Of a stretch of DNA of 64,000 nt, positions 1 through 64,000 are shown one piece after another (the first letter of the stretch is position 1; each line of letters starts with the position of its first letter). A program made the position numbers and the translations under genes. The stretch is taken from NCBI RefSeq assembly GCF_009193185.1, contig NZ_VUKF01000003.1, positions 1 to 64,000 of the forward strand, in the 5' to 3' direction. The DNA comes from Georgenia thermotolerans (GTDB lineage: Bacteria; Actinomycetota; Actinomycetes; Actinomycetales; Actinomycetaceae). The notes below the pieces were generated by a model, which ran no database searches, was not told the origin of the DNA, and worked only from the letters and a program-made list of their open reading frames with translations.

Positions 1-1808
1 CCGATCTCGGGATCCGGCCCACCCGGACCCGGCCCGCCGGAGCCAGGCCCACCGGGGCCGGGGCCGCCGTCGCCGCGCGGGCCGGGCACGGCCCCGCCCG
101 CCACCGCCGTGCCGAGACGCACGAGGAGCCGGCCGACCGGGCCAGGCACGCGCCGGCCCGCCGCCGCGCCCAGCCGGCCCACGGGGCGGGTGATCGTGGC
201 GAGCTCGTCCACCCGCAGCAGCCGCAGCAGCGCCACGTACACCGCGAGCATCACCACCCCGACGACGACCGTGCGCCAGAGCGCCCCGGCCACGCCCAGG
301 TCCGCCGAGCTCGTGCCCAGCAGGTGCAGCAGCCCCCAGCCGAGCAGCGTCGCCGGGAGCACGGCCAGGAGGAGGCGCAGGTGCGTGCGCAGCACGTGGG
401 CGCCGTCGAGGCTGGGCAGGTGGCGGCGCAGCCCGAGGTAGGTCAGGGCCGCCCCGACGATGTTGGACAGCGACATCGCCGCCCCGATGCCGACCACCGT
501 CCACTGCGCCGGCAGCAGCATCGACGCGGCGGCGCCCACGGTGACGATGGCGACGATGGGCAGCTGCAGCCAGAACAGCAGGCGCGCGTCCTCGAAGGCG
601 TAGTAGACGCGCTGCACGACCGTGAAGACGCCCACCGCCACGAGCCCGGCCAGCATCGCGACGAGCACCCGGGCCACCGACTGGGCCTCGGTGTAGGAGA
701 CCGTGCCGGTGATGACCCGCACGATCGGCAGCGCGAGGACCATGAGCCCGCCGGTGGCGAAGACGGTGAACACCCCGACCGTGCGCAGCCCGACGGACAG
801 GTCCGCGCGCACCGCGCCCAGCTCGCGACCGGCCGCGTTGCCCGCCATGCGGGTGAACAGGGCGGTGACGAGGGAGACGACGACGAGGGAGGTGGGCAGC
901 GAGTAGACGAGGTAGGCGGTGTCGTAGGCGGCGTTGCCGGCGACGGCGAGGGACCCGCCGCCCAGGTCGGAGGCCCGCGCCGCCGCCCGGGAGATCATCA
1001 CGGTGCTGATCTGCCCCGCCGCCAGCGCGGCGAAGACCCACATGGCCATGCGGCTGGCCCGCCCCAGGCCCGACCCGCGCAGCGCGAAGTCGGGCCGGAA
1101 GCGGAAGCCCGCCCGCCGCAGCGGCAGCAGGAGCACCACGGCCTGGGAGGCCACGCCCAGCGTCGCCGTGCCGGCGAGCAGGAACACCCGCCCGGCGTCC
1201 CAGATGCTCGCGTCGGTCGGGTCGGTGACCGAGACCCCGCCGTAGACCAGGAGGTACAGCCCCAGCCCGACGATCGCGACGACGTTGTTGAGCACCGGCG
1301 CCCACATGTACGGCCCGAAGATGCCGCGGGCGTTGAGCACCTGGCCCAGCACCGTGTACATCCCGTAGAAGAACACCTGCGGGATGCACCAGTAGCCGAA
1401 GGCGACCGCCACGTCGTACCACTGCGGCGCCAGGGTGTTGGCGAAGATGCTCACCAGCACCGGCGCGCCGGCCGTGAGCAGGGCCGTCAGCCCGCCGAGC
1501 CCGACCACGGCCAGGGTGATGAGCCGGTTGACGTAGGCCTGCCCGCCGTCGTCGTGCTCGCGGATGGCCCGCACGATCTGCGGGACGAGGACGGCGTTGA
1601 GCACGCCGCCCGCGATGAGCATGTAGATGATGTTCGGCAGCTTGTTGGCCACGAAGAACGCGTTGGCCGCGCCGTAGTTGATGCCGATCGCCGCGCCGAT
1701 GAGCAGCGGGCTGCGCACCACGCCGAGCAGGCGGGAGACCAGGGTGCCGGCGAACATCACCGCCGAGGAGCCGGCGACGCCGCGCGAGCGGGGCTGGGAC
1801 ACGTTCAC
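1..1808 (-). CDS. murJ: MurJ/MviN-family lipid II flippase, C-terminus cut by window edge
   Basis: Integral membrane protein of the MOP superfamily expected to flip lipid II across the plasma membrane for peptidoglycan synthesis. About 602 codons are visible. The reading frame begins VNVSQPRSRGVAGSSAVMFAG and continues with the family's FFVANKLPNIIYMLIAGGVL and AFGYWCIPQVFFYGMYT stretches, followed by alternating hydrophobic helices to the window edge. The GTG start overlaps the upstream gene's stop (GTGTGA), suggesting translational coupling; a second GTG two codons later is possible. The order NUDIX, DUF6049, murJ matches Rv3908-Rv3910 of M. tuberculosis. Mycobacterial MviN carries a C-terminal pseudokinase and extracellular domain, but that part lies outside the window, so I cannot say whether it exists here. 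Confidence 0.93.
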   Translation of the reverse strand, partial: MNVSQPRSRGVAGSSAVMFAGTLVSRLLGVVRSPLLIGAAIGINYGAANAFFVANKLPNIIYMLIAGGVLNAVLVPQIVRAIREHDDGGQAYVNRLITLAVVGLGGLTALLTAGAPVLVSIFANTLAPQWYDVAVAFGYWCIPQVFFYGMYTVLGQVLNARGIFGPYMWAPVLNNVVAIVGLGLYLLVYGGVSVTDPTDASIWDAGRVFLLAGTATLGVASQAVVLLLPLRRAGFRFRPDFALRGSGLGRASRMAMWVFAALAAGQISTVMISRAAARASDLGGGSLAVAGNAAYDTAYLVYSLPTSLVVVSLVTALFTRMAGNAAGRELGAVRADLSVGLRTVGVFTVFATGGLMVLALPIVRVITGTVSYTEAQSVARVLVAMLAGLVAVGVFTVVQRVYYAFEDARLLFWLQLPIVAIVTVGAAASMLLPAQWTVVGIGAAMSLSNIVGAALTYLGLRRHLPSLDGAHVLRTHLRLLLAVLPATLLGWGLLHLLGTSSADLGVAGALWRTVVVGVVMLAVYVALLRLLRVDELATITRPVGRLGAAAGRRVPGPVGRLLVRLGTAVAGGAVPGPRGDGGPGPGGPGSGGPGPGGPDPEI

Positions 1809-3979
1809 ACCCCCGGGTCGGGCACCGGGGTGCCGGGGTCCATGCGGGGGCCGCGGCGCACCGTGCGCACCAGCCCCGCGATCAGCAGGACGACGAGCAG
1901 GCCGGCGACCACGGCCGTGCCCACGTTCTCCCAGTCCGCGCGCACCCGCACGGCCAGCTCGGCGAGCTCGCCCACGGGGTGGCCCGCGGGGGTGGTCAGC
2001 TCGATCCGCACCGGCAGGTCGCCGCTGCCGACGGCGCGCACCGGCACCTGGGCGGTGGCCTGGGAGTGCGCCGGGACGGTCAGCGGGACGCCCTCGCGGG
2101 CCTGCAGCCGCGGGTCGTTGGGATTGAGCTCGACCCGCACGGTGACGTCGACGTCGAGGTCGTTGCGCACGTGCACGGGGACGTTCGCCGAGGAGTTGAT
2201 GAGGTTGAGGGTGGAGGACGGCAGGGCGGTCACCGCGGTGCTCAGCCCGGCGACGTCGCGCCGCACTTGGCGGATCAGCCCCTCGCGGCCCGCCGGGTCC
2301 GCCCGCCAGGCCGCGGAGAGGACCGGGGCGAGGGCGTCGTCGACCGGGAGGAGGAACGCCGCCGGGTCAGTGGTGGCCGTGGCGAAGGCGGCCGCCTCGT
2401 TCCGGGCGGCCCGCATGCGGGCCAGGTCCGCGGCGTCGAGCTCGGCGGTGGAGACCTGCTCCTGGGGCAGCGGGCTGCGTCGCAGCGTCGAGGCGTCCAG
2501 GGCCAGGAGCTGGTCGAGGGTGGTCGGGCGCACCCACGGGGCGCTGGTGAGCGCGCCCAGCGTCTGCCCGAGGGCCGCGGCGTCGCCGGTGAAGTCCCGG
2601 CCCAGCGCCAGCACGAGGGCGCGCGGGTCGCTCGGGCGCTCGCGCGCCACGACCGCGGTCTCGGCGAGCAGGAGCTGGCGGACGGTGAGGTCGTCGAGCG
2701 GGGCGGGGGCGGCCGAGCCGGCGGTGCGCGGCAGCAGCCGGCCGGACAGGACGGCCGAGGCCCGCTCGTCCACGAGCACGGCGGGCAGGTCGCTGCCGTC
2801 GTCCAGCGGGATGTCGGTGCGCGCCGACGGGGTGTACGTGAGCTCCCCGGCCGGGGTCATGGCGCCGGCGGGCAGGACGACGGCGGTGGCGCCGGTGGCG
2901 GCGGCGAGCTCCGCCGTCCGCTCGTCCGGGACCCCGGCGGGCCAGGTGACGTCCGTGCGGGCCGTGACCCCGGCGTCGCGGACGGCGGCCGTGGAGCGGG
3001 CGAGCGCCTGGTCGAGGAGGTCCTGGCGGCCGGTGTGGGCGAGGGCGGCGACGTCGGCGTCGGCCCAGGGCAGGGCCGTGACCTCGTGGTCCGGGGTGTC
3101 CGCGGCCGCGGCGACCGCCGCGCGCAGGTCGCTGACCGCCTGGTCCGCCGGCTCCGCCTGCTCGGTCTCGGCGGCGGCCTCGGCCCCCTCCGCGCCCGGT
3201 GGGGTCTCGGCGGCGCCGATCCGCGGGGACGGGCCGGTCAGGAGCATGGGGTCGACGAAGGTCGTCACGCCGGGCCGGTCGAGCGCCTTGAGCAGGGGGC
3301 CGACGCGGGGCTCGGCGGCGGCGGCCAGGGAGCCCTCGCCCTCGGCGCGGGTGCGCTCGGCGGCGGTGGCCGTGACCGGGGCGAGGACGCCCACCGGGGT
3401 GGGCTGCACCTCCACGTTCGGGTACCAGAGCATGAAGGACCGGTCGGTGGCCTCGACGGGGTCGCCGGCGACGTCGTCGACCGCCACCTCGATGCCGCGC
3501 GGGCCCCAGGAGGTGTCGGTCAGCGGCAGGTCGGCGGCGGGGACCTCGAAGCTGAACGTGGTGCTCGCGCCGGCCGGCAGCCGCTCGGGCAGGTCCTCGC
3601 GGGCCACGACGACCGTGGAGAACACCGAGTCCGGCTCCAGCCAGCGCTGCAGGGTGGTGCGCGAGATGGGGGTGGAGCGCTGCATGCGCAGGCGCAGCGT
3701 CGGTGCGGTGAGGTCCTCGGTGGTCCCGTTGGTCACCGTCCCGCTGACCGTGAGGGTCTGGTCGGGGCGCAGGACCGCGGGGGCGATGTCGGTGATGTCG
3801 ACGGCGAGCGCGCTGGGGCTCGCCGTGCGGGCGCCCGGGGCGGGGCCGTCCACCGCCGCCGCGTGGGAGGTCGCCGGGGGCGCCGCCGCGGCGTGCGCCG
3901 TGGCGGCCGGGCCGGCGAAGGCGGCCAGCGCCGCCGCCAGCGTGGCCACCGGGCGTGCCCACGCCCGTGCCCACCTCAT
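1805..3979 (-). CDS. DUF6049 family secreted/membrane-anchored protein
   Basis: A 724-residue protein of the actinobacterial DUF6049 family (Rv3909-like), always found beside murJ but without an established biochemical role; a cell-envelope function is inferred from context. An N-terminal signal peptide (RPVATLAAALAAFAGPAATA) is followed by a large extracytoplasmic region with beta-sandwich-like stretches near both ends, then one transmembrane helix close to the C-terminus (VGTAVVAGLLVVLLIAGLV) and a short basic tail. ATG at 3979 overlaps the NUDIX stop by four bases (ATGA) and the stop overlaps murJ, so the three genes are coupled. The frame stays open far upstream through the NUDIX gene, but that extension is a high-GC shadow. 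Confidence 0.85.
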   Translation of the reverse strand: MRWARAWARPVATLAAALAAFAGPAATAHAAAAPPATSHAAAVDGPAPGARTASPSALAVDITDIAPAVLRPDQTLTVSGTVTNGTTEDLTAPTLRLRMQRSTPISRTTLQRWLEPDSVFSTVVVAREDLPERLPAGASTTFSFEVPAADLPLTDTSWGPRGIEVAVDDVAGDPVEATDRSFMLWYPNVEVQPTPVGVLAPVTATAAERTRAEGEGSLAAAAEPRVGPLLKALDRPGVTTFVDPMLLTGPSPRIGAAETPPGAEGAEAAAETEQAEPADQAVSDLRAAVAAAADTPDHEVTALPWADADVAALAHTGRQDLLDQALARSTAAVRDAGVTARTDVTWPAGVPDERTAELAAATGATAVVLPAGAMTPAGELTYTPSARTDIPLDDGSDLPAVLVDERASAVLSGRLLPRTAGSAAPAPLDDLTVRQLLLAETAVVARERPSDPRALVLALGRDFTGDAAALGQTLGALTSAPWVRPTTLDQLLALDASTLRRSPLPQEQVSTAELDAADLARMRAARNEAAAFATATTDPAAFLLPVDDALAPVLSAAWRADPAGREGLIRQVRRDVAGLSTAVTALPSSTLNLINSSANVPVHVRNDLDVDVTVRVELNPNDPRLQAREGVPLTVPAHSQATAQVPVRAVGSGDLPVRIELTTPAGHPVGELAELAVRVRADWENVGTAVVAGLLVVLLIAGLVRTVRRGPRMDPGTPVPDPGV

Positions 3980-4500
3980 GCGCGACCGGCCAGCACGTCC
4001 CGCGCGGTGGCGACCACGCGACGCTCGTTCGGGTAGGCCAGGCGCGAGGCCACCTCGTCCAGACCCACCCAGGCCACGTCCTCGGCCTCGTGGTCCGGGT
4101 CGTTCTCCGTGGTCAGCTCCCCGCCCGTCGCCTCGAGCAGGAAGTGGTGCACCACCTTGTGCACCCGCCGGTCGGTGCCGGCGAACCAGTAGTCGATGGT
4201 GGCCAGGTGGCGCAGGATGCGCCCGTTGATGCCCGTCTCCTCCGCGATCTCGCGGACCGCGGCCTCCTCGGGCGTCTCCTGCCCCTCGAGGTGGCCCTTG
4301 GGCAGGCACCACTCCAGCCGGCCGGCCCGGTTGCGCCGTGCGATGACGGCGGTCATGGCGCGACCGTCGACGACGTCGACCACCAGACCCCCCGCGGAGG
4401 TCTCGTCCACCACCGGCAGGGCGCTGCCGCGGGCATTCGCCGGCCGCACCCGGGGTGGCCGCGGCACCCGGGGGCGCGGCACAGGGAATACGGCAGGCAT
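3976..4500 (-). CDS. NUDIX hydrolase (MutT4-like)
   Basis: A 174-residue NUDIX pyrophosphohydrolase. The catalytic box is visible as GHLEGQETPEEAAVREIAEETG (split: GHLEGQETPEEAA then VREIAEETG), matching Gx5Ex7REUxEExGU. The N-terminus is Arg/Pro-rich. Position upstream of DUF6049 and murJ and divergent from the CCA-adding enzyme matches mutT4 (Rv3908). Substrate cannot be read from sequence; nucleotide or dinucleoside polyphosphate clean-up is typical. No Shine-Dalgarno precedes the ATG; instead TACAGT lies six bases upstream, so the mRNA is probably leaderless. Confidence 0.9.
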   Translation of the reverse strand: MPAVFPVPRPRVPRPPRVRPANARGSALPVVDETSAGGLVVDVVDGRAMTAVIARRNRAGRLEWCLPKGHLEGQETPEEAAVREIAEETGINGRILRHLATIDYWFAGTDRRVHKVVHHFLLEATGGELTTENDPDHEAEDVAWVGLDEVASRLAYPNERRVVATARDVLAGRA

Positions 4501-4506
4501 GTGGCC

Positions 4507-4512
4507 ACTGTA
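4507..4512 (-). promoter_or_regulatory. -10 element of a probable leaderless promoter (NUDIX gene)
   Basis: On the minus strand TACAGT is followed by six bases and then the ATG at 4500. This places the transcription start at or next to the start codon, and there is no purine-rich ribosome binding site. The 72-base gap to the divergent CCA-adding gene must hold both promoters. The rightward gene likewise has no Shine-Dalgarno before its GTG, with a CACGCT hexamer six bases upstream. Confidence 0.5.
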
Positions 4513-4572
4513 ATGATCCGCGCACGACACCGGCGTGTGGGCTGCGCCGGAGCGGCGTGGCACGCTTGGTCG

Positions 4573-6036
4573 GTGCCCAGCCCCGACCGCTCCGCGACCA
4601 CCGACACCCTCGCCGACCTCCAGCGCCGGGCCCAGGCCTCCCTGGCCAGCCTGCCCCCCGAGGTGACCGAGCTGGGGCACGTCTTCGCCGAGGCGGGGCA
4701 CGAGCTGGCGCTGGTCGGCGGGCCCGTGCGGGACGCCTTCCTCGGTGAGGTTTCCCACGACCTCGACTTCACCACCTCGGCCCGTCCGGACGAGACCGAG
4801 CGGCTGCTGCGCCGGTGGGCCGACGCCCACTGGGACATCGGCAAGGAGTACGGGACCATCGGCGCCCGCAAGGGGGACGTCGTCGTCGAGGTGACCACCT
4901 ACCGGACCGAGGCGTACGAGGTGGGCTCGCGCAAGCCAGCCGTCAGCTACGGCGACACCCTCGAGGGGGACCTCACCCGCCGCGACTTCACCGTCAACGC
5001 CATGGCCGTGCGGCTGCCCTCGCTCGAGCTGGTCGACCCCACCGGCGGCCTGCGCGACCTCGCCGACCACCTGCTGCGCACCCCGGTCACGGCCACCCAG
5101 TCCTTCGACGACGACCCGCTGCGCATCATGCGTGCCGCGCGGTTCACGGCCCAGCTCGGCTTCGACGTCGACCCCGACGTCATGCGTGCGATGTCCGAGA
5201 TGGCCCGGCGGCTGGAGATCGTCTCCGCCGAGCGGGTCCGCGCCGAGCTGGAGCGGCTGCTGCTCTCCAAGGCGCCGCGCCGCGGGCTCGAGCTCATGGT
5301 CTACACCGGCGTGGCCGACGTCGTCCTGCCCGAGCTGGCGCAGCTGCAGCAGACGGTCGACGAGCACAAGCGGCACAAGGACGTCTACGAGCACACCCTC
5401 ACGGTCCTCGACCAGGCCATCGCCATGGAGACCGGCACGGACGGCCCGGTGCCGGGCCCGGACCTCGTGCTCCGGCTCGCGGCGGTCATGCACGACGTCG
5501 GCAAGCCCGCCACCCGCCGGTTCGAGCCGGGCGGCGGGGTGAGCTTCCACCACCACGAGCTCGTCGGCGCCAAGCTCACCGCCAAGCGGCTCAAGGCGCT
5601 GCGGTTCGACAAGCAGACGATCAAGGACGTCAGCCGCCTGGTCGAGCTGCACCTGCGCTTCCACGGCTACGGCGACGGCGTGTGGACCGACTCGGCGGTG
5701 CGCCGCTACGTCACCGACGCCGGCCCGCTGCTCGAGCGGCTGCACCGCCTCACCCGCGCCGACTGCACCACCCGCAACCAGCGCAAGGCGATGCGCCTGG
5801 CCGCCGCCTACGACGATCTCGAGGAGCGGATCGTCCGGCTCAAGGAGCACGAGCAGCTCAAGGCCATCCGGCCCGACCTCGACGGCCGCCAGATCATGAC
5901 CATCCTCGGCATCCCCGCCGGGCCGGTGGTGGGCGAGGCCTACCGGTTCCTCCTCGACCTGCGCATGGAGCGCGGGCCGCTGGGCGAGGACGCCGCCCGT
6001 GAGGCGCTGCTGGCCTGGTGGGCGGCCCGGGACTGA
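4573..6036 (+). CDS. CCA tRNA nucleotidyltransferase
   Basis: Adds or repairs the 3' CCA end of tRNA. The 487-residue protein has a class II polymerase-beta nucleotidyltransferase head with LVGGPVRDAFLG and the metal-binding HDLDFTTSA (DxD) motif, then the RRDFTVNAMA motif. A C-terminal HD domain carries HDVGKP plus downstream HHHE. The length agrees with actinobacterial PcnA/CCA enzymes (about 480 residues). I chose the GTG of VPSPDRSATTD because upstream in-frame codons run into the divergent promoter region. The neighbour order matches pcnA (Rv3907c) divergent from mutT4. It converges with the OtnK-like gene, leaving 16 bases between stops. Confidence 0.95.
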   Translation: MPSPDRSATTDTLADLQRRAQASLASLPPEVTELGHVFAEAGHELALVGGPVRDAFLGEVSHDLDFTTSARPDETERLLRRWADAHWDIGKEYGTIGARKGDVVVEVTTYRTEAYEVGSRKPAVSYGDTLEGDLTRRDFTVNAMAVRLPSLELVDPTGGLRDLADHLLRTPVTATQSFDDDPLRIMRAARFTAQLGFDVDPDVMRAMSEMARRLEIVSAERVRAELERLLLSKAPRRGLELMVYTGVADVVLPELAQLQQTVDEHKRHKDVYEHTLTVLDQAIAMETGTDGPVPGPDLVLRLAAVMHDVGKPATRRFEPGGGVSFHHHELVGAKLTAKRLKALRFDKQTIKDVSRLVELHLRFHGYGDGVWTDSAVRRYVTDAGPLLERLHRLTRADCTTRNQRKAMRLAAAYDDLEERIVRLKEHEQLKAIRPDLDGRQIMTILGIPAGPVVGEAYRFLLDLRMERGPLGEDAAREALLAWWAARD

Positions 6037-6052
6037 CGGAGCCCGGCGCGCG

Positions 6053-7333
6053 TCAGCGCTGAGCGCGACGATCCGCGAGCAGCGCCCGCAGGAGGAGGTC
6101 GGGGTCGCCCAGCGGCCCGGACTTCAGCAGCACCCACCGCGGCAGCGCCTCGCTCGCGTGCACCCAGGCGACCCCCGGGGCGACGGCCTGCTCGATCGAC
6201 ACCCGCGCGATCCCGAGGCGGGCGACCACCGCGCCGGACGTCTCCCCGCCGGCGACGACGAGCCGCCGCACGCCCGCGCCGACCAGCCCCTCGGCGACCG
6301 CGGCCAGGGTGGACTCCACCAGCTGCGCGGCCACTTCGACGCCCAGCGCCGCCTGCTCGCGCCGCACCACCTCCGGCGGCGCCGTCGCGGCGATCCCGAC
6401 CGGACCGGTGGGCAGGTGCGTCCGGGCGAACGCCAGGGCCTCGCCGGCCACGTCCCGCCCCGCGGCGACCATGGTGGGCACGAAGCGGAAGACCGGGCGG
6501 ACGGCCTCGAACCGTCGCAGCTGCTCCTGGGTCTGCACCGAGCAGCTGCCGGCCACCACCGCACCGGCCAGGTCCTCGTCGGGCGCGGCGGCCGGAGGTC
6601 CGGCGCCGGCCCGCCCGAGCAGCGCACCGGCGAGACCGGCGGCCCCGCTGACGAGCCGGTGGCCTCGAGCCGCCGCGCCGAGGGTGTCGAGATCGGCGTC
6701 GCACAGCACGTCGGCGACGGCATACCCGACGCCGTGCCCGGCCAGCTCGTCGAGCGCCGCCGCGGTCGCGGCCGCCCCCTCCACCACCACCTCCCACGGG
6801 ACCAGTCCCACCCGCCGGTGCGTGGCGGCCGCGAGGAGGCGGGCGAGGCGGGGGTCGTCCTTGGGGGTGAGCGGGTGCCGGCCCTCCGGCGCCTCGGAGA
6901 CGAGCCGATCGCCCACGAAGAGGTGCCCCTGGTAGACGGTCCGGCCGTAGCTCGGCACGGCGGGGCACACCAGCACCGGGTGCCGGCCGTCGGCGCCGGC
7001 GAGGTCGGACAGGGCGTCGAGCACCGGCCCGATGTTCGCCGGGTTCTCGAAGGTGGCGGCGTACTTGAGGTACAGCTGCACGGCGCCGCGGTCGAGCAGC
7101 CAGGTCGCGGCGCCGAGGGACTGCCCGACGGCGTCCTCCCGCGGCGCCGTGCGGGTCTTGAGGGCGACGACGACGACGTCCGCCGCCGGCCGCGCGTCCG
7201 GCGGCGGGGGGCCGAACCGGAGCTCGACCTGGTGGCCGCGCTCGCGCAGGACGCTGCCGACGTCGAGGGCGCCGGTGTAGTCGTCGGCCACCACGCCCAG
7301 CCGGGGCGGCGCGGCGCTCGTCCCGCCGCTCAT
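6053..7333 (-). CDS. Four-carbon acid sugar kinase family protein (OtnK-like, DUF1537)
   Basis: ATP-dependent kinase of the OtnK/DtnK family, which phosphorylates four-carbon acid sugars such as 3-oxo-tetronate or threonate. The 426-residue protein shows the N-terminal family motif VVADDYTGALDVG (about residues 14-26), the C-terminal-domain motif VVAGGETSGAV and the late LLKSGPLGDPDLL loop. It is the last gene of a four-gene leftward operon (ATPase, permease, lipoprotein, kinase) and starts seven bases after the lipoprotein stop, implying that the imported compound or its product is phosphorylated here. The class II aldolase at 13527 is a natural partner (OtnC role). The exact substrate is not readable. 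Confidence 0.85.
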   Translation of the reverse strand: MSGGTSAAPPRLGVVADDYTGALDVGSVLRERGHQVELRFGPPPPDARPAADVVVVALKTRTAPREDAVGQSLGAATWLLDRGAVQLYLKYAATFENPANIGPVLDALSDLAGADGRHPVLVCPAVPSYGRTVYQGHLFVGDRLVSEAPEGRHPLTPKDDPRLARLLAAATHRRVGLVPWEVVVEGAAATAAALDELAGHGVGYAVADVLCDADLDTLGAAARGHRLVSGAAGLAGALLGRAGAGPPAAAPDEDLAGAVVAGSCSVQTQEQLRRFEAVRPVFRFVPTMVAAGRDVAGEALAFARTHLPTGPVGIAATAPPEVVRREQAALGVEVAAQLVESTLAAVAEGLVGAGVRRLVVAGGETSGAVVARLGIARVSIEQAVAPGVAWVHASEALPRWVLLKSGPLGDPDLLLRALLADRRAQR

Positions 7334-7340
7334 GCGGCGG

Positions 7341-8519
7341 TCACTGGGACGGCGTGCCCGCCGCCGGGCCGTTCGGGCTGGGGGCGGTGCCGCCCGCGGC
7401 CGGGGCGCTGGAGCCGCCCGCCGGTGCGCTGGAGCCGCCCGCCGGGGCGGCGGCGCGCTCGGGCTGCCGGCCGAGCTTCTCCACAGCGGCGGTGATCGGG
7501 CCGCGGTCGATGAAGGCATTGAGGTCGGGGTTGGCCCCCTGGCTCAGCGTGCCCATCTCTTCCATCCGCTTGACCGTGTACTCCAGGCGGTTCTGCTCGA
7601 GCCCCTCGTTGACGGGGAAGGCCTGCACCTGCTTCATGTAGACGTCGTAGGCCGCCGCGATGGTCTTCTCGTCGAACTGCGTGGCCTTGGCGATGATCGG
7701 GACGACCTTGTCCTTGTCGTTGTACATCTCCCGGTGCGCCCGGGTGATCGCCTCGGTGAAGCCCTGGGCCGCCTTGGGGTTGTTCTTGAGCCAGTCCCCG
7801 GAGACGAAGTAGACGCCGTAGAAGTAGTTGGGCTCGACGTCGTAGAGGTTGACGATGCTGTGCAAGGACGCGTCCTTCTCCTGGGCCTGGATCGCCTGCT
7901 CCGGGTGCAGGATGGCGGACTTGATCTGCCCCTGGATGAGGGCCGACGTGTAGGCGTTGGCGTTGACGGACACGTACTGCACGTCCTTGGGGGTCATGCC
8001 GGCGCTCTCGAGCACCATGCGGGTCATCACCTCACGGAACGCACCGACCTCCTGGATGCCCAGCGGCTGGCCGCGGAGGTCCGCCGGGGACTTGATCTCC
8101 GCAGGGGTCACCATCTCGACCTCGAGGCGGTCGGTGTACCCGCCGATGACCTTGATGTTCCCGCCGCCCGCGAAGGCGTTGATGACCGGCTCGATGCTCG
8201 CCCCGCCCACCTCGAACTGCTTGCCGACGACGCCGGTGGCCACCGACGACCCGGACTTGAGGTTGGAGACCTTGACGCTCAGGCCGGCGTCCTTGAAGTA
8301 GCCGAGCTGGTCGGCGACGACGATGTCGGCGTTCGCGAAGCTCGTCACGCTGGTGGGCAGGGCGATCCTCACCGTGGTCGTCCCTCCGCCTCCGTTCCCG
8401 CCCCCGCCCCCGCCGGCGGAGTTCTGCCCGCCCCCGCACGCGGCGAGGGCGGCGGTCAGGCCGATCGCGGCGACGACGGCGCCGGCCCGCCTCTTCATGC
8501 GCTGGCTGAGGGAGGTCAT
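7341..8519 (-). CDS. ABC transporter substrate-binding lipoprotein (NMT1/SsuA-like)
   Basis: A 392-residue extracytoplasmic binding protein of the NMT1/SsuA/TauA-like fold. The signal peptide ends in a lipobox (LTAALAAC, Cys about residue 28), followed by a Gly/Asn-rich linker. The core has family-typical stretches such as VADQLGYFKDAGLSVKV, the INAFAGGG region and a C-terminal helix with MKQVQAFPVNEG. The last 45 residues are an Ala/Pro/Ser-rich tail with repeated PAGGSSA units, unusual for this family. It lies 58 bases after the permease and just upstream of the OtnK-like kinase. NMT1-type proteins usually bind sulfonates, pyrimidines or aromatic acids, so pairing with a sugar-acid kinase is noteworthy. 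Confidence 0.9.
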   Translation of the reverse strand: MTSLSQRMKRRAGAVVAAIGLTAALAACGGGQNSAGGGGGGNGGGGTTTVRIALPTSVTSFANADIVVADQLGYFKDAGLSVKVSNLKSGSSVATGVVGKQFEVGGASIEPVINAFAGGGNIKVIGGYTDRLEVEMVTPAEIKSPADLRGQPLGIQEVGAFREVMTRMVLESAGMTPKDVQYVSVNANAYTSALIQGQIKSAILHPEQAIQAQEKDASLHSIVNLYDVEPNYFYGVYFVSGDWLKNNPKAAQGFTEAITRAHREMYNDKDKVVPIIAKATQFDEKTIAAAYDVYMKQVQAFPVNEGLEQNRLEYTVKRMEEMGTLSQGANPDLNAFIDRGPITAAVEKLGRQPERAAAPAGGSSAPAGGSSAPAAGGTAPSPNGPAAGTPSQ

Positions 8520-8577
8520 GGCGACGACCTTTCTGAAGGGGCTCCGCGCCGGCCGACCCGGCGCGGAGGGTTTCGGG

Positions 8578-9429
8578 TCAGCGCTCGGGGCGCCAGGGCG
8601 CCATCCGCTTCTCGACGGCGACGAGGATGGCCGTGAGGACGACGCCGATGAGGGCCAGGATGACGATCGGGACGAACGTGCGCGCCGTCTGGAAGGTGTT
8701 CGAGTTGGTGACGATCAGGTTGCCCAGGCCGGAGATCGCGGTGAAGAACTCCGCGACGATCACACCGACGAGACCACGGCCGATCGCGAGGCGGATACCG
8801 GTGAAGATGTACGGCAGCGCCCCGGGCAGCAGCAGGTCCCGCCAGACCCGGCTCTCGCTGGAGCAGAAGGACCTGGTGACCTCGAGCAGCTCGGGGTCGA
8901 CCTCCTCCACGCCGCGGGTCGTGTTGATGACCACGGGGAAGAACACGAAGAACGTGACGACGAAGATCTTCGCCGAGCTGCCGAACCCGAACCACAGGAC
9001 GATGACCGGGATCAGCGCCACGGCGGGCAGGGCGTACAGCGCGTTGATCGGGATGTCGAGGACCTGCTTGACCACCTCGCTGCGGCCGGCGAGCAGCCCC
9101 ACGGCGATGCCGATCACGGTGCCGATGACCAGCCCGATGAGCAGCACGCTGCCCGTCTGCACCAGCGCCGTCCCGAGGGTGCCGTCCTCGATCATGTCGA
9201 AGAAGGCCCGGACGATCGCCGTCGGGTAGGTGAAGAGGACCGGGTTGACGCTGCGGCCGTAGATCTCCCACACGACGAGGATCACGACCAGGGCCGTGTA
9301 GCGGATGAAGCGCTTCTGCCCCTTGGTCTTGGTCCCCAGGGTCAGCCGACGCCTGGCCTTGATCTCCTGCTCGGGCGGGACGCGCGTGAGCGGGTCGTGT
9401 GCGGCGCGGGGCTGGGATGCGGCGGTCAT
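8578..9429 (-). CDS. ABC transporter permease (SsuC/TauC type)
   Basis: A 283-residue inner-membrane permease with about six helices, including VVILVVWEIYGRSVNP, VLLIGLVIGTVIGIAVGLLAG and VPIVILALIGVVLTAILVAV. The cytoplasmic EAA loop is visible around EVTRSFCSSESRVWRDLLLPGALPYIFTGI (positions about 185-215), which docks the ATPase. The ATG overlaps the ATPase stop (ATGA). Together with the genes on each side it forms a complete importer. The frame remains open upstream through the ATPase gene, but that extension is the antisense-like shadow of coding DNA. Confidence 0.92.
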   Translation of the reverse strand: MTAASQPRAAHDPLTRVPPEQEIKARRRLTLGTKTKGQKRFIRYTALVVILVVWEIYGRSVNPVLFTYPTAIVRAFFDMIEDGTLGTALVQTGSVLLIGLVIGTVIGIAVGLLAGRSEVVKQVLDIPINALYALPAVALIPVIVLWFGFGSSAKIFVVTFFVFFPVVINTTRGVEEVDPELLEVTRSFCSSESRVWRDLLLPGALPYIFTGIRLAIGRGLVGVIVAEFFTAISGLGNLIVTNSNTFQTARTFVPIVILALIGVVLTAILVAVEKRMAPWRPER

Positions 9430-10181
9430 GAGGCATGTCCCATCTGAAGGGTGTCCCACAGCTCGGCGCGCAGCGGGAGGTAGGCCGGGTCGCTGCGCAC
9501 GCTGGCCAGGTCCCGCGGGCGCGGGATGGGGGACCGGACGTCGAGGAGCACGTGGGCCGGCGGACCGCCGAGGACGACGATGCGGTCGGACATGATGATC
9601 GCCTCGTCCAGGTCGTGCGTGACGAGGAGGGCCGTGCGCGTCTCGCGCTCGATGATGCCGAGGACCTCCTTCTGCATCACCTCGCGGGTGATGGCGTCGA
9701 CGGCGCTGAGCGGCTCGTCGAGGAGGAGCAGCTCCGGCTCGAGGCACAGCGCGCGGGCGATGCCCACGCGCTGCTTCATGCCGCCGGAGAGCTGGTAGGG
9801 GTACTTCTTGCGGGCCGCGGAGAGGTTCATGACCTCGAGGAGCTCGTCGACCCGGTCGTGCCGGTCGGTGCGTCCCTGCACGGCGAGCCCGTAGCGGATG
9901 TTGTCCTCGACGGTCTTCCAGGGGAACAGGCCGAAGTGCTGGAACACCATGGCTACCCGCGGCTCGGGCGTGCGCAACGGCGTGCCGTGGAGCTGCATGC
10001 CGCCGATCTCGGCCTGCGGGAGCAGACCGCCGATCGAGCGGAGCAGGGTGGTCTTGCCGCACCCCGAGGTGCCGACGATGCTGACGAACTCGTCGTCGTC
10101 GACGACCAGGGAGAGCCCGTCGATGATGGTGTTCTGCCGGAACTGGACTCGGACGTTGTCGACTTCCAGGCTGCGGGTCAA
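9426..10181 (-). CDS. ABC transporter ATP-binding protein (SsuB/TauB type)
   Basis: A 251-residue ATPase energising the adjacent permease. Walker A GTSGCGKTT is at residues 37-45, the Q-loop at VFQHFGLFPW, the signature LSGGMKQRVGIARAL at about 131-145, Walker B LLLLDE at 151-156 and the H-loop at TH in LLVTHDLDEA. The start is TTG; a GGGAG eight bases upstream supports it and no ATG or GTG is in frame nearby. It is the first gene of the leftward operon. A TTGACA-16-TACCGT promoter followed by a LacI-type operator lies about 75-100 bases upstream (see 10231-10284). Confidence 0.93.
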   Translation of the reverse strand: MTRSLEVDNVRVQFRQNTIIDGLSLVVDDDEFVSIVGTSGCGKTTLLRSIGGLLPQAEIGGMQLHGTPLRTPEPRVAMVFQHFGLFPWKTVEDNIRYGLAVQGRTDRHDRVDELLEVMNLSAARKKYPYQLSGGMKQRVGIARALCLEPELLLLDEPLSAVDAITREVMQKEVLGIIERETRTALLVTHDLDEAIIMSDRIVVLGGPPAHVLLDVRSPIPRPRDLASVRSDPAYLPLRAELWDTLQMGHAS

Positions 10182-10230
10182 GGGTCACGCTCCCGGTGCT
10201 CTCGGCGGCAACGACGCCGTCCGCCATAGG

Positions 10231-10284
10231 AACCGTTTTCTGTATCCGTTTACAGAACGGTACTCACGGGTCATGCTGTGTCAA
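10231..10284 (-). promoter_or_regulatory. Promoter plus LacI-type operator of the transport/kinase operon
   Basis: Read on the minus strand: TTGACA (10284-10279), 16 bases, TACCGT (10262-10257), then immediately an operator region. The operator holds the dyad CTGTA-N6-TACAG (10240-10255) with a central CG, and the adjoining GAAAACGGTT (10240-10231). The same GAAAACGGTT element recurs at 11423-11432, just downstream of the lacI promoter. Placement at the transcription start suits repression by roadblock. Motif matches are read directly; binding by the neighbouring LacI protein is inference. Confidence 0.7.
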
Positions 10285-10316
10285 GAGGTTCGTCGACACC
10301 CGAAGGGGAGGGTCGC

Positions 10317-10358
10317 ATGGGCTGCGGCGCGCGGGCTCGCGGGACGGCGGGCCGGTGA
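10317..10358 (+). CDS. 13-codon leader ORF overlapping opcA start
   Basis: ATG at 10317 is preceded by a strong ribosome binding site (GGGGAGGG, five to six bases upstream) and encodes MGCGARARGTAGR. Its TGA overlaps the GTG start of the opcA-like gene by four bases (GTGA). The opcA start itself has no convincing Shine-Dalgarno, so its translation may depend on termination of this leader peptide. A real product is unproven; it may be purely regulatory. Confidence 0.45.
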   Translation: MGCGARARGTAGR

Positions 10359-11284
10359 TCGTCCACCTGGCCGGCACCAGGTCGGGCGCCGTCGCGGACC
10401 GGCTGGTGACGCTGCGGGAGGAGGGGGGCGTCACCGCCCTCGGCCGTGTCCTCACCCTCGTCGTGCTCGCCACCGGCGACGGCGAGGCGGAGACCGCCGT
10501 CGCCGCGGCCAACGCGGCCTCTCGTGAGCATCCGTGCCGGATCGTCGTGGTCGTCCCGTCGCCGGGGGAGGCGACCGGGCTGGCGGCGGAGGTGCGCGTC
10601 GGGGCGGACGCCGGCGCCAGCGAGGTCGTCATCCTGCGCCCGGGCGGCGACGCCGGCACCGCGACCGACAGTCTCGTCGTCCCCCTCCTCCTGCCAGACG
10701 TCCCGGTGGTGGTGTGGTGGCCCGGGGAGCCACCGGCCGCGCCCGCCGCCGACCCGGTCGGGGCGATGGCGCAGCGCCGCATCACCGACGCGCTCGCCTG
10801 TCCGGACCCGCCGGCCACCGTCCGGCGGCTGCGCGCGGGGTACGCCCCGGGCGACACAGACCTGTCGTGGGCGCGGAGCACGCCGTGGCGGGCCCGGCTG
10901 GCCGCGGCGCTCGACGAGCCACCGCACGATCCGGTGCTGGCGGCGACGGTGGTCGGCCCACGGTGGCGCACCCCGGTGGAGCTGCTCGCGGGCTGGCTCG
11001 CCGACCGGCTCGACTGTCCGGTGCGTCTGGTGCCGGCATCCTCGGGGGTCATCACGCAGGTGCGGCTGGAGCGCCCCGGCGGCGCGGTGACCCTCGCGCG
11101 TGAGCCGGACGCCCAGGAGGCGCGCCTGTCCCTGCCCGGCATGCCCGACCGGTTCGTCAGCCTCCCCGTCCGCACCCTCGAGGACTGCCTCCGGGAGGAG
11201 CTCCGCGGGCTGGCGCCCGACGAGACCTACGGGCAGGCCCTGACCCGCGGGCTCGCCCTGCTGCGTGACGGGCGGGCGGCGTGA
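10355..11284 (+). CDS. opcA: OpcA-like glucose-6-phosphate dehydrogenase assembly protein
   Basis: A 309-residue protein resembling OpcA, the subunit that activates or assembles glucose-6-phosphate dehydrogenase in cyanobacteria and actinobacteria. The N-terminus VIVHLAGTRSGAVADRLVTLREE aligns with the family start, and the diagnostic central PDVPVVVWWPGEPP is present. opcA normally lies between zwf and pgl; neither is in this window. Here it sits between the two arms of a LacI-controlled sugar-acid cluster, so it is either a second copy or a repurposed paralog. GTG at 10355 is chosen from family alignment. The last codons fall inside a 16-bp tandem repeat. Confidence 0.8.
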   Translation: MIVHLAGTRSGAVADRLVTLREEGGVTALGRVLTLVVLATGDGEAETAVAAANAASREHPCRIVVVVPSPGEATGLAAEVRVGADAGASEVVILRPGGDAGTATDSLVVPLLLPDVPVVVWWPGEPPAAPAADPVGAMAQRRITDALACPDPPATVRRLRAGYAPGDTDLSWARSTPWRARLAAALDEPPHDPVLAATVVGPRWRTPVELLAGWLADRLDCPVRLVPASSGVITQVRLERPGGAVTLAREPDAQEARLSLPGMPDRFVSLPVRTLEDCLREELRGLAPDETYGQALTRGLALLRDGRAA

Positions 11285-11311
11285 CGGGCGGGCGGCGTGA
11301 CGGGCGGGCGG
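11264..11311. repeat. Three perfect 16-bp tandem copies at the opcA 3' end
   Basis: The unit CGTGACGGGCGGGCGG occurs three times without interruption (11264-11279, 11280-11295, 11296-11311). The first copy encodes the end of the opcA-like protein and the second supplies its stop codon. Replication slippage at a gene end is the simplest origin. The run is not an evident hairpin terminator. Confidence 0.85.
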
Positions 11312-11390
11312 GGTCACGGGCGCCGTGGCGTGCGGGCGCCGTGCCGGCGGTGGCGGCGACCGCGCCCGCCTCCACTCTGCGACAGGTGTC

Positions 11391-11436
11391 TTGACACCGT
11401 CACCCCGCCCGTCTACGTTCTAGAAAACGGTTACAG
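11391..11436 (+). promoter_or_regulatory. lacI promoter with overlapping LacI-type operator
   Basis: TTGACA (11391-11396), a 17-base spacer and TACGTT (11414-11419) form a near-consensus promoter. Directly at the expected start lies TAGAAAACGGTTACAG (11421-11436), sharing GAAAACGGTT with the operator of the divergent transport operon. This suggests negative autoregulation and coordinated control of both arms. A second GGTTACA at 11442-11448 precedes the ATG at 11450. Confidence 0.72.
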
Positions 11437-11449
11437 AGAAGGGTTACAC

Positions 11450-12475
11450 ATGAGCGCCACCATCCGGGACGTCGCCGCGGCGGCGGGAGTGTCGGTCGCG
11501 ACCGTCTCCCGCGTCACGACCGCCTCCGGCTACCCGGTGGGGGCCGAGACGCGAGCCCGGGTGCTGGCCGCGATCGAGGAGCTCAACTACCGGCCCAACG
11601 CGCTCGCCAGCGGTCTGAACCAGAAGAACAGCCGCCTGGTCGGGGTCGTCGCCCCCGACCTGGCCAACGCCTACTACCCGGAGGTCACCCGCGGGATCGA
11701 GGACGTCGCCAACGAGCACGGCTACCAGGTGCTCTTCTGCAGCACCGACCGGGACCGCGGCAAGGCGGCCGCCTACATCGACGCGCTGCTCCAGAAGCGC
11801 GTCGCCGGGCTGGCGGTCGTCGGCGGCGGCCCCGAGGTGAACCTGCAGCCGCGGGACGTCGCCGGGTACGGCGCATCGGTGGTCTACATCGGGCGGCCCT
11901 CGGAGAAGTTCTCGACCGTGCGCGCCGAGAACGGCCGGGCCGCCGCCGCCATGACGCAGCACCTGCTCGACCTGGGCCACACCGACATCGCGTTCGTCTC
12001 CGGGGCGGACAGCTCCGCCGCCACCGTCGAGCGGCTGCGCGGCTACCGGCGGGCGCTCAAGGACAACGGCCTGGCCGCTCGCCCCGAGCGCGTTCTGGCC
12101 GGGGACTACACCGAGGCGGGGGGATACGCCGCCGCCCGGGCGCTGATGGAGCGTGAGGACCGGCCGACGGCGCTCTTCGCCGCCAACGACCGGATGGCGA
12201 TCGGGGCCATGGCGGCGATGGCGGACCTGGGCCTGCGGGTGCCGGAGGACGTCGCCGTCGTCGGCTTCGACGACGTGCCGATGGCCAGCTACGTCCGGCC
12301 GGCCCTCACGAGCGTGTCCATCTCCGCCCGCCAGCTCGGCGTCGAGGCGATGCGCCTCCTGCTCGCGGGCCCGGACGCCCGCCCGCGGCACGTGCGCGTC
12401 AAGACCCGGCTGGTGGTCCGGGCCAGCTGCGGCGCCCACGCCCCGCAGCGCGCCACCACCGCATCCCACCCCTGA
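11450..12475 (+). CDS. LacI family transcriptional regulator
   Basis: A 341-residue repressor of the LacI/GalR family. The N-terminal helix-turn-helix is clear ([19 protein letters not shown]), with the hinge helix RPNALASGL near residue 57. It is followed by a periplasmic-binding-protein-like sensor domain with [20 protein letters not shown] near the end. It is the first gene of the rightward arm and its promoter carries an operator-like dyad. The effector is probably a sugar acid or intermediate of the pathway encoded around it. Expected targets are its own promoter and the transport/kinase promoter at 10231-10284. Confidence 0.93.
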
Positions 12476-12630
12476 GGAGAGGTCCCACCACGGCGCCACC
12501 GACGACACATCCCCACCGTCACCGACACAGACCCGTCGCGCCTCACCCGCACCGCCGCTGGCGGCACGGCCCAGCCGGCGCACCATCGACCGCTTGTCAG
12601 TCAACGAGGACAGTTCACAGGGAGAAAGTC

Positions 12631-13527
12631 ATGGCCATCAAGGACTACGTCAAGAACGACGCCACCCGCGAGCGGAAGCACAACATCCTCGGCATGTCCT
12701 TCGCCGAGGTGCAGGAGCGGCTCCAGGAGCCGGGGCAGGACACCATCCTCGTGCCCATGGGCAGCACCGAGAAGCACGGCGCCCACATCCCGCTCGGGAC
12801 GGACAGCTACGTCACGATGGAGGTCGTCGAGCGCGCCGCGCAGGCCATGGACGTGCTCTTCACCCCCCTCGAGCCGTTCGGCTACTCGCCCCACCACATG
12901 GGCCGCAACGAGGAGGGGGCCGGCACGGTCACCCTGCGCGCGGAGACGTACCGCCGCGTGCTGCACGACGTCGCCCGGAGCCTGATCTACCACGGCTTCA
13001 CACGGATCATCTTCGTGAGCCACCACGGGTCGAACACCAAGCCGATCGACGAGGTGATGCGCGAGCTGCGGTACAAGACCGGCGCCTACATCTCCTTCTA
13101 CAAGACGCCCACCGAGCGCGAGGCCACCGTGGTCGCGGACCTCTTCGAGAATCCGCCCGAGGAGACGCCGGGGTGGCACTCCAGCGAGCTCGAGACCGCC
13201 ACCCTCATGGCCACCGGGGACGGCCTCGTGAACATGGACCGGGCCGTGGAGGACCGGGCGCACGCCCCGGCCTACATGGGTGCCGCGTTCTCCAAGATCG
13301 ACGGTACGGCGACCGTGAAGTTCCAGAACTCGGAGAACATCTGGGTCCCCATGGACCACCACGAGTACTCCGACACCGCGGTCATCGGCAACCCGTTCCG
13401 GGCGACGAAGGAGAAAGGGCTCGCGATGCTCGACCGGATGGCCGAGCACCTCTCCGCCTACGTCGGCGAGGTGCGCAACTTCGACGTCAAGGTCCACTCC
13501 AGCGACTACCCCGAGCGCGCCTGGTGA
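12631..13527 (+). CDS. Creatininase-family amidohydrolase/lactonase-like protein
   Basis: A 298-residue member of the creatininase family of metal-dependent hydrolases (creatininase, MftE-like peptidases and related amide or lactone hydrolases). Visible metal-site motifs are PMGSTEKHGAHIPLGTD (E and H near residues 47-50), IFVSHHGSN and WHSSELETA (His-Glu). It begins an overlapping run of four catabolic genes and has the ribosome binding site GGGAGAAA. In this context it could open a lactone or amide before oxidation and phosphorylation, but that is inference. The 155 bases between lacI and this gene show no further gene; no strong internal promoter was recognised. Confidence 0.82.
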   Translation: MAIKDYVKNDATRERKHNILGMSFAEVQERLQEPGQDTILVPMGSTEKHGAHIPLGTDSYVTMEVVERAAQAMDVLFTPLEPFGYSPHHMGRNEEGAGTVTLRAETYRRVLHDVARSLIYHGFTRIIFVSHHGSNTKPIDEVMRELRYKTGAYISFYKTPTEREATVVADLFENPPEETPGWHSSELETATLMATGDGLVNMDRAVEDRAHAPAYMGAAFSKIDGTATVKFQNSENIWVPMDHHEYSDTAVIGNPFRATKEKGLAMLDRMAEHLSAYVGEVRNFDVKVHSSDYPERAW

Positions 13528-14213
13528 TGAGCGACCTCGCCACCGCTCAGCTGCAGGGCGTCGACCAGGCCGTGCTGCGCCTCCTGCGCGAGGAGCTCGT
13601 GACCGTCTCGCGACGGGGGTACGAGCGCGGCCTGGTGGCGGGGGTGAGCGGCAACAACAGCGTGCGGATCCCCGGCACGGACCTGGTGCTGATCAAGACC
13701 ACCGGGCAGTGCCAGGGCGACATGGACACCGCCGACACGGTGGTCATGACCCTGGACGGCGAGGTGCTCGAGCCGGGCAGGAAGCCCTCGAAGGAGTGGC
13801 GGTGGCACACCGCCATCTACCGGGTGCGGCCCGACGTCGGTGCCGTGGTGCACCAGCACCCGCCCTACGCGGTCGCCTTCGCCGTCGCCAACCAGGTCCC
13901 GAAGATCGTCCACACGGCCGCCCGCGGTCACGTCCGCCGGGTGGAGATGGTCGAGCTCCTGCCGGCTGGCTCGCCCGAGCTGGCCGAGGTGATCACCCGG
14001 ATGTTCTCCGACGCCGAGCTGCGGGTGGCGCTCATGCGCGAGCACGGCACCATCGCCGTCGGCCCGGACCTGCGCACCGCGTACTTCCGCACCGAGTACC
14101 TCGAGGACAACGCCAAGGTGGCGATCCTCGCCGCGCAGATCGCCGCGATGCCACTCGACGAGCACGTCCACCTCGCGGTGGACCGGGCCCCGCTGGCCGA
14201 GGACGGCGGATGA
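13527..14213 (+). CDS. Class II aldolase/adducin family protein (OtnC/FucA-like)
   Basis: A 228-residue zinc-dependent aldolase-fold protein. Metal-ligand stretches are VVHQHPPYAVA (HxH, residues about 112-114), REHGTIAVG (third His) and an acidic residue in SKEWRWHTAIY. Family members cleave or decarboxylate phosphorylated sugars and sugar acids; with an OtnK-like kinase nearby, 3-oxo-tetronate 4-phosphate decarboxylation to a triose phosphate is the best guess. The ATG overlaps the upstream TGA (TGATG), and the stop overlaps the next ATG (ATGA), so it is translated as part of a tight operon. Confidence 0.86.
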   Translation: MSDLATAQLQGVDQAVLRLLREELVTVSRRGYERGLVAGVSGNNSVRIPGTDLVLIKTTGQCQGDMDTADTVVMTLDGEVLEPGRKPSKEWRWHTAIYRVRPDVGAVVHQHPPYAVAFAVANQVPKIVHTAARGHVRRVEMVELLPAGSPELAEVITRMFSDAELRVALMREHGTIAVGPDLRTAYFRTEYLEDNAKVAILAAQIAAMPLDEHVHLAVDRAPLAEDGG

Positions 14214-15484
14214 CCGTGGAGCCGACGGTCGCCGTCCTCGCCACCCTCGACACCAAGGCCGAGGAGGCACGCTTCCTCGCCCGGCGGATCGCCGAGGAGG
14301 GCGGCCGGGCCCGCGTGATCGACATCGGCCTGGGAGAGGCGGCCGACGACGTCGCCGAGGTCACCGCGCCGGCCGTGGCCGCCACGGTCGGGCACGACGT
14401 CGCCGCCCTCCGCCGCGGCCTGCGCGACGTGGCCATGGCGGCCATGGGCGAGGGAGCCGGCATCCACCTGCGGCGCTGGTACGACGAGGGCCGGCTCGAC
14501 GGCGTGATCGCGGTGGGCGGGAACCAGGGCACCGCGATCGCGGCCATCGCGATGCGGGCCCTGCCCTTCGGCCCGGCCAAGCTCATCGTCTCGACGGTGG
14601 CCTCGGGCAACGTGCGCAGCTACGTCAGGGACCACGACATCGCCATGCAGTTCTCGGTGGCCGACCTCCTGGGTGGGCCCAACCTCGTCACGACCTCCGT
14701 CCTGGACCGGTGCGCCGCGGGCATCGTCGCGATGGCCCGGGCCGCGCGCCGCCAGCCGCGGGCGGCACCCGCCCCGGCGGTGGCGGTCACGGCCTTCGGC
14801 AACACCGAGAAGGCGGTGGTCCGGGCGATCGAGGAGATCCGGGCGAGCGGGCTGGAGACCGTCCCGTTCCACGCCTCGGGGGCGTGCGGGTCGGCGATGG
14901 AGCGCCTGGTGGAGGAGGGGCGCATCCAGGCCGTCCTCGACCTCACGGTCCATGAGGTGCTCGGCGAGCTGCACCCGGACGACATCTACGCCCCGGTCCG
15001 TCCCGGGCGGCTGACCGCCGCCGGGCGGATGGGCATCCCGCAGGTCGTCGCCCCGGGCGGGCTGGAGTACCTCTGCTTCGGGGGCGTCGGGACCATCCCG
15101 GAGCGCTACCGGGGCCGGCCCACCCACATCCACAACCCGTACAACACCAACGTGCGGACGACGGCCGGGGAGCTCGAGGCCGTCGCCGCGCTCATCGCCG
15201 AGCGTCTCAACGCCGCCACCGGCCCGGCGGCCGTCCTCGTCCCGCTGCGCGGGTGGTCCCAGGTGGGCAGCCCGGGCGGGATCCTGCACGACCCGGTCGC
15301 GAACGAGGCCCTGGTCGCCACGCTGCGGGCCCGGCTCCGGCCGGACATCCCGCTGCGGTGCCTGGACCTGGCGATCAACGACGAGGAGTTCGCCGTCACG
15401 GCGGCGCGCACCCTGCTCGGCATGCTGGCCGGCGCGCCCGCGCTGGCCCACCGAACCGCGGGAGAAACCAGGGGGCAACGATGA
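14210..15484 (+). CDS. Tm-1-like ATP-binding domain protein (UPF0261)
   Basis: A 424-residue UPF0261 protein related to the N-terminal domain of tomato Tm-1. The start TVAVLATLDTKAEEARFLARRI is characteristic, followed by the glycine-rich GVIAVGGNQGTAIA and VSTVASGNV stretches and, later, the TIPERYRGRPTHIHNPYNTNVRTT motif. Its bacterial function is not established. It overlaps both neighbours by four bases, so it is an obligate part of the pathway operon rather than a passenger. It may act on a phosphorylated or nucleotide-linked intermediate, but nothing in the sequence fixes the reaction. Confidence 0.85.
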   Translation: MTVEPTVAVLATLDTKAEEARFLARRIAEEGGRARVIDIGLGEAADDVAEVTAPAVAATVGHDVAALRRGLRDVAMAAMGEGAGIHLRRWYDEGRLDGVIAVGGNQGTAIAAIAMRALPFGPAKLIVSTVASGNVRSYVRDHDIAMQFSVADLLGGPNLVTTSVLDRCAAGIVAMARAARRQPRAAPAPAVAVTAFGNTEKAVVRAIEEIRASGLETVPFHASGACGSAMERLVEEGRIQAVLDLTVHEVLGELHPDDIYAPVRPGRLTAAGRMGIPQVVAPGGLEYLCFGGVGTIPERYRGRPTHIHNPYNTNVRTTAGELEAVAALIAERLNAATGPAAVLVPLRGWSQVGSPGGILHDPVANEALVATLRARLRPDIPLRCLDLAINDEEFAVTAARTLLGMLAGAPALAHRTAGETRGQR

Positions 15485-16584
15485 CCACGACGTCCACGAA
15501 CACCGCCGCGCAGGGCGCGGCCGAGATCCCCGAGCGCATGCGCGCCGCCGTCCTCTTCGGGCCCCGCGACATCCGCGTGGTCGACAAGGAGGTGCCGGTC
15601 CCCGGACCGGACGAGGTGCTCGTCAAGGTCGCCATGTGCGGCATGTGTGGGACCGACCTGAAGATCTACGACGGCCACTTCCCCCAGACCCCGCCGTACG
15701 GCCAGTACACCCCGGGCCACGAGTGGACCGGCACCGTCGTCGCCTGCGGGGAGACGGTCGACGAGCTGGCCCCGGGGGACCGGGTGTGCATCGAGGCGCA
15801 CCACGGCTGCGGCCGCTGCGACAACTGCCTCGTGGGCCTGTACACCGCCTGCCTCAACTACGGCGACTGGAAGAAGGGCCACCGCGCCAGCGGCATGACT
15901 GCAGACGGCGGCTTCGCCGAGTACGCGGTCCACAACGTCGCGTCGCTGTACAAGATGCCGGAGAACGTCTCGTTCAAGGACGCCGTGCTCATCACCACCG
16001 CCGGCACCGGCCTGTACGGCCTCGACGCGACCGGCGGGTACATCGCGGGCGACAACGTCGTGATCTTCGGTCCCGGCCCGGTCGGGCTCATGACGGTCCA
16101 GGCCTGCAAGCAGCTCGGCGCCCGGCGCGTCATCCTCGTGGGCACCCGCGCCAGCCGGCTGGAGATGGGGCGCCGGCTCGGCGCCGACCACGTCGTCAAC
16201 GCCCGCGAGGCGGACGTCGTCGCCACCGTCCACGAGCTGACCGGCCGGGGCGCCGACCTCGTGATCGAGACGTCGGGCTCGACGAGCACGCCGCAGCAGT
16301 GCGTCGACGTCGTGCGGCGCGGCGGGAGGATCCTCTTCGTCGCGTTCTACCCCGAACCCGTCACGTTCGACCTCTCCGCCGTCGTGCGCAACGACGTGAC
16401 GATGTACACCACCCGCGGCGAGGGCGGGAACAACGTCAAGCGGGCGGTCGCCCTGGCCGAGATGGGCCGGCTGCGGGGGGAGGAACTCGTCACCCACGAG
16501 TTCCCGCTCGAGGAGATCCAGGAGGCGCTGCGCGTCATGCGCGAGCGCGAGGGGGACCCCCTCAAGGTCGTCATCGCCTTCTAG
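15481..16584 (+). CDS. Zinc-dependent medium-chain alcohol/polyol dehydrogenase
   Basis: A 367-residue MDR-family NAD(P)-dependent dehydrogenase. The catalytic zinc site is visible as CGMCGTD and GHEWTG, and the structural zinc loop as CGRCDNCLVGLYTAC. The nucleotide fold has GPGPVGLMTVQACKQLGA. The profile resembles sorbitol/threonine dehydrogenase-like enzymes acting on secondary alcohols, a plausible oxidation step for a sugar acid or polyol. The start ATG overlaps the preceding stop (ATGA). Its TAG stop shares CTAG (16581-16584) with the stop of the convergent MFS gene. Confidence 0.9.
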   Translation: MTTTSTNTAAQGAAEIPERMRAAVLFGPRDIRVVDKEVPVPGPDEVLVKVAMCGMCGTDLKIYDGHFPQTPPYGQYTPGHEWTGTVVACGETVDELAPGDRVCIEAHHGCGRCDNCLVGLYTACLNYGDWKKGHRASGMTADGGFAEYAVHNVASLYKMPENVSFKDAVLITTAGTGLYGLDATGGYIAGDNVVIFGPGPVGLMTVQACKQLGARRVILVGTRASRLEMGRRLGADHVVNAREADVVATVHELTGRGADLVIETSGSTSTPQQCVDVVRRGGRILFVAFYPEPVTFDLSAVVRNDVTMYTTRGEGGNNVKRAVALAEMGRLRGEELVTHEFPLEEIQEALRVMREREGDPLKVVIAF

Positions 16585-17894
16585 GGCAGCTCCGTGCCCG
16601 GCACCGGCACGGGCCGGTCGTGCACCCGGCCGGTGCCGGCCCGGTAGGCCGCCGCCACCGCGACGTACACGAACGTCAGGACGGCGAACACCGCCGGGGA
16701 CCAGCCGGTGTCCGGCAGCACCGCCGCGGCCAGCGCGGCGGCGCCCACGAAGGCGGCGTTGTAGAGGACGTCGTAGAGGGCGAAGGCGCGGCCGCGGTAG
16801 GCGTCGTCGGTGTCGCGCTGGACGATGGTGTCGACGGCGATCTTCGCGCCCTGCACCCCCAGGCCCATGAGCACCGCGGCGGCCATGATGGCCGCCCGCT
16901 GCGCGGAGAGGGCCAGCAGCGCCTGGCTCACCCCGGCGATCCCCAAGCACACCACGATCCAGGCCGAGGGCCGCATCCGCTCGTGCGCGATCGGCGTGAG
17001 CACGATGGCCAGCCCGTTGCCGGCGAAGGAGACGCCGGTCAGCAGCGCGAACGTCGCCAGCCCGGCCTGGGCGTCCGCCGGGTCCGAGAGGAGGTTGCGC
17101 GACATGAGCAGCAGCGCGATGAAGTTCACGCCGTAGAGGAACCGGTGGACCGCCATGACGCCGAGCGCCATGCCCGGGGTGCGGCGGGCGACGAGGTAGC
17201 GGGCGCCGTCGACCATGTCCCCGGCCGTGGCCCGCACGTCGCGCCACAGCCGGCCCGGGCCCGAGCGGTGCGCCGGCCCGAGCTGATCCCGCCCGAGGCG
17301 CAGCGCCAGCAGGGAGGCGGCGCCGAAGAGCAGCGCCGCGGTGGCGAGCACCACGCCGTCCTTGACCGGCCCGGCGGGGGCCAGGAGGTTGATGACGAAC
17401 CCCAGCGCCCCGCCGACGACCGCCGAGACCGCGCCCAGGGTCGGGGTGAGGGTGTTGGCCATGAGCAGCAGGTCCGCGGGCACCACCCGGGGCAGGCCGG
17501 CCGAGAGCGCGGACAGCAGGAACCGGTTGACGCCGAGCGTGACCAGGGCGAGCACGTAGACCGGCAGGCCGACCCCCACGGTCGCCATGAGCGCCGCGAG
17601 CACGAGCCCGAGCACCACCCGCAGCGCGTTGCCGAGGAAGAGCACCTGCCGGCGGCGCCACCGGTCCAGCAGCGGCCCGGCGAAGGGGCCCACCACGGTG
17701 AAGGGCAGCAGCAGCACGGCGAACGCGGCGGCGACGCTGGCCGCCGTCGCCATGTTCTGGGGGTTGAAGAAGAACAAGGTGGCCAGACCCACCTGGAACA
17801 TCCCGTCCCCGCACTGGGAGACCAGGCGGACCGTGAACAGCTTGCGGAAGTCGCGATGGACGGCGACCGTGCGCAGGTCGGACAGGACGCTCAT
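16581..17894 (-). CDS. MFS transporter
   Basis: A 437-residue major facilitator with about 12 hydrophobic helices. The N-terminal RDFRKLFTVRLVSQCGDGMFQVGLA and the LLDRWRRRQVLFLGN loop resemble the MFS_3/enterobactin-exporter-like drug/effector efflux group. A transporter of this type is common between the CCA enzyme and ino1 in related actinomycetes, so I treat it as backbone rather than as part of the sugar-acid operon, which converges on it with a shared CTAG stop. Substrate unknown. Confidence 0.88.
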   Translation of the reverse strand: MSVLSDLRTVAVHRDFRKLFTVRLVSQCGDGMFQVGLATLFFFNPQNMATAASVAAAFAVLLLPFTVVGPFAGPLLDRWRRRQVLFLGNALRVVLGLVLAALMATVGVGLPVYVLALVTLGVNRFLLSALSAGLPRVVPADLLLMANTLTPTLGAVSAVVGGALGFVINLLAPAGPVKDGVVLATAALLFGAASLLALRLGRDQLGPAHRSGPGRLWRDVRATAGDMVDGARYLVARRTPGMALGVMAVHRFLYGVNFIALLLMSRNLLSDPADAQAGLATFALLTGVSFAGNGLAIVLTPIAHERMRPSAWIVVCLGIAGVSQALLALSAQRAAIMAAAVLMGLGVQGAKIAVDTIVQRDTDDAYRGRAFALYDVLYNAAFVGAAALAAAVLPDTGWSPAVFAVLTFVYVAVAAAYRAGTGRVHDRPVPVPGTELP

Positions 17895-18105
17895 CGGCGC
17901 GCGGCGGGGATCGGCACCGCTGCAGGCTATCCGACGGTGTGCCGCCCGCCGCCGCCGCGGCCCAGCGGCTCTTCGGGCGCACTCCGGGCACGCGTCATGC
18001 GCCCGTGGCGCGCGCCGCGGGCCACGCGCCCGCGCGTCTTGTGCCAGGGGGCGGCTGGGACCGACGGCCTGGCCACGCGTCACGCTCGGGGGCCACCATG
18101 GATAG

Positions 18106-20940
<2,835 letters not shown>

Positions 20941-21022
20941 CCTCCCGGCACGCGGAGGGACCCGGACCGGCCGCAGGTTGGGGGGCGCTCACGGCCGGCC
21001 CGGGCGTTCACGGGGCGTGCGG

Positions 21023-21199
21023 CTACGAGCGGGTCTCGCCGCACCTCATGCACGCGGACAGCGTCAGGCTGCTGAACCCGATGCGCTCGTCGTGCCAGCG
21101 GTGGCCGAGCACGTAGCAGCGCGTGTTGTGCTGCCGGTCGATCAGCGGCACCGCGGTCGGGGACGTGCCGGTCTCCACCGCCTGCTCGGTCGCGCTCAC
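21023..21199 (-). CDS. Small hypothetical protein with one CxxC (58 residues)
   Basis: GTG start; reads VSATEQAVETGTSP near the start, RCYVLGHRWHDERIGFSS in the middle and ends SACMRCGETRS. The Cys-x2-Cys near the C-terminus, together with the earlier Cys and His residues, could bind a metal. The start overlaps the stop of an upstream 31-codon ORF by four bases (GTGA), which supports real translation. I do not recognise the family. Downstream (leftward) there is only the convergent P-type ATPase. Confidence 0.6.
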   Translation of the reverse strand: MSATEQAVETGTSPTAVPLIDRQHNTRCYVLGHRWHDERIGFSSLTLSACMRCGETRS

Positions 21200-21291
21200 G
21201 GCGCGCCTGCTCGGCGCCTGGTGGTGCGGGCGACGATGAGCCCGCCGGTCATGAGCGCCGTCTCCAGCGCTCGCCGAATGACGATGTGCAT
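21196..21291 (-). CDS. Small hypothetical peptide (31 residues)
   Basis: ATG at 21291 is preceded by AGGAG with a seven-base spacing. It encodes MHIVIRRALETALMTGG then LIVARTTRRRAGAP: a short amphipathic or weakly hydrophobic stretch with a basic tail. The TGA overlaps the GTG of the next small gene, forming a coupled two-gene unit. It lies 78 bases after the secreted repeat protein on the same strand and may share its transcript. Family unknown. Confidence 0.55.
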   Translation of the reverse strand: MHIVIRRALETALMTGGLIVARTTRRRAGAP

Positions 21292-21340
21292 GGGTGATCT
21301 CCTGACATGGGTGCGGGCGCGCGGTGCGCGCAAGGGCCGT

Positions 21341-21358
21341 GCCGGCGCATGTGCCGGC
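21341..21358 (-). terminator. Hairpin after the secreted repeat protein gene
   Basis: Imperfect inverted repeat GCCGGCGCA/TGTGCCGGC with one mismatch, located 12-29 bases beyond the stop at 21370 on the minus strand. There is no T-tract, so termination efficiency is uncertain. It could instead be an RNA-processing or partial attenuation element before the two tiny genes. Confidence 0.3.
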
Positions 21359-21369
21359 GGTGCCCCACC

Positions 21370-22695
21370 TCAGTCAGGAGCGACAGCGACGTCGAGGACG
21401 ACGTCCTGAGCAAGCCTGTGGAAGGTGTCCGCGTTGCGCGGGGCCGTGAGCGCGCGCCACGAGGACACATGAAGAATCGAGCCGGGGTCTTGCCCGGCGC
21501 CGCCGATGCCGCCGGCGGAACCTGCCCCCGCGGCGCCGCCTGGTGGCGCAGGGCCGTTCGGGGCCGAGGACGACGCCGGCCCCTCGGCCACCGGAGCGGG
21601 GGCGAACCAGGGATCGAAGCCGTCTGCCACCGGGGCCTCGGAGGTGCTTCCGAGGAGCGGCTCGGTCGCGTTGCGGTACGTCTCCGGCTCGCCCGGAACC
21701 GGACGTGCCGGTGCTTGAGCGAGCGCCGTGCCGGACGGGGCAGCCCCCCGGGGTGGCGACGCTCCGGCCGGCGCCGGTATCGCAGCGCGGTCGTCGTCGG
21801 GTGCGGTGTGCTCGTCAGCCCCCAGGACGGGGCCCAGAGGGGGCCCGACGATCGGGTCCACGGCGTCGAGCACCGGCGAGACAACATCGACGACGGGTCG
21901 GGCAACGTCCACCACCGGTTCGATCAGGTCCACGACGGGTCGGATCGTGCGAACAACCGGCGCGACGGCGTCGGCGACGGGCGGGGCCACCCCGACGACC
22001 GGCTCGAGCGCGCCGATCACCGGTTGGACGGTGCCGACGACCGGCTCGACGGCGTCGAGGACTGGTGCAACGGTCCCGACGGCCGGCCGCCCTGCATCGA
22101 TCGCCGTCTCGACCACCGGCCGCAGCGCGGGCGCCAGCGGGGACGTGACTGGCTCGACAACCCTCCGGGCAACCGGGTCGAGCACGGGACGCGCAACGGG
22201 GGTGACCACCTCGTCCATCAGCGGCGGCACGAGGGCCTCGGGCGCCGGGGCCGCCACCGTCTCCGAAGCGGGAGCGAGCACCTTCTCGACGGCTGGGGCG
22301 ACCACCGTCTCCGAAGCGGGAGCGAGCACCTTCTCCACCGCCGGGGCGGCCGCTGTCTCGGTGACCGGCCGCACGACGCCCTGGGCGACGGGCGTAGCGG
22401 CGGGTGCGACGACGTCGTCGACCACAGTGGCCGCGCGCGAGAGGGGATCGGCCACGGCAGCTGCTGACTCGCCGGTGCTCGTCGCGACCCGGTCCACCAC
22501 CCGCGTCACCGGTGCGGCGGCACGGCCGAGGGGCTGGCCCGGCCGCTCGCCGTCGTCGGCCGGCGCCGCGGAGGCGAGCGCCGCCCCCGCGAGGCTCATC
22601 GCGACGCCGCCCGTGAGGGCGAGCAGCGCGCGCACGACCCAGCGGCCGAGGCGGTTCCTCCCGCGCTCGTCCTGCTGATCGTGCGGAGCCGTCAT
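21370..22695 (-). CDS. Secreted low-complexity Pro/Val-repeat protein
   Basis: A 441-residue exported protein. The signal peptide includes WVVRALLALTGGVAMSLAGAALASA. Residues about 60-310 are a long series of degenerate units built on PVVDxVxPVV or PAVEKVLAPASET (the latter repeated almost exactly). The remainder is Ala/Pro/Gly-rich and disordered-looking, with a C-terminal SSWRALTAPRNADTFHRLAQ segment. There is no LPXTG motif or C-terminal membrane helix, so it is probably released or loosely wall-associated. The ATG at 22695 has a good ribosome binding site (GGGAGG). A perfect 16-bp palindrome sits immediately upstream. Function unknown; a surface or structural role is inference. Confidence 0.75.
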   Translation of the reverse strand: MTAPHDQQDERGRNRLGRWVVRALLALTGGVAMSLAGAALASAAPADDGERPGQPLGRAAAPVTRVVDRVATSTGESAAAVADPLSRAATVVDDVVAPAATPVAQGVVRPVTETAAAPAVEKVLAPASETVVAPAVEKVLAPASETVAAPAPEALVPPLMDEVVTPVARPVLDPVARRVVEPVTSPLAPALRPVVETAIDAGRPAVGTVAPVLDAVEPVVGTVQPVIGALEPVVGVAPPVADAVAPVVRTIRPVVDLIEPVVDVARPVVDVVSPVLDAVDPIVGPPLGPVLGADEHTAPDDDRAAIPAPAGASPPRGAAPSGTALAQAPARPVPGEPETYRNATEPLLGSTSEAPVADGFDPWFAPAPVAEGPASSSAPNGPAPPGGAAGAGSAGGIGGAGQDPGSILHVSSWRALTAPRNADTFHRLAQDVVLDVAVAPD

Positions 22696-22706
22696 CGAAC
22701 CCTCCC

Positions 22707-22722
22707 TGTGAGGCGCCTCACA
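22707..22722. promoter_or_regulatory. Perfect 16-bp palindrome upstream of the repeat protein
   Basis: TGTGAGGCGCCTCACA is a perfect palindrome. It lies 12 bases upstream of the ATG at 22695 on the minus strand, just ahead of the GGGAGG ribosome binding site. The placement suits an operator at or downstream of the transcription start. No dedicated regulator is encoded next to it. Confidence 0.55.
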
Positions 22723-22822
22723 CGGTACGGAGATATGTTCCCCTCGCAACCGATACAGCCGTCCGTTCCGCAGGAGCGAACAGCTCGCGCCGAAGCCCCG
22801 GCGGCGGTGCCGTCGCCGTCCC

Positions 22823-22828
22823 TACGCT
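22823..22828 (+). promoter_or_regulatory. -10 element of a probable leaderless promoter (SDR)
   Basis: TACGCT is followed by six bases and then the ATG at 22835, with no Shine-Dalgarno. The spacing is the same as at the NUDIX gene. Transcription probably begins at the start codon. Confidence 0.5.
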
Positions 22829-22834
22829 GCTCGC

Positions 22835-23578
22835 ATGCCGACCACGGTCATCACCGGAGGCACCCGCGGGATCGGGCTTGCCACCGCCGCCGCCCTCGCG
22901 GCGAGCGGCCACGACCTCGTGCTGGCCTTCCACCGGGACGAGGACGCCGCCTCGCGGGCCGCCGACCTCCTCCGCCGGGCGGGGCGGGGCTGCCTCACGG
23001 TGCGGGCCGACGTCACGGTCGACGACGACGTCACGCACCTGTTCGCGGCCGCCCGTGAGGAGTTCGGACACATCACGGGACTGGTGAACAACGCCGGGAC
23101 GACGGCGCACGTCGGCGACCTCGCCGACACGCCCCCCGACGTCGTGCGCCGCGTCATCGAGGTCAACCTCGTCGGCGCGGTGCTGTGCGCACGGGCCGCC
23201 GCTCGGGAGATGTCACGCCGGCGGGGTGGAGCGGGCGGGGCCATCGTCAACGTCTCGTCCGCCGCGGCGACGCTGGGCAGCCCGCACGAGTACGTCCACT
23301 ACGCGGCCGCGAAGGCGGGCGTCGACGCGCTCACGGTGGGGCTCGCCAAGGAGCTCGCCGGCGAGGGCGTCCGGGTGAACGCCGTCGCGCCCGGCACCGT
23401 CCGCACCGGCATCCACGCCGCGGCCGGGGACCCCGGTCGGCCCGACCGGGTGGCCGCCCGCATCCCGCTGGGGCGGGCGGGGGAGCCGGAGGAGGTGAGC
23501 GGCGCCGTCCGGTGGTTGCTGAGCGAGGAGGCCAGCTACGTCAGCGGGGCCGTGCTGCGGGTCGCCGGCGCCCTCTGA
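22835..23578 (+). CDS. SDR-family oxidoreductase (FabG-like)
   Basis: A 247-residue classical short-chain dehydrogenase/reductase. The cofactor motif TGGTRGIG lies near residues 8-15, NNAG at about 89, the catalytic Ser in NVSSAAAT and the catalytic YxxxK as YAAAK in YVHYAAAKAG. It resembles 3-oxoacyl-ACP reductases and sugar or alcohol dehydrogenases. It stands alone between the secreted repeat protein (divergent) and ino1 (convergent), so the substrate is undetermined. It is followed by a strong bidirectional hairpin. Confidence 0.9.
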   Translation: MPTTVITGGTRGIGLATAAALAASGHDLVLAFHRDEDAASRAADLLRRAGRGCLTVRADVTVDDDVTHLFAAAREEFGHITGLVNNAGTTAHVGDLADTPPDVVRRVIEVNLVGAVLCARAAAREMSRRRGGAGGAIVNVSSAAATLGSPHEYVHYAAAKAGVDALTVGLAKELAGEGVRVNAVAPGTVRTGIHAAAGDPGRPDRVAARIPLGRAGEPEEVSGAVRWLLSEEASYVSGAVLRVAGAL

Positions 23579-23589
23579 CCGCCGGCACG

Positions 23590-23623
23590 CCGAGGCCCCG
23601 CCACTCGCGCGGCGGGGCCTCGG
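23590..23623. terminator. Bidirectional terminator between SDR and ino1
   Basis: A perfect 13-bp stem, CCGAGGCCCCGCC against GGCGGGGCCTCGG, with an eight-base loop. It lies 12 bases after the SDR stop and 19 bases after the ino1 stop, serving both convergent genes. No T-run follows, as is usual in high-GC actinobacteria. Confidence 0.75.
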
Positions 23624-23641
23624 ACGGCGGTGGGATGGGCG

Positions 23642-24721
23642 TCAGCGCTCGATCTCACCGGCGATGAACGCCTCCACCGACTGGCGGGCGACGTCGTCGT
23701 TGCGCTGCTCCGGCGGGGACTTCATGAAGTAGCTCGACGGGGAGAGCAGGGGGCCGCCGATGCCGCGGTCGAGGGCGATCTTCGCCGCCCGGATGGCGTC
23801 GATGATGATGCCCGCGGAGTTCGGGGAGTCCCACACCTCGAGCTTGTACTCGAGGTTGAGGGGCGCCTCGCCGAAGGCGCGGCCCTCGAGGCGCACGTAG
23901 GCCCACTTGCGGTCGTCGAGCCACTGGACGTAGTCCGAGGGGCCGATGTGGACGTTCTTCTCGCCCAGATCGTGCTTGACGTTGGAGGTCACGGCCTGGG
24001 TCTTGGAGATCTTCTTGGACTCGAGCCGGTCGCGCTCGAGCATGTTCTTGAAGTCCATGTTGCCGCCGACGTTGAGCTGGTACGTCCGGTCGAGGACGAC
24101 GCCGCGGTCCTCGAAGAGCTTGGCCAGCACGCGGTGCGTGATGGTGGCCCCGACCTGGGACTTGATGTCGTCGCCGACGATCGGCACGCCGGCGGCGGTG
24201 AACTTGTCCGCCCACTCCTTGGTGCCGGCGATGAAGACGGGCAGCGCGTTGACGAACGCCACGCCGGCCTCGATGGCGCACTGGGCGTAGAACTTCGCGG
24301 CGTCCTCGGAGCCCACGGGCAGGTAGCACACGAGCACGTCCGTGCGGGTCTCGCGCAGCGTCGCGACGACGTCGACCGGCTCGGCCGTGGACTCCTCGAT
24401 GGTCTCGCGGTAGTACTTCCCGAGCCCGTCGAGGGTGTGCCCGCGCTGGACCTCCACGCCCAGGGGCGGGACGTCGCAGATCTTGATGGTGTTGTTCTCG
24501 CTGGCGACGATCGCCTCGGACAGGTCGCGGCCGACCTTCTTGCCGTCGACGTCGAACGCCGCCACGAACTCGATGTCGCGCACGTGATAGTTGCCGAACT
24601 GGACGTGCATCAGGCCCGGGACGGTGCCGTCGGGGTCGGCGTCGGCGTAGAAGTGCACGCCCTGCACCAACGACGACGCACAGTTGCCGACGCCGACGAT
24701 CGCGACGCGGATGGCGCTCAT
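23642..24721 (-). CDS. ino1: Inositol-3-phosphate synthase
   Basis: Converts glucose 6-phosphate to inositol 3-phosphate (NAD-dependent), the entry step for phosphatidylinositol and mycothiol in actinobacteria. The 359-residue protein matches the short actinobacterial form: [17 protein letters not shown] at the N-terminal NAD fold, then [14 protein letters not shown], the [10 protein letters not shown] loop, SKTQAVTSN, and a conserved [20 protein letters not shown]. It is co-transcribed with padR, whose stop overlaps the ATG (ATGA), as in Rv0047c-Rv0046c. Control by the PadR protein through the dyad at 25516-25534 is likely. Confidence 0.96.
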
Positions 24722-25443
24722 GGTTGCTCCTTGCTCAGTGGGTTCTCATTGCTGGTGGCGGGTGCGCCGTCGGCGTCCGCGGACGGGGGCCTGCGTGTGC
24801 CCCGCGGGGGAGAGGCGCCGGGAGGTCCGGGCGGCCCCGTCGACGTCGGCGACGGCGCCGCCGGCGCGATGTCGTCGTAGTCGAGCGCGCCGCGGGTGCC
24901 CCGCTCGGTGTCGATGACCCGCTCGAGCCAGGCCACCTCCCGCTCGACCTGCTCGAGGCCGTGGCGGGCGAGCTCGGCCGTGTAGGAGTCCATCCGCCGG
25001 GAGGTCCGGGCGAAGGACTGGCGCAGGTTCTCCATCCGGTCGACCATGCGGGCCCGCCGCCCCTCGAGGATGCGCAGCCGCGTGGTGGCGTCCGTGCTCC
25101 CGAAGAGCGTGAACCGGACGTCGAAGGAGGCGTCGTCGTCCCAGGCCGCCGGCTCGGCGACGGCGAGGGAGTCCTCCAGGTGGGCCCGGCCCGCCTCCGT
25201 GATGCGGTAGACGATGCGTGCTCGCCGTCCCGACAGGGGCGCCGAGGAGGCGCCGGGGTCCTCGGTGACGATGAGGCCGCGCTCGGTGAGGGAGCGCAAC
25301 GCCGGGTAGAGCGAGCCGTACGACAGCGTGCGGAACGCGCCGAGCGTGGCGTTGAGGTGCTTGCGCAGCTCGTAGCCGTGCGTCGGGGCGTCGCGCAGGC
25401 GGCCGAGGATGGCGAGCTCGAGCACCTGGGTGCGTGCGCCCAT
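24718..25443 (-). CDS. PadR family transcriptional regulator
   Basis: A 241-residue PadR regulator. The N-terminal winged helix ([23 protein letters not shown], then [20 protein letters not shown]) is followed by a C-terminal helical dimerisation domain (Vir_C-type) rich in Arg and Glu, and a disordered Pro/Ser tail of about 45 residues. It overlaps ino1 by four bases and corresponds to Rv0047c. The upstream dyad ATATATCG-CAC-CGATATAT suggests autoregulation of the padR-ino1 operon. Confidence 0.93.
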
Positions 25444-25837
25444 TCGCCGTCCTTCCTGCCGCTGCTGCCGGGGGTTGTGCCGTGCGCCGCGGGTCACACC
25501 GCGACTAGCGCAGCAATATATCGCACCGATATATCGGACACGCGATGCGACGTGGATGTCCGTCCTGGGAGCGTGCGAGAGTCGCCGCAACGGTGCGCGG
25601 GAAGGGCGGCGGCGGGGTCCGCCCGGACCCGTGGGGGCCGGCCTTCGACCGGCCGCGCGGCGCCGCCCGGTGTGACGGACGACATGGGCAGGGTCGGGGA
25701 GGCTGCCGCATACTGAAGGACGATCTGCCCGCGCACGGCCGATTCCCGGCGCCTGTCGGCGCCGCTCATCGGACGAGCCGGGCGCACCCGTCCTCCAGTC
25801 GCGCCCCTCGGTGTGGCATGGCGAAAGGCAGGCCCGC
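25444..25837. other. Gene-free stretch between padR and the PBP gene
   Basis: 394 bases holding the divergent promoters of padR-ino1 and the PBP gene. Apart from the AT-rich PadR-type dyad (25515-25536) I see no gene, RNA or repeat in it; the remaining frames are high-GC shadows. Confidence 0.6.
25515..25536. promoter_or_regulatory. PadR-type operator/promoter dyad
   Basis: ATATATCG (25516-25523), three bases, CGATATAT (25527-25534) form a perfect inverted repeat about 72 bases upstream of padR. Such TATA-rich dyads are typical of PadR regulators and stand out in this sequence, which is roughly three-quarters GC. The half-sites also provide TATATC-like -10 sequences in both orientations. Confidence 0.65.
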
Positions 25838-28330
25838 GTGGCACGAACCCCGAACTGGTCCCCGACCGGGCGGTCGGCGGACGGCCGGCGCGGCGGCGCC
25901 CCGAGCGGCGCCTCCGCCCGCGGATCCGCATCCGCTCGGGGCTCACGCCCCGGGGCGGCTTCCGCAGGCGGCGCGGCCCGGACGGCGTCGAGCCGCGGCA
26001 CCGCCGCGGCGTCCCGCGCAGGCGGCGGTGGCAGCCGTGGCGCCGGTGGAGGCCGCGGCTCGGGCGGTGGCCGCGGGTCCGGCGGTGGCCGCGGGTCCGG
26101 CGGTGGCCGCGGGTCGGGCCGTGGCCCCGCGCCGCGGCGCAAGGGCTTCTTCGACTACCCCCGGTCGGGCAAGGGCCCGATCCAGCGCTGGCTGCCGAGC
26201 TGGCGGGTGGTGCTCGGCACCATCCTCGCCGGCATCGCCGCGGTGCTCGGCGTCTTCGTCGTCGCCTACGCCACCACCGAGGTGCCCGAGCCCGACGACT
26301 TCGCCCTTGCCCAGTCCACGACCGTCTACTACGCCGACGGCGAGACCCCGATGGGCTCCTTCTCGCAGGTCGACCGGCAGACGGTGCCGATGAACACGCT
26401 GCCCGAGTACGTCGGGCACGCCGTCATCTCCTCGGAGGACCGGAACTTCTACGAGAACAACGGCGTGGACCCCAAGGGCCTGACCCGGGCGCTGTGGAAC
26501 AACGTGCGCGGGCTGCCCACCCAGGGCGGGTCCACCCTGACCCAGCAGTACGTCGAGCGGTACTACATGGGCACCACGACCAGCTACCTGGGGAAGTTCA
26601 AGGAGACGATCCTCGCGCTGAAGATCGACCAGTCCCAGTCCAAGGACGCGATCCTCGAGAACTACCTCAACACCATCTACTTCGGCCGCGGCGCCTACGG
26701 CATCGAGAAGGCCGCCCAGGCCTACTTCGGCAAGCCGGCCGCCGAGCTGACGCTCTCGGAGTCGGCCCTGCTCGCCGGCATCATCCCGGCGCCGAGCGCC
26801 TGGGACCCGGCGGTCAGCCCCGACCGGGCCGAGCAGCGGTGGAACCGCGTGCTCGACCTCATGGTCCGCGACGGCTGGATCAGCCAGGCCGACCGCGACG
26901 GCGCGCAGTACCCCCAGACCGTCCCGCCGAAGACGGAGAACACCTACGGCGGGCCGAAGGGCTACCTCCTGAAGATGGTGCGTGACGAGCTGGTCAAGAA
27001 GGCCAAAATGACCGAGGACGAGATCGACACCCGGGGCCTCAAGATCGTCACGACGATCGACCAGCGCAACCAGGACGCGGCGGTGCAGGCGGTGGACAAC
27101 CTGCCCGACGACCGCCCGGAGAACAACCGCGTCTCGCTCGTCTCGATCGACCCGTCCAGCGGCGGCATCGTCGCCCTCTACGGCGGCGCCGACTTCGTCG
27201 CCCAGCCCCTCAACCTCGCCACCCAGGCGCGGGCCCAGGCCGGGTCCACCTTCAAGCCGTTCACGCTCGTCGCGGCGCTGGAGCAGGGCAAGAGCCTGTA
27301 CGACACGTACCCGGCCCCCGCGAAGCTCAGCATCGGGAACTGGGACGTCAGGAACTTCGACGGGAAGAACCACGGGCAGGTGAACCTGGTCGAGGCGACG
27401 GCGGGGTCCATCAACACCGTCTACGCCAAGCTCAACGAGGACGTCGGACCGAAGAACACCATCGACGCCGCCATCCGCGCCGGCCTGCCGCAGGACACCC
27501 CCGGACTCGCCAACGAGGTGGGCAACGTCCTCGGCTCGGCCTCGCCGCGGGCGATCGACATGGCCACCGTGTTCGCCACCTACGCGGCCCAGGGCGTGCG
27601 CCACGACCCGTTCATCGTCGCCGAGGCGCGCGACAGCTCCGGCAACGTCGTCTACACGGGCGAGGGCCAGGGCCGGCGGGAGTTCGACTCCCAGGTCATG
27701 GCCGACGCCACCTACGCCATGCAGGCCGTCATCAACGACGGCGGCGCACCGGCCGCGGCGATCGGGCGCCCGGCCGCCGGCAAGACCGGCACGTCGACGG
27801 CCCTGAAGTCGGCGAACTTCGGCGGCTACGTGCCGCAGCTGGCGACGTTCGTCAACATGTTCCAGACCGGCGACGACGGCAGCGAGCAGTCCCTCACCGG
27901 GTTCGGCGGCGTCCGGTCCGAGTGGATGAGCGGCAGCCGCTTCCCCGCCCAGATCTGGCACGACTACATGTCGGTGGCCACTCAGGGCCTGCCCGTGGAG
28001 AACTTCCCCCAGCCCAGCGCCAAGCCGCGGCCTAAGTACACGCCGCCGCCGGAGCCCACGGCCGAGCCCACCACGGAGGAGCCCACCGAGGAGCCGACCA
28101 CGGAGGAGCCCACCGAGGAGCCGACCACGGAGGCGCCCAGCGAGGAGCCGAGCCCGAAGCCGACCAAGACGGGGAAGCCCAGCCCGAGCCCCACGCAAAC
28201 CGAACCGCCCGCCGACCAAGGCGGCGGCCAGGGTGGTGGGGGCACCGACAGCGGCGGTGGCTCGGGGACCGGTGGCGGGGGCCAAGGTGCGCAACCCCAA
28301 GGTGGCGTCAACCTTCTCCCGCAGAACTGA
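25838..28330 (+). CDS. Class A penicillin-binding protein (PonA1-like)
   Basis: Bifunctional peptidoglycan glycosyltransferase/transpeptidase, 830 residues. The order is: a Ser/Gly/Arg low-complexity cytoplasmic tail with repeated RGSGGG units (to about 105), one membrane helix (VVLGTILAGIAAVLGVFVVAY), the GT51 domain with SSEDRNFYENNG (Glu200) and QGGSTLTQQYVE, then the transpeptidase with STFK (Ser470), SIN (Ser524) and KTG (Lys649). The C-terminal tail has TEEPTEEPT repeats and a Gly-rich end. GTG at 25838 is preferred because AGGCAGG precedes it; an in-frame GTG 27 bases upstream is the alternative. Position before rpsF matches ponA1 (Rv0050). Confidence 0.94.
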   Translation: MARTPNWSPTGRSADGRRGGAPSGASARGSASARGSRPGAASAGGAARTASSRGTAAASRAGGGGSRGAGGGRGSGGGRGSGGGRGSGGGRGSGRGPAPRRKGFFDYPRSGKGPIQRWLPSWRVVLGTILAGIAAVLGVFVVAYATTEVPEPDDFALAQSTTVYYADGETPMGSFSQVDRQTVPMNTLPEYVGHAVISSEDRNFYENNGVDPKGLTRALWNNVRGLPTQGGSTLTQQYVERYYMGTTTSYLGKFKETILALKIDQSQSKDAILENYLNTIYFGRGAYGIEKAAQAYFGKPAAELTLSESALLAGIIPAPSAWDPAVSPDRAEQRWNRVLDLMVRDGWISQADRDGAQYPQTVPPKTENTYGGPKGYLLKMVRDELVKKAKMTEDEIDTRGLKIVTTIDQRNQDAAVQAVDNLPDDRPENNRVSLVSIDPSSGGIVALYGGADFVAQPLNLATQARAQAGSTFKPFTLVAALEQGKSLYDTYPAPAKLSIGNWDVRNFDGKNHGQVNLVEATAGSINTVYAKLNEDVGPKNTIDAAIRAGLPQDTPGLANEVGNVLGSASPRAIDMATVFATYAAQGVRHDPFIVAEARDSSGNVVYTGEGQGRREFDSQVMADATYAMQAVINDGGAPAAAIGRPAAGKTGTSTALKSANFGGYVPQLATFVNMFQTGDDGSEQSLTGFGGVRSEWMSGSRFPAQIWHDYMSVATQGLPVENFPQPSAKPRPKYTPPPEPTAEPTTEEPTEEPTTEEPTEEPTTEAPSEEPSPKPTKTGKPSPSPTQTEPPADQGGGQGGGGTDSGGGSGTGGGGQGAQPQGGVNLLPQN

Positions 28331-28344
28331 GTGAGACGCATTGG

Positions 28345-28374
28345 ACGACGGCGGCACGCACGTGCCGCCGTCGT
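28345..28374 (+). terminator. Terminator after the PBP gene
   Basis: A near-perfect 14-bp inverted repeat ACGACGGCGGCACG/CGTGCCGCCGTCGT separated by two bases, 15 bases after the PBP stop, followed by a T-rich TCTGCTTCT. It isolates the PBP gene from the ribosomal protein operon. Confidence 0.8.
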
Positions 28375-28511
28375 TCTGCTTCTCGGCCGTCCACAGGCGC
28401 TGTGACGCACGTCGCGGGCCGGAAAGGCGGCTGGCTACGGTAAGGTGGTCCGCTGGTCCCTTCTCGTACGCACCCGTGTGCGGGCCGGGGCCGCGAACGC
28501 ATCACCCTCCT

Positions 28512-28530
28512 GTCACGGAAAGACCGTGAC
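28512..28530 (+). promoter_or_regulatory. Leader hairpin before rpsF
   Basis: GTCACGG-AAAGA-CCGTGAC folds into a 7-bp stem with a five-base loop. It ends about 12 bases before the rpsF Shine-Dalgarno (AAAGGAGG at 28541-28548). Many bacterial rpsF leaders carry an S6:S18-binding element; the position fits, but I cannot show the conserved CCG bulge, so autoregulation is only a possibility. It could also modulate ribosome access. Confidence 0.4.
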
Positions 28531-28561
28531 CGCCTGAGTCCAAAGGAGGTGGGTACCAAGC

Positions 28562-28852
28562 ATGCGTCCTTACGAACTGATGATCATCCTCGACCCGGAG
28601 ATCGATGAGCGCACGGTTGCCCCGTCGCTCGACAAGCTGCTCGCGGTCGTCAAGACCGGCGGCGGCACCGTCGAGAAGGTCGACATCTGGGGCAAGCGTC
28701 GTCTTGCCTACGACATCAAGAAGCGTTCCGAGGGCATCTACGCCGTCGTCGACATGACGACGACGCCGGAGCTGGCCCAGGAGCTCGACCGTCAGCTCGG
28801 TCTGAACGAGGCCGTCCTGCGCACCAAGCTCATCCGCCCGGACGCTCACTGA
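28562..28852 (+). CDS. rpsF: 30S ribosomal protein bS6
   Basis: A 96-residue bS6: [16 protein letters not shown] at the start, the [12 protein letters not shown] core and a C-terminal [10 protein letters not shown]. It binds bS18 on the platform of the small subunit. A strong AAAGGAGG ribosome binding site precedes the ATG. It is the first gene of the rpsF-ssb-rpsR-rplI operon, the same order as in M. tuberculosis (Rv0053-Rv0056). The 230-base gap upstream contains the PBP terminator and the leader hairpin. Confidence 0.98.
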
Positions 28853-28891
28853 GCATCCGCGTAGCAACCACCTGACCCCAGGGAGCACAGC

Positions 28892-29437
28892 ATGGCAGGA
28901 GAGACCGTCATCACCGTCGTCGGCAACCTGACGGCGGACCCCGAGCTGCGATTCACCCCGTCCGGGGCGGCCGTGGCCAGCTTCACCGTGGCGTCCACGC
29001 CGCGCACCTTCGACCGCCAGTCCAACGAGTGGAAGGACGGGGAGACCCTGTTCCTGCGCTGCTCGGTCTGGCGCGAGGCCGCGGAGAACGTCGCCGAGTC
29101 GCTGACCAAGGGCACCCGCGTGATCGTCCAGGGCCGCCTGGTCCAGCGCTCTTTCGAGACCCGCGAGGGCGAGAAGCGCACGGTCGTGGAGATGCAGGTC
29201 GACGAGGTCGGTCCCTCGCTGCGCTACGCCACGGCCAAGGTCACCCGCGCCTCGCGCGGCGGTGGCGGCGGCTTCGGCGGCGGTCAGGGTGGCTACGGCG
29301 GCGGTCAGCAGGGTGGCTACGCGGCCGCCGGCGCGCAGCAGGGCGGCGGGTACAACAACGCCCCCGGCGGCGGCCAGGCCGACGACCCCTGGGCCACCGG
29401 CGGCTCGAGCGCGTTCAACGACGAGCCCCCCTTCTAA
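28892..29437 (+). CDS. ssb: Single-stranded DNA-binding protein
   Basis: A 181-residue SSB. The N-terminal OB fold (about residues 1-110) has [19 protein letters not shown] and the family's [24 protein letters not shown]. It is followed by a Gly/Gln/Tyr-rich linker with GGYGGGQ units and the acidic tip DEPPF, which recruits partner proteins. It lies between rpsF and rpsR in the usual replication/translation operon. The actinobacterial version typically has such a glycine-rich tail. Confidence 0.98.
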
Positions 29438-29494
29438 GTCAGACCTTTTCGCGTGCGCCCCACGGCGCCGCACGGATCATCGAGGAGCACCACC

Positions 29495-29731
29495 ATGGCG
29501 AAGCCTGTTCTTCGCAAGCCTAAGAAGAAGGCCAACCCGCTCAAGGCGGGGAAGATCGACAACATCGACTACAAGGACACCACGCTGCTTCGGAAGTTCA
29601 TCTCCGACCGCGGCAAGATCCGCGCCCGCCGCGTGACCGGCGTGTCCGTCCAGGAGCAGCGCCTCATCGCGAAGGCCGTGAAGAACGCCCGCGAGATGGC
29701 TCTGCTGCCGTACACGAGCTCGGCTCGCTGA
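29495..29731 (+). CDS. rpsR: 30S ribosomal protein bS18 (zinc-free form)
   Basis: A 78-residue bS18 beginning [15 protein letters not shown] and containing the conserved [22 protein letters not shown] (split here at KDTTLL). There is no cysteine at all, so this is the C-minus paralog that does not bind zinc. The GAGGAG 11 bases upstream and family alignment favour this ATG over an in-frame start 42 bases earlier. Confidence 0.96.
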
Positions 29732-29747
29732 GACTAGGAGTCCACTC

Positions 29748-30200
29748 ATGGTAAAGCTGATCCTGACCCACGAGGTCACCGGTCTCGGCGCCGCTGGCGA
29801 CGTGGTCGAGGTCAAGGACGGGTACGCCCGCAACTACCTCGTTCCCCGTGGCCTGGCCACGCGCTGGACCAAGGGCGGCCAGAAGCAGGTCGACCAGATC
29901 CAGGCCGCGCGCCGCTCGCGGGCGATCGCCACGATCGAGGAGGCTCGCGACGTCCGCGACCGCCTGCAGGCCAACCCGGTCACCGTCGCCGTGCGCGCCG
30001 GTGAGAACGGCCGCCTGTTCGGCGCCGTGACCACCACGGACATCGCCGAGGCCGTCCAGGCCGCCGGCGGCCCGAAGCTCGACCGCCGCAAGATCGAGGT
30101 CCCCAGGCCGATCAAGGCGCTCGGCACGCACAAGGTCCACGTGCGCCTGCACGAGGACGTCCAGGCGACCCTCGACGTCACCGTCGTTCCCGCCAAGTGA
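29748..30200 (+). CDS. rplI: 50S ribosomal protein bL9
   Basis: A 150-residue bL9 with the N-terminal [20 protein letters not shown] and [16 protein letters not shown] signature, a connecting helix and the C-terminal rRNA-binding domain ending [19 protein letters not shown]. It is the last gene of the operon, 16 bases after rpsR, and is followed by a strong terminator hairpin. Confidence 0.98.
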
Positions 30201-30220
30201 CCTTCTGAGTCGCAGCTGCG

Positions 30221-30249
30221 ACGGCCCGGCCCCGGTGGGGCCGGGCCGT
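30221..30249 (+). terminator. Terminator after rplI
   Basis: A perfect 13-bp stem ACGGCCCGGCCCC/GGGGCCGGGCCGT with a three-base loop, then TCGTGCTT. It begins 20 bases past the rplI stop. Confidence 0.85.
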
Positions 30250-30306
30250 TCGTGCTTCCTGGCGCTCGTACGGGCTGCGATCTGGCGTGTCGCGGCCGGG
30301 CGCGCG

Positions 30307-30312
30307 TACGGT
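30307..30312 (+). promoter_or_regulatory. -10 element of a probable leaderless promoter (VOC gene)
   Basis: TACGGT lies eight bases before the ATG at 30321 and no Shine-Dalgarno is present. It is the third example in this window of TANNNT directly ahead of a start codon. Confidence 0.45.
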
Positions 30313-30320
30313 CCCCGGCC

Positions 30321-30692
30321 ATGGGCAAGGTGCAGCACTTCGAGATCCCGGCGGACGACGTCGACCGCGCCCGCGCGTTCTACGCCGACGTCTTCGGCTG
30401 GTCCATCCAGGGACTCGAGGGCTACGGCGACGTCGCCCTCATCGAGCCCGCCGGGGACCAGGGCGAGGCGGGCGTGATCGGCGGGGACCTGTACCGGCGC
30501 GAGCGGCCCGAGCCGCCGACCGTCGTCGTCACCGTCGAGAACCTCGAGCGGGCGCTTGACGACGTCGAGCGCGCCGGCGGGCGCCGCGTCGGCGCGATCC
30601 GGCCCATGCCGGGGATGGGCCGGGCGGCCTACTTCGAGGACACCGAGGGCAACCGGCTGGGGCTGTGGGAGAACGAGGCCCCGGGCACCTAG
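30321..30692 (+). CDS. VOC-fold protein (glyoxalase/bleomycin-resistance type)
   Basis: A 123-residue vicinal-oxygen-chelate protein of two beta-alpha-beta-beta-beta modules: HFEIPADDVDRARAFYADVFGW at the start and AAYFEDTEGNRLGLWE at the end. These contain the usual His and Glu metal-ligand positions. It resembles the small single-domain VOC proteins of unknown substrate. It converges with another VOC gene, 14 bases between stops. Confidence 0.85.
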   Translation: MGKVQHFEIPADDVDRARAFYADVFGWSIQGLEGYGDVALIEPAGDQGEAGVIGGDLYRRERPEPPTVVVTVENLERALDDVERAGGRRVGAIRPMPGMGRAAYFEDTEGNRLGLWENEAPGT

Positions 30693-30706
30693 CGCCCCGC
30701 GGAGGC

Positions 30707-31195
30707 TCAGGCCGGCTGCTCGACCCCCTCGAAGGCCGCCCGCAGCGCCGCGACGTCGAACTTGCCCTGAGTGGCGAGCATCGCCTGGGTGACCCGCTGG
30801 ACCTTGACCGGGTCCTTGTCGGTGAACATCTCGTACCACTCCGTCGGCACGACCTGCCAGGACAGCCCGTAGCGGTCCTTGAGCCAGCCGCACGGGCCGG
30901 GCTGACCGCCCTCGACCAGCGCGTCCCAGTAGTGGTCGATCTCGGCCTGGTCCTTGCAGCGGATCTCGAACGAGACGGCCTCGGTGAACGGGAACAGCGG
31001 GCCGCCGTTGATGCCGACGAACTCCTGGCCGTGCAGCTCGAACGCGACCGTCATGACGCTGCCCTCCGGGCCGGGGGAGTCCGGGCCGTAGTGGGTGATC
31101 TCCGTGATCCGGCCGTCGCCGAAGACGGAGACGTAGAAGTTGGCGGCCTCCTCGGCCTGGGTGTCGAACCAGAGGTTCGGGACGATCTTCTGCAT
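30707..31195 (-). CDS. VOC family protein (PhnB/3-demethylubiquinone-methyltransferase-like)
   Basis: A 162-residue protein starting MQKIVPNLWFDTQAEEAANFYVSVF, typical of the PhnB-like VOC group, with FTEAVSFEIRCKDQAEIDHYWDALVEGG and the GWLKDRYGLSWQVVP motif. The C-terminal QAMLATQGKFDVAALRAAF extension is common in this group. Substrate unknown; family members are often annotated only as VOC proteins. The start is placed at the ATG aligned with family members rather than at upstream in-frame codons. Confidence 0.87.
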   Translation of the reverse strand: MQKIVPNLWFDTQAEEAANFYVSVFGDGRITEITHYGPDSPGPEGSVMTVAFELHGQEFVGINGGPLFPFTEAVSFEIRCKDQAEIDHYWDALVEGGQPGPCGWLKDRYGLSWQVVPTEWYEMFTDKDPVKVQRVTQAMLATQGKFDVAALRAAFEGVEQPA

Positions 31196-31316
31196 CGGTG
31201 GACCTTCCTCGTGTCGGGAGCGTCGGCTCCGGCTCGGTGCGCCGGAGGCTCCACCCCTGCGTCGAACGAGGCTCCGCCGGTTCGACACCGCGAACGGGGG
31301 AAGGCCCGAACGCATG

Positions 31317-31352
31317 CCAGCGGCCCCGGAGCCGGGGCTCCGGGGCCGCTGG
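31317..31352 (-). terminator. Terminator after the two-helix membrane protein
   Basis: A perfect 17-bp inverted repeat (31317-31333 against 31336-31352; tip GCC-GG-GGC). It lies about 42 bases beyond the stop at 31394 on the minus strand and separates that gene from the downstream PhnB-like gene. Confidence 0.8.
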
Positions 31353-31393
31353 GGCGGTGCGAGGTGTGGGGCGGACGCCCGCGGGGACGGGTC

Positions 31394-31993
31394 TTACACG
31401 CCCGCGGGGACGGGCCGGCTGGAGGCGGCGACCTCGGCGGCCTCGACCTTCTTGGCGTGGCGCAGGCCCAGGACGCCCAGGACCGCGAGGGCGGCGGCGC
31501 CGACGAAGGCGGCGACGGCGGCGTAGCTGGCGATCGTGCCCATCATGCCGAACGCGTAGGCCTCGAGGAGCAGGCCGCGGAGGGTGTTGCCCATGAACAG
31601 GGTCTGGCGCAGCTGGCCGAGGGCGGCGACGTCGTCGGGGTTGGCGCCCGGGTCCTTCGAGGCCGCCATGAACTCGCCGCTGACCTCCTCGTAGGTCCGG
31701 CCGTCGCTGGAGGCGTTCATGTGGGCGAGGATGTAGTGGTCGGCGAAGGCCTTGGCCTGGTCGCCGGTGGTCATCGGCTGGCCGGCGAAGGGCTCCAGGG
31801 CCGCCCGGTCGGCGTCCGACAGGGACGCGAGGGCGTCACCCTCGGGCATCGTGATCTCCTGGATCGCGAGCTGGTCCTTGACGTTCTGGGCGACGAAGCT
31901 GCTCGCCCAGGTCAGCAGGCCGCCGCCGATGAGCAGGACGGCCGCCAGGATGAGGCCCGTCCAGGAGATCAGCCGGTCGAGAGTCTTGCGCAT
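31394..31993 (-). CDS. Two-helix membrane protein of unknown function
   Basis: A 199-residue protein with one N-terminal membrane helix (WTGLILAAVLLIGGGLLTWA) and another near the C-terminus (IASYAAVAAFVGAAALAVLGVLGL). They flank an extracytoplasmic, mostly helical segment of about 110 residues with QPMTTGDQAKAFADHYILAHM. The C-terminal tail is short and basic then acidic. The topology recalls actinobacterial proteins found as single genes of unknown role. The stretch upstream to the MATE gene (31994-32159) contains only its promoter. Confidence 0.72.
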   Translation of the reverse strand: MRKTLDRLISWTGLILAAVLLIGGGLLTWASSFVAQNVKDQLAIQEITMPEGDALASLSDADRAALEPFAGQPMTTGDQAKAFADHYILAHMNASSDGRTYEEVSGEFMAASKDPGANPDDVAALGQLRQTLFMGNTLRGLLLEAYAFGMMGTIASYAAVAAFVGAAALAVLGVLGLRHAKKVEAAEVAASSRPVPAGV

Positions 31994-32159
31994 GATTCCG
32001 CCTTCGTAGACGTTGCCTGGCGGCGAGGGCCGCTGGGCCAGGTTCTCGGCGAGTGCCTCGCCTACGAGAACTATGTCGGATTCGTCCGTCGGCAATGGGG
32101 GACCTTCGTCCGGCCCGCGAGCCGCGTGTCCCACGTCACATGTAGGACGTTGGTGCTGG

Positions 32160-33551
32160 TCAGCGCCGTGCGCCGAGGACCATCCAGGCCGTGCCCCGGG
32201 CGCGCAGCCCGGTGGTCACGGCGCGGGCGAGCATGAACGCACCGCCGAACGCCGCCCACAGCCAGGCCAGGCCAGCGGCGCCGTCGGGGGCGAACGCCCC
32301 GACCGCCCAGGCCAGCGGCAGGTAGACGACGAGCGTGGCCACCCCCGCCCACGCCAGGTAGCGCCCGTCGCCGGCGCCGATGAGCACCCCGTCGAGCATG
32401 TACACCCAGCCGGCGATCGGCAGGCACGCCCCGGCGACCGCGAGCCCGACGGCGGCGGCGAGGCGGACGCCGTCGTCGCTCGTGAACAGCGGCGCCAGCC
32501 ACCACCCGGCCGCGGCGAAGACGACGCCGATCACGGCCCCCGCGCCGGTGCCCCAGCGCAGGCACCGGCCCATGATCGAGCGGACCTGGGTGACGTCGCC
32601 GGCGCCCAGGCCACGCCCGACGAGGGCCTGGGCGGCGATGGCGAGGGCGTCGAGGGCGAACGCCGCCAGGCCCCACATGGCGTTGACGACCTGGTGGGCG
32701 GCCAGGGTGACGGCGCCGAGGGAGGTGGCCACCGCGATGGTGGCGAGGATGGCCAGGCGCAGGGTCAGCGTGCGGACGAACAACGGAGCCCCGGCCAGCG
32801 CGGAGGACCAGATGCCCGCCGGGTGGGGGCGCAGGCTCACGCCGATGCCGCGTGCGCCGCGCAGCACCACGAGCACCAGGGCCAGGCCCATGCCGGTCTG
32901 GGCGACGGCGGTGCCCAGACCGGAGCCGGCCACGCCCAGGCCCAGGCCGTAGATGAACAGGGCGTTGAGGCCGACGTTGCTGATCGCGCCGGCGGTGGCG
33001 ACGACGAACGGGGTGCGGGTGTCCAGCAGGCCGCGCAGGGTGCCAGTGGCGGCCAGGACGAGCAGCATCCCGGGTAGCCCGGGGGCGGAGGCGCGCAGGT
33101 AGGCGACGGCGTGCGGGGCCACCGAGGCGGGGGCGCCCATGGCGTCGACGATCCAGGGCGCGGCGGCGAAGGTGGCGGCGGCGGTGACGAGCCCGAGGAC
33201 CAGGCCGAGCCACATGCCGTCGATGCCCGCGGCCACCCCGCCGGCGCGGTCGCCGGCGCCCACGCGGCGGGCGGTCGCGGCGGTGGTGGCGTAGGCCAGG
33301 AAGATGAAGACGCCGACGGCGGTGGTCAGCAGGGTGGAGCTGAGCGAGAGGCCGGCGAGCTCGGCGGTGCCGAGGTGGCCGACCATCACGGAGTCGACGA
33401 GGACGAAGAGCGGCTCGGCGACCAGGGCGCCCAGCGCCGGGATGGCGAGGGCGAGGATCTGCCGGTCCAGGGCCCGGCCGGTGAGCTCGGTCTCGGGGTG
33501 GTGTCGAGGGTTGGTGCGCGCCCCGGGAGTGTCGTCCACCGATGTGTCCAC
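32160..33551 (-). CDS. MATE family efflux transporter (DinF-like)
   Basis: A 463-residue multidrug/toxin extrusion protein with 12 helices in two similar halves; TELTGRALDRQILALAIPALGALVAEPLFVLVDS marks the N-terminus (split at ALGAL). DinF-type family features include VDSVMVGHLGTAELAGLSL and the VLDTRTPF-like RGLLDTRTPFVVA loop. The start is ambiguous: GTG at 33551 (VDTSVDD) is chosen, with further in-frame codons up to 33641. MATE genes commonly flank dnaB in related genomes. Confidence 0.85.
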   Translation of the reverse strand: MDTSVDDTPGARTNPRHHPETELTGRALDRQILALAIPALGALVAEPLFVLVDSVMVGHLGTAELAGLSLSSTLLTTAVGVFIFLAYATTAATARRVGAGDRAGGVAAGIDGMWLGLVLGLVTAAATFAAAPWIVDAMGAPASVAPHAVAYLRASAPGLPGMLLVLAATGTLRGLLDTRTPFVVATAGAISNVGLNALFIYGLGLGVAGSGLGTAVAQTGMGLALVLVVLRGARGIGVSLRPHPAGIWSSALAGAPLFVRTLTLRLAILATIAVATSLGAVTLAAHQVVNAMWGLAAFALDALAIAAQALVGRGLGAGDVTQVRSIMGRCLRWGTGAGAVIGVVFAAAGWWLAPLFTSDDGVRLAAAVGLAVAGACLPIAGWVYMLDGVLIGAGDGRYLAWAGVATLVVYLPLAWAVGAFAPDGAAGLAWLWAAFGGAFMLARAVTTGLRARGTAWMVLGARR

Positions 33552-33557
33552 TTTCTT

Positions 33558-33685
33558 TCGTCCACAGTCTGTGCAGGGTGTGGAGAGCGGAAATCGGCCC
33601 CGGCGGGCGGCTTCGCGCCCAACCTCCACAGAGTTATCCACGGACTGTGCACAACCCTGGGGATGACGTCCACACGCGGTCCACA
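33558..33685. promoter_or_regulatory. Cluster of DnaA-box-like 9-mers upstream of dnaB
   Basis: The 297-base gap 33552-33848 holds no gene but has several near-matches to TTRTCCACA: TCGTCCACA (33558-33566), TTATCCACG (33634-33642), TTGTGCACA on the minus strand (33646-33654), ACGTCCACA (33666-33674) and CGGTCCACA (33677-33685). Three differ from the consensus at one position. They lie upstream of the replicative helicase gene, suggesting DnaA-linked control of dnaB. There is no dnaA, dnaN or AT-rich unwinding element, so I do not call an origin. Confidence 0.5.
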
Positions 33686-33848
33686 GGATAGGTCGCCTCT
33701 ATGCACAGGGGCGGTTGGCCCGGGGGGCGGGGCGGGCCGTACCGTCACTCCGGCGCCCGTGTGGGCGGCCCCCGGGCGGTGTGGGTGGCGGCAGGTACAT
33801 CTGATGTACCGAGGCCGCCGTCGCCCGGTGTGAGTTGGAGGAGGTCGT

Positions 33849-36452
33849 TTGTCTCTCGTCGACGAGCAGGTTGTGGATGGTCGCGAGGCGTTCGACCGGA
33901 CCCCGCCGCAGGACGTGGCGGCGGAGCAGAGCGTGCTCGGCGGCATGCTGCTGTCCAAGGACGCCATCGCCGACGTCGTCGAGGAGCTGCGCGGCAACGA
34001 CTTCTACCGACCCGCGCACGAGATGATCTACGAGGCGGTCCTCGACCTTTACGGCCGCGGCGAGCCCGCCGACGCCGTCACCGTCGCCGCCGAGCTGACC
34101 AAGCGCGGGGAGATCGCCCGGGTGGGCGGCGCGCCGTACCTGCACACCCTCATCTCCTCGGTGCCCACCGCCGCCAACGCCGGCTACTACGCCCGGATCG
34201 TGCGCGAGCGGGCCGTGCTGCGCCGCCTGGTCGAGGCGGGCACCCGCATCGTCCAGCTCGGCTACTCCACCGACGGCGGGGACGTCGACGACCTGGTCAA
34301 CAGCGCCCAGGCCGAGGTCTACGCGGTCACCGAGCGGCGCACCAGCGAGGACTACGTGCCGCTGCGCGACACGATCAACCTCACGATGGAGGAGATCGAG
34401 CACGCCTCCGACCGCGGCGAGGGCATGACGGGGGTGCCCACCGGGTTCACCGACCTCGATACGCTCACCAACGGCCTGCACGGCGGGCAGATGATCATCA
34501 TCGCGGCTCGTCCGGCCATCGGGAAGGCGCTCGCCCTCGACACCCCGCTGCCCACCCCCACCGGGTGGATCACCATGGGCGAGGTCCAGGTGGGGGACCA
34601 GCTCATCGCCGCCGACGGCACCCCGACAAAGGTCGTGGCGGCCACCGAGGTCATGGTCGACAGGCCCTGCTACGAGCTGACGTTCGACGACGGCACGACG
34701 ATCGTCGCGGACGCCCAGCACCAGTGGGTAACCGAGACTCGGGCGTCGCGGAAGTCCGCGCAGGCAGCGGCAGCGCAGTACAACCGGACAAAAAACCAGC
34801 GGACGTTCGCCGAGATCCGCACTACCGAGGAAATCGCCGCGACACTCCGGTGCGCGACGGCGGACCGACGGCTCAACCACTGCGTGACCAACACCAAGCC
34901 CATCGAGCTGCCCGAGGCCGATCTCCTTATCGACCCATACGTGCTGGGCGTGTGGCTCGGCGACGGTGAGAGCGCGGGTGCGCGATTCACCTCGGACGAC
35001 CCTGAGGTTGCGGCGTTCGTCGAAGCGGCCGGTTACGTCGTGCGGCCGGGCGCCTCGCGCACGTACTCGGTCACCCTGCCCCGGCCGTCGGGCGACAAGG
35101 AGGCTCACGTGTTTACTGCCCTCGTCCGGACCGGGGCAGCGCAAAGCCAGCAGAGCGGCACCATCGTCCGGCCCGCGCCCGAAGCGCGGGGGCCAGTCAT
35201 GAGCGTTGTCGGGCGGCGATGCACCGACTGCGGTGCTCCGGCAATCGGCCGTCACCTCTGCCCGGCATGTTGGCAGGACCACGGCAGCGTCAGGGCGCTT
35301 CTGCGCAAGCTCGGCGTCCTCAAGAACAAGCACATCCCCGCCTCGTACCTCCGTGCCAGCGTGCGGCAGCGACGGGCCCTCCTGGCGGGACTACTCGACA
35401 CCGACGGCACGGTGAATCCCACCGGCTCGGTGCAGTTCGCGGTCACCAGCAAGCGCCTCGCCGACGACTTCCGGGAGCTTGTCCACAGCCTTGGCTACCG
35501 CACGGGCTGGTCTGAAAAGGCGGTGCGCGGACGCACTCCCGAGACATCGACTGCCTACACCATCACCTTCACGACGGCGGATGAGGTCTTCGCCCTCCCG
35601 CGCAAGCAGCGGGCCCAGCGTGAGCGCCGCGTCAACCACCCGACGCCGCGGCGGACGGCGCGCTTCATCACCGCGGTGCGCAAGGTCGAGAGCGTGCCGG
35701 TGCGATGCGTGCAGATCGACCACCCGAGCCACCTGTATCTGGCGTCGAGGGCGATGATCCCGACCCACAACTCCACCCTCGCGCTCGATATCTGCCGTTC
35801 GGCCTCGATCAAGAACGGGATGACGTCGGTGATCTTCTCCCTGGAGATGGGGCGCACCGAGCTCACGATGCGTTTGCTCTCCGCCGAGGCGCAGGTGCCG
35901 CTGCAGAACATGCGTAAGGGCACCATGCGCGAGGAGGACTGGACTCGCATGGCCACCGCCATGAGCCGGGTCTCCGAGGCGCCTCTGTTCATCGACGACA
36001 GCCCCAACATGTCGCTGATGGAGATCCGCGCGAAGTGCCGGCGGCTGAAGCAAAAGCACGACCTCAAGCTCGTGGTGGTCGACTACCTCCAGCTCATGAG
36101 CTCGGGCAAGCGCGTCGAATCCCGTCAGCAGGAGGTCTCCGAGTTCTCCCGTGCGCTCAAGCTCCTGGCCAAGGAGATTGAGGTGCCGGTGATCGCCGTC
36201 GCCCAGCTGAACCGTGGTCCCGAGCAGCGCGGTGACAAGAAGCCGATGATGAGCGACCTTCGCGAGTCCGGCTCTTTGGAACAGGATGCGGACGTCGTCA
36301 TGCTGTTACACCGCGAGGACGCCTACGAGAAGGAATCCCCCCGAGCGGGCGAGGCGGACATCATCGTGGCCAAGCACCGTAACGGCCCCACCGACACAGT
36401 CACCGTTGCATTCCAGGGGCACTACTCGCGATTCGTCGACATGGCGCACTAA
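33849..36452 (+). CDS. dnaB: Replicative DNA helicase DnaB, with intein
   Basis: Hexameric 5'-3' fork helicase. The 867-codon frame encodes a 452-residue mature helicase interrupted by a 415-residue intein (residues 227-641). N-terminal DnaB domain: PPQDVAAEQSVLGGMLLS. RecA-like domain: Walker A is split as ARPAIGK | STLALD by the intein, Walker B LVVVDYLQLM, then the VIAVAQLNRGPEQR and DLRESGSLEQDADVV motifs. The protein can work only after splicing. The start is TTG with GGAGGAGG close upstream, the actinobacterial SLVDEQV... context; a downstream GTG (VVDGREAF) is the alternative. M. tuberculosis dnaB (Rv0058) is likewise intein-bearing. Confidence 0.96.
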   Translation: MSLVDEQVVDGREAFDRTPPQDVAAEQSVLGGMLLSKDAIADVVEELRGNDFYRPAHEMIYEAVLDLYGRGEPADAVTVAAELTKRGEIARVGGAPYLHTLISSVPTAANAGYYARIVRERAVLRRLVEAGTRIVQLGYSTDGGDVDDLVNSAQAEVYAVTERRTSEDYVPLRDTINLTMEEIEHASDRGEGMTGVPTGFTDLDTLTNGLHGGQMIIIAARPAIGKALALDTPLPTPTGWITMGEVQVGDQLIAADGTPTKVVAATEVMVDRPCYELTFDDGTTIVADAQHQWVTETRASRKSAQAAAAQYNRTKNQRTFAEIRTTEEIAATLRCATADRRLNHCVTNTKPIELPEADLLIDPYVLGVWLGDGESAGARFTSDDPEVAAFVEAAGYVVRPGASRTYSVTLPRPSGDKEAHVFTALVRTGAAQSQQSGTIVRPAPEARGPVMSVVGRRCTDCGAPAIGRHLCPACWQDHGSVRALLRKLGVLKNKHIPASYLRASVRQRRALLAGLLDTDGTVNPTGSVQFAVTSKRLADDFRELVHSLGYRTGWSEKAVRGRTPETSTAYTITFTTADEVFALPRKQRAQRERRVNHPTPRRTARFITAVRKVESVPVRCVQIDHPSHLYLASRAMIPTHNSTLALDICRSASIKNGMTSVIFSLEMGRTELTMRLLSAEAQVPLQNMRKGTMREEDWTRMATAMSRVSEAPLFIDDSPNMSLMEIRAKCRRLKQKHDLKLVVVDYLQLMSSGKRVESRQQEVSEFSRALKLLAKEIEVPVIAVAQLNRGPEQRGDKKPMMSDLRESGSLEQDADVVMLLHREDAYEKESPRAGEADIIVAKHRNGPTDTVTVAFQGHYSRFVDMAH
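34527..35771 (+). other. DnaB intein with LAGLIDADG endonuclease and zinc-finger insert
   Basis: 415-residue intein within the DnaB P-loop. The N-splicing block starts ALALDTPLPTPTGWITMG (Ala at position 1 instead of Cys or Ser) and block B is IVADAQHQW. The C-end is CVQIDHPSHLYLASRAM then IPTHN, with Ser as the +1 extein residue. A DOD homing endonuclease is intact by motif: LGVWLGDG (DnaB frame residue about 366), KNKHIP and LLAGLLDTDG (511-520). Between the two LAGLIDADG helices lies CxxC-x9-CxxC (Cys458, 461, 471, 474), a probable zinc finger. Local base composition is visibly less GC-rich than the flanking extein, consistent with horizontal spread. Confidence 0.93.
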
Positions 36453-36631
36453 CACACACAACAAATTGCCAACGATGCTCTGAAACGGCACAAGCGCGTG
36501 GTGAAACTGCACACCCGAATGACAACGTGCGGCGAAGAACTCCACCGCCATCCTCGAGACGAGCACGTCGGTGAGCGCCCGCAACTCTGCTCGGAGCTTT
36601 GGATGCTCGAGGTGCCGACAGAGGTGGGGGT

Positions 36632-37354
36632 ATGCCGCGCGCCGAGACCAGTCTGTCCGGAGCACTTGGCACACTGCGATGGCGTCGCCACGTCACAAAG
36701 GGAGCCACCGCACCGTTGACTGCCCACACGACCGATGTCCGCGAAACTGCGGACGGCGCCCGCCGGGCCCAAGGCCTGCTGTGGGTGGTCCTCACGGTGG
36801 CGTGGGTCTGTCTCGTGGTCGCACAGACATGGGTGATGCAGGATCTGAGCCGGGCCGCGCAGGCCTGCCTCCCACTCACCGCGGAGCCTGCGACGGGGGG
36901 CGCCGCGATCCGAGCCGCCGTGATCGTTCCGGTGACCATCGGCCTCGCCGGTGCGGCTGGCGCGATGGTGGCCCATGGCGATCCGGTCTGGTTTCATGCG
37001 CGGGCGACGTCGTGGCTGCTCATTGCCGTGGGCGTCGTGGCGGCCGTGGTTGCGCTCGGGGTCGTGCTCACCGGCGTGCTCTGGGGTGTGCGGACAGATC
37101 TTCTCGTGGTTGATGAGGTCGTCTACATTCCTGGGTCGCCCGGTTCTGGCGAGAAGGCTGCTATGGCGTTTCTCGCCGCCGCGGCGCTGGTACCGTCCGT
37201 TGCCGCACTGCTCGCCGTCACGAATATTCGTCGGCACCGGACCTCCCGCTGGACGGTCGGCTGTGTTCGAGGGGCGGCCGCTGCGCTGGCTGGCTACATC
37301 GTCACCGCGTTCCCGATCGCCCTCGCCGCCGCCAGCCGCTGCGGGGCGCTCTGA
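36632..37354 (+). CDS. Hypothetical four-helix membrane protein
   Basis: A 240-residue protein with a polar N-terminal 55 residues, then four hydrophobic segments: GLLWVVLTVAWVCLVVAQTW, AAVIVPVTIGLAGAAGAMVA, SWLLIAVGVVAAVVALGVVL and the pair AAMAFLAAAALVPSVAALLA with AAAALAGYIVTAFPIALAAA. No conserved motif was recognised. ATG at 36632 has GAGGTGGGGG just upstream and is preferred over upstream alternatives. GC content is slightly lower than in neighbours. The 179 bases after dnaB show no other gene. Confidence 0.6.
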   Translation: MPRAETSLSGALGTLRWRRHVTKGATAPLTAHTTDVRETADGARRAQGLLWVVLTVAWVCLVVAQTWVMQDLSRAAQACLPLTAEPATGGAAIRAAVIVPVTIGLAGAAGAMVAHGDPVWFHARATSWLLIAVGVVAAVVALGVVLTGVLWGVRTDLLVVDEVVYIPGSPGSGEKAAMAFLAAAALVPSVAALLAVTNIRRHRTSRWTVGCVRGAAAALAGYIVTAFPIALAAASRCGAL

Positions 37355-37387
37355 CACCACCGGGCGGGTGCAGGTGGAGCGCACGAG

Positions 37388-37870
37388 CTAGAAGCAGCCC
37401 GGTGCGCCCTCAGCTACGACTCGGTGGGCAATGTGCCCGCGGACGGTCCTCGGCCGGGAGGATCCCACCGTGTAGGTGACCTCGCTGGCCTCCGCGCGTC
37501 CCTCGTCACCGGCCACTTGGAGCCCGAGCACGACGGTGGCCTCTTCACCCACCGGCAAGTCGGTGGTCGGCGCCGAGGGCGGTGTGTAACCGTGAGTGAC
37601 GCCGGGTGTCGGACCGTCGCCGAGAACGGCGTACCAGCCCGCGACCTGAAGGTCGTGACCACCCACGAGGCTGACGCCGACGATCGTCACCGGGTGGCCG
37701 GCGACGTTCTTGAACCGGTCGAGGGAGATGGTCGCGATCCCACCGGCGTCGGCCGGCACGCACACCTCGGCCGGGCCCCCGGGGGAGCGCAGGCCGTCGC
37801 CCACCTCGGTGCAGCCGGCCACCAGGACAGCGGCCGCAGCGAGGCCGACGTACTGGACGGCAATGGCCAC
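37388..37870 (-). CDS. Small lipoprotein of unknown function
   Basis: A 160-residue predicted lipoprotein: GTG start with GAGG upstream, a short hydrophobic leader and the lipobox LVAGC at about residues 16-20. The rest is beta-rich (ATISLDRFKNVAGHPVTIVGVSLVGG, then VGEEATVVLGLQVAGDEGRAEA), suggesting a small immunoglobulin-like fold. It lies just beyond the Rieske operon on the same strand, 55 bases after the SDR stop, but nothing ties it to catabolism. Family not recognised. Confidence 0.65.
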   Translation of the reverse strand: MAIAVQYVGLAAAAVLVAGCTEVGDGLRSPGGPAEVCVPADAGGIATISLDRFKNVAGHPVTIVGVSLVGGHDLQVAGWYAVLGDGPTPGVTHGYTPPSAPTTDLPVGEEATVVLGLQVAGDEGRAEASEVTYTVGSSRPRTVRGHIAHRVVAEGAPGCF

Positions 37871-37925
37871 GGGGCTACCTCACCACCCGTCAGCTCTGCG
37901 CGGACCGAGAACGGTGCCGCGCGTT

Positions 37926-38774
37926 CTACTCGGAAGCGCCAGCGCCCACCGGGATCCCGCCGGCCTTGCTGCCCGAGCTGAGCACCGCCCGGTTGAACAG
38001 GCCCTGGTCGGCCACGATGGTCTGCCCGGTCACCAGCGTGTTGCGCCGCGACGCGAGGAAGGCGTACAGCCAGCCGTACTCCTCCGGCGTGGGCAGGTGC
38101 TGCAGCGGCATAAGCTGCCGGAACTGGCTGAGGAAGTCCTCCTTGGGGATGTCCGACTGCTTGGACGTCTCCAGCCCGAGCGCGGCCGGCCCCTGCAGCT
38201 GGCTGTTGGCGATGCCCGACGGCGCGACGCCGTTGACCCGCACGCGCGGGGCGAACTCGAACGCCAGCTGGTTGACCACGCTGCGCACCGCGCCCTTGCT
38301 CGCCGAGTAGAACAGCCCACCGCCGTCGGCGGCGTAGGCGGCGGTGGAGGACGTGAGGACGATGGCGCCGTCGTTCTCCTCGAGCAGGTCGACGAAGACC
38401 TTCGCCGAGAGGACGTAGCCCTTGACGTTGACGTGGAAGACCTCGTCGAAGAGTGCCGCGATGCGGTCGAGGGGGGTTTCCCGCAGCGGGATGTTGCCGT
38501 CGAAGATGCCCTGGCACCCGATCAGCGCGTTGAGCCGGCCGAAGCGCTCGACGACGGCGTCCCGGGTCGCCTCGAGGTCGGCGACCCGACGGACGTCGCC
38601 CTGCAGGACGAGCACGTCGTCGCCGAACTCGGCCCGGAGCTGGTCGACCTTGTCCTGGGCGATCTCGAGGATCGCGACCTGCGCGCCCTCCGCCAGGCAC
38701 TGGCGGCCGACGCCGAGGCCGAGGCCCGATCCGCCGCCGGTGACGAGGACGACGTGGTCGTCGAGTAGCTGCAT
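37926..38774 (-). CDS. cis-Dihydrodiol dehydrogenase (BphB-like SDR)
   Basis: A 282-residue SDR that should re-aromatise the cis-dihydrodiol made by the Rieske dioxygenase, giving a catechol and NADH. It resembles the cis-2,3-dihydrobiphenyl-2,3-diol dehydrogenase group: TGGGSGLGLGVG cofactor loop, FDEVFHVNVKGYVLSAK, catalytic Ser in LTSSTAAY and YSASK. The substrate loop GIANSQLQGPAALGLETS is typical of the group, though the conserved Asn before the GI segment differs. It is the last gene of the leftward operon, 35 bases after the reductase. Confidence 0.88.
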   Translation of the reverse strand: MQLLDDHVVLVTGGGSGLGLGVGRQCLAEGAQVAILEIAQDKVDQLRAEFGDDVLVLQGDVRRVADLEATRDAVVERFGRLNALIGCQGIFDGNIPLRETPLDRIAALFDEVFHVNVKGYVLSAKVFVDLLEENDGAIVLTSSTAAYAADGGGLFYSASKGAVRSVVNQLAFEFAPRVRVNGVAPSGIANSQLQGPAALGLETSKQSDIPKEDFLSQFRQLMPLQHLPTPEEYGWLYAFLASRRNTLVTGQTIVADQGLFNRAVLSSGSKAGGIPVGAGASE

Positions 38775-38809
38775 GCTTCTCCCTAGAGATGAGTGGGTGG
38801 TGAGGTGTG

Positions 38810-40024
38810 TCAGGCGGTGACGTCGGCGCCGCGTCCGGCGAGGGTCAGCGCCTCGTCCCAGGTGCCGCCGCGCTGAAGGAGCTTGCGGTAGGGGCGCAGG
38901 GACCGCTCCCGCCCGCACGAGAGCACGCAGTGGAAGGCGTCGCCGGCCCCGTAGAGCACGAGGTACTCGTCGGTGCCCAGCGCCCCCTCGGCGACGACGG
39001 CCTCGTCGCCGCGCCGGCGGCGCCCGTAGGAGTGCAGCCGGCGTCCGTACTGGTCGGTCCAGTAGTAGGGCACGCCTGTGTGCTCGGCGGCCTCGCCGCG
39101 AACGATGTTGTCGCCCACGAGCCGGCCCTGCTGGACGGCGTTGGTCCAGTGGTCCACGTGCACCCGCTCGCGCAGCAGCGGGTGGTCGAAGTGGGCGACG
39201 TCGCCCGCGGCCCACACGCCGGGGACGTTCGTGCGCCCCGCGGCGTCGCACACCACCCCGGCGTCGAGCTCGACGCCGGAGCCGACGAGCCACTCGTCGT
39301 TGGGCTGGACCCCGACGCCGGCGACGACGTACGGGGTACGGCGCGTGGCGCCGTCGGCCGTCTGGACGTCGAAGGCTCCCGGGGACCCCGACACCGAGAC
39401 CACCTCGACGCCCATCCGCATCCGCACCCTGTGGGCCAGGTGCAGGTCGCGGAGGTCGGCGGCGACCTCGGGGCCGACGACGTCGCCCAGCGGTAGCGGC
39501 GTCGCGCCGAAGACCGTCACGGCCACCCCCAGCTCGCGCAGGCTGGCGGCGATCTCGAGGCCGATGAAGCTCGCACCCACCAGCGTCACCTCGCCGTACC
39601 GGGCGGCGGCGGCGCGCAGGGACCGCAGATCCTCGGCGGTCCGCAGCACGGGTAGGGCTCGCCCCTCGGCGGTGACCAGCGGCTTGGGACGGCTCCCGGT
39701 GGCGACGACGACGGCGTCCCACGGCAGGGCCTCGCCGTCGGAGGTGATGACGTAGCGCCGGTCGATGTCCAGGCCGACGGCCGCGTGACCGAGCCGCAGG
39801 TCCAGCCGTTGCGCGGCGTAGTGCTCCGTCGGGCGCAGCCAGGCGAGCTCGAGCTCGTCCTCCGTCGAGAGCAGCTCCTTCGACAGCGGCGGTCGGTCGT
39901 AGGGCGGGAGCCGCTCGTCGGAGAGCAGGGTGATGGACCCGTCGAACCCGCCGGCACGCAGGGCGTCGGCGGCGCTCAGGCCCGCCACCGAGGCCCCGGC
40001 GATGACGACGTGGCGCACCGTCAT
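38810..40024 (-). CDS. FAD-dependent ferredoxin reductase of the Rieske system
   Basis: A 404-residue NADH:ferredoxin reductase (BphA4/putidaredoxin-reductase type) that passes electrons to the adjacent ferredoxin. Two nucleotide folds are visible: VVIAGASVAGLSAADALRAGG (FAD) and VTLVGASFIGLEIAASLRELG (NADH). PPYDRPPLSKELL and the GVWAAGDVAHF motif are also typical. The ATG overlaps the ferredoxin stop (ATGA). Together with the upstream genes it makes a complete three-component dioxygenase. Confidence 0.92.
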   Translation of the reverse strand: MTVRHVVIAGASVAGLSAADALRAGGFDGSITLLSDERLPPYDRPPLSKELLSTEDELELAWLRPTEHYAAQRLDLRLGHAAVGLDIDRRYVITSDGEALPWDAVVVATGSRPKPLVTAEGRALPVLRTAEDLRSLRAAAARYGEVTLVGASFIGLEIAASLRELGVAVTVFGATPLPLGDVVGPEVAADLRDLHLAHRVRMRMGVEVVSVSGSPGAFDVQTADGATRRTPYVVAGVGVQPNDEWLVGSGVELDAGVVCDAAGRTNVPGVWAAGDVAHFDHPLLRERVHVDHWTNAVQQGRLVGDNIVRGEAAEHTGVPYYWTDQYGRRLHSYGRRRRGDEAVVAEGALGTDEYLVLYGAGDAFHCVLSCGRERSLRPYRKLLQRGGTWDEALTLAGRGADVTA

Positions 40025-40257
40025 CGCGTCTCCTCGGGCCGGGACAGCGAGATCGCCTGGGCCGGGCAGTTGAAGACCGCCTCCTCCAGGTCCTCGAGGT
40101 CCTCGCCGTCGGCGACGGCGAGGCGCAGCACGGCGACCGGGCTGCCCTTGGGCAGGTCGAAGACGTCGGGCAGGATCCCCACGCAGATGCCGTAGGCGCG
40201 GCACCTGGACGTGTCGAGATGGACGGCCACCTGCTCGGCGTGCTTGAGGTCGCTCAC
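40021..40257 (-). CDS. [3Fe-4S]-type ferredoxin
   Basis: A 78-residue ferredoxin carrying electrons to the oxygenase. Three cysteines are seen: Cys19, Cys25 and Cys64 (NCPAQAI). The position of the middle Cys of a CxxCxxC motif is Tyr22 (CRAYGIC), so the cluster should be 3Fe-4S. Such ferredoxins occur in actinobacterial dioxygenases (phenanthrene PhdC type) and P450 systems, unlike the Rieske ferredoxin of classic biphenyl systems. The GTG start overlaps the beta-subunit stop (GTGA), and its stop overlaps the reductase start. Confidence 0.9.
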   Translation of the reverse strand: MSDLKHAEQVAVHLDTSRCRAYGICVGILPDVFDLPKGSPVAVLRLAVADGEDLEDLEEAVFNCPAQAISLSRPEETR

Positions 40258-40790
40258 AGGAACACCGCCAGGTTCGGGGTCGCGAGGCTCGTCTCGGTCG
40301 TCAGCACGCGCCGCGAGAGCAGCCGGGGGCCGGCGGCGGTGAGCCGGATGGTGTCCTCCCGCCGCGCCGGGATGAGGTCGAAGTACGGGTCGATCCCGCG
40401 CTGGCGGTAGAGCAGCAGGGCGCTGGAGACGGCGACGACGTCGGGGGCCTCCATGCCGCGGATCTCGACGCTGCCGACCACCCGCAGGGTGCGCGAGGGC
40501 GGCACCTCGGAGTAGGCGAGGCCGGTGTTGAGGCGGTCGATGCGGGTGCGGATGTGCGCCTTGGTGTCCTTGACGCGGATGCCGCGCTGGGTGAACTCGT
40601 GGCTGCGGGGCTCGGTGGCCTGCCGGACGGGGATCTCGTAGACGAGCTCGTCGTCGAGCAGCTCGTACCACTCCTCCTCACGCCCGTCGTCGAGCAGCCG
40701 CGCCTCCTGGGCGAGGAACTGGGTGACCAGGGCACGCAGCTCCGCGTCGGACGCGGCGGCGGTGGTCGTGGTGGTCTCGGTGGTGGTCAT
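40254..40790 (-). CDS. Aromatic-ring-hydroxylating dioxygenase beta subunit
   Basis: A 178-residue small subunit of the Rieske dioxygenase with an SnoaL/NTF2-like cone fold. Typical stretches are FLAQEARLLDDGREEEWYELL, YEIPVRQATEP, RIDRLNTGLAYSEVPPSRTLRVV and the C-terminal ISLATPNLAVFL-like end (TSLATPNLAVFL). It has a structural role in the alpha3beta3 enzyme. The N-terminus is a Thr-rich run. It starts five bases after the alpha-subunit stop and overlaps the ferredoxin. Confidence 0.93.
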   Translation of the reverse strand: MTTTETTTTTAAASDAELRALVTQFLAQEARLLDDGREEEWYELLDDELVYEIPVRQATEPRSHEFTQRGIRVKDTKAHIRTRIDRLNTGLAYSEVPPSRTLRVVGSVEIRGMEAPDVVAVSSALLLYRQRGIDPYFDLIPARREDTIRLTAAGPRLLSRRVLTTETSLATPNLAVFL

Positions 40791-40795
40791 GTCCG

Positions 40796-42190
40796 TCAGT
40801 TCCCCTCGGTCGGCGAGGTCGGTGCAGCCGCGCCGCGCATGACCTCGAGCCAGTGGCGGTAGAAGGCGAGCTGGACGTGCTCCCCGTAGCCGGTGTTGCG
40901 GCGCAGCCCCGGGCCGGTCCAGGTCGGGTCGGGCGACTGGTCGACCTCGCTGTTGCGGCCCTGCTGGAAGTTGAACTGCATACCCGCCTTGCGCAGCCAG
41001 GGGCTGGCGGCGGCGCGCGGGATGCCCTCCCACGCGACGGTGTCGTCCTGTTCGAAGATGCCCGCCGAGCCGAAGACGAACTCGCCGGTGACGTAGTGCT
41101 CCTCGACCTCCTCCTCGGTCATGAAGTCCCACACGAACTGCCAGCTCCACAGCTCTATCTCGCCCGGGCCGACCGGCTGCCACTGGCGGAAGCTCGTGAC
41201 CACGGACATGGGCCCGCCGGGGACGGCGGGGGTGTTGAACCGGATGAAGCTCAGGTTGGGGAAGATCGTGCCGACGGTGGGCGGCTCGTGGTTGACCACG
41301 TGCAGCTGCGCCTCGTCGAGGCCCGAGAGGTCGAAGTGCTGGGTGATCTCGGGCGGGTAGCCCCAGAGCACGTAGCCCGGGTGGATCGCCTTGGTCCAGG
41401 CGTGGCCGGTGAAGTTGTGGCCGTTGCCGAACTCGTAGCGGCGGCCGATCTCGCAGGAGGCCTGCAGGCCCTGGGAGACGTGGATCTCCTCGGTGCCCCA
41501 GTGCAGCACGTCGAGGTGGTAGACGTCGCCGGAGAAGTTCTCCGCCGCCGTCTTCCAGTCGGCCTTGACCTTGTAGCGGTCCGGCGGCCCGGCCACGCGC
41601 ATGCCCTTCGGGTGCAGGCCGGCGATGAGGTCGAGCATCCAGCCGGCGCCGCCGAGGTACTCGTCGAGGGTGGGCACGTCGGGGTTGAGCGAGGCGAAGA
41701 CGAACCCCTGACGGGTGTCGACCCGCGGGGCGCGCATCAGGCTCCAGTCGTCGGGGTCCAGCCGCACGCCGTAGGCGTCCTGGAGGTGCGGGGTGCCGAC
41801 GAGCTGGCCCTGGTTGTTGTAGGTCCAGCCGTGGTACGGGCACTTGAAGAACCGCGAGTTGCCGCTGTCGGTCTGGCACACCTGGGTGCCGCGGTGGCGG
41901 CAGTAGTTGGACAGGACGTTGATGCCGCCCTTGCCGTCGCGGGTGACGATGACCGGGTCGACGCCGATGCGCCGTTGGACGAAGTCGCCGGGGTTGGGGA
42001 TCTCGCTCTCGTGAGCGACGAACACCCAGTTGTTCGTGAAGATCCGGTCGATCTCGGCGCGGAAGACGGCCTCGTCGTTGAAGATCTCCACGGGCACGAG
42101 GTCGTCGGCCAAGCCGGTCTCGACCCGGTCGAGGATCGCGTCGAGGCCCGCGTCGGACGTCGTCGGACGGAAGGGTTCTGTCTGGGTCAT
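40796..42190 (-). CDS. Aromatic-ring-hydroxylating dioxygenase alpha subunit
   Basis: A 464-residue catalytic subunit. The Rieske [2Fe-2S] ligands are C97-x-H99 (NYCRHRG) and C117-x2-H120 (KCPYHGW). The mononuclear iron site is marked by GDVYHLDVLH (His225, His230, with Asp222 as electron bridge). It resembles actinobacterial polycyclic-aromatic or phthalate-type dioxygenases (HESEIPNPGDFV motif), but the substrate cannot be read. ATG at 42190 has AAGGAG upstream. It is the first gene of a five-gene operon whose promoter carries a LysR dyad (42310-42376). Confidence 0.95.
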   Translation of the reverse strand: MTQTEPFRPTTSDAGLDAILDRVETGLADDLVPVEIFNDEAVFRAEIDRIFTNNWVFVAHESEIPNPGDFVQRRIGVDPVIVTRDGKGGINVLSNYCRHRGTQVCQTDSGNSRFFKCPYHGWTYNNQGQLVGTPHLQDAYGVRLDPDDWSLMRAPRVDTRQGFVFASLNPDVPTLDEYLGGAGWMLDLIAGLHPKGMRVAGPPDRYKVKADWKTAAENFSGDVYHLDVLHWGTEEIHVSQGLQASCEIGRRYEFGNGHNFTGHAWTKAIHPGYVLWGYPPEITQHFDLSGLDEAQLHVVNHEPPTVGTIFPNLSFIRFNTPAVPGGPMSVVTSFRQWQPVGPGEIELWSWQFVWDFMTEEEVEEHYVTGEFVFGSAGIFEQDDTVAWEGIPRAAASPWLRKAGMQFNFQQGRNSEVDQSPDPTWTGPGLRRNTGYGEHVQLAFYRHWLEVMRGAAAPTSPTEGN

Positions 42191-42309
42191 GTCCCGCTGT
42201 CTCCTTCGACTGGGTGGGAACGGTGGAGCTGGGTGAGGGGTGAGGCAGTGACGTGCGCGGAGGCCGGGAATCAGGTGGTGCACCGGTGCCCGCCCGGGGC
42301 CTGCCTGTG

Positions 42310-42376
42310 AGCGTAAGAGCCGCGCGACATCGCAAAACAGCAATGAATCTGGATAGAGAGCATTGACGCCATCAAT
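42310..42376 (-). promoter_or_regulatory. LysR-regulated promoter of the Rieske operon
   Basis: Minus strand: dyad ATTGA-N5-TCAAT (42376-42362; T-N11-A), then exactly 46 bases, then -10 TACGCT (42315-42310). Eight bases past the dyad is ATC, as at the four sister promoters. The region lies in the 213-base gap between the monooxygenase stop and the alpha-subunit start, so the Rieske operon is transcribed separately. Confidence 0.8.
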
Positions 42377-42403
42377 CCGCGCCTGCCGAGGGGGGCGGTC
42401 GGG

Positions 42404-43585
42404 TCAGGGCGCCACGACGTCGGCCGACCGCTCGAGGCGGAACGGCTTGTTGAGCTCGGCCTCGATGAACGCGGCCTGGCCGGGCAGGTGCTCGCGCAGA
42501 TTCATCGCAAATTCCTCGAGCCCGTCGGCGGTGATGGACATCTCCGTGACGAGGATGCCGTGGGAGACGTCCTGGACGAGCTTGGTCCGGCCGAAGCGGG
42601 CGGCCGAGACCGCCGCGAGCGAGTCCTCCACCGGGCGGTCGCGTGCCAGCTCGTCGGCGAGGACGACGGCGTCCTCCAGGGCCATCGCGGCACCCTGGGT
42701 GAGGTTCGGCGCCGAGGCGTGGGCGGCGTCGCCGAGGACGATCACCCGCCCGACGTGCCACGGCGCCGGCAGGTGCACCTCGCTCAGCGGGCTGTAGACG
42801 ATGCCCTCGAGCGGGAGGTCCTCGCGCAGCTCGGCGACCAGCCCGCCGTAGCCGGCGAGGCGGCGGCGCAGGAGCTCCCGGAAGTCGGCGGGCTCGTAGC
42901 GGGCGTCCTCCGGCTCGGCGGTGACGTGCAGGAGGTACATCTCCTCCCGCGACAACGGGATCACCCCGGTGTTCGACCGGTCGCCGTGAAAGAGCATCGT
43001 GTGGGTGACCTCCGCCGGCCGGGGCAGAGTCACCCGCCACACGGCGAACCCGGTGTACTCGGGCTCGTACGCGTCGCCGAAGAGGCGGCGGCGCAGCGGC
43101 GAGCGGATGCCGTCGAAGCCGACGACGACGTCGAACCGTGCGGCCCGGCCGTCCGTGAACGTGACGGAGACGCCGTCGCCGTCGTCCACGAGCTCGGCCA
43201 CGCTGACGCCGTGGACGATCCGGGCGCCGGCGCGACGCGCGGCGCCGAGGAGGATCCGGTGGAGGTCGGCCCGCGCCAGGGCGTTGTTGGGTGGCACCCG
43301 GTCGGTGCCGAGCGAGCACGGCGTGACGACGATCGGTCGGCCCTGCCAGTCGAGGTGCTCGTTGCGGTCGTACGGGTAGCCCACCGCCAGGCACTCCTCG
43401 AGCACGCCGAGCACGTCGAGGGCCCGCAGGGAGTTGCCTGGCTGGTTGATGCCCACGCCGACGACACGGCTGTCCGGCCGGACCTCGACCACCTCCACGT
43501 CGACACCGTGCCGGCCCAGGGCCGCCGCCGCGCCGAGGCCACCGATGCCGGCACCGACCACCAGAGCATTTCGAACGGGCATCAT
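42404..43585 (-). CDS. FAD-dependent aromatic monooxygenase
   Basis: A 393-residue group A flavoprotein hydroxylase (salicylate/6-hydroxynicotinate monooxygenase-like). FAD-binding: VVGAGIGGLGAAAALGRHG; the DG motif lies near VVGFDGIRSPLRRRLFG; the GD motif is VIVLGDAAHASAPNLTQGAAMALEDAV. It should hydroxylate or decarboxylatively hydroxylate a phenolic or heteroaromatic acid using NAD(P)H. The start is ATG at 43585, five bases after GGAGG; the adjacent ATG at 43582 is equally possible. It is divergent from LysR1, with its own LysR-type promoter at 43614-43680. Confidence 0.9.
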   Translation of the reverse strand: MMPVRNALVVGAGIGGLGAAAALGRHGVDVEVVEVRPDSRVVGVGINQPGNSLRALDVLGVLEECLAVGYPYDRNEHLDWQGRPIVVTPCSLGTDRVPPNNALARADLHRILLGAARRAGARIVHGVSVAELVDDGDGVSVTFTDGRAARFDVVVGFDGIRSPLRRRLFGDAYEPEYTGFAVWRVTLPRPAEVTHTMLFHGDRSNTGVIPLSREEMYLLHVTAEPEDARYEPADFRELLRRRLAGYGGLVAELREDLPLEGIVYSPLSEVHLPAPWHVGRVIVLGDAAHASAPNLTQGAAMALEDAVVLADELARDRPVEDSLAAVSAARFGRTKLVQDVSHGILVTEMSITADGLEEFAMNLREHLPGQAAFIEAELNKPFRLERSADVVAP

Positions 43586-43613
43586 TGCCACCTCCACATC
43601 AGGGAATGCCCGG

Positions 43614-43680
43614 AAGATATGGCGGGACCGCATGGCCGCGGAAACCGATGGTGGTGATACCGGGCATCACCGGGATCGAT
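43614..43680 (-). promoter_or_regulatory. LysR-regulated promoter of the FAD monooxygenase
   Basis: Minus strand: ATCGA-N5-GTGAT (43680-43666, one half-site mismatch to ATYRA-N5-TYRAT), 46 bases, then TATCTT (43619-43614). ATC again falls eight bases after the box, and ATCGGTTTC lies at the same offset as in the hydrolase promoter. The GGTGAT-N7-ATCACC dyad (43653-43671) overlaps it and may serve the divergent lysR gene. Confidence 0.72.
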
Positions 43681-43730
43681 GTGGGCAAACAAGTACCAGC
43701 AACGGCAGTGAATCTCCAGAGGAGTCAGGT

Positions 43731-44663
43731 GTGTCGCAGAAGCTCGCCAACGTCGACCTCAACGTGCTCGTCGCGCTCGACGCGCTGCTCGCCGAGCGCA
43801 GCGTCACGCGTGCCGCCGAGCGGCTGATGATCGGCCAGTCCGCCATGAGCTCGACGCTGGCCCGCCTGCGCCGGATCTTCGACGACCCCCTGCTGGTGCG
43901 CCAGGGCCGCGCCCTGCAGCCCACGCCGCTCGCCGAGTCCCTGGCCGCGCCGGTCCGCGAGGCGCTCGCGATCGTGGAGTCGGTCCTCACGGTGCGCACG
44001 GACTTCGACCCCACCACCGACCACCGGACGTTCACCATCAGCGCGAGCGACTACATCGCTCTCGTCCTGCTCCGGCCCCTCCTGGAACGGCTCAACGAGA
44101 CCGCGCCCAACGTGCGGGTGAACATCGTGCCGATCAACCCCGACGGGTTCACCGACGCCCTGCGCCGCAACGAGACCGACCTGTTGATCCTGCCGCGCGA
44201 GCTGCTCGGGGCGAACGTGGGCTACCCGCACACCACGCTCTTCTCCGACCGGTACCTCGTCGCCGTCGACCGGGACCACCCCGAGGTCGCGGACGAGATC
44301 ACCGTCGAGCAGTTCAGCGCGCTGCCGTACCTCGCCTACCGTGCCGGCACCCTGATCGGCCTGCCCGAGACCCAGCTCGACCAGCAGCAGATCCCGCGCA
44401 ACCTCGAGGTCACCGCCCAGTCCTTCGTCGTGGCGCCCTTCCTGCTCCGCGGCACCGGCCTGATCATGCTCATCCACGAGCACCTGGGCCGCCTGCTCGC
44501 CGAGCAGGCCAACCTCCGGCTGCTGGAGCCGCCGATGCCGCTGGTGCCCCTGCAGGAGACGATGATCTGGACCTCGCGCCACACCGCCGACGTCGCCCAC
44601 CAGTGGCTCCGCGCACGCCTGCTGGAGCTGGCCGGCGAGATCGCCGGGGGAGCGACCTATTGA
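43731..44663 (+). CDS. LysR family regulator (LysR1)
   Basis: A 310-residue LysR-type regulator of the NodD/NahR-like branch. HTH: NVLVALDALLAERSVTRAAERL then MIGQSAMSSTLARLRRIF. The C-terminal effector-binding domain begins near RTFTISASDYIALVLL. GTG start with GAGGAG ten bases upstream. It is strongly similar in order and wording to the second regulator at 48386 (LARLRR-F, LVR-GR-L-PTPLAESL, VAPFLLRGT). It is the likely activator of the five LysR-type promoters around it. Its stop codon TGA lies inside the dyad of the next promoter. Confidence 0.93.
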   Translation: MSQKLANVDLNVLVALDALLAERSVTRAAERLMIGQSAMSSTLARLRRIFDDPLLVRQGRALQPTPLAESLAAPVREALAIVESVLTVRTDFDPTTDHRTFTISASDYIALVLLRPLLERLNETAPNVRVNIVPINPDGFTDALRRNETDLLILPRELLGANVGYPHTTLFSDRYLVAVDRDHPEVADEITVEQFSALPYLAYRAGTLIGLPETQLDQQQIPRNLEVTAQSFVVAPFLLRGTGLIMLIHEHLGRLLAEQANLRLLEPPMPLVPLQETMIWTSRHTADVAHQWLRARLLELAGEIAGGATY

Positions 44664-44725
44664 CGAAGTCGATGTTCCGCATCGCAGATATCGGTTTCCC
44701 CGATCCGGTCGGGCGCCTCTAGCGT
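44659..44725 (+). promoter_or_regulatory. LysR-regulated promoter of the C-C hydrolase gene
   Basis: ATTGA-N5-TCGAT (44659-44673, T-N11-A), 46 bases, -10 TAGCGT (44720-44725). GCATCGC begins six bases past the box and ATCGGTTTC follows near the -35 region. The box includes the stop codon of LysR1. Confidence 0.82.
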
Positions 44726-44791
44726 GCGCGGGCAGGAGGGTGCCGGTCGACGTCGACCGCGACGCCCCGCTACCCGCAGAGAGGCGTCGCC

Positions 44792-45934
44792 GTGTTCGAG
44801 ATCTTCCCCGACAGGTACGTGTGGAACCTGTCCGCCAACATCGCCCTGAGCAGCGGCGGCGAGATCGCGGAGATCCTCGAGGCGTGCCGCCCGCTCCTCG
44901 ACGCCGCCGCGCGCGGGGACGCCCCCGGCACCGAGGACTTCTTCGCGTCCTGGTGCGCCGTCGCCGACCGGCAGGTGGAGCTCGCCGACGAGTACGAGGC
45001 CGCCGGCCGGCCCCTCAGCGCCGGCACCCGCCTGCGCCGGGCCGCCATCTACTACCAGGTGGCCGAGCGCATGCAGGCGCGTGACTTCGCCCCCCGCCGG
45101 CGGGCGTACACCGACGTGCTGGACGCCTTCGAGCGGTCCGTGCGCCTGGGCGGGGAGAACTGCGAGCTCGTCGAGGTGCCGTACGCGGGCACCACGCTCC
45201 CGGCGCTGTTCGTCCGCGCCGAGGGCGCCGACGGCCCCGCGCCGGTCATGGTGCACTTCAACGGCCTGGACAGCACCAAGGAGATGATCTACTGGTCCGG
45301 CATCGGCCAGGAGCTCGCCCGCCGCGGCGTCTCCACGCTCATGGTCGACCACCCCGGCACCGGCGGGGCGCTGCGCCTGCGTGGCCTGACCGCCTTCCCC
45401 GAGAGCGAGCGCTGGGGCGCGGCGTGCGTCGACTACCTCCAGGGACGCGACGACGTCGACCCCGAGCGGATCGGTGTCATGGGCTGGTCGCTCGGCGGCT
45501 ACTACGCCCCGCGCGCGGCGGCGTTCGAGAAGCGGTTCGCCCTGTGCGTGGCGTGGGGGGCGAACTACAACTGGGGCGAGCTGCAGCGCCGCCGGCGCGA
45601 GCGTGAGGGCGAGAACCCCGTCCCGCACTACTGGGAGCACGTCCAGTGGGTCTGGGGCAAGCGCTCCCTCGAGGAGTTTCTGGAGTTCGCGCCGGCCGTC
45701 AGCCTGGTCGGCGTCGTCGAGAAGATCACCGTGCCCTTCCTCGTCACGCACGGGGAGAACGACCGCCAGATCCCGCTCGAGTACGCCCACGCCCAGTACG
45801 ACAACGCCGTCAACAGCCCCAAGCGGGAGCTGAAGATCTTCACGCGCCGGGAGGGCGGCGTCGAGCACGTCAGCGCCGACAACCAGCCCGTCGCCACGAA
45901 CTTCATCGCCGACTGGGTCTCCGAGACCCTCTGA
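44792..45934 (+). CDS. Alpha/beta hydrolase, C-C bond hydrolase-like
   Basis: A 380-residue alpha/beta hydrolase with a helical N-terminal domain, similar in architecture to 2,6-dihydroxypseudooxynicotine hydrolase of nicotine catabolism, which splits a C-C bond beside a ketone. The nucleophile elbow GWSLGGYY gives Ser233; GENDRQI (Asp) and GGVEHVSADN (His) complete a plausible triad. GTG start with GAGAGG upstream. In this island it could hydrolyse a ring-fission product or a side-chain ketone. It is followed 51 bases later by a hairpin, then a binding-protein gene. Confidence 0.82.
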   Translation: MFEIFPDRYVWNLSANIALSSGGEIAEILEACRPLLDAAARGDAPGTEDFFASWCAVADRQVELADEYEAAGRPLSAGTRLRRAAIYYQVAERMQARDFAPRRRAYTDVLDAFERSVRLGGENCELVEVPYAGTTLPALFVRAEGADGPAPVMVHFNGLDSTKEMIYWSGIGQELARRGVSTLMVDHPGTGGALRLRGLTAFPESERWGAACVDYLQGRDDVDPERIGVMGWSLGGYYAPRAAAFEKRFALCVAWGANYNWGELQRRRREREGENPVPHYWEHVQWVWGKRSLEEFLEFAPAVSLVGVVEKITVPFLVTHGENDRQIPLEYAHAQYDNAVNSPKRELKIFTRREGGVEHVSADNQPVATNFIADWVSETL

Positions 45935-45985
45935 CCTCATCGGTGCGGTCTCCGGGGCTTCATGCCCCGCCGCCCTCCGGTCCCA

Positions 45986-46020
45986 CCGGCCGGGTCGCCA
46001 CCCCCCCGCGACCCGGCCGG
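45986..46020 (+). terminator. Hairpin between hydrolase and binding-protein genes
   Basis: A 13-bp perfect stem CCGGCCGGGTCGC/GCGACCCGGCCGG with a nine-base C-rich loop, 51 bases after the hydrolase stop. It may terminate most transcripts, so the following lipoprotein could be expressed at lower level or from its own promoter. Confidence 0.6.
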
Positions 46021-46081
46021 TTGGCACTCGCACGACCCCGGGACGACGACGTCCTGGCGGACCCCCTGACAAGGAGCACTC

Positions 46082-47086
46082 ATGTCGACCACGTCACGAC
46101 CGACCACGGCCGGCCGGGCCGCCCTCCTCGGTCTCGCCGCGCTCGTCCTCGCCGCCTGCGGCTCTTCCGGCGCCGGCGACGAGACGACGACGCCCGCGGG
46201 CGCCGAAGCCACAGCCACGGAAGCGGCCGAGGTCATCCCGATCAAGGTCGGCACCCTGCCCATCGTCGCGACCTCGGCCCTGTGGTACGGCGTCGACAAG
46301 GGCATCTTCACGGAGCACGGACTCGACGTCACGGTCGACACCGGGGTCGGCAGCGAGACGATGGTCGCCGCCACCCTCGCCCACGAGGTCGACTTCGTGA
46401 CCCTGAACTCCGTCTCCCTCATGGTCGCCCTCGACGCCGGCGTGCCGCTGCAGGTCGCCTCCGGCTTCAGCCAGGCGTGGGAGGACGGGGACGAGGACAT
46501 CTCCGCCGTCCTCACCAGGCCCGACTCCGGCATCACGGACGCGGCCGGTCTCGCCGGGCACACCGTCGCGGTCAACACGCTGAACTCGGCGGGCACCCTC
46601 ACCATCAGCGAGGCCGTCCGCGCGGCCGGCGGCGACCCGGAGAAGATCCAGTTCGTCGAGATCCGCTACCCCGACATGATCCGCGCCCTCGAGGCCGGCG
46701 ACGTCGACGCGATCTGGGAGGTCGAGCCGTTCATCACGATCGCCCAGGGCAACGGCGCGCAGATCGCCTCCTGGAACTTCGCCGAGTCGGCGCCGGGCCT
46801 GTCCACCCAGGTCATGGTCACCGCCGCCAACCAGGATGCAGAGGTCGTCGAACGCTTCACCGCGGCCCTGTCCGACGCGCTCAAGGCCGCCGAGGCCGAC
46901 CAGGACGGGCTGCGCCAGGTCCTCGTCGACAAGCTCGAGATGGACCCGGCCCTCGCCGAGCGGGTGCGGATGGACCGGTTCTCGACGGAGATCAACATGG
47001 ACGCGCTGAAGACCCTCGCCGGCCTCGCGCAGGACGAGGGCCTGGTGTCCAAACCGGTCGACCTGGCGGCGTTCGACAAGGGGTGA
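46082..47086 (+). CDS. NMT1/SsuA-like substrate-binding lipoprotein (orphan, first copy)
   Basis: A 334-residue binding lipoprotein: lipobox LVLAAC, Thr/Ala-rich linker, then VGTLPIVATSALWYGVDKGIFTEHGLDV and later YPDMIRALEAGDVDAIWEVEPF, characteristic of the NMT1/SsuA fold. Ribosome binding site AAGGAG. No permease or ATPase lies nearby; the only such genes in the window belong to the sugar-acid operon at 8578-10181. It is clearly related to the third copy at 54917 (IFAEHGLELEL, FPDMLAALAEGQVDAAWVVEPF). It probably delivers the aromatic substrate or serves as a sensor. Confidence 0.9.
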   Translation: MSTTSRPTTAGRAALLGLAALVLAACGSSGAGDETTTPAGAEATATEAAEVIPIKVGTLPIVATSALWYGVDKGIFTEHGLDVTVDTGVGSETMVAATLAHEVDFVTLNSVSLMVALDAGVPLQVASGFSQAWEDGDEDISAVLTRPDSGITDAAGLAGHTVAVNTLNSAGTLTISEAVRAAGGDPEKIQFVEIRYPDMIRALEAGDVDAIWEVEPFITIAQGNGAQIASWNFAESAPGLSTQVMVTAANQDAEVVERFTAALSDALKAAEADQDGLRQVLVDKLEMDPALAERVRMDRFSTEINMDALKTLAGLAQDEGLVSKPVDLAAFDKG

Positions 47087-47119
47087 GGCGGCGCGCCGTC
47101 CATGCCGCACGCCCGCCGC

Positions 47120-47186
47120 ATTGACCGGATCGATCCGCCCCATCCGCCATTGGCTCTTTCCCGGCCGGCGGCGGCGGACCCACAGT
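47120..47186 (+). promoter_or_regulatory. LysR-regulated promoter of the extradiol dioxygenase
   Basis: ATTGA-N5-TCGAT (47120-47134, T-N11-A; part of a 12-bp palindrome CGGATCGATCCG), 46 bases, then CACAGT (47181-47186) as a weak -10. ATC is again eight bases past the box. A TTGACA at 47186-47191 and a CCGCTCG-AGGA-CGAGCGG hairpin (47195-47212) follow within the leader. Confidence 0.68.
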
Positions 47187-47240
47187 TGACACGACCGCTC
47201 GAGGACGAGCGGACCTGACTCGTTGCCTGGAGGCACATCC

Positions 47241-48239
47241 ATGGAAAAGCTGCTCTCCCACCTCGCCTACCTCGAGATCGAGAGCCCCGACGTCGAGGCG
47301 TCGGCGTCCTTCTACGCCGACAACTTCGGGATGAGGATCGTCGACCGCGTCGACGGCGCCGTCTACCTGCGCTGCTGGGGCGACCACTACCGCTACAGCC
47401 TCGTGGTCACCCACGGCCCCCAGCCCCGCCTGAGCCGCATGACCTGGCGGACCGAGAGCCCCGAGGCGCTGGCGGAGGCCGCCCGCCGCGTCGAGGCCGC
47501 GGGCGTGAGCGGGCAGTGGGCCGACGCCGGCCACGCGCACGGCCGCGCCTACGACTTCGTCGGCCCCTACGGCCACCCCATGCGGCTGCTGTGGGAGATC
47601 GAGCGGTTCGAGGCCGAGCCCGAGCAGGCGTCGATCTTCCCCGACCGTCCCGAGAAGCGCAGCAGCCACGCCGGCGCCCCGCGCTTTCTCGACCACGTGA
47701 CCGTCGCCAGCACCGACGTCGACGGCTTCGCGGCCTGGTACCGCGACGTGCTCGGCTTCCGGCTCATGGCCCGCACCCAGCTCGACGACACCAACGTCAG
47801 CGTCTTCTCCGTGCTTACCACCAACGAGAAGTCCCACGACCTCGGCGTCGTCCTCGACCACTCCACCATGCCCGGCCGCGTCAACCACATCGCGTTCTGG
47901 GTGGACACCCACGAGGAGCTGCTCATCAGCGCCGACGTCCTCATGGAGAACGGCACCCCGATGGAGTACGGCCCGGGCGTGCACGGCATCGGGGAGCAGC
48001 AGTACCTCTACTTCCGTGAGCCGAGCGGTCTGCGGGTGGAGCTCAACTCCGGCGGCTATCGCAACTACGTCCCGGACTGGGAGCCCAACACCTGGACCCC
48101 GGGCAAGGGCGGCATGAACTTCTACCGCAACGCGCCCACCGCGATGTCGATCTACGAGTCCTTCCCGCCGGCGGACGGCCTGACCGCCACCGAGGACGGC
48201 GTGCACCCCGACATGGTCGAGGCGCTGACCAACTCCTGA
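47241..48239 (+). CDS. Type I extradiol (catechol 2,3-) dioxygenase
   Basis: A 332-residue two-domain VOC-fold ring-cleavage enzyme. Iron ligands are recognisable as His152 (FLDHVTV), His216 (VNHIAFW) and Glu267 (GLRVEL), with the catalytic His probably in the MPGRVNH/VDTHEEL region. It cleaves a catechol next to its hydroxyls to a semialdehyde or keto product. It has its own ribosome binding site (GGAGG) and LysR promoter and is followed by a strong terminator, so it is monocistronic. The downstream dienoate hydratase and aldolase of a usual meta pathway are not in the window. Confidence 0.92.
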   Translation: MEKLLSHLAYLEIESPDVEASASFYADNFGMRIVDRVDGAVYLRCWGDHYRYSLVVTHGPQPRLSRMTWRTESPEALAEAARRVEAAGVSGQWADAGHAHGRAYDFVGPYGHPMRLLWEIERFEAEPEQASIFPDRPEKRSSHAGAPRFLDHVTVASTDVDGFAAWYRDVLGFRLMARTQLDDTNVSVFSVLTTNEKSHDLGVVLDHSTMPGRVNHIAFWVDTHEELLISADVLMENGTPMEYGPGVHGIGEQQYLYFREPSGLRVELNSGGYRNYVPDWEPNTWTPGKGGMNFYRNAPTAMSIYESFPPADGLTATEDGVHPDMVEALTNS

Positions 48240-48258
48240 GGGCCGCCTCGCGACGTCC

Positions 48259-48289
48259 GGCCCCCGCACGCCAGCGGCGTGCGGGGGCC
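48259..48289 (+). terminator. Terminator after the extradiol dioxygenase
   Basis: A perfect 14-bp stem GGCCCCCGCACGCC/GGCGTGCGGGGGCC with a three-base loop, 20 bases after the stop. The right arm (GCGGCGTGCGGGGGCC) recurs as a direct repeat at 48318-48333. Confidence 0.85.
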
Positions 48290-48385
48290 GGGGTCTGGAC
48301 ACCGGCGAACGGGCTCTGCGGCGTGCGGGGGCCTGGGCACCGGCGCCCTATCCTGCGGACAGCACCCGCCGGCAAGGAAAGACGG

Positions 48386-49312
48386 ATGGACCTGCACCGG
48401 ATCGACCTCAACCTCCTGGTCGCCCTCGACGCCCTGCTCGACGAGCGCAGCGTCACCCGGGCGGCGGACCGGCTGTGCGTGGGCCAGTCGGCCATGAGCG
48501 CCACGCTCGCCCGCCTGCGCAGAGTCTTCGGCGACGAGATCCTCGTGCGCCGCGGCCGCAGCCTCGCGCCGACGCCCCTGGCCGAGTCCCTCGTCGTCCC
48601 GCTGCGCGACATCATGGCCCGCACCGAGGCCCTGCTCGCCGCCCGGGAGGAGTTCGACCCGGCGACCGCCCGGCGCACCTTCACCGTCACCGCGAACGAC
48701 TACGTCTCCACGCTGTTCCTGCGCCCGCTGCTCGTGCGCCTCGCCCGGGAGGCCCCGCACGTCGCCTTCGAGGTCAACGCCACCCGGGACGACTACGCCG
48801 AGCAGTTCCGCCGGCACCAGACCGACCTCCTCATCATGCCCAAGGAGGTCTTCCCCGAGCACGCGGCCTACCCGCACGAGGTGCTCTTCACCGACCGCTA
48901 CGTCTGTGCGGTCGACGCCGAGCACCCGGACGTCGGCGAGGAGCTGCCGCTCGCGCAGTTCAGCACCCTGCCCTACCTCGCCGTCAACATCGGCGCCCTG
49001 CCCTCCTCGGCCGAGCTGCGGCTGGAGGCCCGCGGCATCCTCCGCGACACCCACCTGACCATCCAGGCCCCGCTGGTCGCCCCGTTCCTCCTGCGCGGCA
49101 CCCGGATGGTCATGCACATCCAGGAGCGGCTCGGGGAGATGATCCGCGACGAGGCCGGCATCCGCCTCGTGGAGCCGCCGGTGGAGCTCGGCCCCATCAC
49201 CATGGTGATGATCTGGGGCCGGCACGTCGACGACGACCCCGGGCACCGCTGGCTGCGCCGACGCGCCGCCGAGGTCGCCCGCGACGTCATCCCGACTCAT
49301 CGATCCAATTGA
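48386..49312 (+). CDS. LysR family regulator (LysR2, paralog of LysR1)
   Basis: A 308-residue LysR regulator. HTH: NLLVALDALLDERSVTRAADRL then CVGQSAMSATLARLRRVF; effector domain from RRTFTVTANDYVSTLFLRP. It shares long identical blocks with LysR1, so the pair arose by duplication. ATG with AAGGAAAG upstream; a TATCCT (48349-48354) could be its -10. Its own upstream region lacks the LysR dyad at the 46-base spacing. Its last codons and TGA lie inside the dyad of the hyuA promoter. Confidence 0.93.
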   Translation: MDLHRIDLNLLVALDALLDERSVTRAADRLCVGQSAMSATLARLRRVFGDEILVRRGRSLAPTPLAESLVVPLRDIMARTEALLAAREEFDPATARRTFTVTANDYVSTLFLRPLLVRLAREAPHVAFEVNATRDDYAEQFRRHQTDLLIMPKEVFPEHAAYPHEVLFTDRYVCAVDAEHPDVGEELPLAQFSTLPYLAVNIGALPSSAELRLEARGILRDTHLTIQAPLVAPFLLRGTRMVMHIQERLGEMIRDEAGIRLVEPPVELGPITMVMIWGRHVDDDPGHRWLRRRAAEVARDVIPTHRSN

Positions 49313-49365
49313 TATCTGGCATCGCCAAGTATTGTTTGAATAGATCGATTCCCTGCTCCTAGAGT
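49299..49365 (+). promoter_or_regulatory. LysR-regulated promoter of the hyuAB operon
   Basis: ATCGA-N5-TTGAT (49299-49313, T-N11-A), 46 bases, -10 TAGAGT (49360-49365), with TTGAAT (49336-49341) at 18-base spacing. GGCATCGCC sits six bases past the box, part of an imperfect dyad ATATCTGGC/GCCAAGTAT (49312-49332) that may be the activation site. The dyad box overlaps the LysR2 stop. Confidence 0.82.
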
Positions 49366-49458
49366 CGGCGCATCGGGAATGCACAGACGCATCTCCCCGG
49401 CCCTCGACGACGTCCCACCGCCCGTGACGTCGTCCTCACGCCCTCTCTGGGGAGCTTC

Positions 49459-51588
49459 ATGACCACGATCCTTGACGAGCCCGCGCCGGCGACCGAGATC
49501 CGCACCGACGGCTGGACCATCGGTACCGACGTCGGCGGCACGTTCACCGACCTGTGGCTGCGTGGCCCGGACGGGCAGTCCATCGTCTGCAAGTCGCCCA
49601 CCACCGGCGACGTGGTCACCGGCGTCATCGACGCCGTCCACCTCGCCGCCCGCACCATCGGCCTGGCCGCCGAGGAGCTGTGCCGCCAGGTCACCCGATT
49701 CGGCCACGGCACCACCGTCGGGCTCAACGCCCTCCTCACCGGCCGCACCGCCAAGGTCGGCCTGGTGACCACCCTCGGCTTCGGCGACGTGCTCGAGATC
49801 GGCCGGCTGCGCCGCGGCACCGCCGGCCTGCAGGGCCTGGACCTGGGCAACTACTTCCTGCGCGGGCGCACCGGCCCGCTCGTGTCGCGCGAGCTCGTCG
49901 TCGAGGTCACCGAGCGGGTCAACCCCGCGGGCGAGATCGTCACCCCGCTCGACCTCGTCTCTGCCCGTGCTGCCCTGACCGCCCTCGCCGACGAGGGCGT
50001 CGAGGCCGTGGCGATCTGCCTGCTGTGGGCCACCGAGAACCCCGCCCACGAGCAGGCCCTCGCCGAGCTGGCAGCGGAGATCCTCCCCGGCGCGTACGTC
50101 AGCGCCTCTCACGACGTCGCCCCCGCGGTCGGCGAGTACGCCCGCGCCTCGACCACGGTGGCCAACGCCGCCCTCGGCCCCATCGCCGGCGGCTATCTCG
50201 GCCGCCTCGAGGCCGAGCTGCGCGCGCTGGGGATGACCGCCCCCATCATGATGACCACCAGCGCCGGCGGCGTGGTCCCCGCCGCCACGCTCACCGCCAC
50301 CCCGGTGCGCGGGCTGCTGAGCGGCCCGGCCTCCTGCGTGGTGGCCGGCCAGGCCCTCGGCGTCCGCCTGCGGCAGCGCAACGTCCTGACCCTCGACGTC
50401 GGCGGCACCAGCTTCGACGTCGGCGTCGTCGTCGACGGCGCACCGCTGCTGCGCGAGGAGGTCACCTTCGGCGGCGCCGACATGCGCGTGCCCAGCGTCG
50501 ACATCGCCAGCATCGGCGCCGGCGGCGGCTCCATCGCCGCCGTGCGTGAGGGCGTCCTCACGGTCGGCCCGCGCAGCGCCGGTGCCACCCCCGGGCCCGT
50601 CTGCTACGGCAAGGGCGGCACCGAGCCGACCACCACCGACGCCGACCTCGTCCTCGGCGTGCTCGACCCCGACCGGTTCGGCAGCGGCGGCATCCGCCTC
50701 GACGTCGACGCCGCCCGCGCGGCCCTGGCCGAGCAGGTCGGCGCCCCGCTCGGCCTGACGGCCGTCGAGGCCGCCCGGGCCGTGCGCGAGGTGTTCGACG
50801 CTGCCATGGCCGACCTGCTGCGCGCGGTCACCATCGAGCGCGGTCACGACCCGCGGGAGTTCACCCTCGTCGCCGGCGGCGGGTCCGGGCCCTCCCACGC
50901 CTGGAAGCTGTGCCGCGAGCTGGGGCTGACCGGCTTCGTCGTCCCCGCCACCGCCACCGCTCAGTCCGCCTTCGGGGCCGGCACCTCCGACCTGCGCACC
51001 ACGGCCTCCCGCACCAGCTACCTGCGCCTCTCGCCCGGCCACCAGCCCGAGGAGCACCACGCCGGCGCGCTCGCCGCCGCCCTGGCCGACACCGGCCGGC
51101 GCGCCCTCGACGCCATCCCCGACCCCGCCCACGCCGCGGTCACCCACACCGCCGCCGTGCGCTACCGCGGCCAGACCCACCACCTCGACGTCGCCGTCGG
51201 GCCCACCCCGGACGTCGCCGCCGTGACCGACCTGCTCGCCCGCTTCGAGGCCGAGTACGACAAGCTCTTCGGAGCGGGCGCCGGGTTCCGGGAGGCCGGC
51301 TTCGAGATCCTCTCCGTGCGCGCCGTCGCGGCCCTGCGCTCGGCCACCGTGACCGCGTCGTCCTCCGGTCAGCCCTTCGAGGTCCGGGACGTCCGGCCCG
51401 TCGTCTTCGACGACGCCCACGCACCGGCCGAGACAGTCGTCTACGGCTGCGACTGGCCGGCGCCGGACCAGCACCTCGCCGGCCCCGCCCTCATCCAGCT
51501 CCCCGGGTGCGTCGTCGTCGTCCCGCCCGGCGGCACCGCCACCACCGACGACGCCGGCACCATCCACGTGAAGGTAGGACAGGCATGA
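49459..51588 (+). CDS. Hydantoinase/oxoprolinase family protein, subunit A
   Basis: A 709-residue HyuA-type subunit with the ASKHA ATP-binding fold: IGTDVGGTFTDLWL at the N-terminus, GHGTTVGLNALL, LTLDVGGTSFDVGVV and VAGGGSGPSHAW. The superfamily includes ATP-dependent hydantoinases, 5-oxoprolinase and acetone/acetophenone carboxylases. The length and separate B subunit fit any of these. It heads a five-gene operon (HyuA, HyuB, BKACE, binding protein, CoA synthetase). Co-occurrence with BKACE and a CoA ligase makes a ketone carboxylase role attractive, but amide hydrolysis remains possible. Confidence 0.9.
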   Translation: MTTILDEPAPATEIRTDGWTIGTDVGGTFTDLWLRGPDGQSIVCKSPTTGDVVTGVIDAVHLAARTIGLAAEELCRQVTRFGHGTTVGLNALLTGRTAKVGLVTTLGFGDVLEIGRLRRGTAGLQGLDLGNYFLRGRTGPLVSRELVVEVTERVNPAGEIVTPLDLVSARAALTALADEGVEAVAICLLWATENPAHEQALAELAAEILPGAYVSASHDVAPAVGEYARASTTVANAALGPIAGGYLGRLEAELRALGMTAPIMMTTSAGGVVPAATLTATPVRGLLSGPASCVVAGQALGVRLRQRNVLTLDVGGTSFDVGVVVDGAPLLREEVTFGGADMRVPSVDIASIGAGGGSIAAVREGVLTVGPRSAGATPGPVCYGKGGTEPTTTDADLVLGVLDPDRFGSGGIRLDVDAARAALAEQVGAPLGLTAVEAARAVREVFDAAMADLLRAVTIERGHDPREFTLVAGGGSGPSHAWKLCRELGLTGFVVPATATAQSAFGAGTSDLRTTASRTSYLRLSPGHQPEEHHAGALAAALADTGRRALDAIPDPAHAAVTHTAAVRYRGQTHHLDVAVGPTPDVAAVTDLLARFEAEYDKLFGAGAGFREAGFEILSVRAVAALRSATVTASSSGQPFEVRDVRPVVFDDAHAPAETVVYGCDWPAPDQHLAGPALIQLPGCVVVVPPGGTATTDDAGTIHVKVGQA

Positions 51589-53843
51589 GCACCATCGACG
51601 TCCCGACGCAGGCGCCCACCACCGACCCGGTCGTCGCGCAGGTCGTCCGCAGCCGCCTGGTGGCCATCACCGACCAGATGCGCCTGGCGCTGCAGTCCGT
51701 CAGCGGCAGCCCCACGGTCACCGAGGCGAGCGACTTCTTCACCGGCCTTTACCTGCCGGACGGGTCCTTCGCCACCATGGGCCACCAGGTCACCTTCGAG
51801 GCCCCGCCGGTCGGCGCCCTCATCCGGCACCTGCTCGCTGGCGGCCGCAGGCTGCGCGACGGCGACCGGATCGTCGGGAACGACCCCTTCGTCGGCGCAC
51901 TGCACCAGAACGACCTGCAGATGTGCGCCCCGCTGTTCGTCGACGGCGAGCTCGTGGCCTGGGCCGGCGTGATGGCCCACGAGACCGACATCGGCGGGAT
52001 GGACTTCGCGTCCTGGTCCCCCAAGGCCAAGGAGATCTGGCAGGAGGGCCTGCGCATCCCCGCCGTCACCCTGGTCTCCGAGGGCGAGCTGCGCGAGGAC
52101 GTCCTCGAGATGATCCTGTCCGCCTCCCGGCTGCCCGCCCAGCTCGGCCTCGACATCCGGGCCTTCATCGCCACCCTCAACGTCGCCGCCGAGCGGCTCG
52201 TGGAGCTGTGCCACCGGTACGGCACCGACGTGGTCCAGGGCGCCATGGCCGCCATGGTCGACGACGCCGAGACCCGGCTGCGCCGCCGGCTGCTGGAGAT
52301 GCCCGACGGCGTGGTGCACACCCGCGACTTCCTCGAGCACGACGGCCACACCGACGCGCTCTATGCCGTCGACCTCGTGCTGACGAAGCAGGGGGACCGG
52401 CTCACCCTGGACTTCTCAGGCTCCTCGGGGCAGGCTCCCGGCTTCGTCAACTGCTCGCGGGCGGGCCTGGCCGGGGGCGTGGCCGGCGCGCTGATCCCCA
52501 CGCTCGGCTTCGAGATCCCGTGGAACGACGGGCTGCTGCGCCCGGTGGAGATCGTCGCCCCCGACGGGCTCGTGTGCACCGCGGTCCCGCCGGCGCCGGT
52601 GGGCAGCGCCACGGTGGAGACCGTCTGGGTGGTCAGCAACGTCGTCTCCGGTGCGCTCAACCGGCTCCTCGCCGCCACGCCCGCCTACGCCCACCGCGCC
52701 CAGGCCGTCAGCAGCGGGACCATGGCCACCTTCAACCTCTCCGGCCGCAACCAGTTCGGCGAGGTGTTCGGGCTGCACCTCATGGACCCCCTCGCGGGCG
52801 GCTTCGGCGCCTTCGCCAGCCGCGACGGCCAGGACGCCGCCGGGCCCATCAACGCCCCGTGCCCCTCCATCGCCGACGTCGAGGTCAACGAGCTGGGCAC
52901 CCCGCTCGTGTACCTCTACCGCCGCCTCGCCCAGGACACCGGCGGCGCGGGCCGGCACCGCGGCGGCATGGGCGCCGAGGTGGCCCTGACCATCTCCGTC
53001 CCCGAGGCCGAGGCCCTGGTGATGACGCACGGCGCCGAGGTCCCCAACTCCGCCGGGCTCTCCGGCGGCCTGCCCGGCGGGCTCATCCACCAGTCCTTCG
53101 CCCGCGCCATCATGCGCGACGCCACCGAGTCGGCCCGGACGGCCGCGCTGCTGCGCGGGCGCACCGACACCGACCCCCGCTTCACCAACCTCGGTCCCAA
53201 GCCCGGCGCCTTCCCCATCACCGGGCAGGACGTCTTCGCCGTGACCTGGCAGGGCGGCGGCGGGATCGGCGACCCGCTCGACCGCGACCCGGCCGCCGTC
53301 CTCGCCGACGTGCGCCGCGGCGTCGTCAGCACCCAGGCCGCCCGGGAGACCTACGGCGTCGCCCTCACCCCGTCGGGCAGCGCCCGGGCGACGGGCTGGG
53401 ACGCGGCGGAGACCGCGCGGCTGCGGCGGCAGGCCCGCGCGCAGCGGCTCGGCGTCGCCACCGACCGGGTGCCGGAGACCTGCCGCAGCCTCGACCCGGC
53501 GCTGCCACCCGCGGGCCTGCGCGCGGGGGAGCGGTGGCTGCCGCTGTCGGACCGGCTGCGCGCCATCCGCGGCACCGACGGGACGTGGCGGGTGGGGACC
53601 GTCGACGGCGCGCTGCTGGTCACCGGCTCGACCCGGTGGCGCCGAGGCGCCCACCGTGTCGCCCTCGCCCTGCCCGAGCGGGCCGGCGCCACCCTCCACG
53701 AGGACCTCGCCGTCACCGGCTGGGCCTGCCCGGTCACCGGTCACCTCCTCGCCGTCGACGTCCACCCGGCCGGCACCGACCCGATCGACGACCTGGACCT
53801 GTCCCTGGACGACCGCGCCGCCCGGCTCACGCTCCCCGCCTGA
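51585..53843 (+). CDS. Hydantoinase/oxoprolinase family protein, subunit B
   Basis: A 752-residue HyuB-type subunit; ATG overlaps the hyuA stop (ATGA). Family stretches: VRSRLVAITDQMRLALQSVSGSP, the NDPFVGALHQNDLQM loop (metal/substrate region), GHTDIGG-like AHETDIGGMDF, and GGAGRHRGGMGAE near residue 460. The C-terminal 150 residues, including a GTWRVGTVDGALLVTGSTRWRR segment, extend beyond the usual HyuB core (about 550-600 residues) and resemble an appended domain of unknown role. It works with HyuA as a heteromer. Confidence 0.9.
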   Translation: MSTIDVPTQAPTTDPVVAQVVRSRLVAITDQMRLALQSVSGSPTVTEASDFFTGLYLPDGSFATMGHQVTFEAPPVGALIRHLLAGGRRLRDGDRIVGNDPFVGALHQNDLQMCAPLFVDGELVAWAGVMAHETDIGGMDFASWSPKAKEIWQEGLRIPAVTLVSEGELREDVLEMILSASRLPAQLGLDIRAFIATLNVAAERLVELCHRYGTDVVQGAMAAMVDDAETRLRRRLLEMPDGVVHTRDFLEHDGHTDALYAVDLVLTKQGDRLTLDFSGSSGQAPGFVNCSRAGLAGGVAGALIPTLGFEIPWNDGLLRPVEIVAPDGLVCTAVPPAPVGSATVETVWVVSNVVSGALNRLLAATPAYAHRAQAVSSGTMATFNLSGRNQFGEVFGLHLMDPLAGGFGAFASRDGQDAAGPINAPCPSIADVEVNELGTPLVYLYRRLAQDTGGAGRHRGGMGAEVALTISVPEAEALVMTHGAEVPNSAGLSGGLPGGLIHQSFARAIMRDATESARTAALLRGRTDTDPRFTNLGPKPGAFPITGQDVFAVTWQGGGGIGDPLDRDPAAVLADVRRGVVSTQAARETYGVALTPSGSARATGWDAAETARLRRQARAQRLGVATDRVPETCRSLDPALPPAGLRAGERWLPLSDRLRAIRGTDGTWRVGTVDGALLVTGSTRWRRGAHRVALALPERAGATLHEDLAVTGWACPVTGHLLAVDVHPAGTDPIDDLDLSLDDRAARLTLPA

Positions 53844-53868
53844 TCACTCAACGAAGAGAGGCACCCTC

Positions 53869-54807
53869 ATGGCCAGCACGACCACCGCCGACATCAAGCC
53901 CCGCAAGGTCATCGTCACCATCGCCCCCACCGGCGGCATGGCGTCGAAGCAGCAGAACCCCCACCTGCCCACGCAGCCCGAGGAGATCGCCGACGACGTC
54001 GCCGCCTGCGTCGAGGCCGGCGCCTCCGTCGCGGCCATCCACGCCCGCCGGCCCGAGGACGACCTGGCCACCTGCAGCGCCGACGTCTACGCCGCGATCA
54101 ACGAGGCCGTGCGCGCGCGCACCGACGTCGTCATCAACATCTCCACCGGCGGCGGCGTCTCGGGGGACATGATCAAGGAGAACTCCGAGGGCCAGCTGCG
54201 GATCGACTTCACCGAGCGGCTGCGCGGCCTCGAGGCCCCCCACGTGGAGATGGCCACCTTCGACGCCGAGTCCTTCGTCATCACCGCCGGCGGGCGCGAG
54301 ATCGTCAACCTCACCACCCCGGCCCAGTGCGACGAGCTCGCGGCCCGGATGACCGAGCTGGGCATCAAGCCGGAGTGGGAGGTCATGAGCGTGGCTCACA
54401 TCCTCCAGGACCCCACCCGCCTCATCAACGCCGGGTTCGACACCCAGCCGTACTGGGTCAACGTCGTCCTCGGCCTGGACCGGTCCTTCCAGGGGGCGCT
54501 GCCCTACACCCCGCGGATCCTCCAGCAGATGGTCGACGAGCTGCCGGCAGGCGCGGAGCTGTGCGTCTCCGCCGTCGCGGCCAACCAGCTGCCCGCCATC
54601 ACCCACGCCGTCCTGCTCGGCGGCCACGTGCGCGTCGGCCTGGAGGACAACCTCTACTACCGGCGCGGCCAGCTGGCCACCAACGTCCAGCTCGTCGAGA
54701 GGGCGGTGCGCATCATCCGCGAGCTCGGCCACGAGGTCGCCACGCCCGAGGAGGCCCGGCAGATCCTCGGGCTCAAGAGCCTCGCGCCCGCGGCCTCCGC
54801 CAACTGA
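53869..54807 (+). CDS. Beta-keto acid cleavage enzyme (BKACE) family, variant metal site
   Basis: A 312-residue BKACE (DUF849) TIM barrel. Family members condense a beta-keto acid with acetyl-CoA to give acetoacetate and a new acyl-CoA, using zinc held by an HxH pair and a Glu. Recognisable here: NPHLPTQPEEIADDVAACVEAGA, ISTGGG, GHVRVGLEDNLYY. At the zinc motif the sequence is VAAIHARRPEDD, so Ala56 replaces the first His of HxHxRD while His58 is kept, and the following Asp is Arg. The enzyme may bind metal differently or catalyse another reaction. It starts 25 bases after hyuB and ends in a 21-bp repeat array. Confidence 0.85.
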   Translation: MASTTTADIKPRKVIVTIAPTGGMASKQQNPHLPTQPEEIADDVAACVEAGASVAAIHARRPEDDLATCSADVYAAINEAVRARTDVVINISTGGGVSGDMIKENSEGQLRIDFTERLRGLEAPHVEMATFDAESFVITAGGREIVNLTTPAQCDELAARMTELGIKPEWEVMSVAHILQDPTRLINAGFDTQPYWVNVVLGLDRSFQGALPYTPRILQQMVDELPAGAELCVSAVAANQLPAITHAVLLGGHVRVGLEDNLYYRRGQLATNVQLVERAVRIIRELGHEVATPEEARQILGLKSLAPAASAN

Positions 54808-54854
54808 CCCCTGGCCTCCGCCCACTGACCCACCGGCCTTCGCCCACCGACCCC
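54793..54854. repeat. Imperfect 21-22-bp tandem repeat spanning the BKACE stop
   Basis: Three units beginning GCCTCCGCC or GCCTTCGCC and containing AACTGACC, CACTGACC and CACCGACC start at 54793, 54814 and 54836. The first unit holds the stop codon, so the 3' end of the gene was duplicated into the intergenic gap. It resembles the opcA 3'-end repeat at 11264-11311. Confidence 0.7.
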
Positions 54855-54916
54855 TCTCTCCAGCGCGCCGGGCTTCGGCCCGGCACCTCCGCACCGCTGC
54901 GGACGAAAGGACTCCC

Positions 54917-55906
54917 ATGCGCCTGTCCCCCGCCGCCCTCGCCGGCGCCGCCGCCCTCCTGCTCGCCGCCTGCGCGTCGTCGGGCACGAACGCCCCGGCC
55001 GCGACGTCCCCGGCCGAGACGGCCTCCGGCGTGGCCGGGCAGCTTGCGACGGTCACCGTCGGCGTCATCCCCATCGTCGACACCGCGCCCATCCGGCTGG
55101 GCATCGAGGAGGGCATCTTCGCCGAGCACGGCCTCGAGCTGGAGCTGACCGACTCCGGCCAGGGCGGCGCGGCGACCATCCCCGGCGTGGTCAGCGGCCA
55201 GTTCCAGTTCGGCTTCTCCAACACCCCGGCACTCATCAGCGCCCACTCCCAGGGGCTCGACCTGCCGATCGTCGCCCCCGGCGCGGCATCGACCGGGGTG
55301 GCGGGGGAGGACACGGCCGCCATCGTCGTGCCCGCGGACAGCGACATCACCGACCCGGCCGCCCTCGCCGGCCGGACCGTCGCCGTCAACACGATGAAGA
55401 GCGTCGGCGACAGCACCGTGCGCGAGACGGTGGCCAAGGCCGGCGGGGATCCCGACGCGGTGAAGTTCGTCGAGATCGCCTTCCCCGACATGCTCGCCGC
55501 GCTGGCGGAGGGCCAGGTGGACGCCGCGTGGGTCGTCGAGCCCTTCTCGACCCTCGCGCAGGGCCAGGGCAACAACGTCCTCGCCTCCAACTACGTCGAG
55601 ACCAGCCCCACCCTGCTCATCGCCGCCTACTTCACCTCGGCCACGCTCATGAAGTCCGACCCCGACCTCGTCGAGCGGTTCTCCGCCGCGATGAGCGAGG
55701 CGCAGGCCTTCGCGCAGGAGCACCCGGACAGGGTCCGCGCCGTCCTCGGCAGCTACATGAAGATCGACCCGGCCGTCGCCGACAAGCTCGTGCTGCCGCG
55801 CTTCCCGGACACCGTCGACCGCAAGGACGTCGAGTTCCTCGTCGACTTCGCCCAGCGCCAGGGCATCACCGAGGACACGGTCGACCCCGCCGCCCTGCTG
55901 CCCTGA
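54917..55906 (+). CDS. NMT1/SsuA-like substrate-binding lipoprotein (orphan, second copy)
   Basis: A 329-residue lipoprotein: lipobox LLLAAC at residues 16-21, then VTVGVIPIVDTAPIRLGIEEGIFAEHGL, and FPDMLAALAEGQVDAAWVVEPFSTLAQG, parallel to the copy at 46082. It lies within the hyuAB-BKACE-CoA synthetase operon with AAAGGA upstream. No transporter subunits are adjacent. Two related orphan binding proteins in one regulon suggest shared use of a distant permease/ATPase, or different ligands such as substrate and intermediate. Confidence 0.9.
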   Translation: MRLSPAALAGAAALLLAACASSGTNAPAATSPAETASGVAGQLATVTVGVIPIVDTAPIRLGIEEGIFAEHGLELELTDSGQGGAATIPGVVSGQFQFGFSNTPALISAHSQGLDLPIVAPGAASTGVAGEDTAAIVVPADSDITDPAALAGRTVAVNTMKSVGDSTVRETVAKAGGDPDAVKFVEIAFPDMLAALAEGQVDAAWVVEPFSTLAQGQGNNVLASNYVETSPTLLIAAYFTSATLMKSDPDLVERFSAAMSEAQAFAQEHPDRVRAVLGSYMKIDPAVADKLVLPRFPDTVDRKDVEFLVDFAQRQGITEDTVDPAALLP

Positions 55907-55961
55907 CCGCCGCCCGCCCGCGACCCCGTCGCCGTCGGCGCACCCTGATCGGAGAGCCCAC

Positions 55962-58022
55962 ATGTCCGCACCCGCGACCACCGGGGCCGCCGTCGCCCCC
56001 ACCGCCCTGGATGCCCTCTTCGCGCCCTCCGGCGTCATGGTCGTCGGCGCCTCCGCGACGCCGGGCAAGCTCGGCGCCGTCATGGCCGAGTCCCTCGCCG
56101 GGTACGACTCGCCGCTGCACCTGGTGAACAGCCGGGGCGAGGGCATGCACCCCAGCGTCGGCGAGGCGCTGGCGGCCGGCGGCGGCGTCGACCTCGCCGT
56201 GCTGTGCGTGCCGGCCCCCGCCACGGCGCGGGCGCTGCGCGAGTGCGCCGAGGGCGGCGTGCGTGCCGCGCTCGTCTGTGCTGGCGGGTTCGCCGAGGCC
56301 GGCGGGGCGGGGAAGGAGCACCAGCGGGCGGTGGAGCAGGTGGTCCGCGAGACCGGCGTCCGGCTGCTCGGCCCGAACACCTCGGGCTTCTTCGTCCCGG
56401 GCCGACGGCTCCTGGCCAGCTTCGTACCGGGGGTCGCCCAGCTCGCCGCCGGGCCGGTGGCCGTCGTCGCGGCCAGCGGCGGCGTCAACCACGCGCTGGC
56501 CTTCCGGCTCCAACAGGCCGGCGTCGGCCTCAGCCTCGGCGTGGGGCTGGGCGCCGCGGTCGACGTCGGCGCCGCGGACGTGCTCGAGCACCTCATCACC
56601 GACGAGCAGACCCGCGTCGTCGCGCTCCACCTCGAGACAGTCCAGGACGGGCCCGCGCTGCTGTCGGCGGTCCGGCGGCTCTCGGCCGTCAAGCCGGTCG
56701 TCGCCCTGGTCGTGGGCCGCAGCGACGTCGCGGAGTTCGCCCGGTCGCACACCGGGGCGCTGGCCACCTCCTGGCGGACCACCCGGGCGGTGCTGCGGCA
56801 GGCCGGCGCGGTGCTCGTCGACGACGAGGACGGCCTGGTCGACGCCGTGGCGGGGCTGGCCGGGCGGCGCCTGGCGCCGTCACCCGCGCCCGGCGTCGCC
56901 GTCATCACCGGCCAGGCCGGTCCCGGCCTCCTGGTGGCGGACGCCCTGCAGAGCGCCGGCGTCACGCTGCCGCGTCTCACCCTGGCCACCCAGGCCGACA
57001 TCGCCGAGGTGCTGCCGCCGCTGACCTTCCAGGCCAACCCCGTCGACACCGGCCGCCCCGGGCCCGGCTTCGACCGGGTGGTGGCCGCCGTGGCGCACGA
57101 CCCCGCGGTGGACGCCGTGGCGATCTACGCGCTGACCGAGCCGGTGGTAGACCTGCCCGCCGCCGTGGCGGCATCGGGCGCAGCCGACAAGGTGCCGGTG
57201 CTGCTCGGCGTGGACGGCCCGCCCGCCGACGTCGCCGCAAAGCGCGCCGCCGCAGATGAGGCCGGGATCCCGCTGATCTCCGGGCCGACGGCGCTGGCCC
57301 GCGGCGTGGCCGCCCTGGTCGAGGACGCCACGGCACGCCACGCGCGCGCCCAGGAGGCGACCCCGGCGCGGCCGTGGCCCGGCCTGACGGGGCCGTGGGA
57401 CGAGGTGCGTGGCAAGGAGCTGCTCGAGGCGCTGGGGGTGCCCACCCCGCCACGGCGCCGGTGCCGCGATCGCGCCGAGGCGGTGGAAGCCCTCGACGCG
57501 CTCGGCGGGCCGGTGGCCGTCAAGCTGGTCGACGCGGCCGTGCTGCACAAGACCGAGGTCGGCGGCGTCCACCTAGGTGTCCGGAACACCGAGGAGATGG
57601 AGCGGGCACTCGACGCGCTCGAGGCGGCCGGTGCGCGCGAGGTCCTGGTCGAGGCCATGGCGGCCCCCGGGGTCGACCTCATCGTGGGGGCACGCCGCGA
57701 CCCGGTGTTCGGCCCCGTGCTGCTGCTGGGCCTGGGCGGCACGGCGGCCGAGGTCCTCGCCGACGTCGCCATCCGCACCGTCCCGCTGAGCGACCGCGCG
57801 GCCGCGGGCATGGTCGACGACCTGCAGGCCCGGCGGCTGCTGTTCGGGCACCGAGGAGGCCCGACGGTCGACCCGGAAGAGCTCGCGAGGGTGCTCACCG
57901 CCGTCGGCAACGTGCTGCTGGTCAACCCGGACGTCGCCGAGATCGAGGTCAACCCCCTGCGGCTCACCGCCGACGGGCTGGTGGCCCTCGACGCCGTCGT
58001 CATCACCCAGGAGCAGCCCTGA
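55962..58022 (+). CDS. ADP-forming acyl-CoA synthetase (acetate-CoA ligase family)
   Basis: A 686-residue fused alpha-beta synthetase. The N-terminal CoA-binding domain has VMVVGASATPGKLG; the succinyl-CoA-ligase-like domains carry the phospho-histidine His263 in RSHTGALATSW; the C-terminal ATP-grasp half has VAVKLVDAAVLHKTEVGGV and the VNPLRL end. It makes or uses an acyl-CoA with ATP/ADP and phosphate. As the last gene of the hyuAB operon it probably activates an acid product of ring cleavage, or recovers ATP from an acyl-CoA. It is often seen beside acyl-CoA or aromatic-acid catabolic genes. Confidence 0.92.
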   Translation: MSAPATTGAAVAPTALDALFAPSGVMVVGASATPGKLGAVMAESLAGYDSPLHLVNSRGEGMHPSVGEALAAGGGVDLAVLCVPAPATARALRECAEGGVRAALVCAGGFAEAGGAGKEHQRAVEQVVRETGVRLLGPNTSGFFVPGRRLLASFVPGVAQLAAGPVAVVAASGGVNHALAFRLQQAGVGLSLGVGLGAAVDVGAADVLEHLITDEQTRVVALHLETVQDGPALLSAVRRLSAVKPVVALVVGRSDVAEFARSHTGALATSWRTTRAVLRQAGAVLVDDEDGLVDAVAGLAGRRLAPSPAPGVAVITGQAGPGLLVADALQSAGVTLPRLTLATQADIAEVLPPLTFQANPVDTGRPGPGFDRVVAAVAHDPAVDAVAIYALTEPVVDLPAAVAASGAADKVPVLLGVDGPPADVAAKRAAADEAGIPLISGPTALARGVAALVEDATARHARAQEATPARPWPGLTGPWDEVRGKELLEALGVPTPPRRRCRDRAEAVEALDALGGPVAVKLVDAAVLHKTEVGGVHLGVRNTEEMERALDALEAAGAREVLVEAMAAPGVDLIVGARRDPVFGPVLLLGLGGTAAEVLADVAIRTVPLSDRAAAGMVDDLQARRLLFGHRGGPTVDPEELARVLTAVGNVLLVNPDVAEIEVNPLRLTADGLVALDAVVITQEQP

Positions 58023-58082
58023 CCCCGTTCGCGGGCATGCATGCAGGAGGTCCCGACCCTGGCGCCGCAGAACCTGGCCTTC

Positions 58083-58112
58083 TAGCATCGAGCAGGTGAG
58101 GGCACCACCTGC
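58083..58112 (+). promoter_or_regulatory. -10 element and 21-bp dyad before the fused flavoprotein
   Basis: TAGCAT (58083-58088) is followed by a perfect inverted repeat GCAGGTG-N7-CACCTGC (58092-58112) covering the expected transcription start. The ATG follows 21 bases later with no clear Shine-Dalgarno. An operator or a 5' RNA hairpin are both possible. Confidence 0.5.
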
Positions 58113-58133
58113 CCGACGACCCGACCGGCTGTC

Positions 58134-59798
58134 ATGAACAAGGCCCTGCTGGTCGCCGTCGACGACGACCCAGACCTGCTGCGCGACGTCGAGCGGGAGC
58201 TGGGCAACCGGTACGCGCGTGACTACGAGGTGCGCTGCCTGGGTTCGCCGGCCGAGGCGCTCGCCATCCTGGAGGCGCTCGCGGCCGCCGGTGAGGACGT
58301 CGCGCTCGTGCTCGCCCCCGAGACGCTGGCGGGCCAGCCCGGCACCCGGCTGCTGGCGGAGGTGCGCCGCCTGTTCCCCCAGGCCCAGCGGGTGCTGCTC
58401 ATCGGGTGGGGCCGGCTCGGCCACCGGGTCACCGGCGAGCTGATCCTCGAGGCGATCAGCACCGGCCAGATGGACCACTACGTCGTGCGACCGGCGCTGC
58501 CGCCGGACGAGCAGTTCCACCAGGCCATCTCCAGCTTCCTGCTCAGCTGGGCCGAGGCGCGCCACCGGGTCCCGTACACGACGGACGTCATCGGCGAGAC
58601 CTGGTCGGGCCGCGCCTACGAGCTGCGCGCGGTGCTGGAACGCTGCGCGATGCCCCACCGGTTCTTCCTGGCCAGCTCCCCGGAGGGGCGCGCCGTCCTG
58701 GGCAGCGTGGGCGCGCGGACCCGGCTGCCGGTCCTGGTGATGCCCGACGGGCGGGTGCTCGAGGACCCCAGCGACGTGGACATCGCGCGGACCTCCGGCA
58801 CCGTCGTCGGCCCCGAGGGCGACGAGTACGACCTCGTGATCGTCGGCTGCGGACCGGCCGGCCTCTCCGCCGGCGTCTACGGCGCCTCGGAGGGGCTGCG
58901 CACGCTGATCATCGACTCGGGCAGCATCGGCGGGCAGGCCACCTTCAGCTCCTCCATCCGCAACTACCTCGGCTTCCCCCGGGGCGTCAGCGGCGCGGAG
59001 CTGGCCCGCCGGGCCTACGAGCAGGCGTGGGTCTTCGGGGCGCGCTTCGCCTTCATGCACTCGGTCACCTCGCTGCGCCACGACGACGGCACCACCGTCC
59101 TGGACCTCGACACCGGCGGGGTGGCGGTCGGACGCGCCGTCGTGCTCGCCACGGGCGCCAGCTACCGCCGCCTGGGCGTCGCACCCCTCGAGGCGCTCCA
59201 GGGCGCCGGCGTCTTCTACGGCGCCGCCGCCACGGAGGCGCCGCTGGTGGCGGGGGAGGACGTCTACGTCGTCGGGGGCGCGAACTCCGCGGGGCAGGCC
59301 GCCCTGCACCTGGCCCGCTACGCCCGGCGCGTCACCCTCGTCGTGCGCGCCGCCACGCTCGCCGCCGGCATGTCGCACTACCTGGTCCGGCAGGTCGAGG
59401 CGGCACCGAACATCGTGGTCCGCACCGGGACCGAGGTGGTCGACGGCGGCGGCGACGGCTGGCTGGAGCACCTCGTGCTGCGCGACCGCGCGGACGGCGC
59501 GGAGGAGCGCGTCGCCGCCCACGACCTCTTCCTCATGATCGGGGCCCGCCCGCACACCGCCTGGCTGCCCGACGTGGTCGAGCGCGACCCGCTCGGCTTC
59601 GTCATGACCGGGCCGGACGTGAGCGCCGAGGCGAGCCGCACGCTCGGGCGCCCGCCGCTGGCGCTGGAGACCAGCGTCCCCGGGGTCCTGGCCGCCGGGG
59701 ACGTGCGGCACGGGTCGGCGAAACGCGTCGCCTCCGCCGTCGGCGAGGGCTCCATCGCGATCCGGCTGATCCACCGGCTGCTCGCAGCCGCCCCCTGA
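58134..59798 (+). CDS. Fused pseudo-receiver/thioredoxin-like/FAD-dependent reductase
   Basis: A 554-residue three-part protein. Residues 1-125 form a response-regulator-like domain (VAVDDDPDLLRDVERELG), but the phospho-acceptor position reads LVLAPETL, with Ala61 for Asp. Residues about 140-225 resemble a thioredoxin/glutaredoxin-like domain (RAYELRAVLERCAMPHRFFL, LPVLVMPDG). Residues about 230-554 are a thioredoxin-reductase-type flavoprotein (VIVGCGPAGLSAG, VYVVGGANSAGQAAL, GVLAAGDVR). The redox CxxC site reads GVFYGAAATEA, so both cysteines are missing. It should bind FAD and NAD(P)H but not reduce thioredoxin by the usual route. Related fused proteins are known only as uncharacterised FAD oxidoreductases. 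Confidence 0.85.
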   Translation: MNKALLVAVDDDPDLLRDVERELGNRYARDYEVRCLGSPAEALAILEALAAAGEDVALVLAPETLAGQPGTRLLAEVRRLFPQAQRVLLIGWGRLGHRVTGELILEAISTGQMDHYVVRPALPPDEQFHQAISSFLLSWAEARHRVPYTTDVIGETWSGRAYELRAVLERCAMPHRFFLASSPEGRAVLGSVGARTRLPVLVMPDGRVLEDPSDVDIARTSGTVVGPEGDEYDLVIVGCGPAGLSAGVYGASEGLRTLIIDSGSIGGQATFSSSIRNYLGFPRGVSGAELARRAYEQAWVFGARFAFMHSVTSLRHDDGTTVLDLDTGGVAVGRAVVLATGASYRRLGVAPLEALQGAGVFYGAAATEAPLVAGEDVYVVGGANSAGQAALHLARYARRVTLVVRAATLAAGMSHYLVRQVEAAPNIVVRTGTEVVDGGGDGWLEHLVLRDRADGAEERVAAHDLFLMIGARPHTAWLPDVVERDPLGFVMTGPDVSAEASRTLGRPPLALETSVPGVLAAGDVRHGSAKRVASAVGEGSIAIRLIHRLLAAAP

Positions 59799-59843
59799 GG
59801 AGGGCGGCGCGGCCGCGGCGGCGCGAGAACCCGCCCCGCGCAC

Positions 59844-60419
59844 TCAGCCCGTGTGCCGCCCGGTGAGCTTGTCGCGCAGCCGGTCGACCAGCCCGACGCC
59901 GGGGCCCAGGGTCTTGTGGAACAGCTCGGAGTGCGGCGCGCTCGGGTGCGGGCGGGTGGGGGCCAGCTTCTTGGCGGTCTCGACCTTCTCGCCGAGCTCG
60001 ACGAGCTTCTCCCGGGGGATGTTCGCGCGCAGCTTGGGGAACTGCTCGGTCTCCTCGTCGCCGGCGTGGTGGCGCAGCTGCGCCTCGAGCTCGCGCACCA
60101 GCTCCATGAACCGCGAGTCCGAGGCGGACACGTCCTCCATCCGCTTCATGACCTGGACGATCTCGTCGTGCTCCTTCTTGTCGTGCTCGACCTCCTCCTT
60201 GCCGTTGGGCAGGTGCTCCTCCATGACGGGGTAGACGTACATCTCCTCGGCGACGGCGTGGCGCATCACCTCCGCGATCACGGTGTCGGCCAGGTCCCGA
60301 CGCTGTGTCTCGTCGGCGGTGCCCTCGATCTGCCCGAGGAGCGCGAGCATGTCCTTGTGGTCGGCGGTGAGGATGTCGACGACGTCGGTGCTCTGCGCAC
60401 CGCTGGCGGTCTCGGTCAC
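59844..60419 (-). CDS. Hemerythrin-domain protein
   Basis: A 191-residue protein with a four-helix hemerythrin HHE domain (di-iron, oxygen or NO sensing or storage). The ligands are visible in ADHKDML, RHAVAEEMYVYP, HDEIVQ and RHHAGDEETEQFP. The C-terminal 45 residues form a basic Pro/His-containing tail. GTG at 60419 has GGAGG seven bases upstream. It converges with the flavoprotein gene; in actinomycetes such proteins are often linked to oxidative or nitrosative stress. The region upstream has a 33-bp perfect duplication. Confidence 0.88.
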   Translation of the reverse strand: MTETASGAQSTDVVDILTADHKDMLALLGQIEGTADETQRRDLADTVIAEVMRHAVAEEMYVYPVMEEHLPNGKEEVEHDKKEHDEIVQVMKRMEDVSASDSRFMELVRELEAQLRHHAGDEETEQFPKLRANIPREKLVELGEKVETAKKLAPTRPHPSAPHSELFHKTLGPGVGLVDRLRDKLTGRHTG

Positions 60420-60466
60420 GGTCCTGCCTCCTGTGCGTCGTTGCCGTGCGGGGTCTTCCGAGGGTA

Positions 60467-60532
60467 GGCAACGGCACCCGGCCCGGCACGTCCTGCCACG
60501 GCAACGGCACCCGGCCCGGCACGTCCTGCCAC
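60467..60532. repeat. Perfect 33-bp tandem duplication
   Basis: Two identical 33-base units (60467-60499 and 60500-60532), starting GGCAACGGCACC and ending GTCCTGCCAC, followed by GGCAAG as the start of a third. They lie between the response-regulator stop (60554) and the hemerythrin start (60419), in the hemerythrin upstream region, so copy number might alter its promoter. Confidence 0.9.
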
Positions 60533-60553
60533 GGCAAGCCCTATCGGGCTGGA

Positions 60554-61216
60554 TCAGGACGGGGCACCGGCGGCGGCGCCGTCGCGCAGCCACGCCAGCA
60601 CCGCCAGGACCCGCCGGTGGTCGTCGTCCGACGGCGGCAGGTCGAGCTTGTCGAAGATCGAGGAGATGTGCTTCTCCACCGCCTTGGGCGTGACCACCAG
60701 GGCCCGGGCGATCGCGGCGTTCGTCCGGCCCTCCGCCACCAGGCCGAGCACCTCGCGCTCGCGGTCGGTCAGGCGCTCGACCGGCCGGGCCCGCCGGGCG
60801 GTGAGCAGCTGGGCCACCACCGTCGGGTCGAGCACCGTGCCGCCGGCGACGAGCCGCTCGAGCGCGTCGCTCAGCTCCTCCAGCGCGGCCACCCGGTCCT
60901 TGAGCAGGTACCCCACCCCGCCGCCGGTGGCCAGCAGGTCGCCCGCGTAGGACTCCTCGACGTACTGGGACAGCACCAGGATCGCAGTGCCCGGCGCCCG
61001 GTCGCGGATCTCCAGCGCCGCGCGCAGCCCCTCGTCGGTGAACGACGGCGGCATCCGGACGTCGACGACGGCCACCTCGGGCCGCTCCCGCACCACCGCC
61101 TCGACCAGCTGGACGCCGTCGCCCACCGCGGCGACGACGGCGCAGCCCGCCTCCTCGAGCAACCGCACGAGTCCCTCGCGGAGCAGGAGGGAGTCCTCGG
61201 CCAGGGCGACGCGCAC
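60554..61216 (-). CDS. NarL/LuxR-family response regulator
   Basis: A 220-residue two-component regulator. Receiver domain: [12 protein letters not shown], phospho-acceptor Asp52 in VVDVRMPP, Lys in YLLKD. The C-terminal LuxR-type HTH is [43 protein letters not shown] (split at AEGRTN). It is partner of the histidine kinase just upstream. GTG start at 61216; no better start is in frame. A 28-base hairpin separates it from the kinase gene. Targets unknown. Confidence 0.93.
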
Positions 61217-61286
61217 GTCCCGGACTCTACGGGACCGGCGCCGTCCCGCCGGTGAGGCGGACGCGGCGTCGGCGGCGCAGGACGGC

Positions 61287-61314
61287 GCTGCCGGGCCGTC
61301 ACAGGCCCGGCAGC
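61287..61314 (-). terminator. Hairpin between kinase and response regulator
   Basis: A perfect 11-bp stem GCTGCCGGGCC/GGCCCGGCAGC with a six-base loop, 16 bases after the kinase stop and 71 bases before the regulator start. It may act as a partial terminator that sets the ratio of kinase to regulator, or the regulator may have its own promoter. Confidence 0.6.
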
Positions 61315-61329
61315 AAACATGCGCGGCGA

Positions 61330-62625
61330 CTACGGGATGACCGCGGTCAGGGTCGTGCCATCCCCCTCGGGGCTGTCGACCTCCAGCCGGCCGTCCACCC
61401 CGGCGAGCCGGTCGGCGAGGCCCTGGAGCCCGTGGCCCTTGCCCAGGCTGGCGCCCCCGCGGCCGTCGTCGCGCACGACCACCCGCAGGGCGCCGTCGGC
61501 CTCCTCCGCCACCCACACCCCGACGCGGGAGGCGCCGCTGTGCTTGGCGGCGTTGGTCAGCGCCTCGGTGACGACGAAGTACGCGGCGGACTCGCGCGCC
61601 GGGGCCAGGCGCCGCTCGGGCTCGAGGGCGACGTCGAGCCAGACCGGGATGGGGCTGTGCCCGGCGGCGGAGGCCACGGCCGCGGCCAGGCCCCGGTCGG
61701 TGAGGACCGGCGGGGCGATGCCGCGGGAGAGGGCGCGCAGCTCGGACAGGCTCTCCTGCACGTGGGTCACCGCCTCGTCCAGCAGGCGCCGGGCGGCCGG
61801 GGAGTCGTCCTCGGCGAGGCGGCGCTGGGCGGCCTGGAGGTCCATGGAGAGGCGGACCAGCCGCTGCTGCGGGCCGTCGTGGATGTCGCGCTCGATGCGC
61901 CGCAGGGTCTCCGCCTCGGCGTCGACGACGGCGGCGCGGCTGGCGGTGAGGGTCTCCACCCGCTCGCGCAGCTGCCGCTCGCTCGTCGCCCCCAGCGTGA
62001 CCCGGGCCAGCCCCCGGTGCACCACGACCAGCGCGTGGGTCACGGCCGGCGCGGAGAGGAGGAAGACGACGCCCACCGCGGTGGTGACGACGACGTCGGC
62101 GACCGGGCCGTCGAACCCGAGCAGCCAGGCCAGGCCGTAGCGGTCCGCCGAGCGCAGGAACGGCTCGTACAGGACGTAGAGCGGGCCGCCGATGCCGATC
62201 GCCCACCAGGTGATCGTGAGGATGAAGGTGGTCAGGGCCACCGGGAAGTCGAGGAGCAGGTAGAGCAGGTCGAGCCAGCGCTGGCCGTCGCGGAGCTTGG
62301 CGAGCACGCGGCGCCAGAACCGGGGCTCGGGCGGCGTGTACGGGCGCGGCCGTGGGATCGGCTGGCCGACGGCGGCGAGGCGGCGGCCCTCCAGGTCGCC
62401 CAGGCCGCCCGCGGCGCTCAGCGTCAGCGCCATGACGGGTAGGCCGAGCAGGGTGACCAGGAGTCCGGCGCTGAGGCTGATGCCCGCGACGAAGACGACG
62501 AAGCCGACGATGGCCAGCGGCAGGCCGGCGAGGAGGTAGACGGCCTCGCGGCCGGCGCGGCGGAGGAGGCCCGAGAGCCCGATGCTGGAGGGCACGGGCG
62601 GGACGGTAGCAGTGGTTGCGCTCAT
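61330..62625 (-). CDS. NarL-type sensor histidine kinase (HisKA_3)
   Basis: A 431-residue membrane histidine kinase. The N-terminal half has about four hydrophobic segments in a DUF1707-less sensor fold of the type seen in actinobacterial cell-envelope kinases ([58 protein letters not shown]). The dimerisation box [16 protein letters not shown] gives phospho-His249; the ATPase domain has [14 protein letters not shown] (N box), RDDGRGG (G1) and [11 protein letters not shown] (G2). Signal unknown. Confidence 0.93.
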
Positions 62626-62711
62626 GTCCTCGAGCCTTCCGGGCGCCGCCGTCCGCCACCAGGGAGCCTGCACGCCAGCTGGGGGTAGGGCTGACCCCAC
62701 CTCACGCGTGC

Positions 62712-64000
62712 TCAGGCCTCGACCGCGGCGACGCCGTCGGCCCGCTCCTTTCCGACGCCATCGACCGACGGGGGCGTGCGGCCGTCGACCGACGGGTTCC
62801 CGACGCCGTCGAGCGACTCCCCGCCGTTGCCGGCGACACCGGCGAGCAGGCTGGCGAGGTTGAGGCCGGTCAGCGCGCCGATGACGTGCTGGCCCTCGCC
62901 GAGCACCTGGCCCGCGATCTTCGTGACGGCGCCGGCGCCGTCGGTGCCGACCACCGTGAGGTTGTCGATCTGGCCAACCGGCTCGGCGGCGGCCCGGGTG
63001 ATCTCCGGGAGCAGGCCGACGAGCTGCTGCATGATGACGGCGCTGCCCTGCTGGGCCAGCGCCTCCGCCTGCGCCCGGGTGGCCTCGGCGGTCGCCAGGC
63101 CCTCCGCCCGGGCGGCGGCGGCGCGGGCCTCGCCGAGCGCGGTGATGGCCCTCGCCTCGTTCGCCTGGGCGGCGAGCTCGGCCTCGGCCATCGTCGTGCG
63201 CTTGAACGCCTCCGCCTCGGTCTCGGCCTTCCGGGCGTCGCGCGCGCCCTCGGCCTCCTTCGCTGCGGCGTACGCGGCGGCGTCGGCGGGCTTGCGCACG
63301 TCGATGTCGAGCTGCTGCTCGGTGACCTTGGCCTTCTCCTCCAGCGCGGCGCGCTCCTCGGTGGCGACGATCCGCTCCTGCTCGGCCCGGGCGCGCTGAC
63401 CGGCGGCCTCGGCCTCGGCGTTGGCCTTGTCGGTCTCGGCCTTGATGGTCGCCTGCTTGAGGGCGAGGTCACGCTCGCGCTCGGCGATCCGCTCCTGCGC
63501 CTGGAGCTGGGCGGTCTCCGAGGCGAGCCGCGCCTCGGCCTCCTGCACCTCGGCGATCTGCCGCGCCCGGGCGGCCTGCGCCCGGCCGAGGTTGGCCAGG
63601 TAGTCCGACCCCGGGGTGGAGATGTCCGAGAGGTTGACCAGGTCGATGTGGAAGCCCTGCTGGTGCAGGTCCGGGCGGATCGAGTCGAACACCTGCTTCT
63701 GCAGGGCCTCGCGGTCGGAGATGATCTCCTCGACCGTCATCGAGCCCAGCACCGGGCGCAGCGCGCCCTCCAGCGCCTGCTGGAGGGGCTGCTCGAGGTT
63801 GGCCTGCTGGCTGGTGAACCGCTGCGCGGCCCGGCGCACGCCGTCGGCGTCGCCGCGGACCTTGAACAGCACGGACGCCTTCACCCCGACGGAGATGAAG
63901 TTCTTGTCCACCCCTTCGACGGTCAGCGAGAGCTGACGCTGCTCGAGGGAGATACGGGTGACGGACTCGAAGAAGGGCTTGACGAAGGCCCGGCCACCGA
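62712..64000 (-). CDS. Flotillin/SPFH-domain protein, N-terminus cut by window edge
   Basis: About 429 codons visible. The visible start RAFVKPFFESVTRISLEQRQ and LSLTVEGVDKNFISVGVKASVLFKVR belongs to the SPFH domain; the first membrane anchor lies beyond the right edge. A long Ala/Glu/Arg heptad-rich coiled coil (QAARARQIAEVQEAEARLAS onward) follows, and the C-terminal region has LTGLNLASLLAGVAG and an Asp/Gly/Val-rich tail with SVDG units. Flotillins organise membrane microdomains. The internal GTG at 63911 is not the start because homology continues upstream. Confidence 0.9.
   Translation of the reverse strand, partial: GGRAFVKPFFESVTRISLEQRQLSLTVEGVDKNFISVGVKASVLFKVRGDADGVRRAAQRFTSQQANLEQPLQQALEGALRPVLGSMTVEEIISDREALQKQVFDSIRPDLHQQGFHIDLVNLSDISTPGSDYLANLGRAQAARARQIAEVQEAEARLASETAQLQAQERIAERERDLALKQATIKAETDKANAEAEAAGQRARAEQERIVATEERAALEEKAKVTEQQLDIDVRKPADAAAYAAAKEAEGARDARKAETEAEAFKRTTMAEAELAAQANEARAITALGEARAAAARAEGLATAEATRAQAEALAQQGSAVIMQQLVGLLPEITRAAAEPVGQIDNLTVVGTDGAGAVTKIAGQVLGEGQHVIGALTGLNLASLLAGVAGNGGESLDGVGNPSVDGRTPPSVDGVGKERADGVAAVEA

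Follow-up and report, generated by a model that had tools for sequence, protein, structure and literature searches.

What controls the aromatic-catabolism genes of Georgenia thermotolerans clustered in the window, the 64,000-nucleotide stretch of DNA analyzed here? On the minus strand, the island encodes an FAD monooxygenase of the PRK06847 subfamily (42,404–43,585), the alpha (HcaE/BenA-like; 40,796–42,190) and beta (40,254–40,796) subunits of a Rieske dioxygenase, an HcaD-like ferredoxin reductase (38,810–40,138) and an HcaB/BphB-like SDR dihydrodiol dehydrogenase (37,926–38,780), the starts of the last two being uncertain. The plus strand carries an alpha/beta hydrolase related to 2,6-dihydroxy-pseudo-oxynicotine hydrolase (44,792–45,934; 2jbw, E 4e-24), an NMT1/SsuA-like substrate-binding protein (46,082–47,086), a catechol 2,3-dioxygenase-like extradiol dioxygenase (47,241–48,239) and HyuA (caprolactamase alpha/acetophenone carboxylase-like; 49,459–51,588), followed by HyuB (51,585–53,843), the beta-keto acid cleavage enzyme BKACE (53,893–54,807; start uncertain), a second SsuA-like substrate-binding protein (54,917–55,906) and an NDP-forming acyl-CoA synthetase (55,962–58,022). 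Two LysR-type genes, LysR1 (43,731–44,663) and LysR2 (48,386–49,312), lie on the same strand. The original prediction held that five promoters of this island have one LysR-type layout and belong to one regulon.

Five island promoters with one layout

Each of the five predicted 15-bp boxes was found in place, 46 nt ahead of its predicted -10 hexamer. The monooxygenase box (43,666–43,680, minus strand) sits in the divergent LysR1/monooxygenase gap and precedes TATCTT (43,614–43,619), and the Rieske operon box (42,362–42,376, minus strand) precedes TACGCT (42,310–42,315). On the plus strand, the hydrolase box (44,659–44,673) overlaps the LysR1 stop codon and is followed by TAGCGT (44,720–44,725), the extradiol box (47,120–47,134) by CACAGT (47,181–47,186), and the hyuAB box (49,299–49,313), which overlaps the LysR2 stop codon, by TAGAGT (49,360–49,365). 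No box of its own was seen for the first SsuA-like gene. The predicted dyad, ATYRA-N5-TYRAT, is exact in four of the five boxes and has one mismatch in that of the monooxygenase, and a T-N11-A inverted repeat (T2 and A14) is present in all five. The ATC triplet expected downstream lies 7 nt past the box in every window promoter. Four of the five hexamers read TANNNT, the -10-like CACAGT of the extradiol promoter being the exception. If transcription starts ∼7 nt past the hexamer, the box is centered at about -66. The box in the LysR1/monooxygenase gap is presumably also autoregulatory for LysR1.

The layout is restricted to the island in its genome

The 4.64-Mb genome contains 14 exact copies of the dyad, four of which fall inside the island, within 6,952 bp (Poisson P ∼2e-9). 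When all 14 were read in both orientations (28 readings), ATC stood at the right place only in the four gene-facing island readings. Three of these also had TANNNT at +46, a pattern that is scarce in the window (35 of 128,000 positions). None of the 20 readings of the 10 non-island dyads had ATC or TANNNT at these positions.

A cross-genome profile was built from 15 promoters belonging to three further Georgenia genomes. It placed the island promoters at ranks 1–5 genome-wide (E 2.2e-10 to 1.6e-5) and the next match at E 0.223, with 150 of 2949 first-look candidates scored. In leave-one-class-out tests, the held-out window site ranked fifth, behind only its four training sites, and stood ∼9 to 30 bits over the best non-island position (127,866 positions). 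Dyad and spacing elsewhere in the genome had been named as a potential refutation, and no such pattern appeared among the non-island dyads or profile matches. The additional sites hoped for at lower-pathway genes did not turn up either: among the 150 of 2949 candidates scored, there was no further match at E <0.2, and thus no further regulon member in this genome.

Conservation across Georgenia

LysR1 was found in five of nine genus genomes, all five of which carry the boxes. Alignment of the island promoters in relatives showed that the box, the ATC-type element and the -10 are retained. In four Georgenia genomes, all five promoters keep the box, AT[C/T] 7 nt on and a -10 at 45–46, and 17 of their 20 dyads match the predicted consensus exactly. 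A fifth genome, G788, keeps the same elements in four promoters; it was outside the profile training set, and the cross-genome profile recovered its four island promoters. The fixed 46-base spacing holds in all five window promoters, whereas in relatives it is 45 or 46. Across 25 Georgenia promoters, the spacing to TANNNT is 45 in 8 cases and 46 in 12; the other five, all extradiol promoters, have CACAGT at 46, identical in all five island-bearing genomes. In five genomes, the monooxygenase promoter has its TATCTT at 45 or 46.

G788 lacks both LysR2 and the hyu box and retains LysR1 and the other four boxes, so that the single regulon predicted may consist of two linked sub-regulons. In G. ruanii, a second hyuAB lies on the same contig as a third such LysR and is preceded by a box, 46 nt and TACAGT; this extra hyuAB is ∼32 kb from the LysR2-like gene on its contig. 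The hyu promoters have a -35 element of their own in common, and the hyu promoter seems to form a sub-class apart.

With the island sites and the second G782 hyuAB set aside, the profile gave eight other matches in the genus, with E between 7e-4 and 0.1; G781 and G785 have two each, and G783, G784, G786 and G788 have one each. Among the five that were inspected, four alignments end before the -10, and no relative of the 20 window proteins tried is encoded in any of the five stretches.

Two NodD/NahR-type regulators and their relatives

LysR1 (310 aa) was assigned to the NodD/NahR type from its Pfam domains and solved relatives. It and its paralogue LysR2 each have an N-terminal HTH_1 and a LysR_substrate domain above the Pfam cut-off, and they are 72% identical over the N-terminal 70-odd residues and ∼50% overall. 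Among the best solved relatives of LysR1 are 1utb (E 1.5e-38), which we take to be DntR, and 4rns, a regulator of pentachlorophenol degradation; such catabolic regulators, of the DntR/NahR and PcpR types, belong to hosts and pathways other than this island's. With at most five candidates scored per genome, a phylum-wide LysR1 search at E 1e-58 recovered only the window's genome among 396; the order-wide LysR search likewise scored at most five per genome.

In six of nine distant genomes, a profile match, in most cases weak when taken singly, lay within ∼1.5 kb of a ∼40%-identical NodD-like LysR gene (E 5e-6 in one, 0.002 to 0.06 in the rest), and in five of the nine the match near LysR was the genome's best listed match. 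G060, G163 and G164 had no profile match near the LysR gene, and G163 has a better one (E 1.7e-4) away from it. The profile was blank in the Mycolicibacterium locus L029 and in L046 and L047, where box-like sites are visible by pattern; the LysR genes of L046 and L047 are ∼50% identical to LysR1.

A probable LysR-type regulon and its alternatives

The elements are conserved in the genus, confined to the island in this genome and found together with LysR genes. Given these conserved promoters and the adjoining LysR genes, we consider it highly probable that a LysR-type regulon acts at the five boxes. A common regulon thus stands as the best reading, with the correction that the island has two paralogous regulators rather than one. 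One LysR-type site at a fixed distance in five promoters implies that the genes of the pathway are probably activated as a group, by one regulator or two sister regulators. We infer binding at the boxes, an inducer and activation rather than repression. NodD/NahR-type LysR regulators would recognize the five sites, with the 15-bp T-N11-A dyad near -66 anchoring one dimer of a LysR tetramer and the ATC 7 nt on, with a TTTCC- or TTGTTTGA-like element, providing a weaker activation site over the -35. An inducer, probably an aromatic substrate or intermediate of the pathway, would bind LysR, and the inducer-bound tetramer would contact RNA polymerase at the -10, thereby activating all five operons (Rieske, monooxygenase, hydrolase, extradiol and hyuAB) in concert. 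LysR2 should read nearly the same box as LysR1. On the strength of one LysR2-less genome and the sequence classes, we lean slightly toward a division of labor in which hyuAB would fall to LysR2, and the other four promoters, along with the divergent promoter of LysR1 itself, to LysR1.

Control of all five promoters by LysR1, with LysR2 redundant or in another role, is a tentative alternative that we hold to be possible but somewhat doubtful. It would fit the single kind of 15-bp box, the higher identity of the regulators' N-termini than of the whole proteins, and the persistence of LysR1 with four boxes in G788. It does not account for the joint loss of LysR2 and the hyu box from that genome, for the -35 element peculiar to hyu promoters, or for the location of the extra G. 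ruanii hyuAB, which shares its contig with a LysR2-like gene. That the box is instead the operator of another regulator, or part of an alternative-sigma promoter, with the LysR genes as bystanders, is very unlikely. Some LysR relatives do have no detectable site nearby, yet in several families the element is found alongside LysR homologues. Sigma-factor promoter elements are not known to sit 46 nt from the -10, as the box does. Moreover, T-N11-A symmetry near -66 is the LysR signature (PMC5603801).

Two further explanations concern the likeness of the promoters itself. Sites less than 7 kb apart could be alike only through recent duplication of promoter DNA. The five promoters exceed all 500 random sets in mutual identity at the box, ATC and -10, far above background, and are not clearly above it in the remainder of the 67 bp; similarity reaching into the flanks was sought and was absent, identity being at background on both sides. 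The promoters are therefore not duplicated DNA, and the sites are also maintained across diverged genomes, which makes this explanation extremely improbable. Chance deserves attention because the features were chosen after being seen, but they recur in other genomes and in held-out promoters. The judgment that chance was very unlikely is upheld by the dyad counts, the genome-wide profile ranks and the leave-one-class-out tests, and we give a chance pattern practically no credence.

Relation to known LysR systems

The control mechanism itself is already familiar, the layout being standard for LysR. LysR-type promoters combine a T-N11-A recognition site around -65 with an activation site around -35 (PMC5603801). 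The island matches such promoters in dyad type, inferred position, divergent regulator gene and the element over the -35, and differs in having five promoters of one rigid geometry in 7 kb with two paralogous regulators. Two related LysR proteins per catabolic pathway are also described, in PMC5603801 and PMC6449761, for PnpR/PnpM of Pseudomonas WBC-3 and for BenM/CatM; these pairs resemble the island's in that respect, but their box sequences and genes are unlike those of the island.

A second likeness is to the nod box. Compared with three nod boxes of S. meliloti pSymA, the island has an identical register of 15-bp dyad, 7 nt and ATC in all five window promoters. The exact ATC-N9-GAT dyad ends occur in two of the five, the other dyads starting with ATT and one ending in AAT, and a further ATCG half-site 6 nt on, as in S. 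meliloti, is also present in two. The island promoters do not share the remainder of the nod box, whose 3' half differs. The whole 47-bp nod box is absent, and even with E allowed up to 5 the island profile matched nothing in the S. meliloti stretch. Since a loose search pattern hit 20 places within those 45 kb, the register alone is weak evidence. LysR1 is 35–36% identical to annotated NodD2 proteins; NodD controls nodulation genes in answer to flavonoids, whereas the island's LysR genes neighbor aromatic catabolic genes. One possibility, though an unlikely one, is a two-regulator code, in which NodD-like paralogues use one dyad and the -35 element picks the activator (TTTCC-type for LysR1, TTGTTTGA-type for LysR2); a register common with the nod box would mean that the nod box descends from an older aromatic-catabolism promoter design. 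Our search of the open-licence literature found no paper on this island or on LysR control of aromatics in Georgenia, and we recognized in it no description of nod-box-like sites in Actinobacteria.

The island offers a sharply defined promoter set, which the searches made here detected at no other place in this genome. The set would tie the Rieske dioxygenase, flavin hydroxylase, ring-cleavage enzyme and hydrolase, together with the HyuAB-BKACE-CoA ligase branch, into one regulatory unit, and with their promoters so joined it is very likely that the enzymes share a substrate. G788, having neither LysR2 nor the hyu box, provides a natural test case for how duplicated LysR regulators divide promoters between them, and the island may be an actinobacterial counterpart of the nod box register.

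Five promoters of the aromatic island share one layout

The original prediction joined five promoters of the aromatic-degradation island into a single LysR regulon, and all five sites are present in the window sequence: those of the monooxygenase (43680-43666; box ATCGATCCCGGTGAT, -10 TATCTT), the Rieske operon (42376-42362; box ATTGATGGCGTCAAT, -10 TACGCT), the hydrolase (44659-44673; box ATTGACGAAGTCGAT, -10 TAGCGT), the extradiol dioxygenase (47120-47134; box ATTGACCGGATCGAT, hexamer CACAGT) and hyuAB (49299-49313; box ATCGATCCAATTGAT, -10 TAGAGT). Read toward the gene, each comprises a 15-bp dyad, 7 nt, ATC, 36 nt and the hexamer; the ATC claimed to hold a fixed place after the box was thus found in 5/5. 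TANNNT is scarce in the window (35/128,000 positions). The exact dyad occurs in 14 copies in the 4,638,305-bp genome, giving 28 readings; ATC stands at that place in four of them, only the gene-facing island ones, three of which also have TANNNT at +46. Recurrence of the dyad with its 46-nt spacing at unrelated genes would have spoken against a regulon, and across the whole genome neither the ATC nor TANNNT at +46 appears in any of the 20 readings that fall outside the island. In a five-way comparison of the promoters, identity at the box, at the ATC and at the -10 exceeds all 500 random sets; outside it is at background level. In the stretches between these elements it is not clearly above background, the observed value being reached by 115, 60 and 154 of the 500 random sets.

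The promoter set is conserved in Georgenia

A LysR1 search of assembled contigs returned six loci: three from Georgenia (96, 89 and 85% identity), two from Mycobacteriaceae (49%) and one from Vibrio (27%). Gene order from dehydrogenase to BKACE is the same in the three Georgenia, as far as the loci reach, and the proposed comparison with related genomes recovered all five boxes in each. Across four Georgenia genomes, 17/20 dyads match the predicted consensus exactly; at the hyu promoter, ATT replaces ATC in two of the three relatives. We then considered 25 promoters from five Georgenia genomes including G788, with the additional hyuAB copy of G. ruanii among them. All 25 have AT[C/T] 7 nt past the box; TANNNT starts at offset 45 in eight and 46 in 12, and at any other offset from 28 to 104 it is absent from all 25; the extradiol promoters carry CACAGT at 46 in 5/5 genomes. 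The exact 46-base spacing therefore holds for all five window promoters, while relatives vary between 45 and 46.

We built R1, a sequence-only profile, from the 15 promoters of the three other Georgenia (G782, which is G. ruanii, G784 and G785), leaving out the window sequence. With 150 of 2949 first-look candidates scored in the window's genome, the five promoters took ranks 1-5 (E 2.2e-10, 3.3e-10, 9.3e-9, 1.1e-7 and 1.6e-5) and the sixth match reached only E 0.223. Because the training promoters are orthologous, we added a leave-one-class-out test, with a matrix drawn, over four genomes, from the remaining four promoter classes. Every window site left out in this way came fifth, with just the four training sites ahead of it, and outscored the best other position of 127,866 by 9.4 to 29.9 bits.

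LysR1 and the promoter set occur in five of nine Georgenia genomes surveyed, the window's included. In G781, G783, G786 and G787 a LysR search at E 1e-40 found nothing (all candidates scored), and R1 listed nothing better than E 0.004 (150 candidates scored each). In G788, independent of R1 training, four promoters were recovered (E 2.0e-9 to 1.4e-6); no LysR2 was found there, and R1 detected no fifth box across the 17-kb island stretch. HyuA lies directly downstream of the extradiol gene in this genome (L075 5636-6763), and hyuAB may be transcribed from the extradiol promoter. The second hyuAB of G. ruanii, on another contig (L076 3079-3145), is preceded by box ATCAGTGACGGTGAT, 46 nt and TACAGT; a third NodD-type LysR (G782:C3:113273-114178), 62% identical to LysR2, lies ~32 kb away on the same contig. 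In the window's genome, a search at E 1e-60 shows a single HyuA.

Similar sites recur beside LysR genes in distant genomes

Nine order-level genomes encoding a LysR ~40% identical to LysR1 were searched whole with R1 (150 candidates scored each). Six (G134, G148, G162, G176, G078 and G064) have a match within ~1.5 kb of the LysR, the best listed in five and second in G078, with E 5e-6 in G148 and 0.002 to 0.06 for the remaining five; the match in G134 (L017) is flanked by the LysR on one side and a 66%-identical extradiol gene on the other. G060, G163 and G164 showed no R1 match near the LysR among the 150 candidates scored in each; G163 has a better one (1.7e-4), but away from it. Taken singly these matches are weak, and their weight rests on the recurring position.

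The two Mycobacteriaceae loci (L029 and L030, ~9.9-12 kb) carry a tandem LysR pair near a 63%-identical Rieske operon. Box-like sites stand upstream of the Rieske genes and of the LysR pair; their TANNNT is at 46 or 47 and their ATC 8 nt past the box, compared with 7 in Georgenia; R1 finds sites in L030 and none in L029. On plasmid pR1CP1 of Rhodococcus opacus 1CP, box-like sites (L048 11926 (-) and 12976 (+)) flank on both sides a LysR adjoining the npcA (4-nitrophenol monooxygenase) operon, with TANNNT at 45 and 46; one is matched by R1 (E 0.004). R1 gave no site in loci L046 and L047.

Enzymes of the island and other window genes

The Rieske alpha, beta, reductase and dehydrogenase are nearest HcaEFDB/BphB-type models, with scores under the cut-offs. 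Only ~116 bp separate Rieske beta from the reductase (40138-40254), so a ferredoxin gene seems not to fit, unlike in Rhodococcus USK13 (L047), which has one at that place. The hydrolase is a relative of 2,6-dihydroxy-pseudo-oxynicotine hydrolase, the ring-cleavage enzyme is related to catechol 2,3-dioxygenase (under that model's cut-off), and HyuAB, followed downstream by BKACE and then a CoA synthetase, shows below-cut-off similarity to caprolactamase and acetophenone carboxylase.

Elsewhere in the window, a DnaB helicase gene (33849-36452) is broken up by a LAGLIDADG homing endonuclease domain and probably carries an intein, and one protein (58134-59798) has an N-terminus with a weak response-regulator-like match fused to a thioredoxin-reductase-like domain.

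Two regulators may divide the promoters

LysR1 and LysR2 each have both LysR domains and are ~50% identical overall, rising to 72% across the N-terminal 70-odd residues holding the HTH. Among solved structures, 1utb (DntR) and related entries are closest to LysR1 (E 1.5e-38), and PcpR-type 4rns is also matched; plasmid relatives of LysR1 include annotated NodD2 proteins (35-36% identity). In a 29-row tree, with deep forks poorly supported and several branches long, Georgenia LysR1 and LysR2 form separate clades and each Mycobacteriaceae tandem pair groups with the other, which suggests separate duplications.

The -35 element takes two forms. Hydrolase, monooxygenase and extradiol promoters mostly have TTTCC or CTTCC, with TTTCT at the extradiol gene in L028 and L075, and Rieske promoters are mixed; the hyu promoters carry ATTGTTTGAA, or ATTGTTGGAG in the case of L028. 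From these two forms, and from G788 lacking both LysR2 and the hyu box, we lean slightly toward LysR1 acting at four promoters and LysR2 at hyuAB, the weakest step of this account. PnpR/PnpM and BenM/CatM are precedents for a pair of LysR proteins controlling a single pathway (PMC5603801, PMC6449761).

Three sequences of the form ATC-N9-GAT, 7 nt, ATC occur on S. meliloti pSymA. The stretch carries no annotation, and we take these by their motif to be nod boxes. R1 matched none of the three and a loose pattern matched 20 times across 45 kb of pSymA; the likeness to the Georgenia boxes is therefore in register only, weak evidence when taken alone. Our description of the nod box follows PMC5596368.

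In the standard model (PMC5603801), a LysR tetramer holds a T-N11-A site near -65 together with a second, weaker one near -35; the boxes here would be centred near -66 if transcription starts ~7 nt past the hexamer. Altogether, the predicted LysR regulon is very probably real and well conserved, with an ordinary mechanism, and its added interest would lie in the arrangement of two regulators and in the nod-box register.
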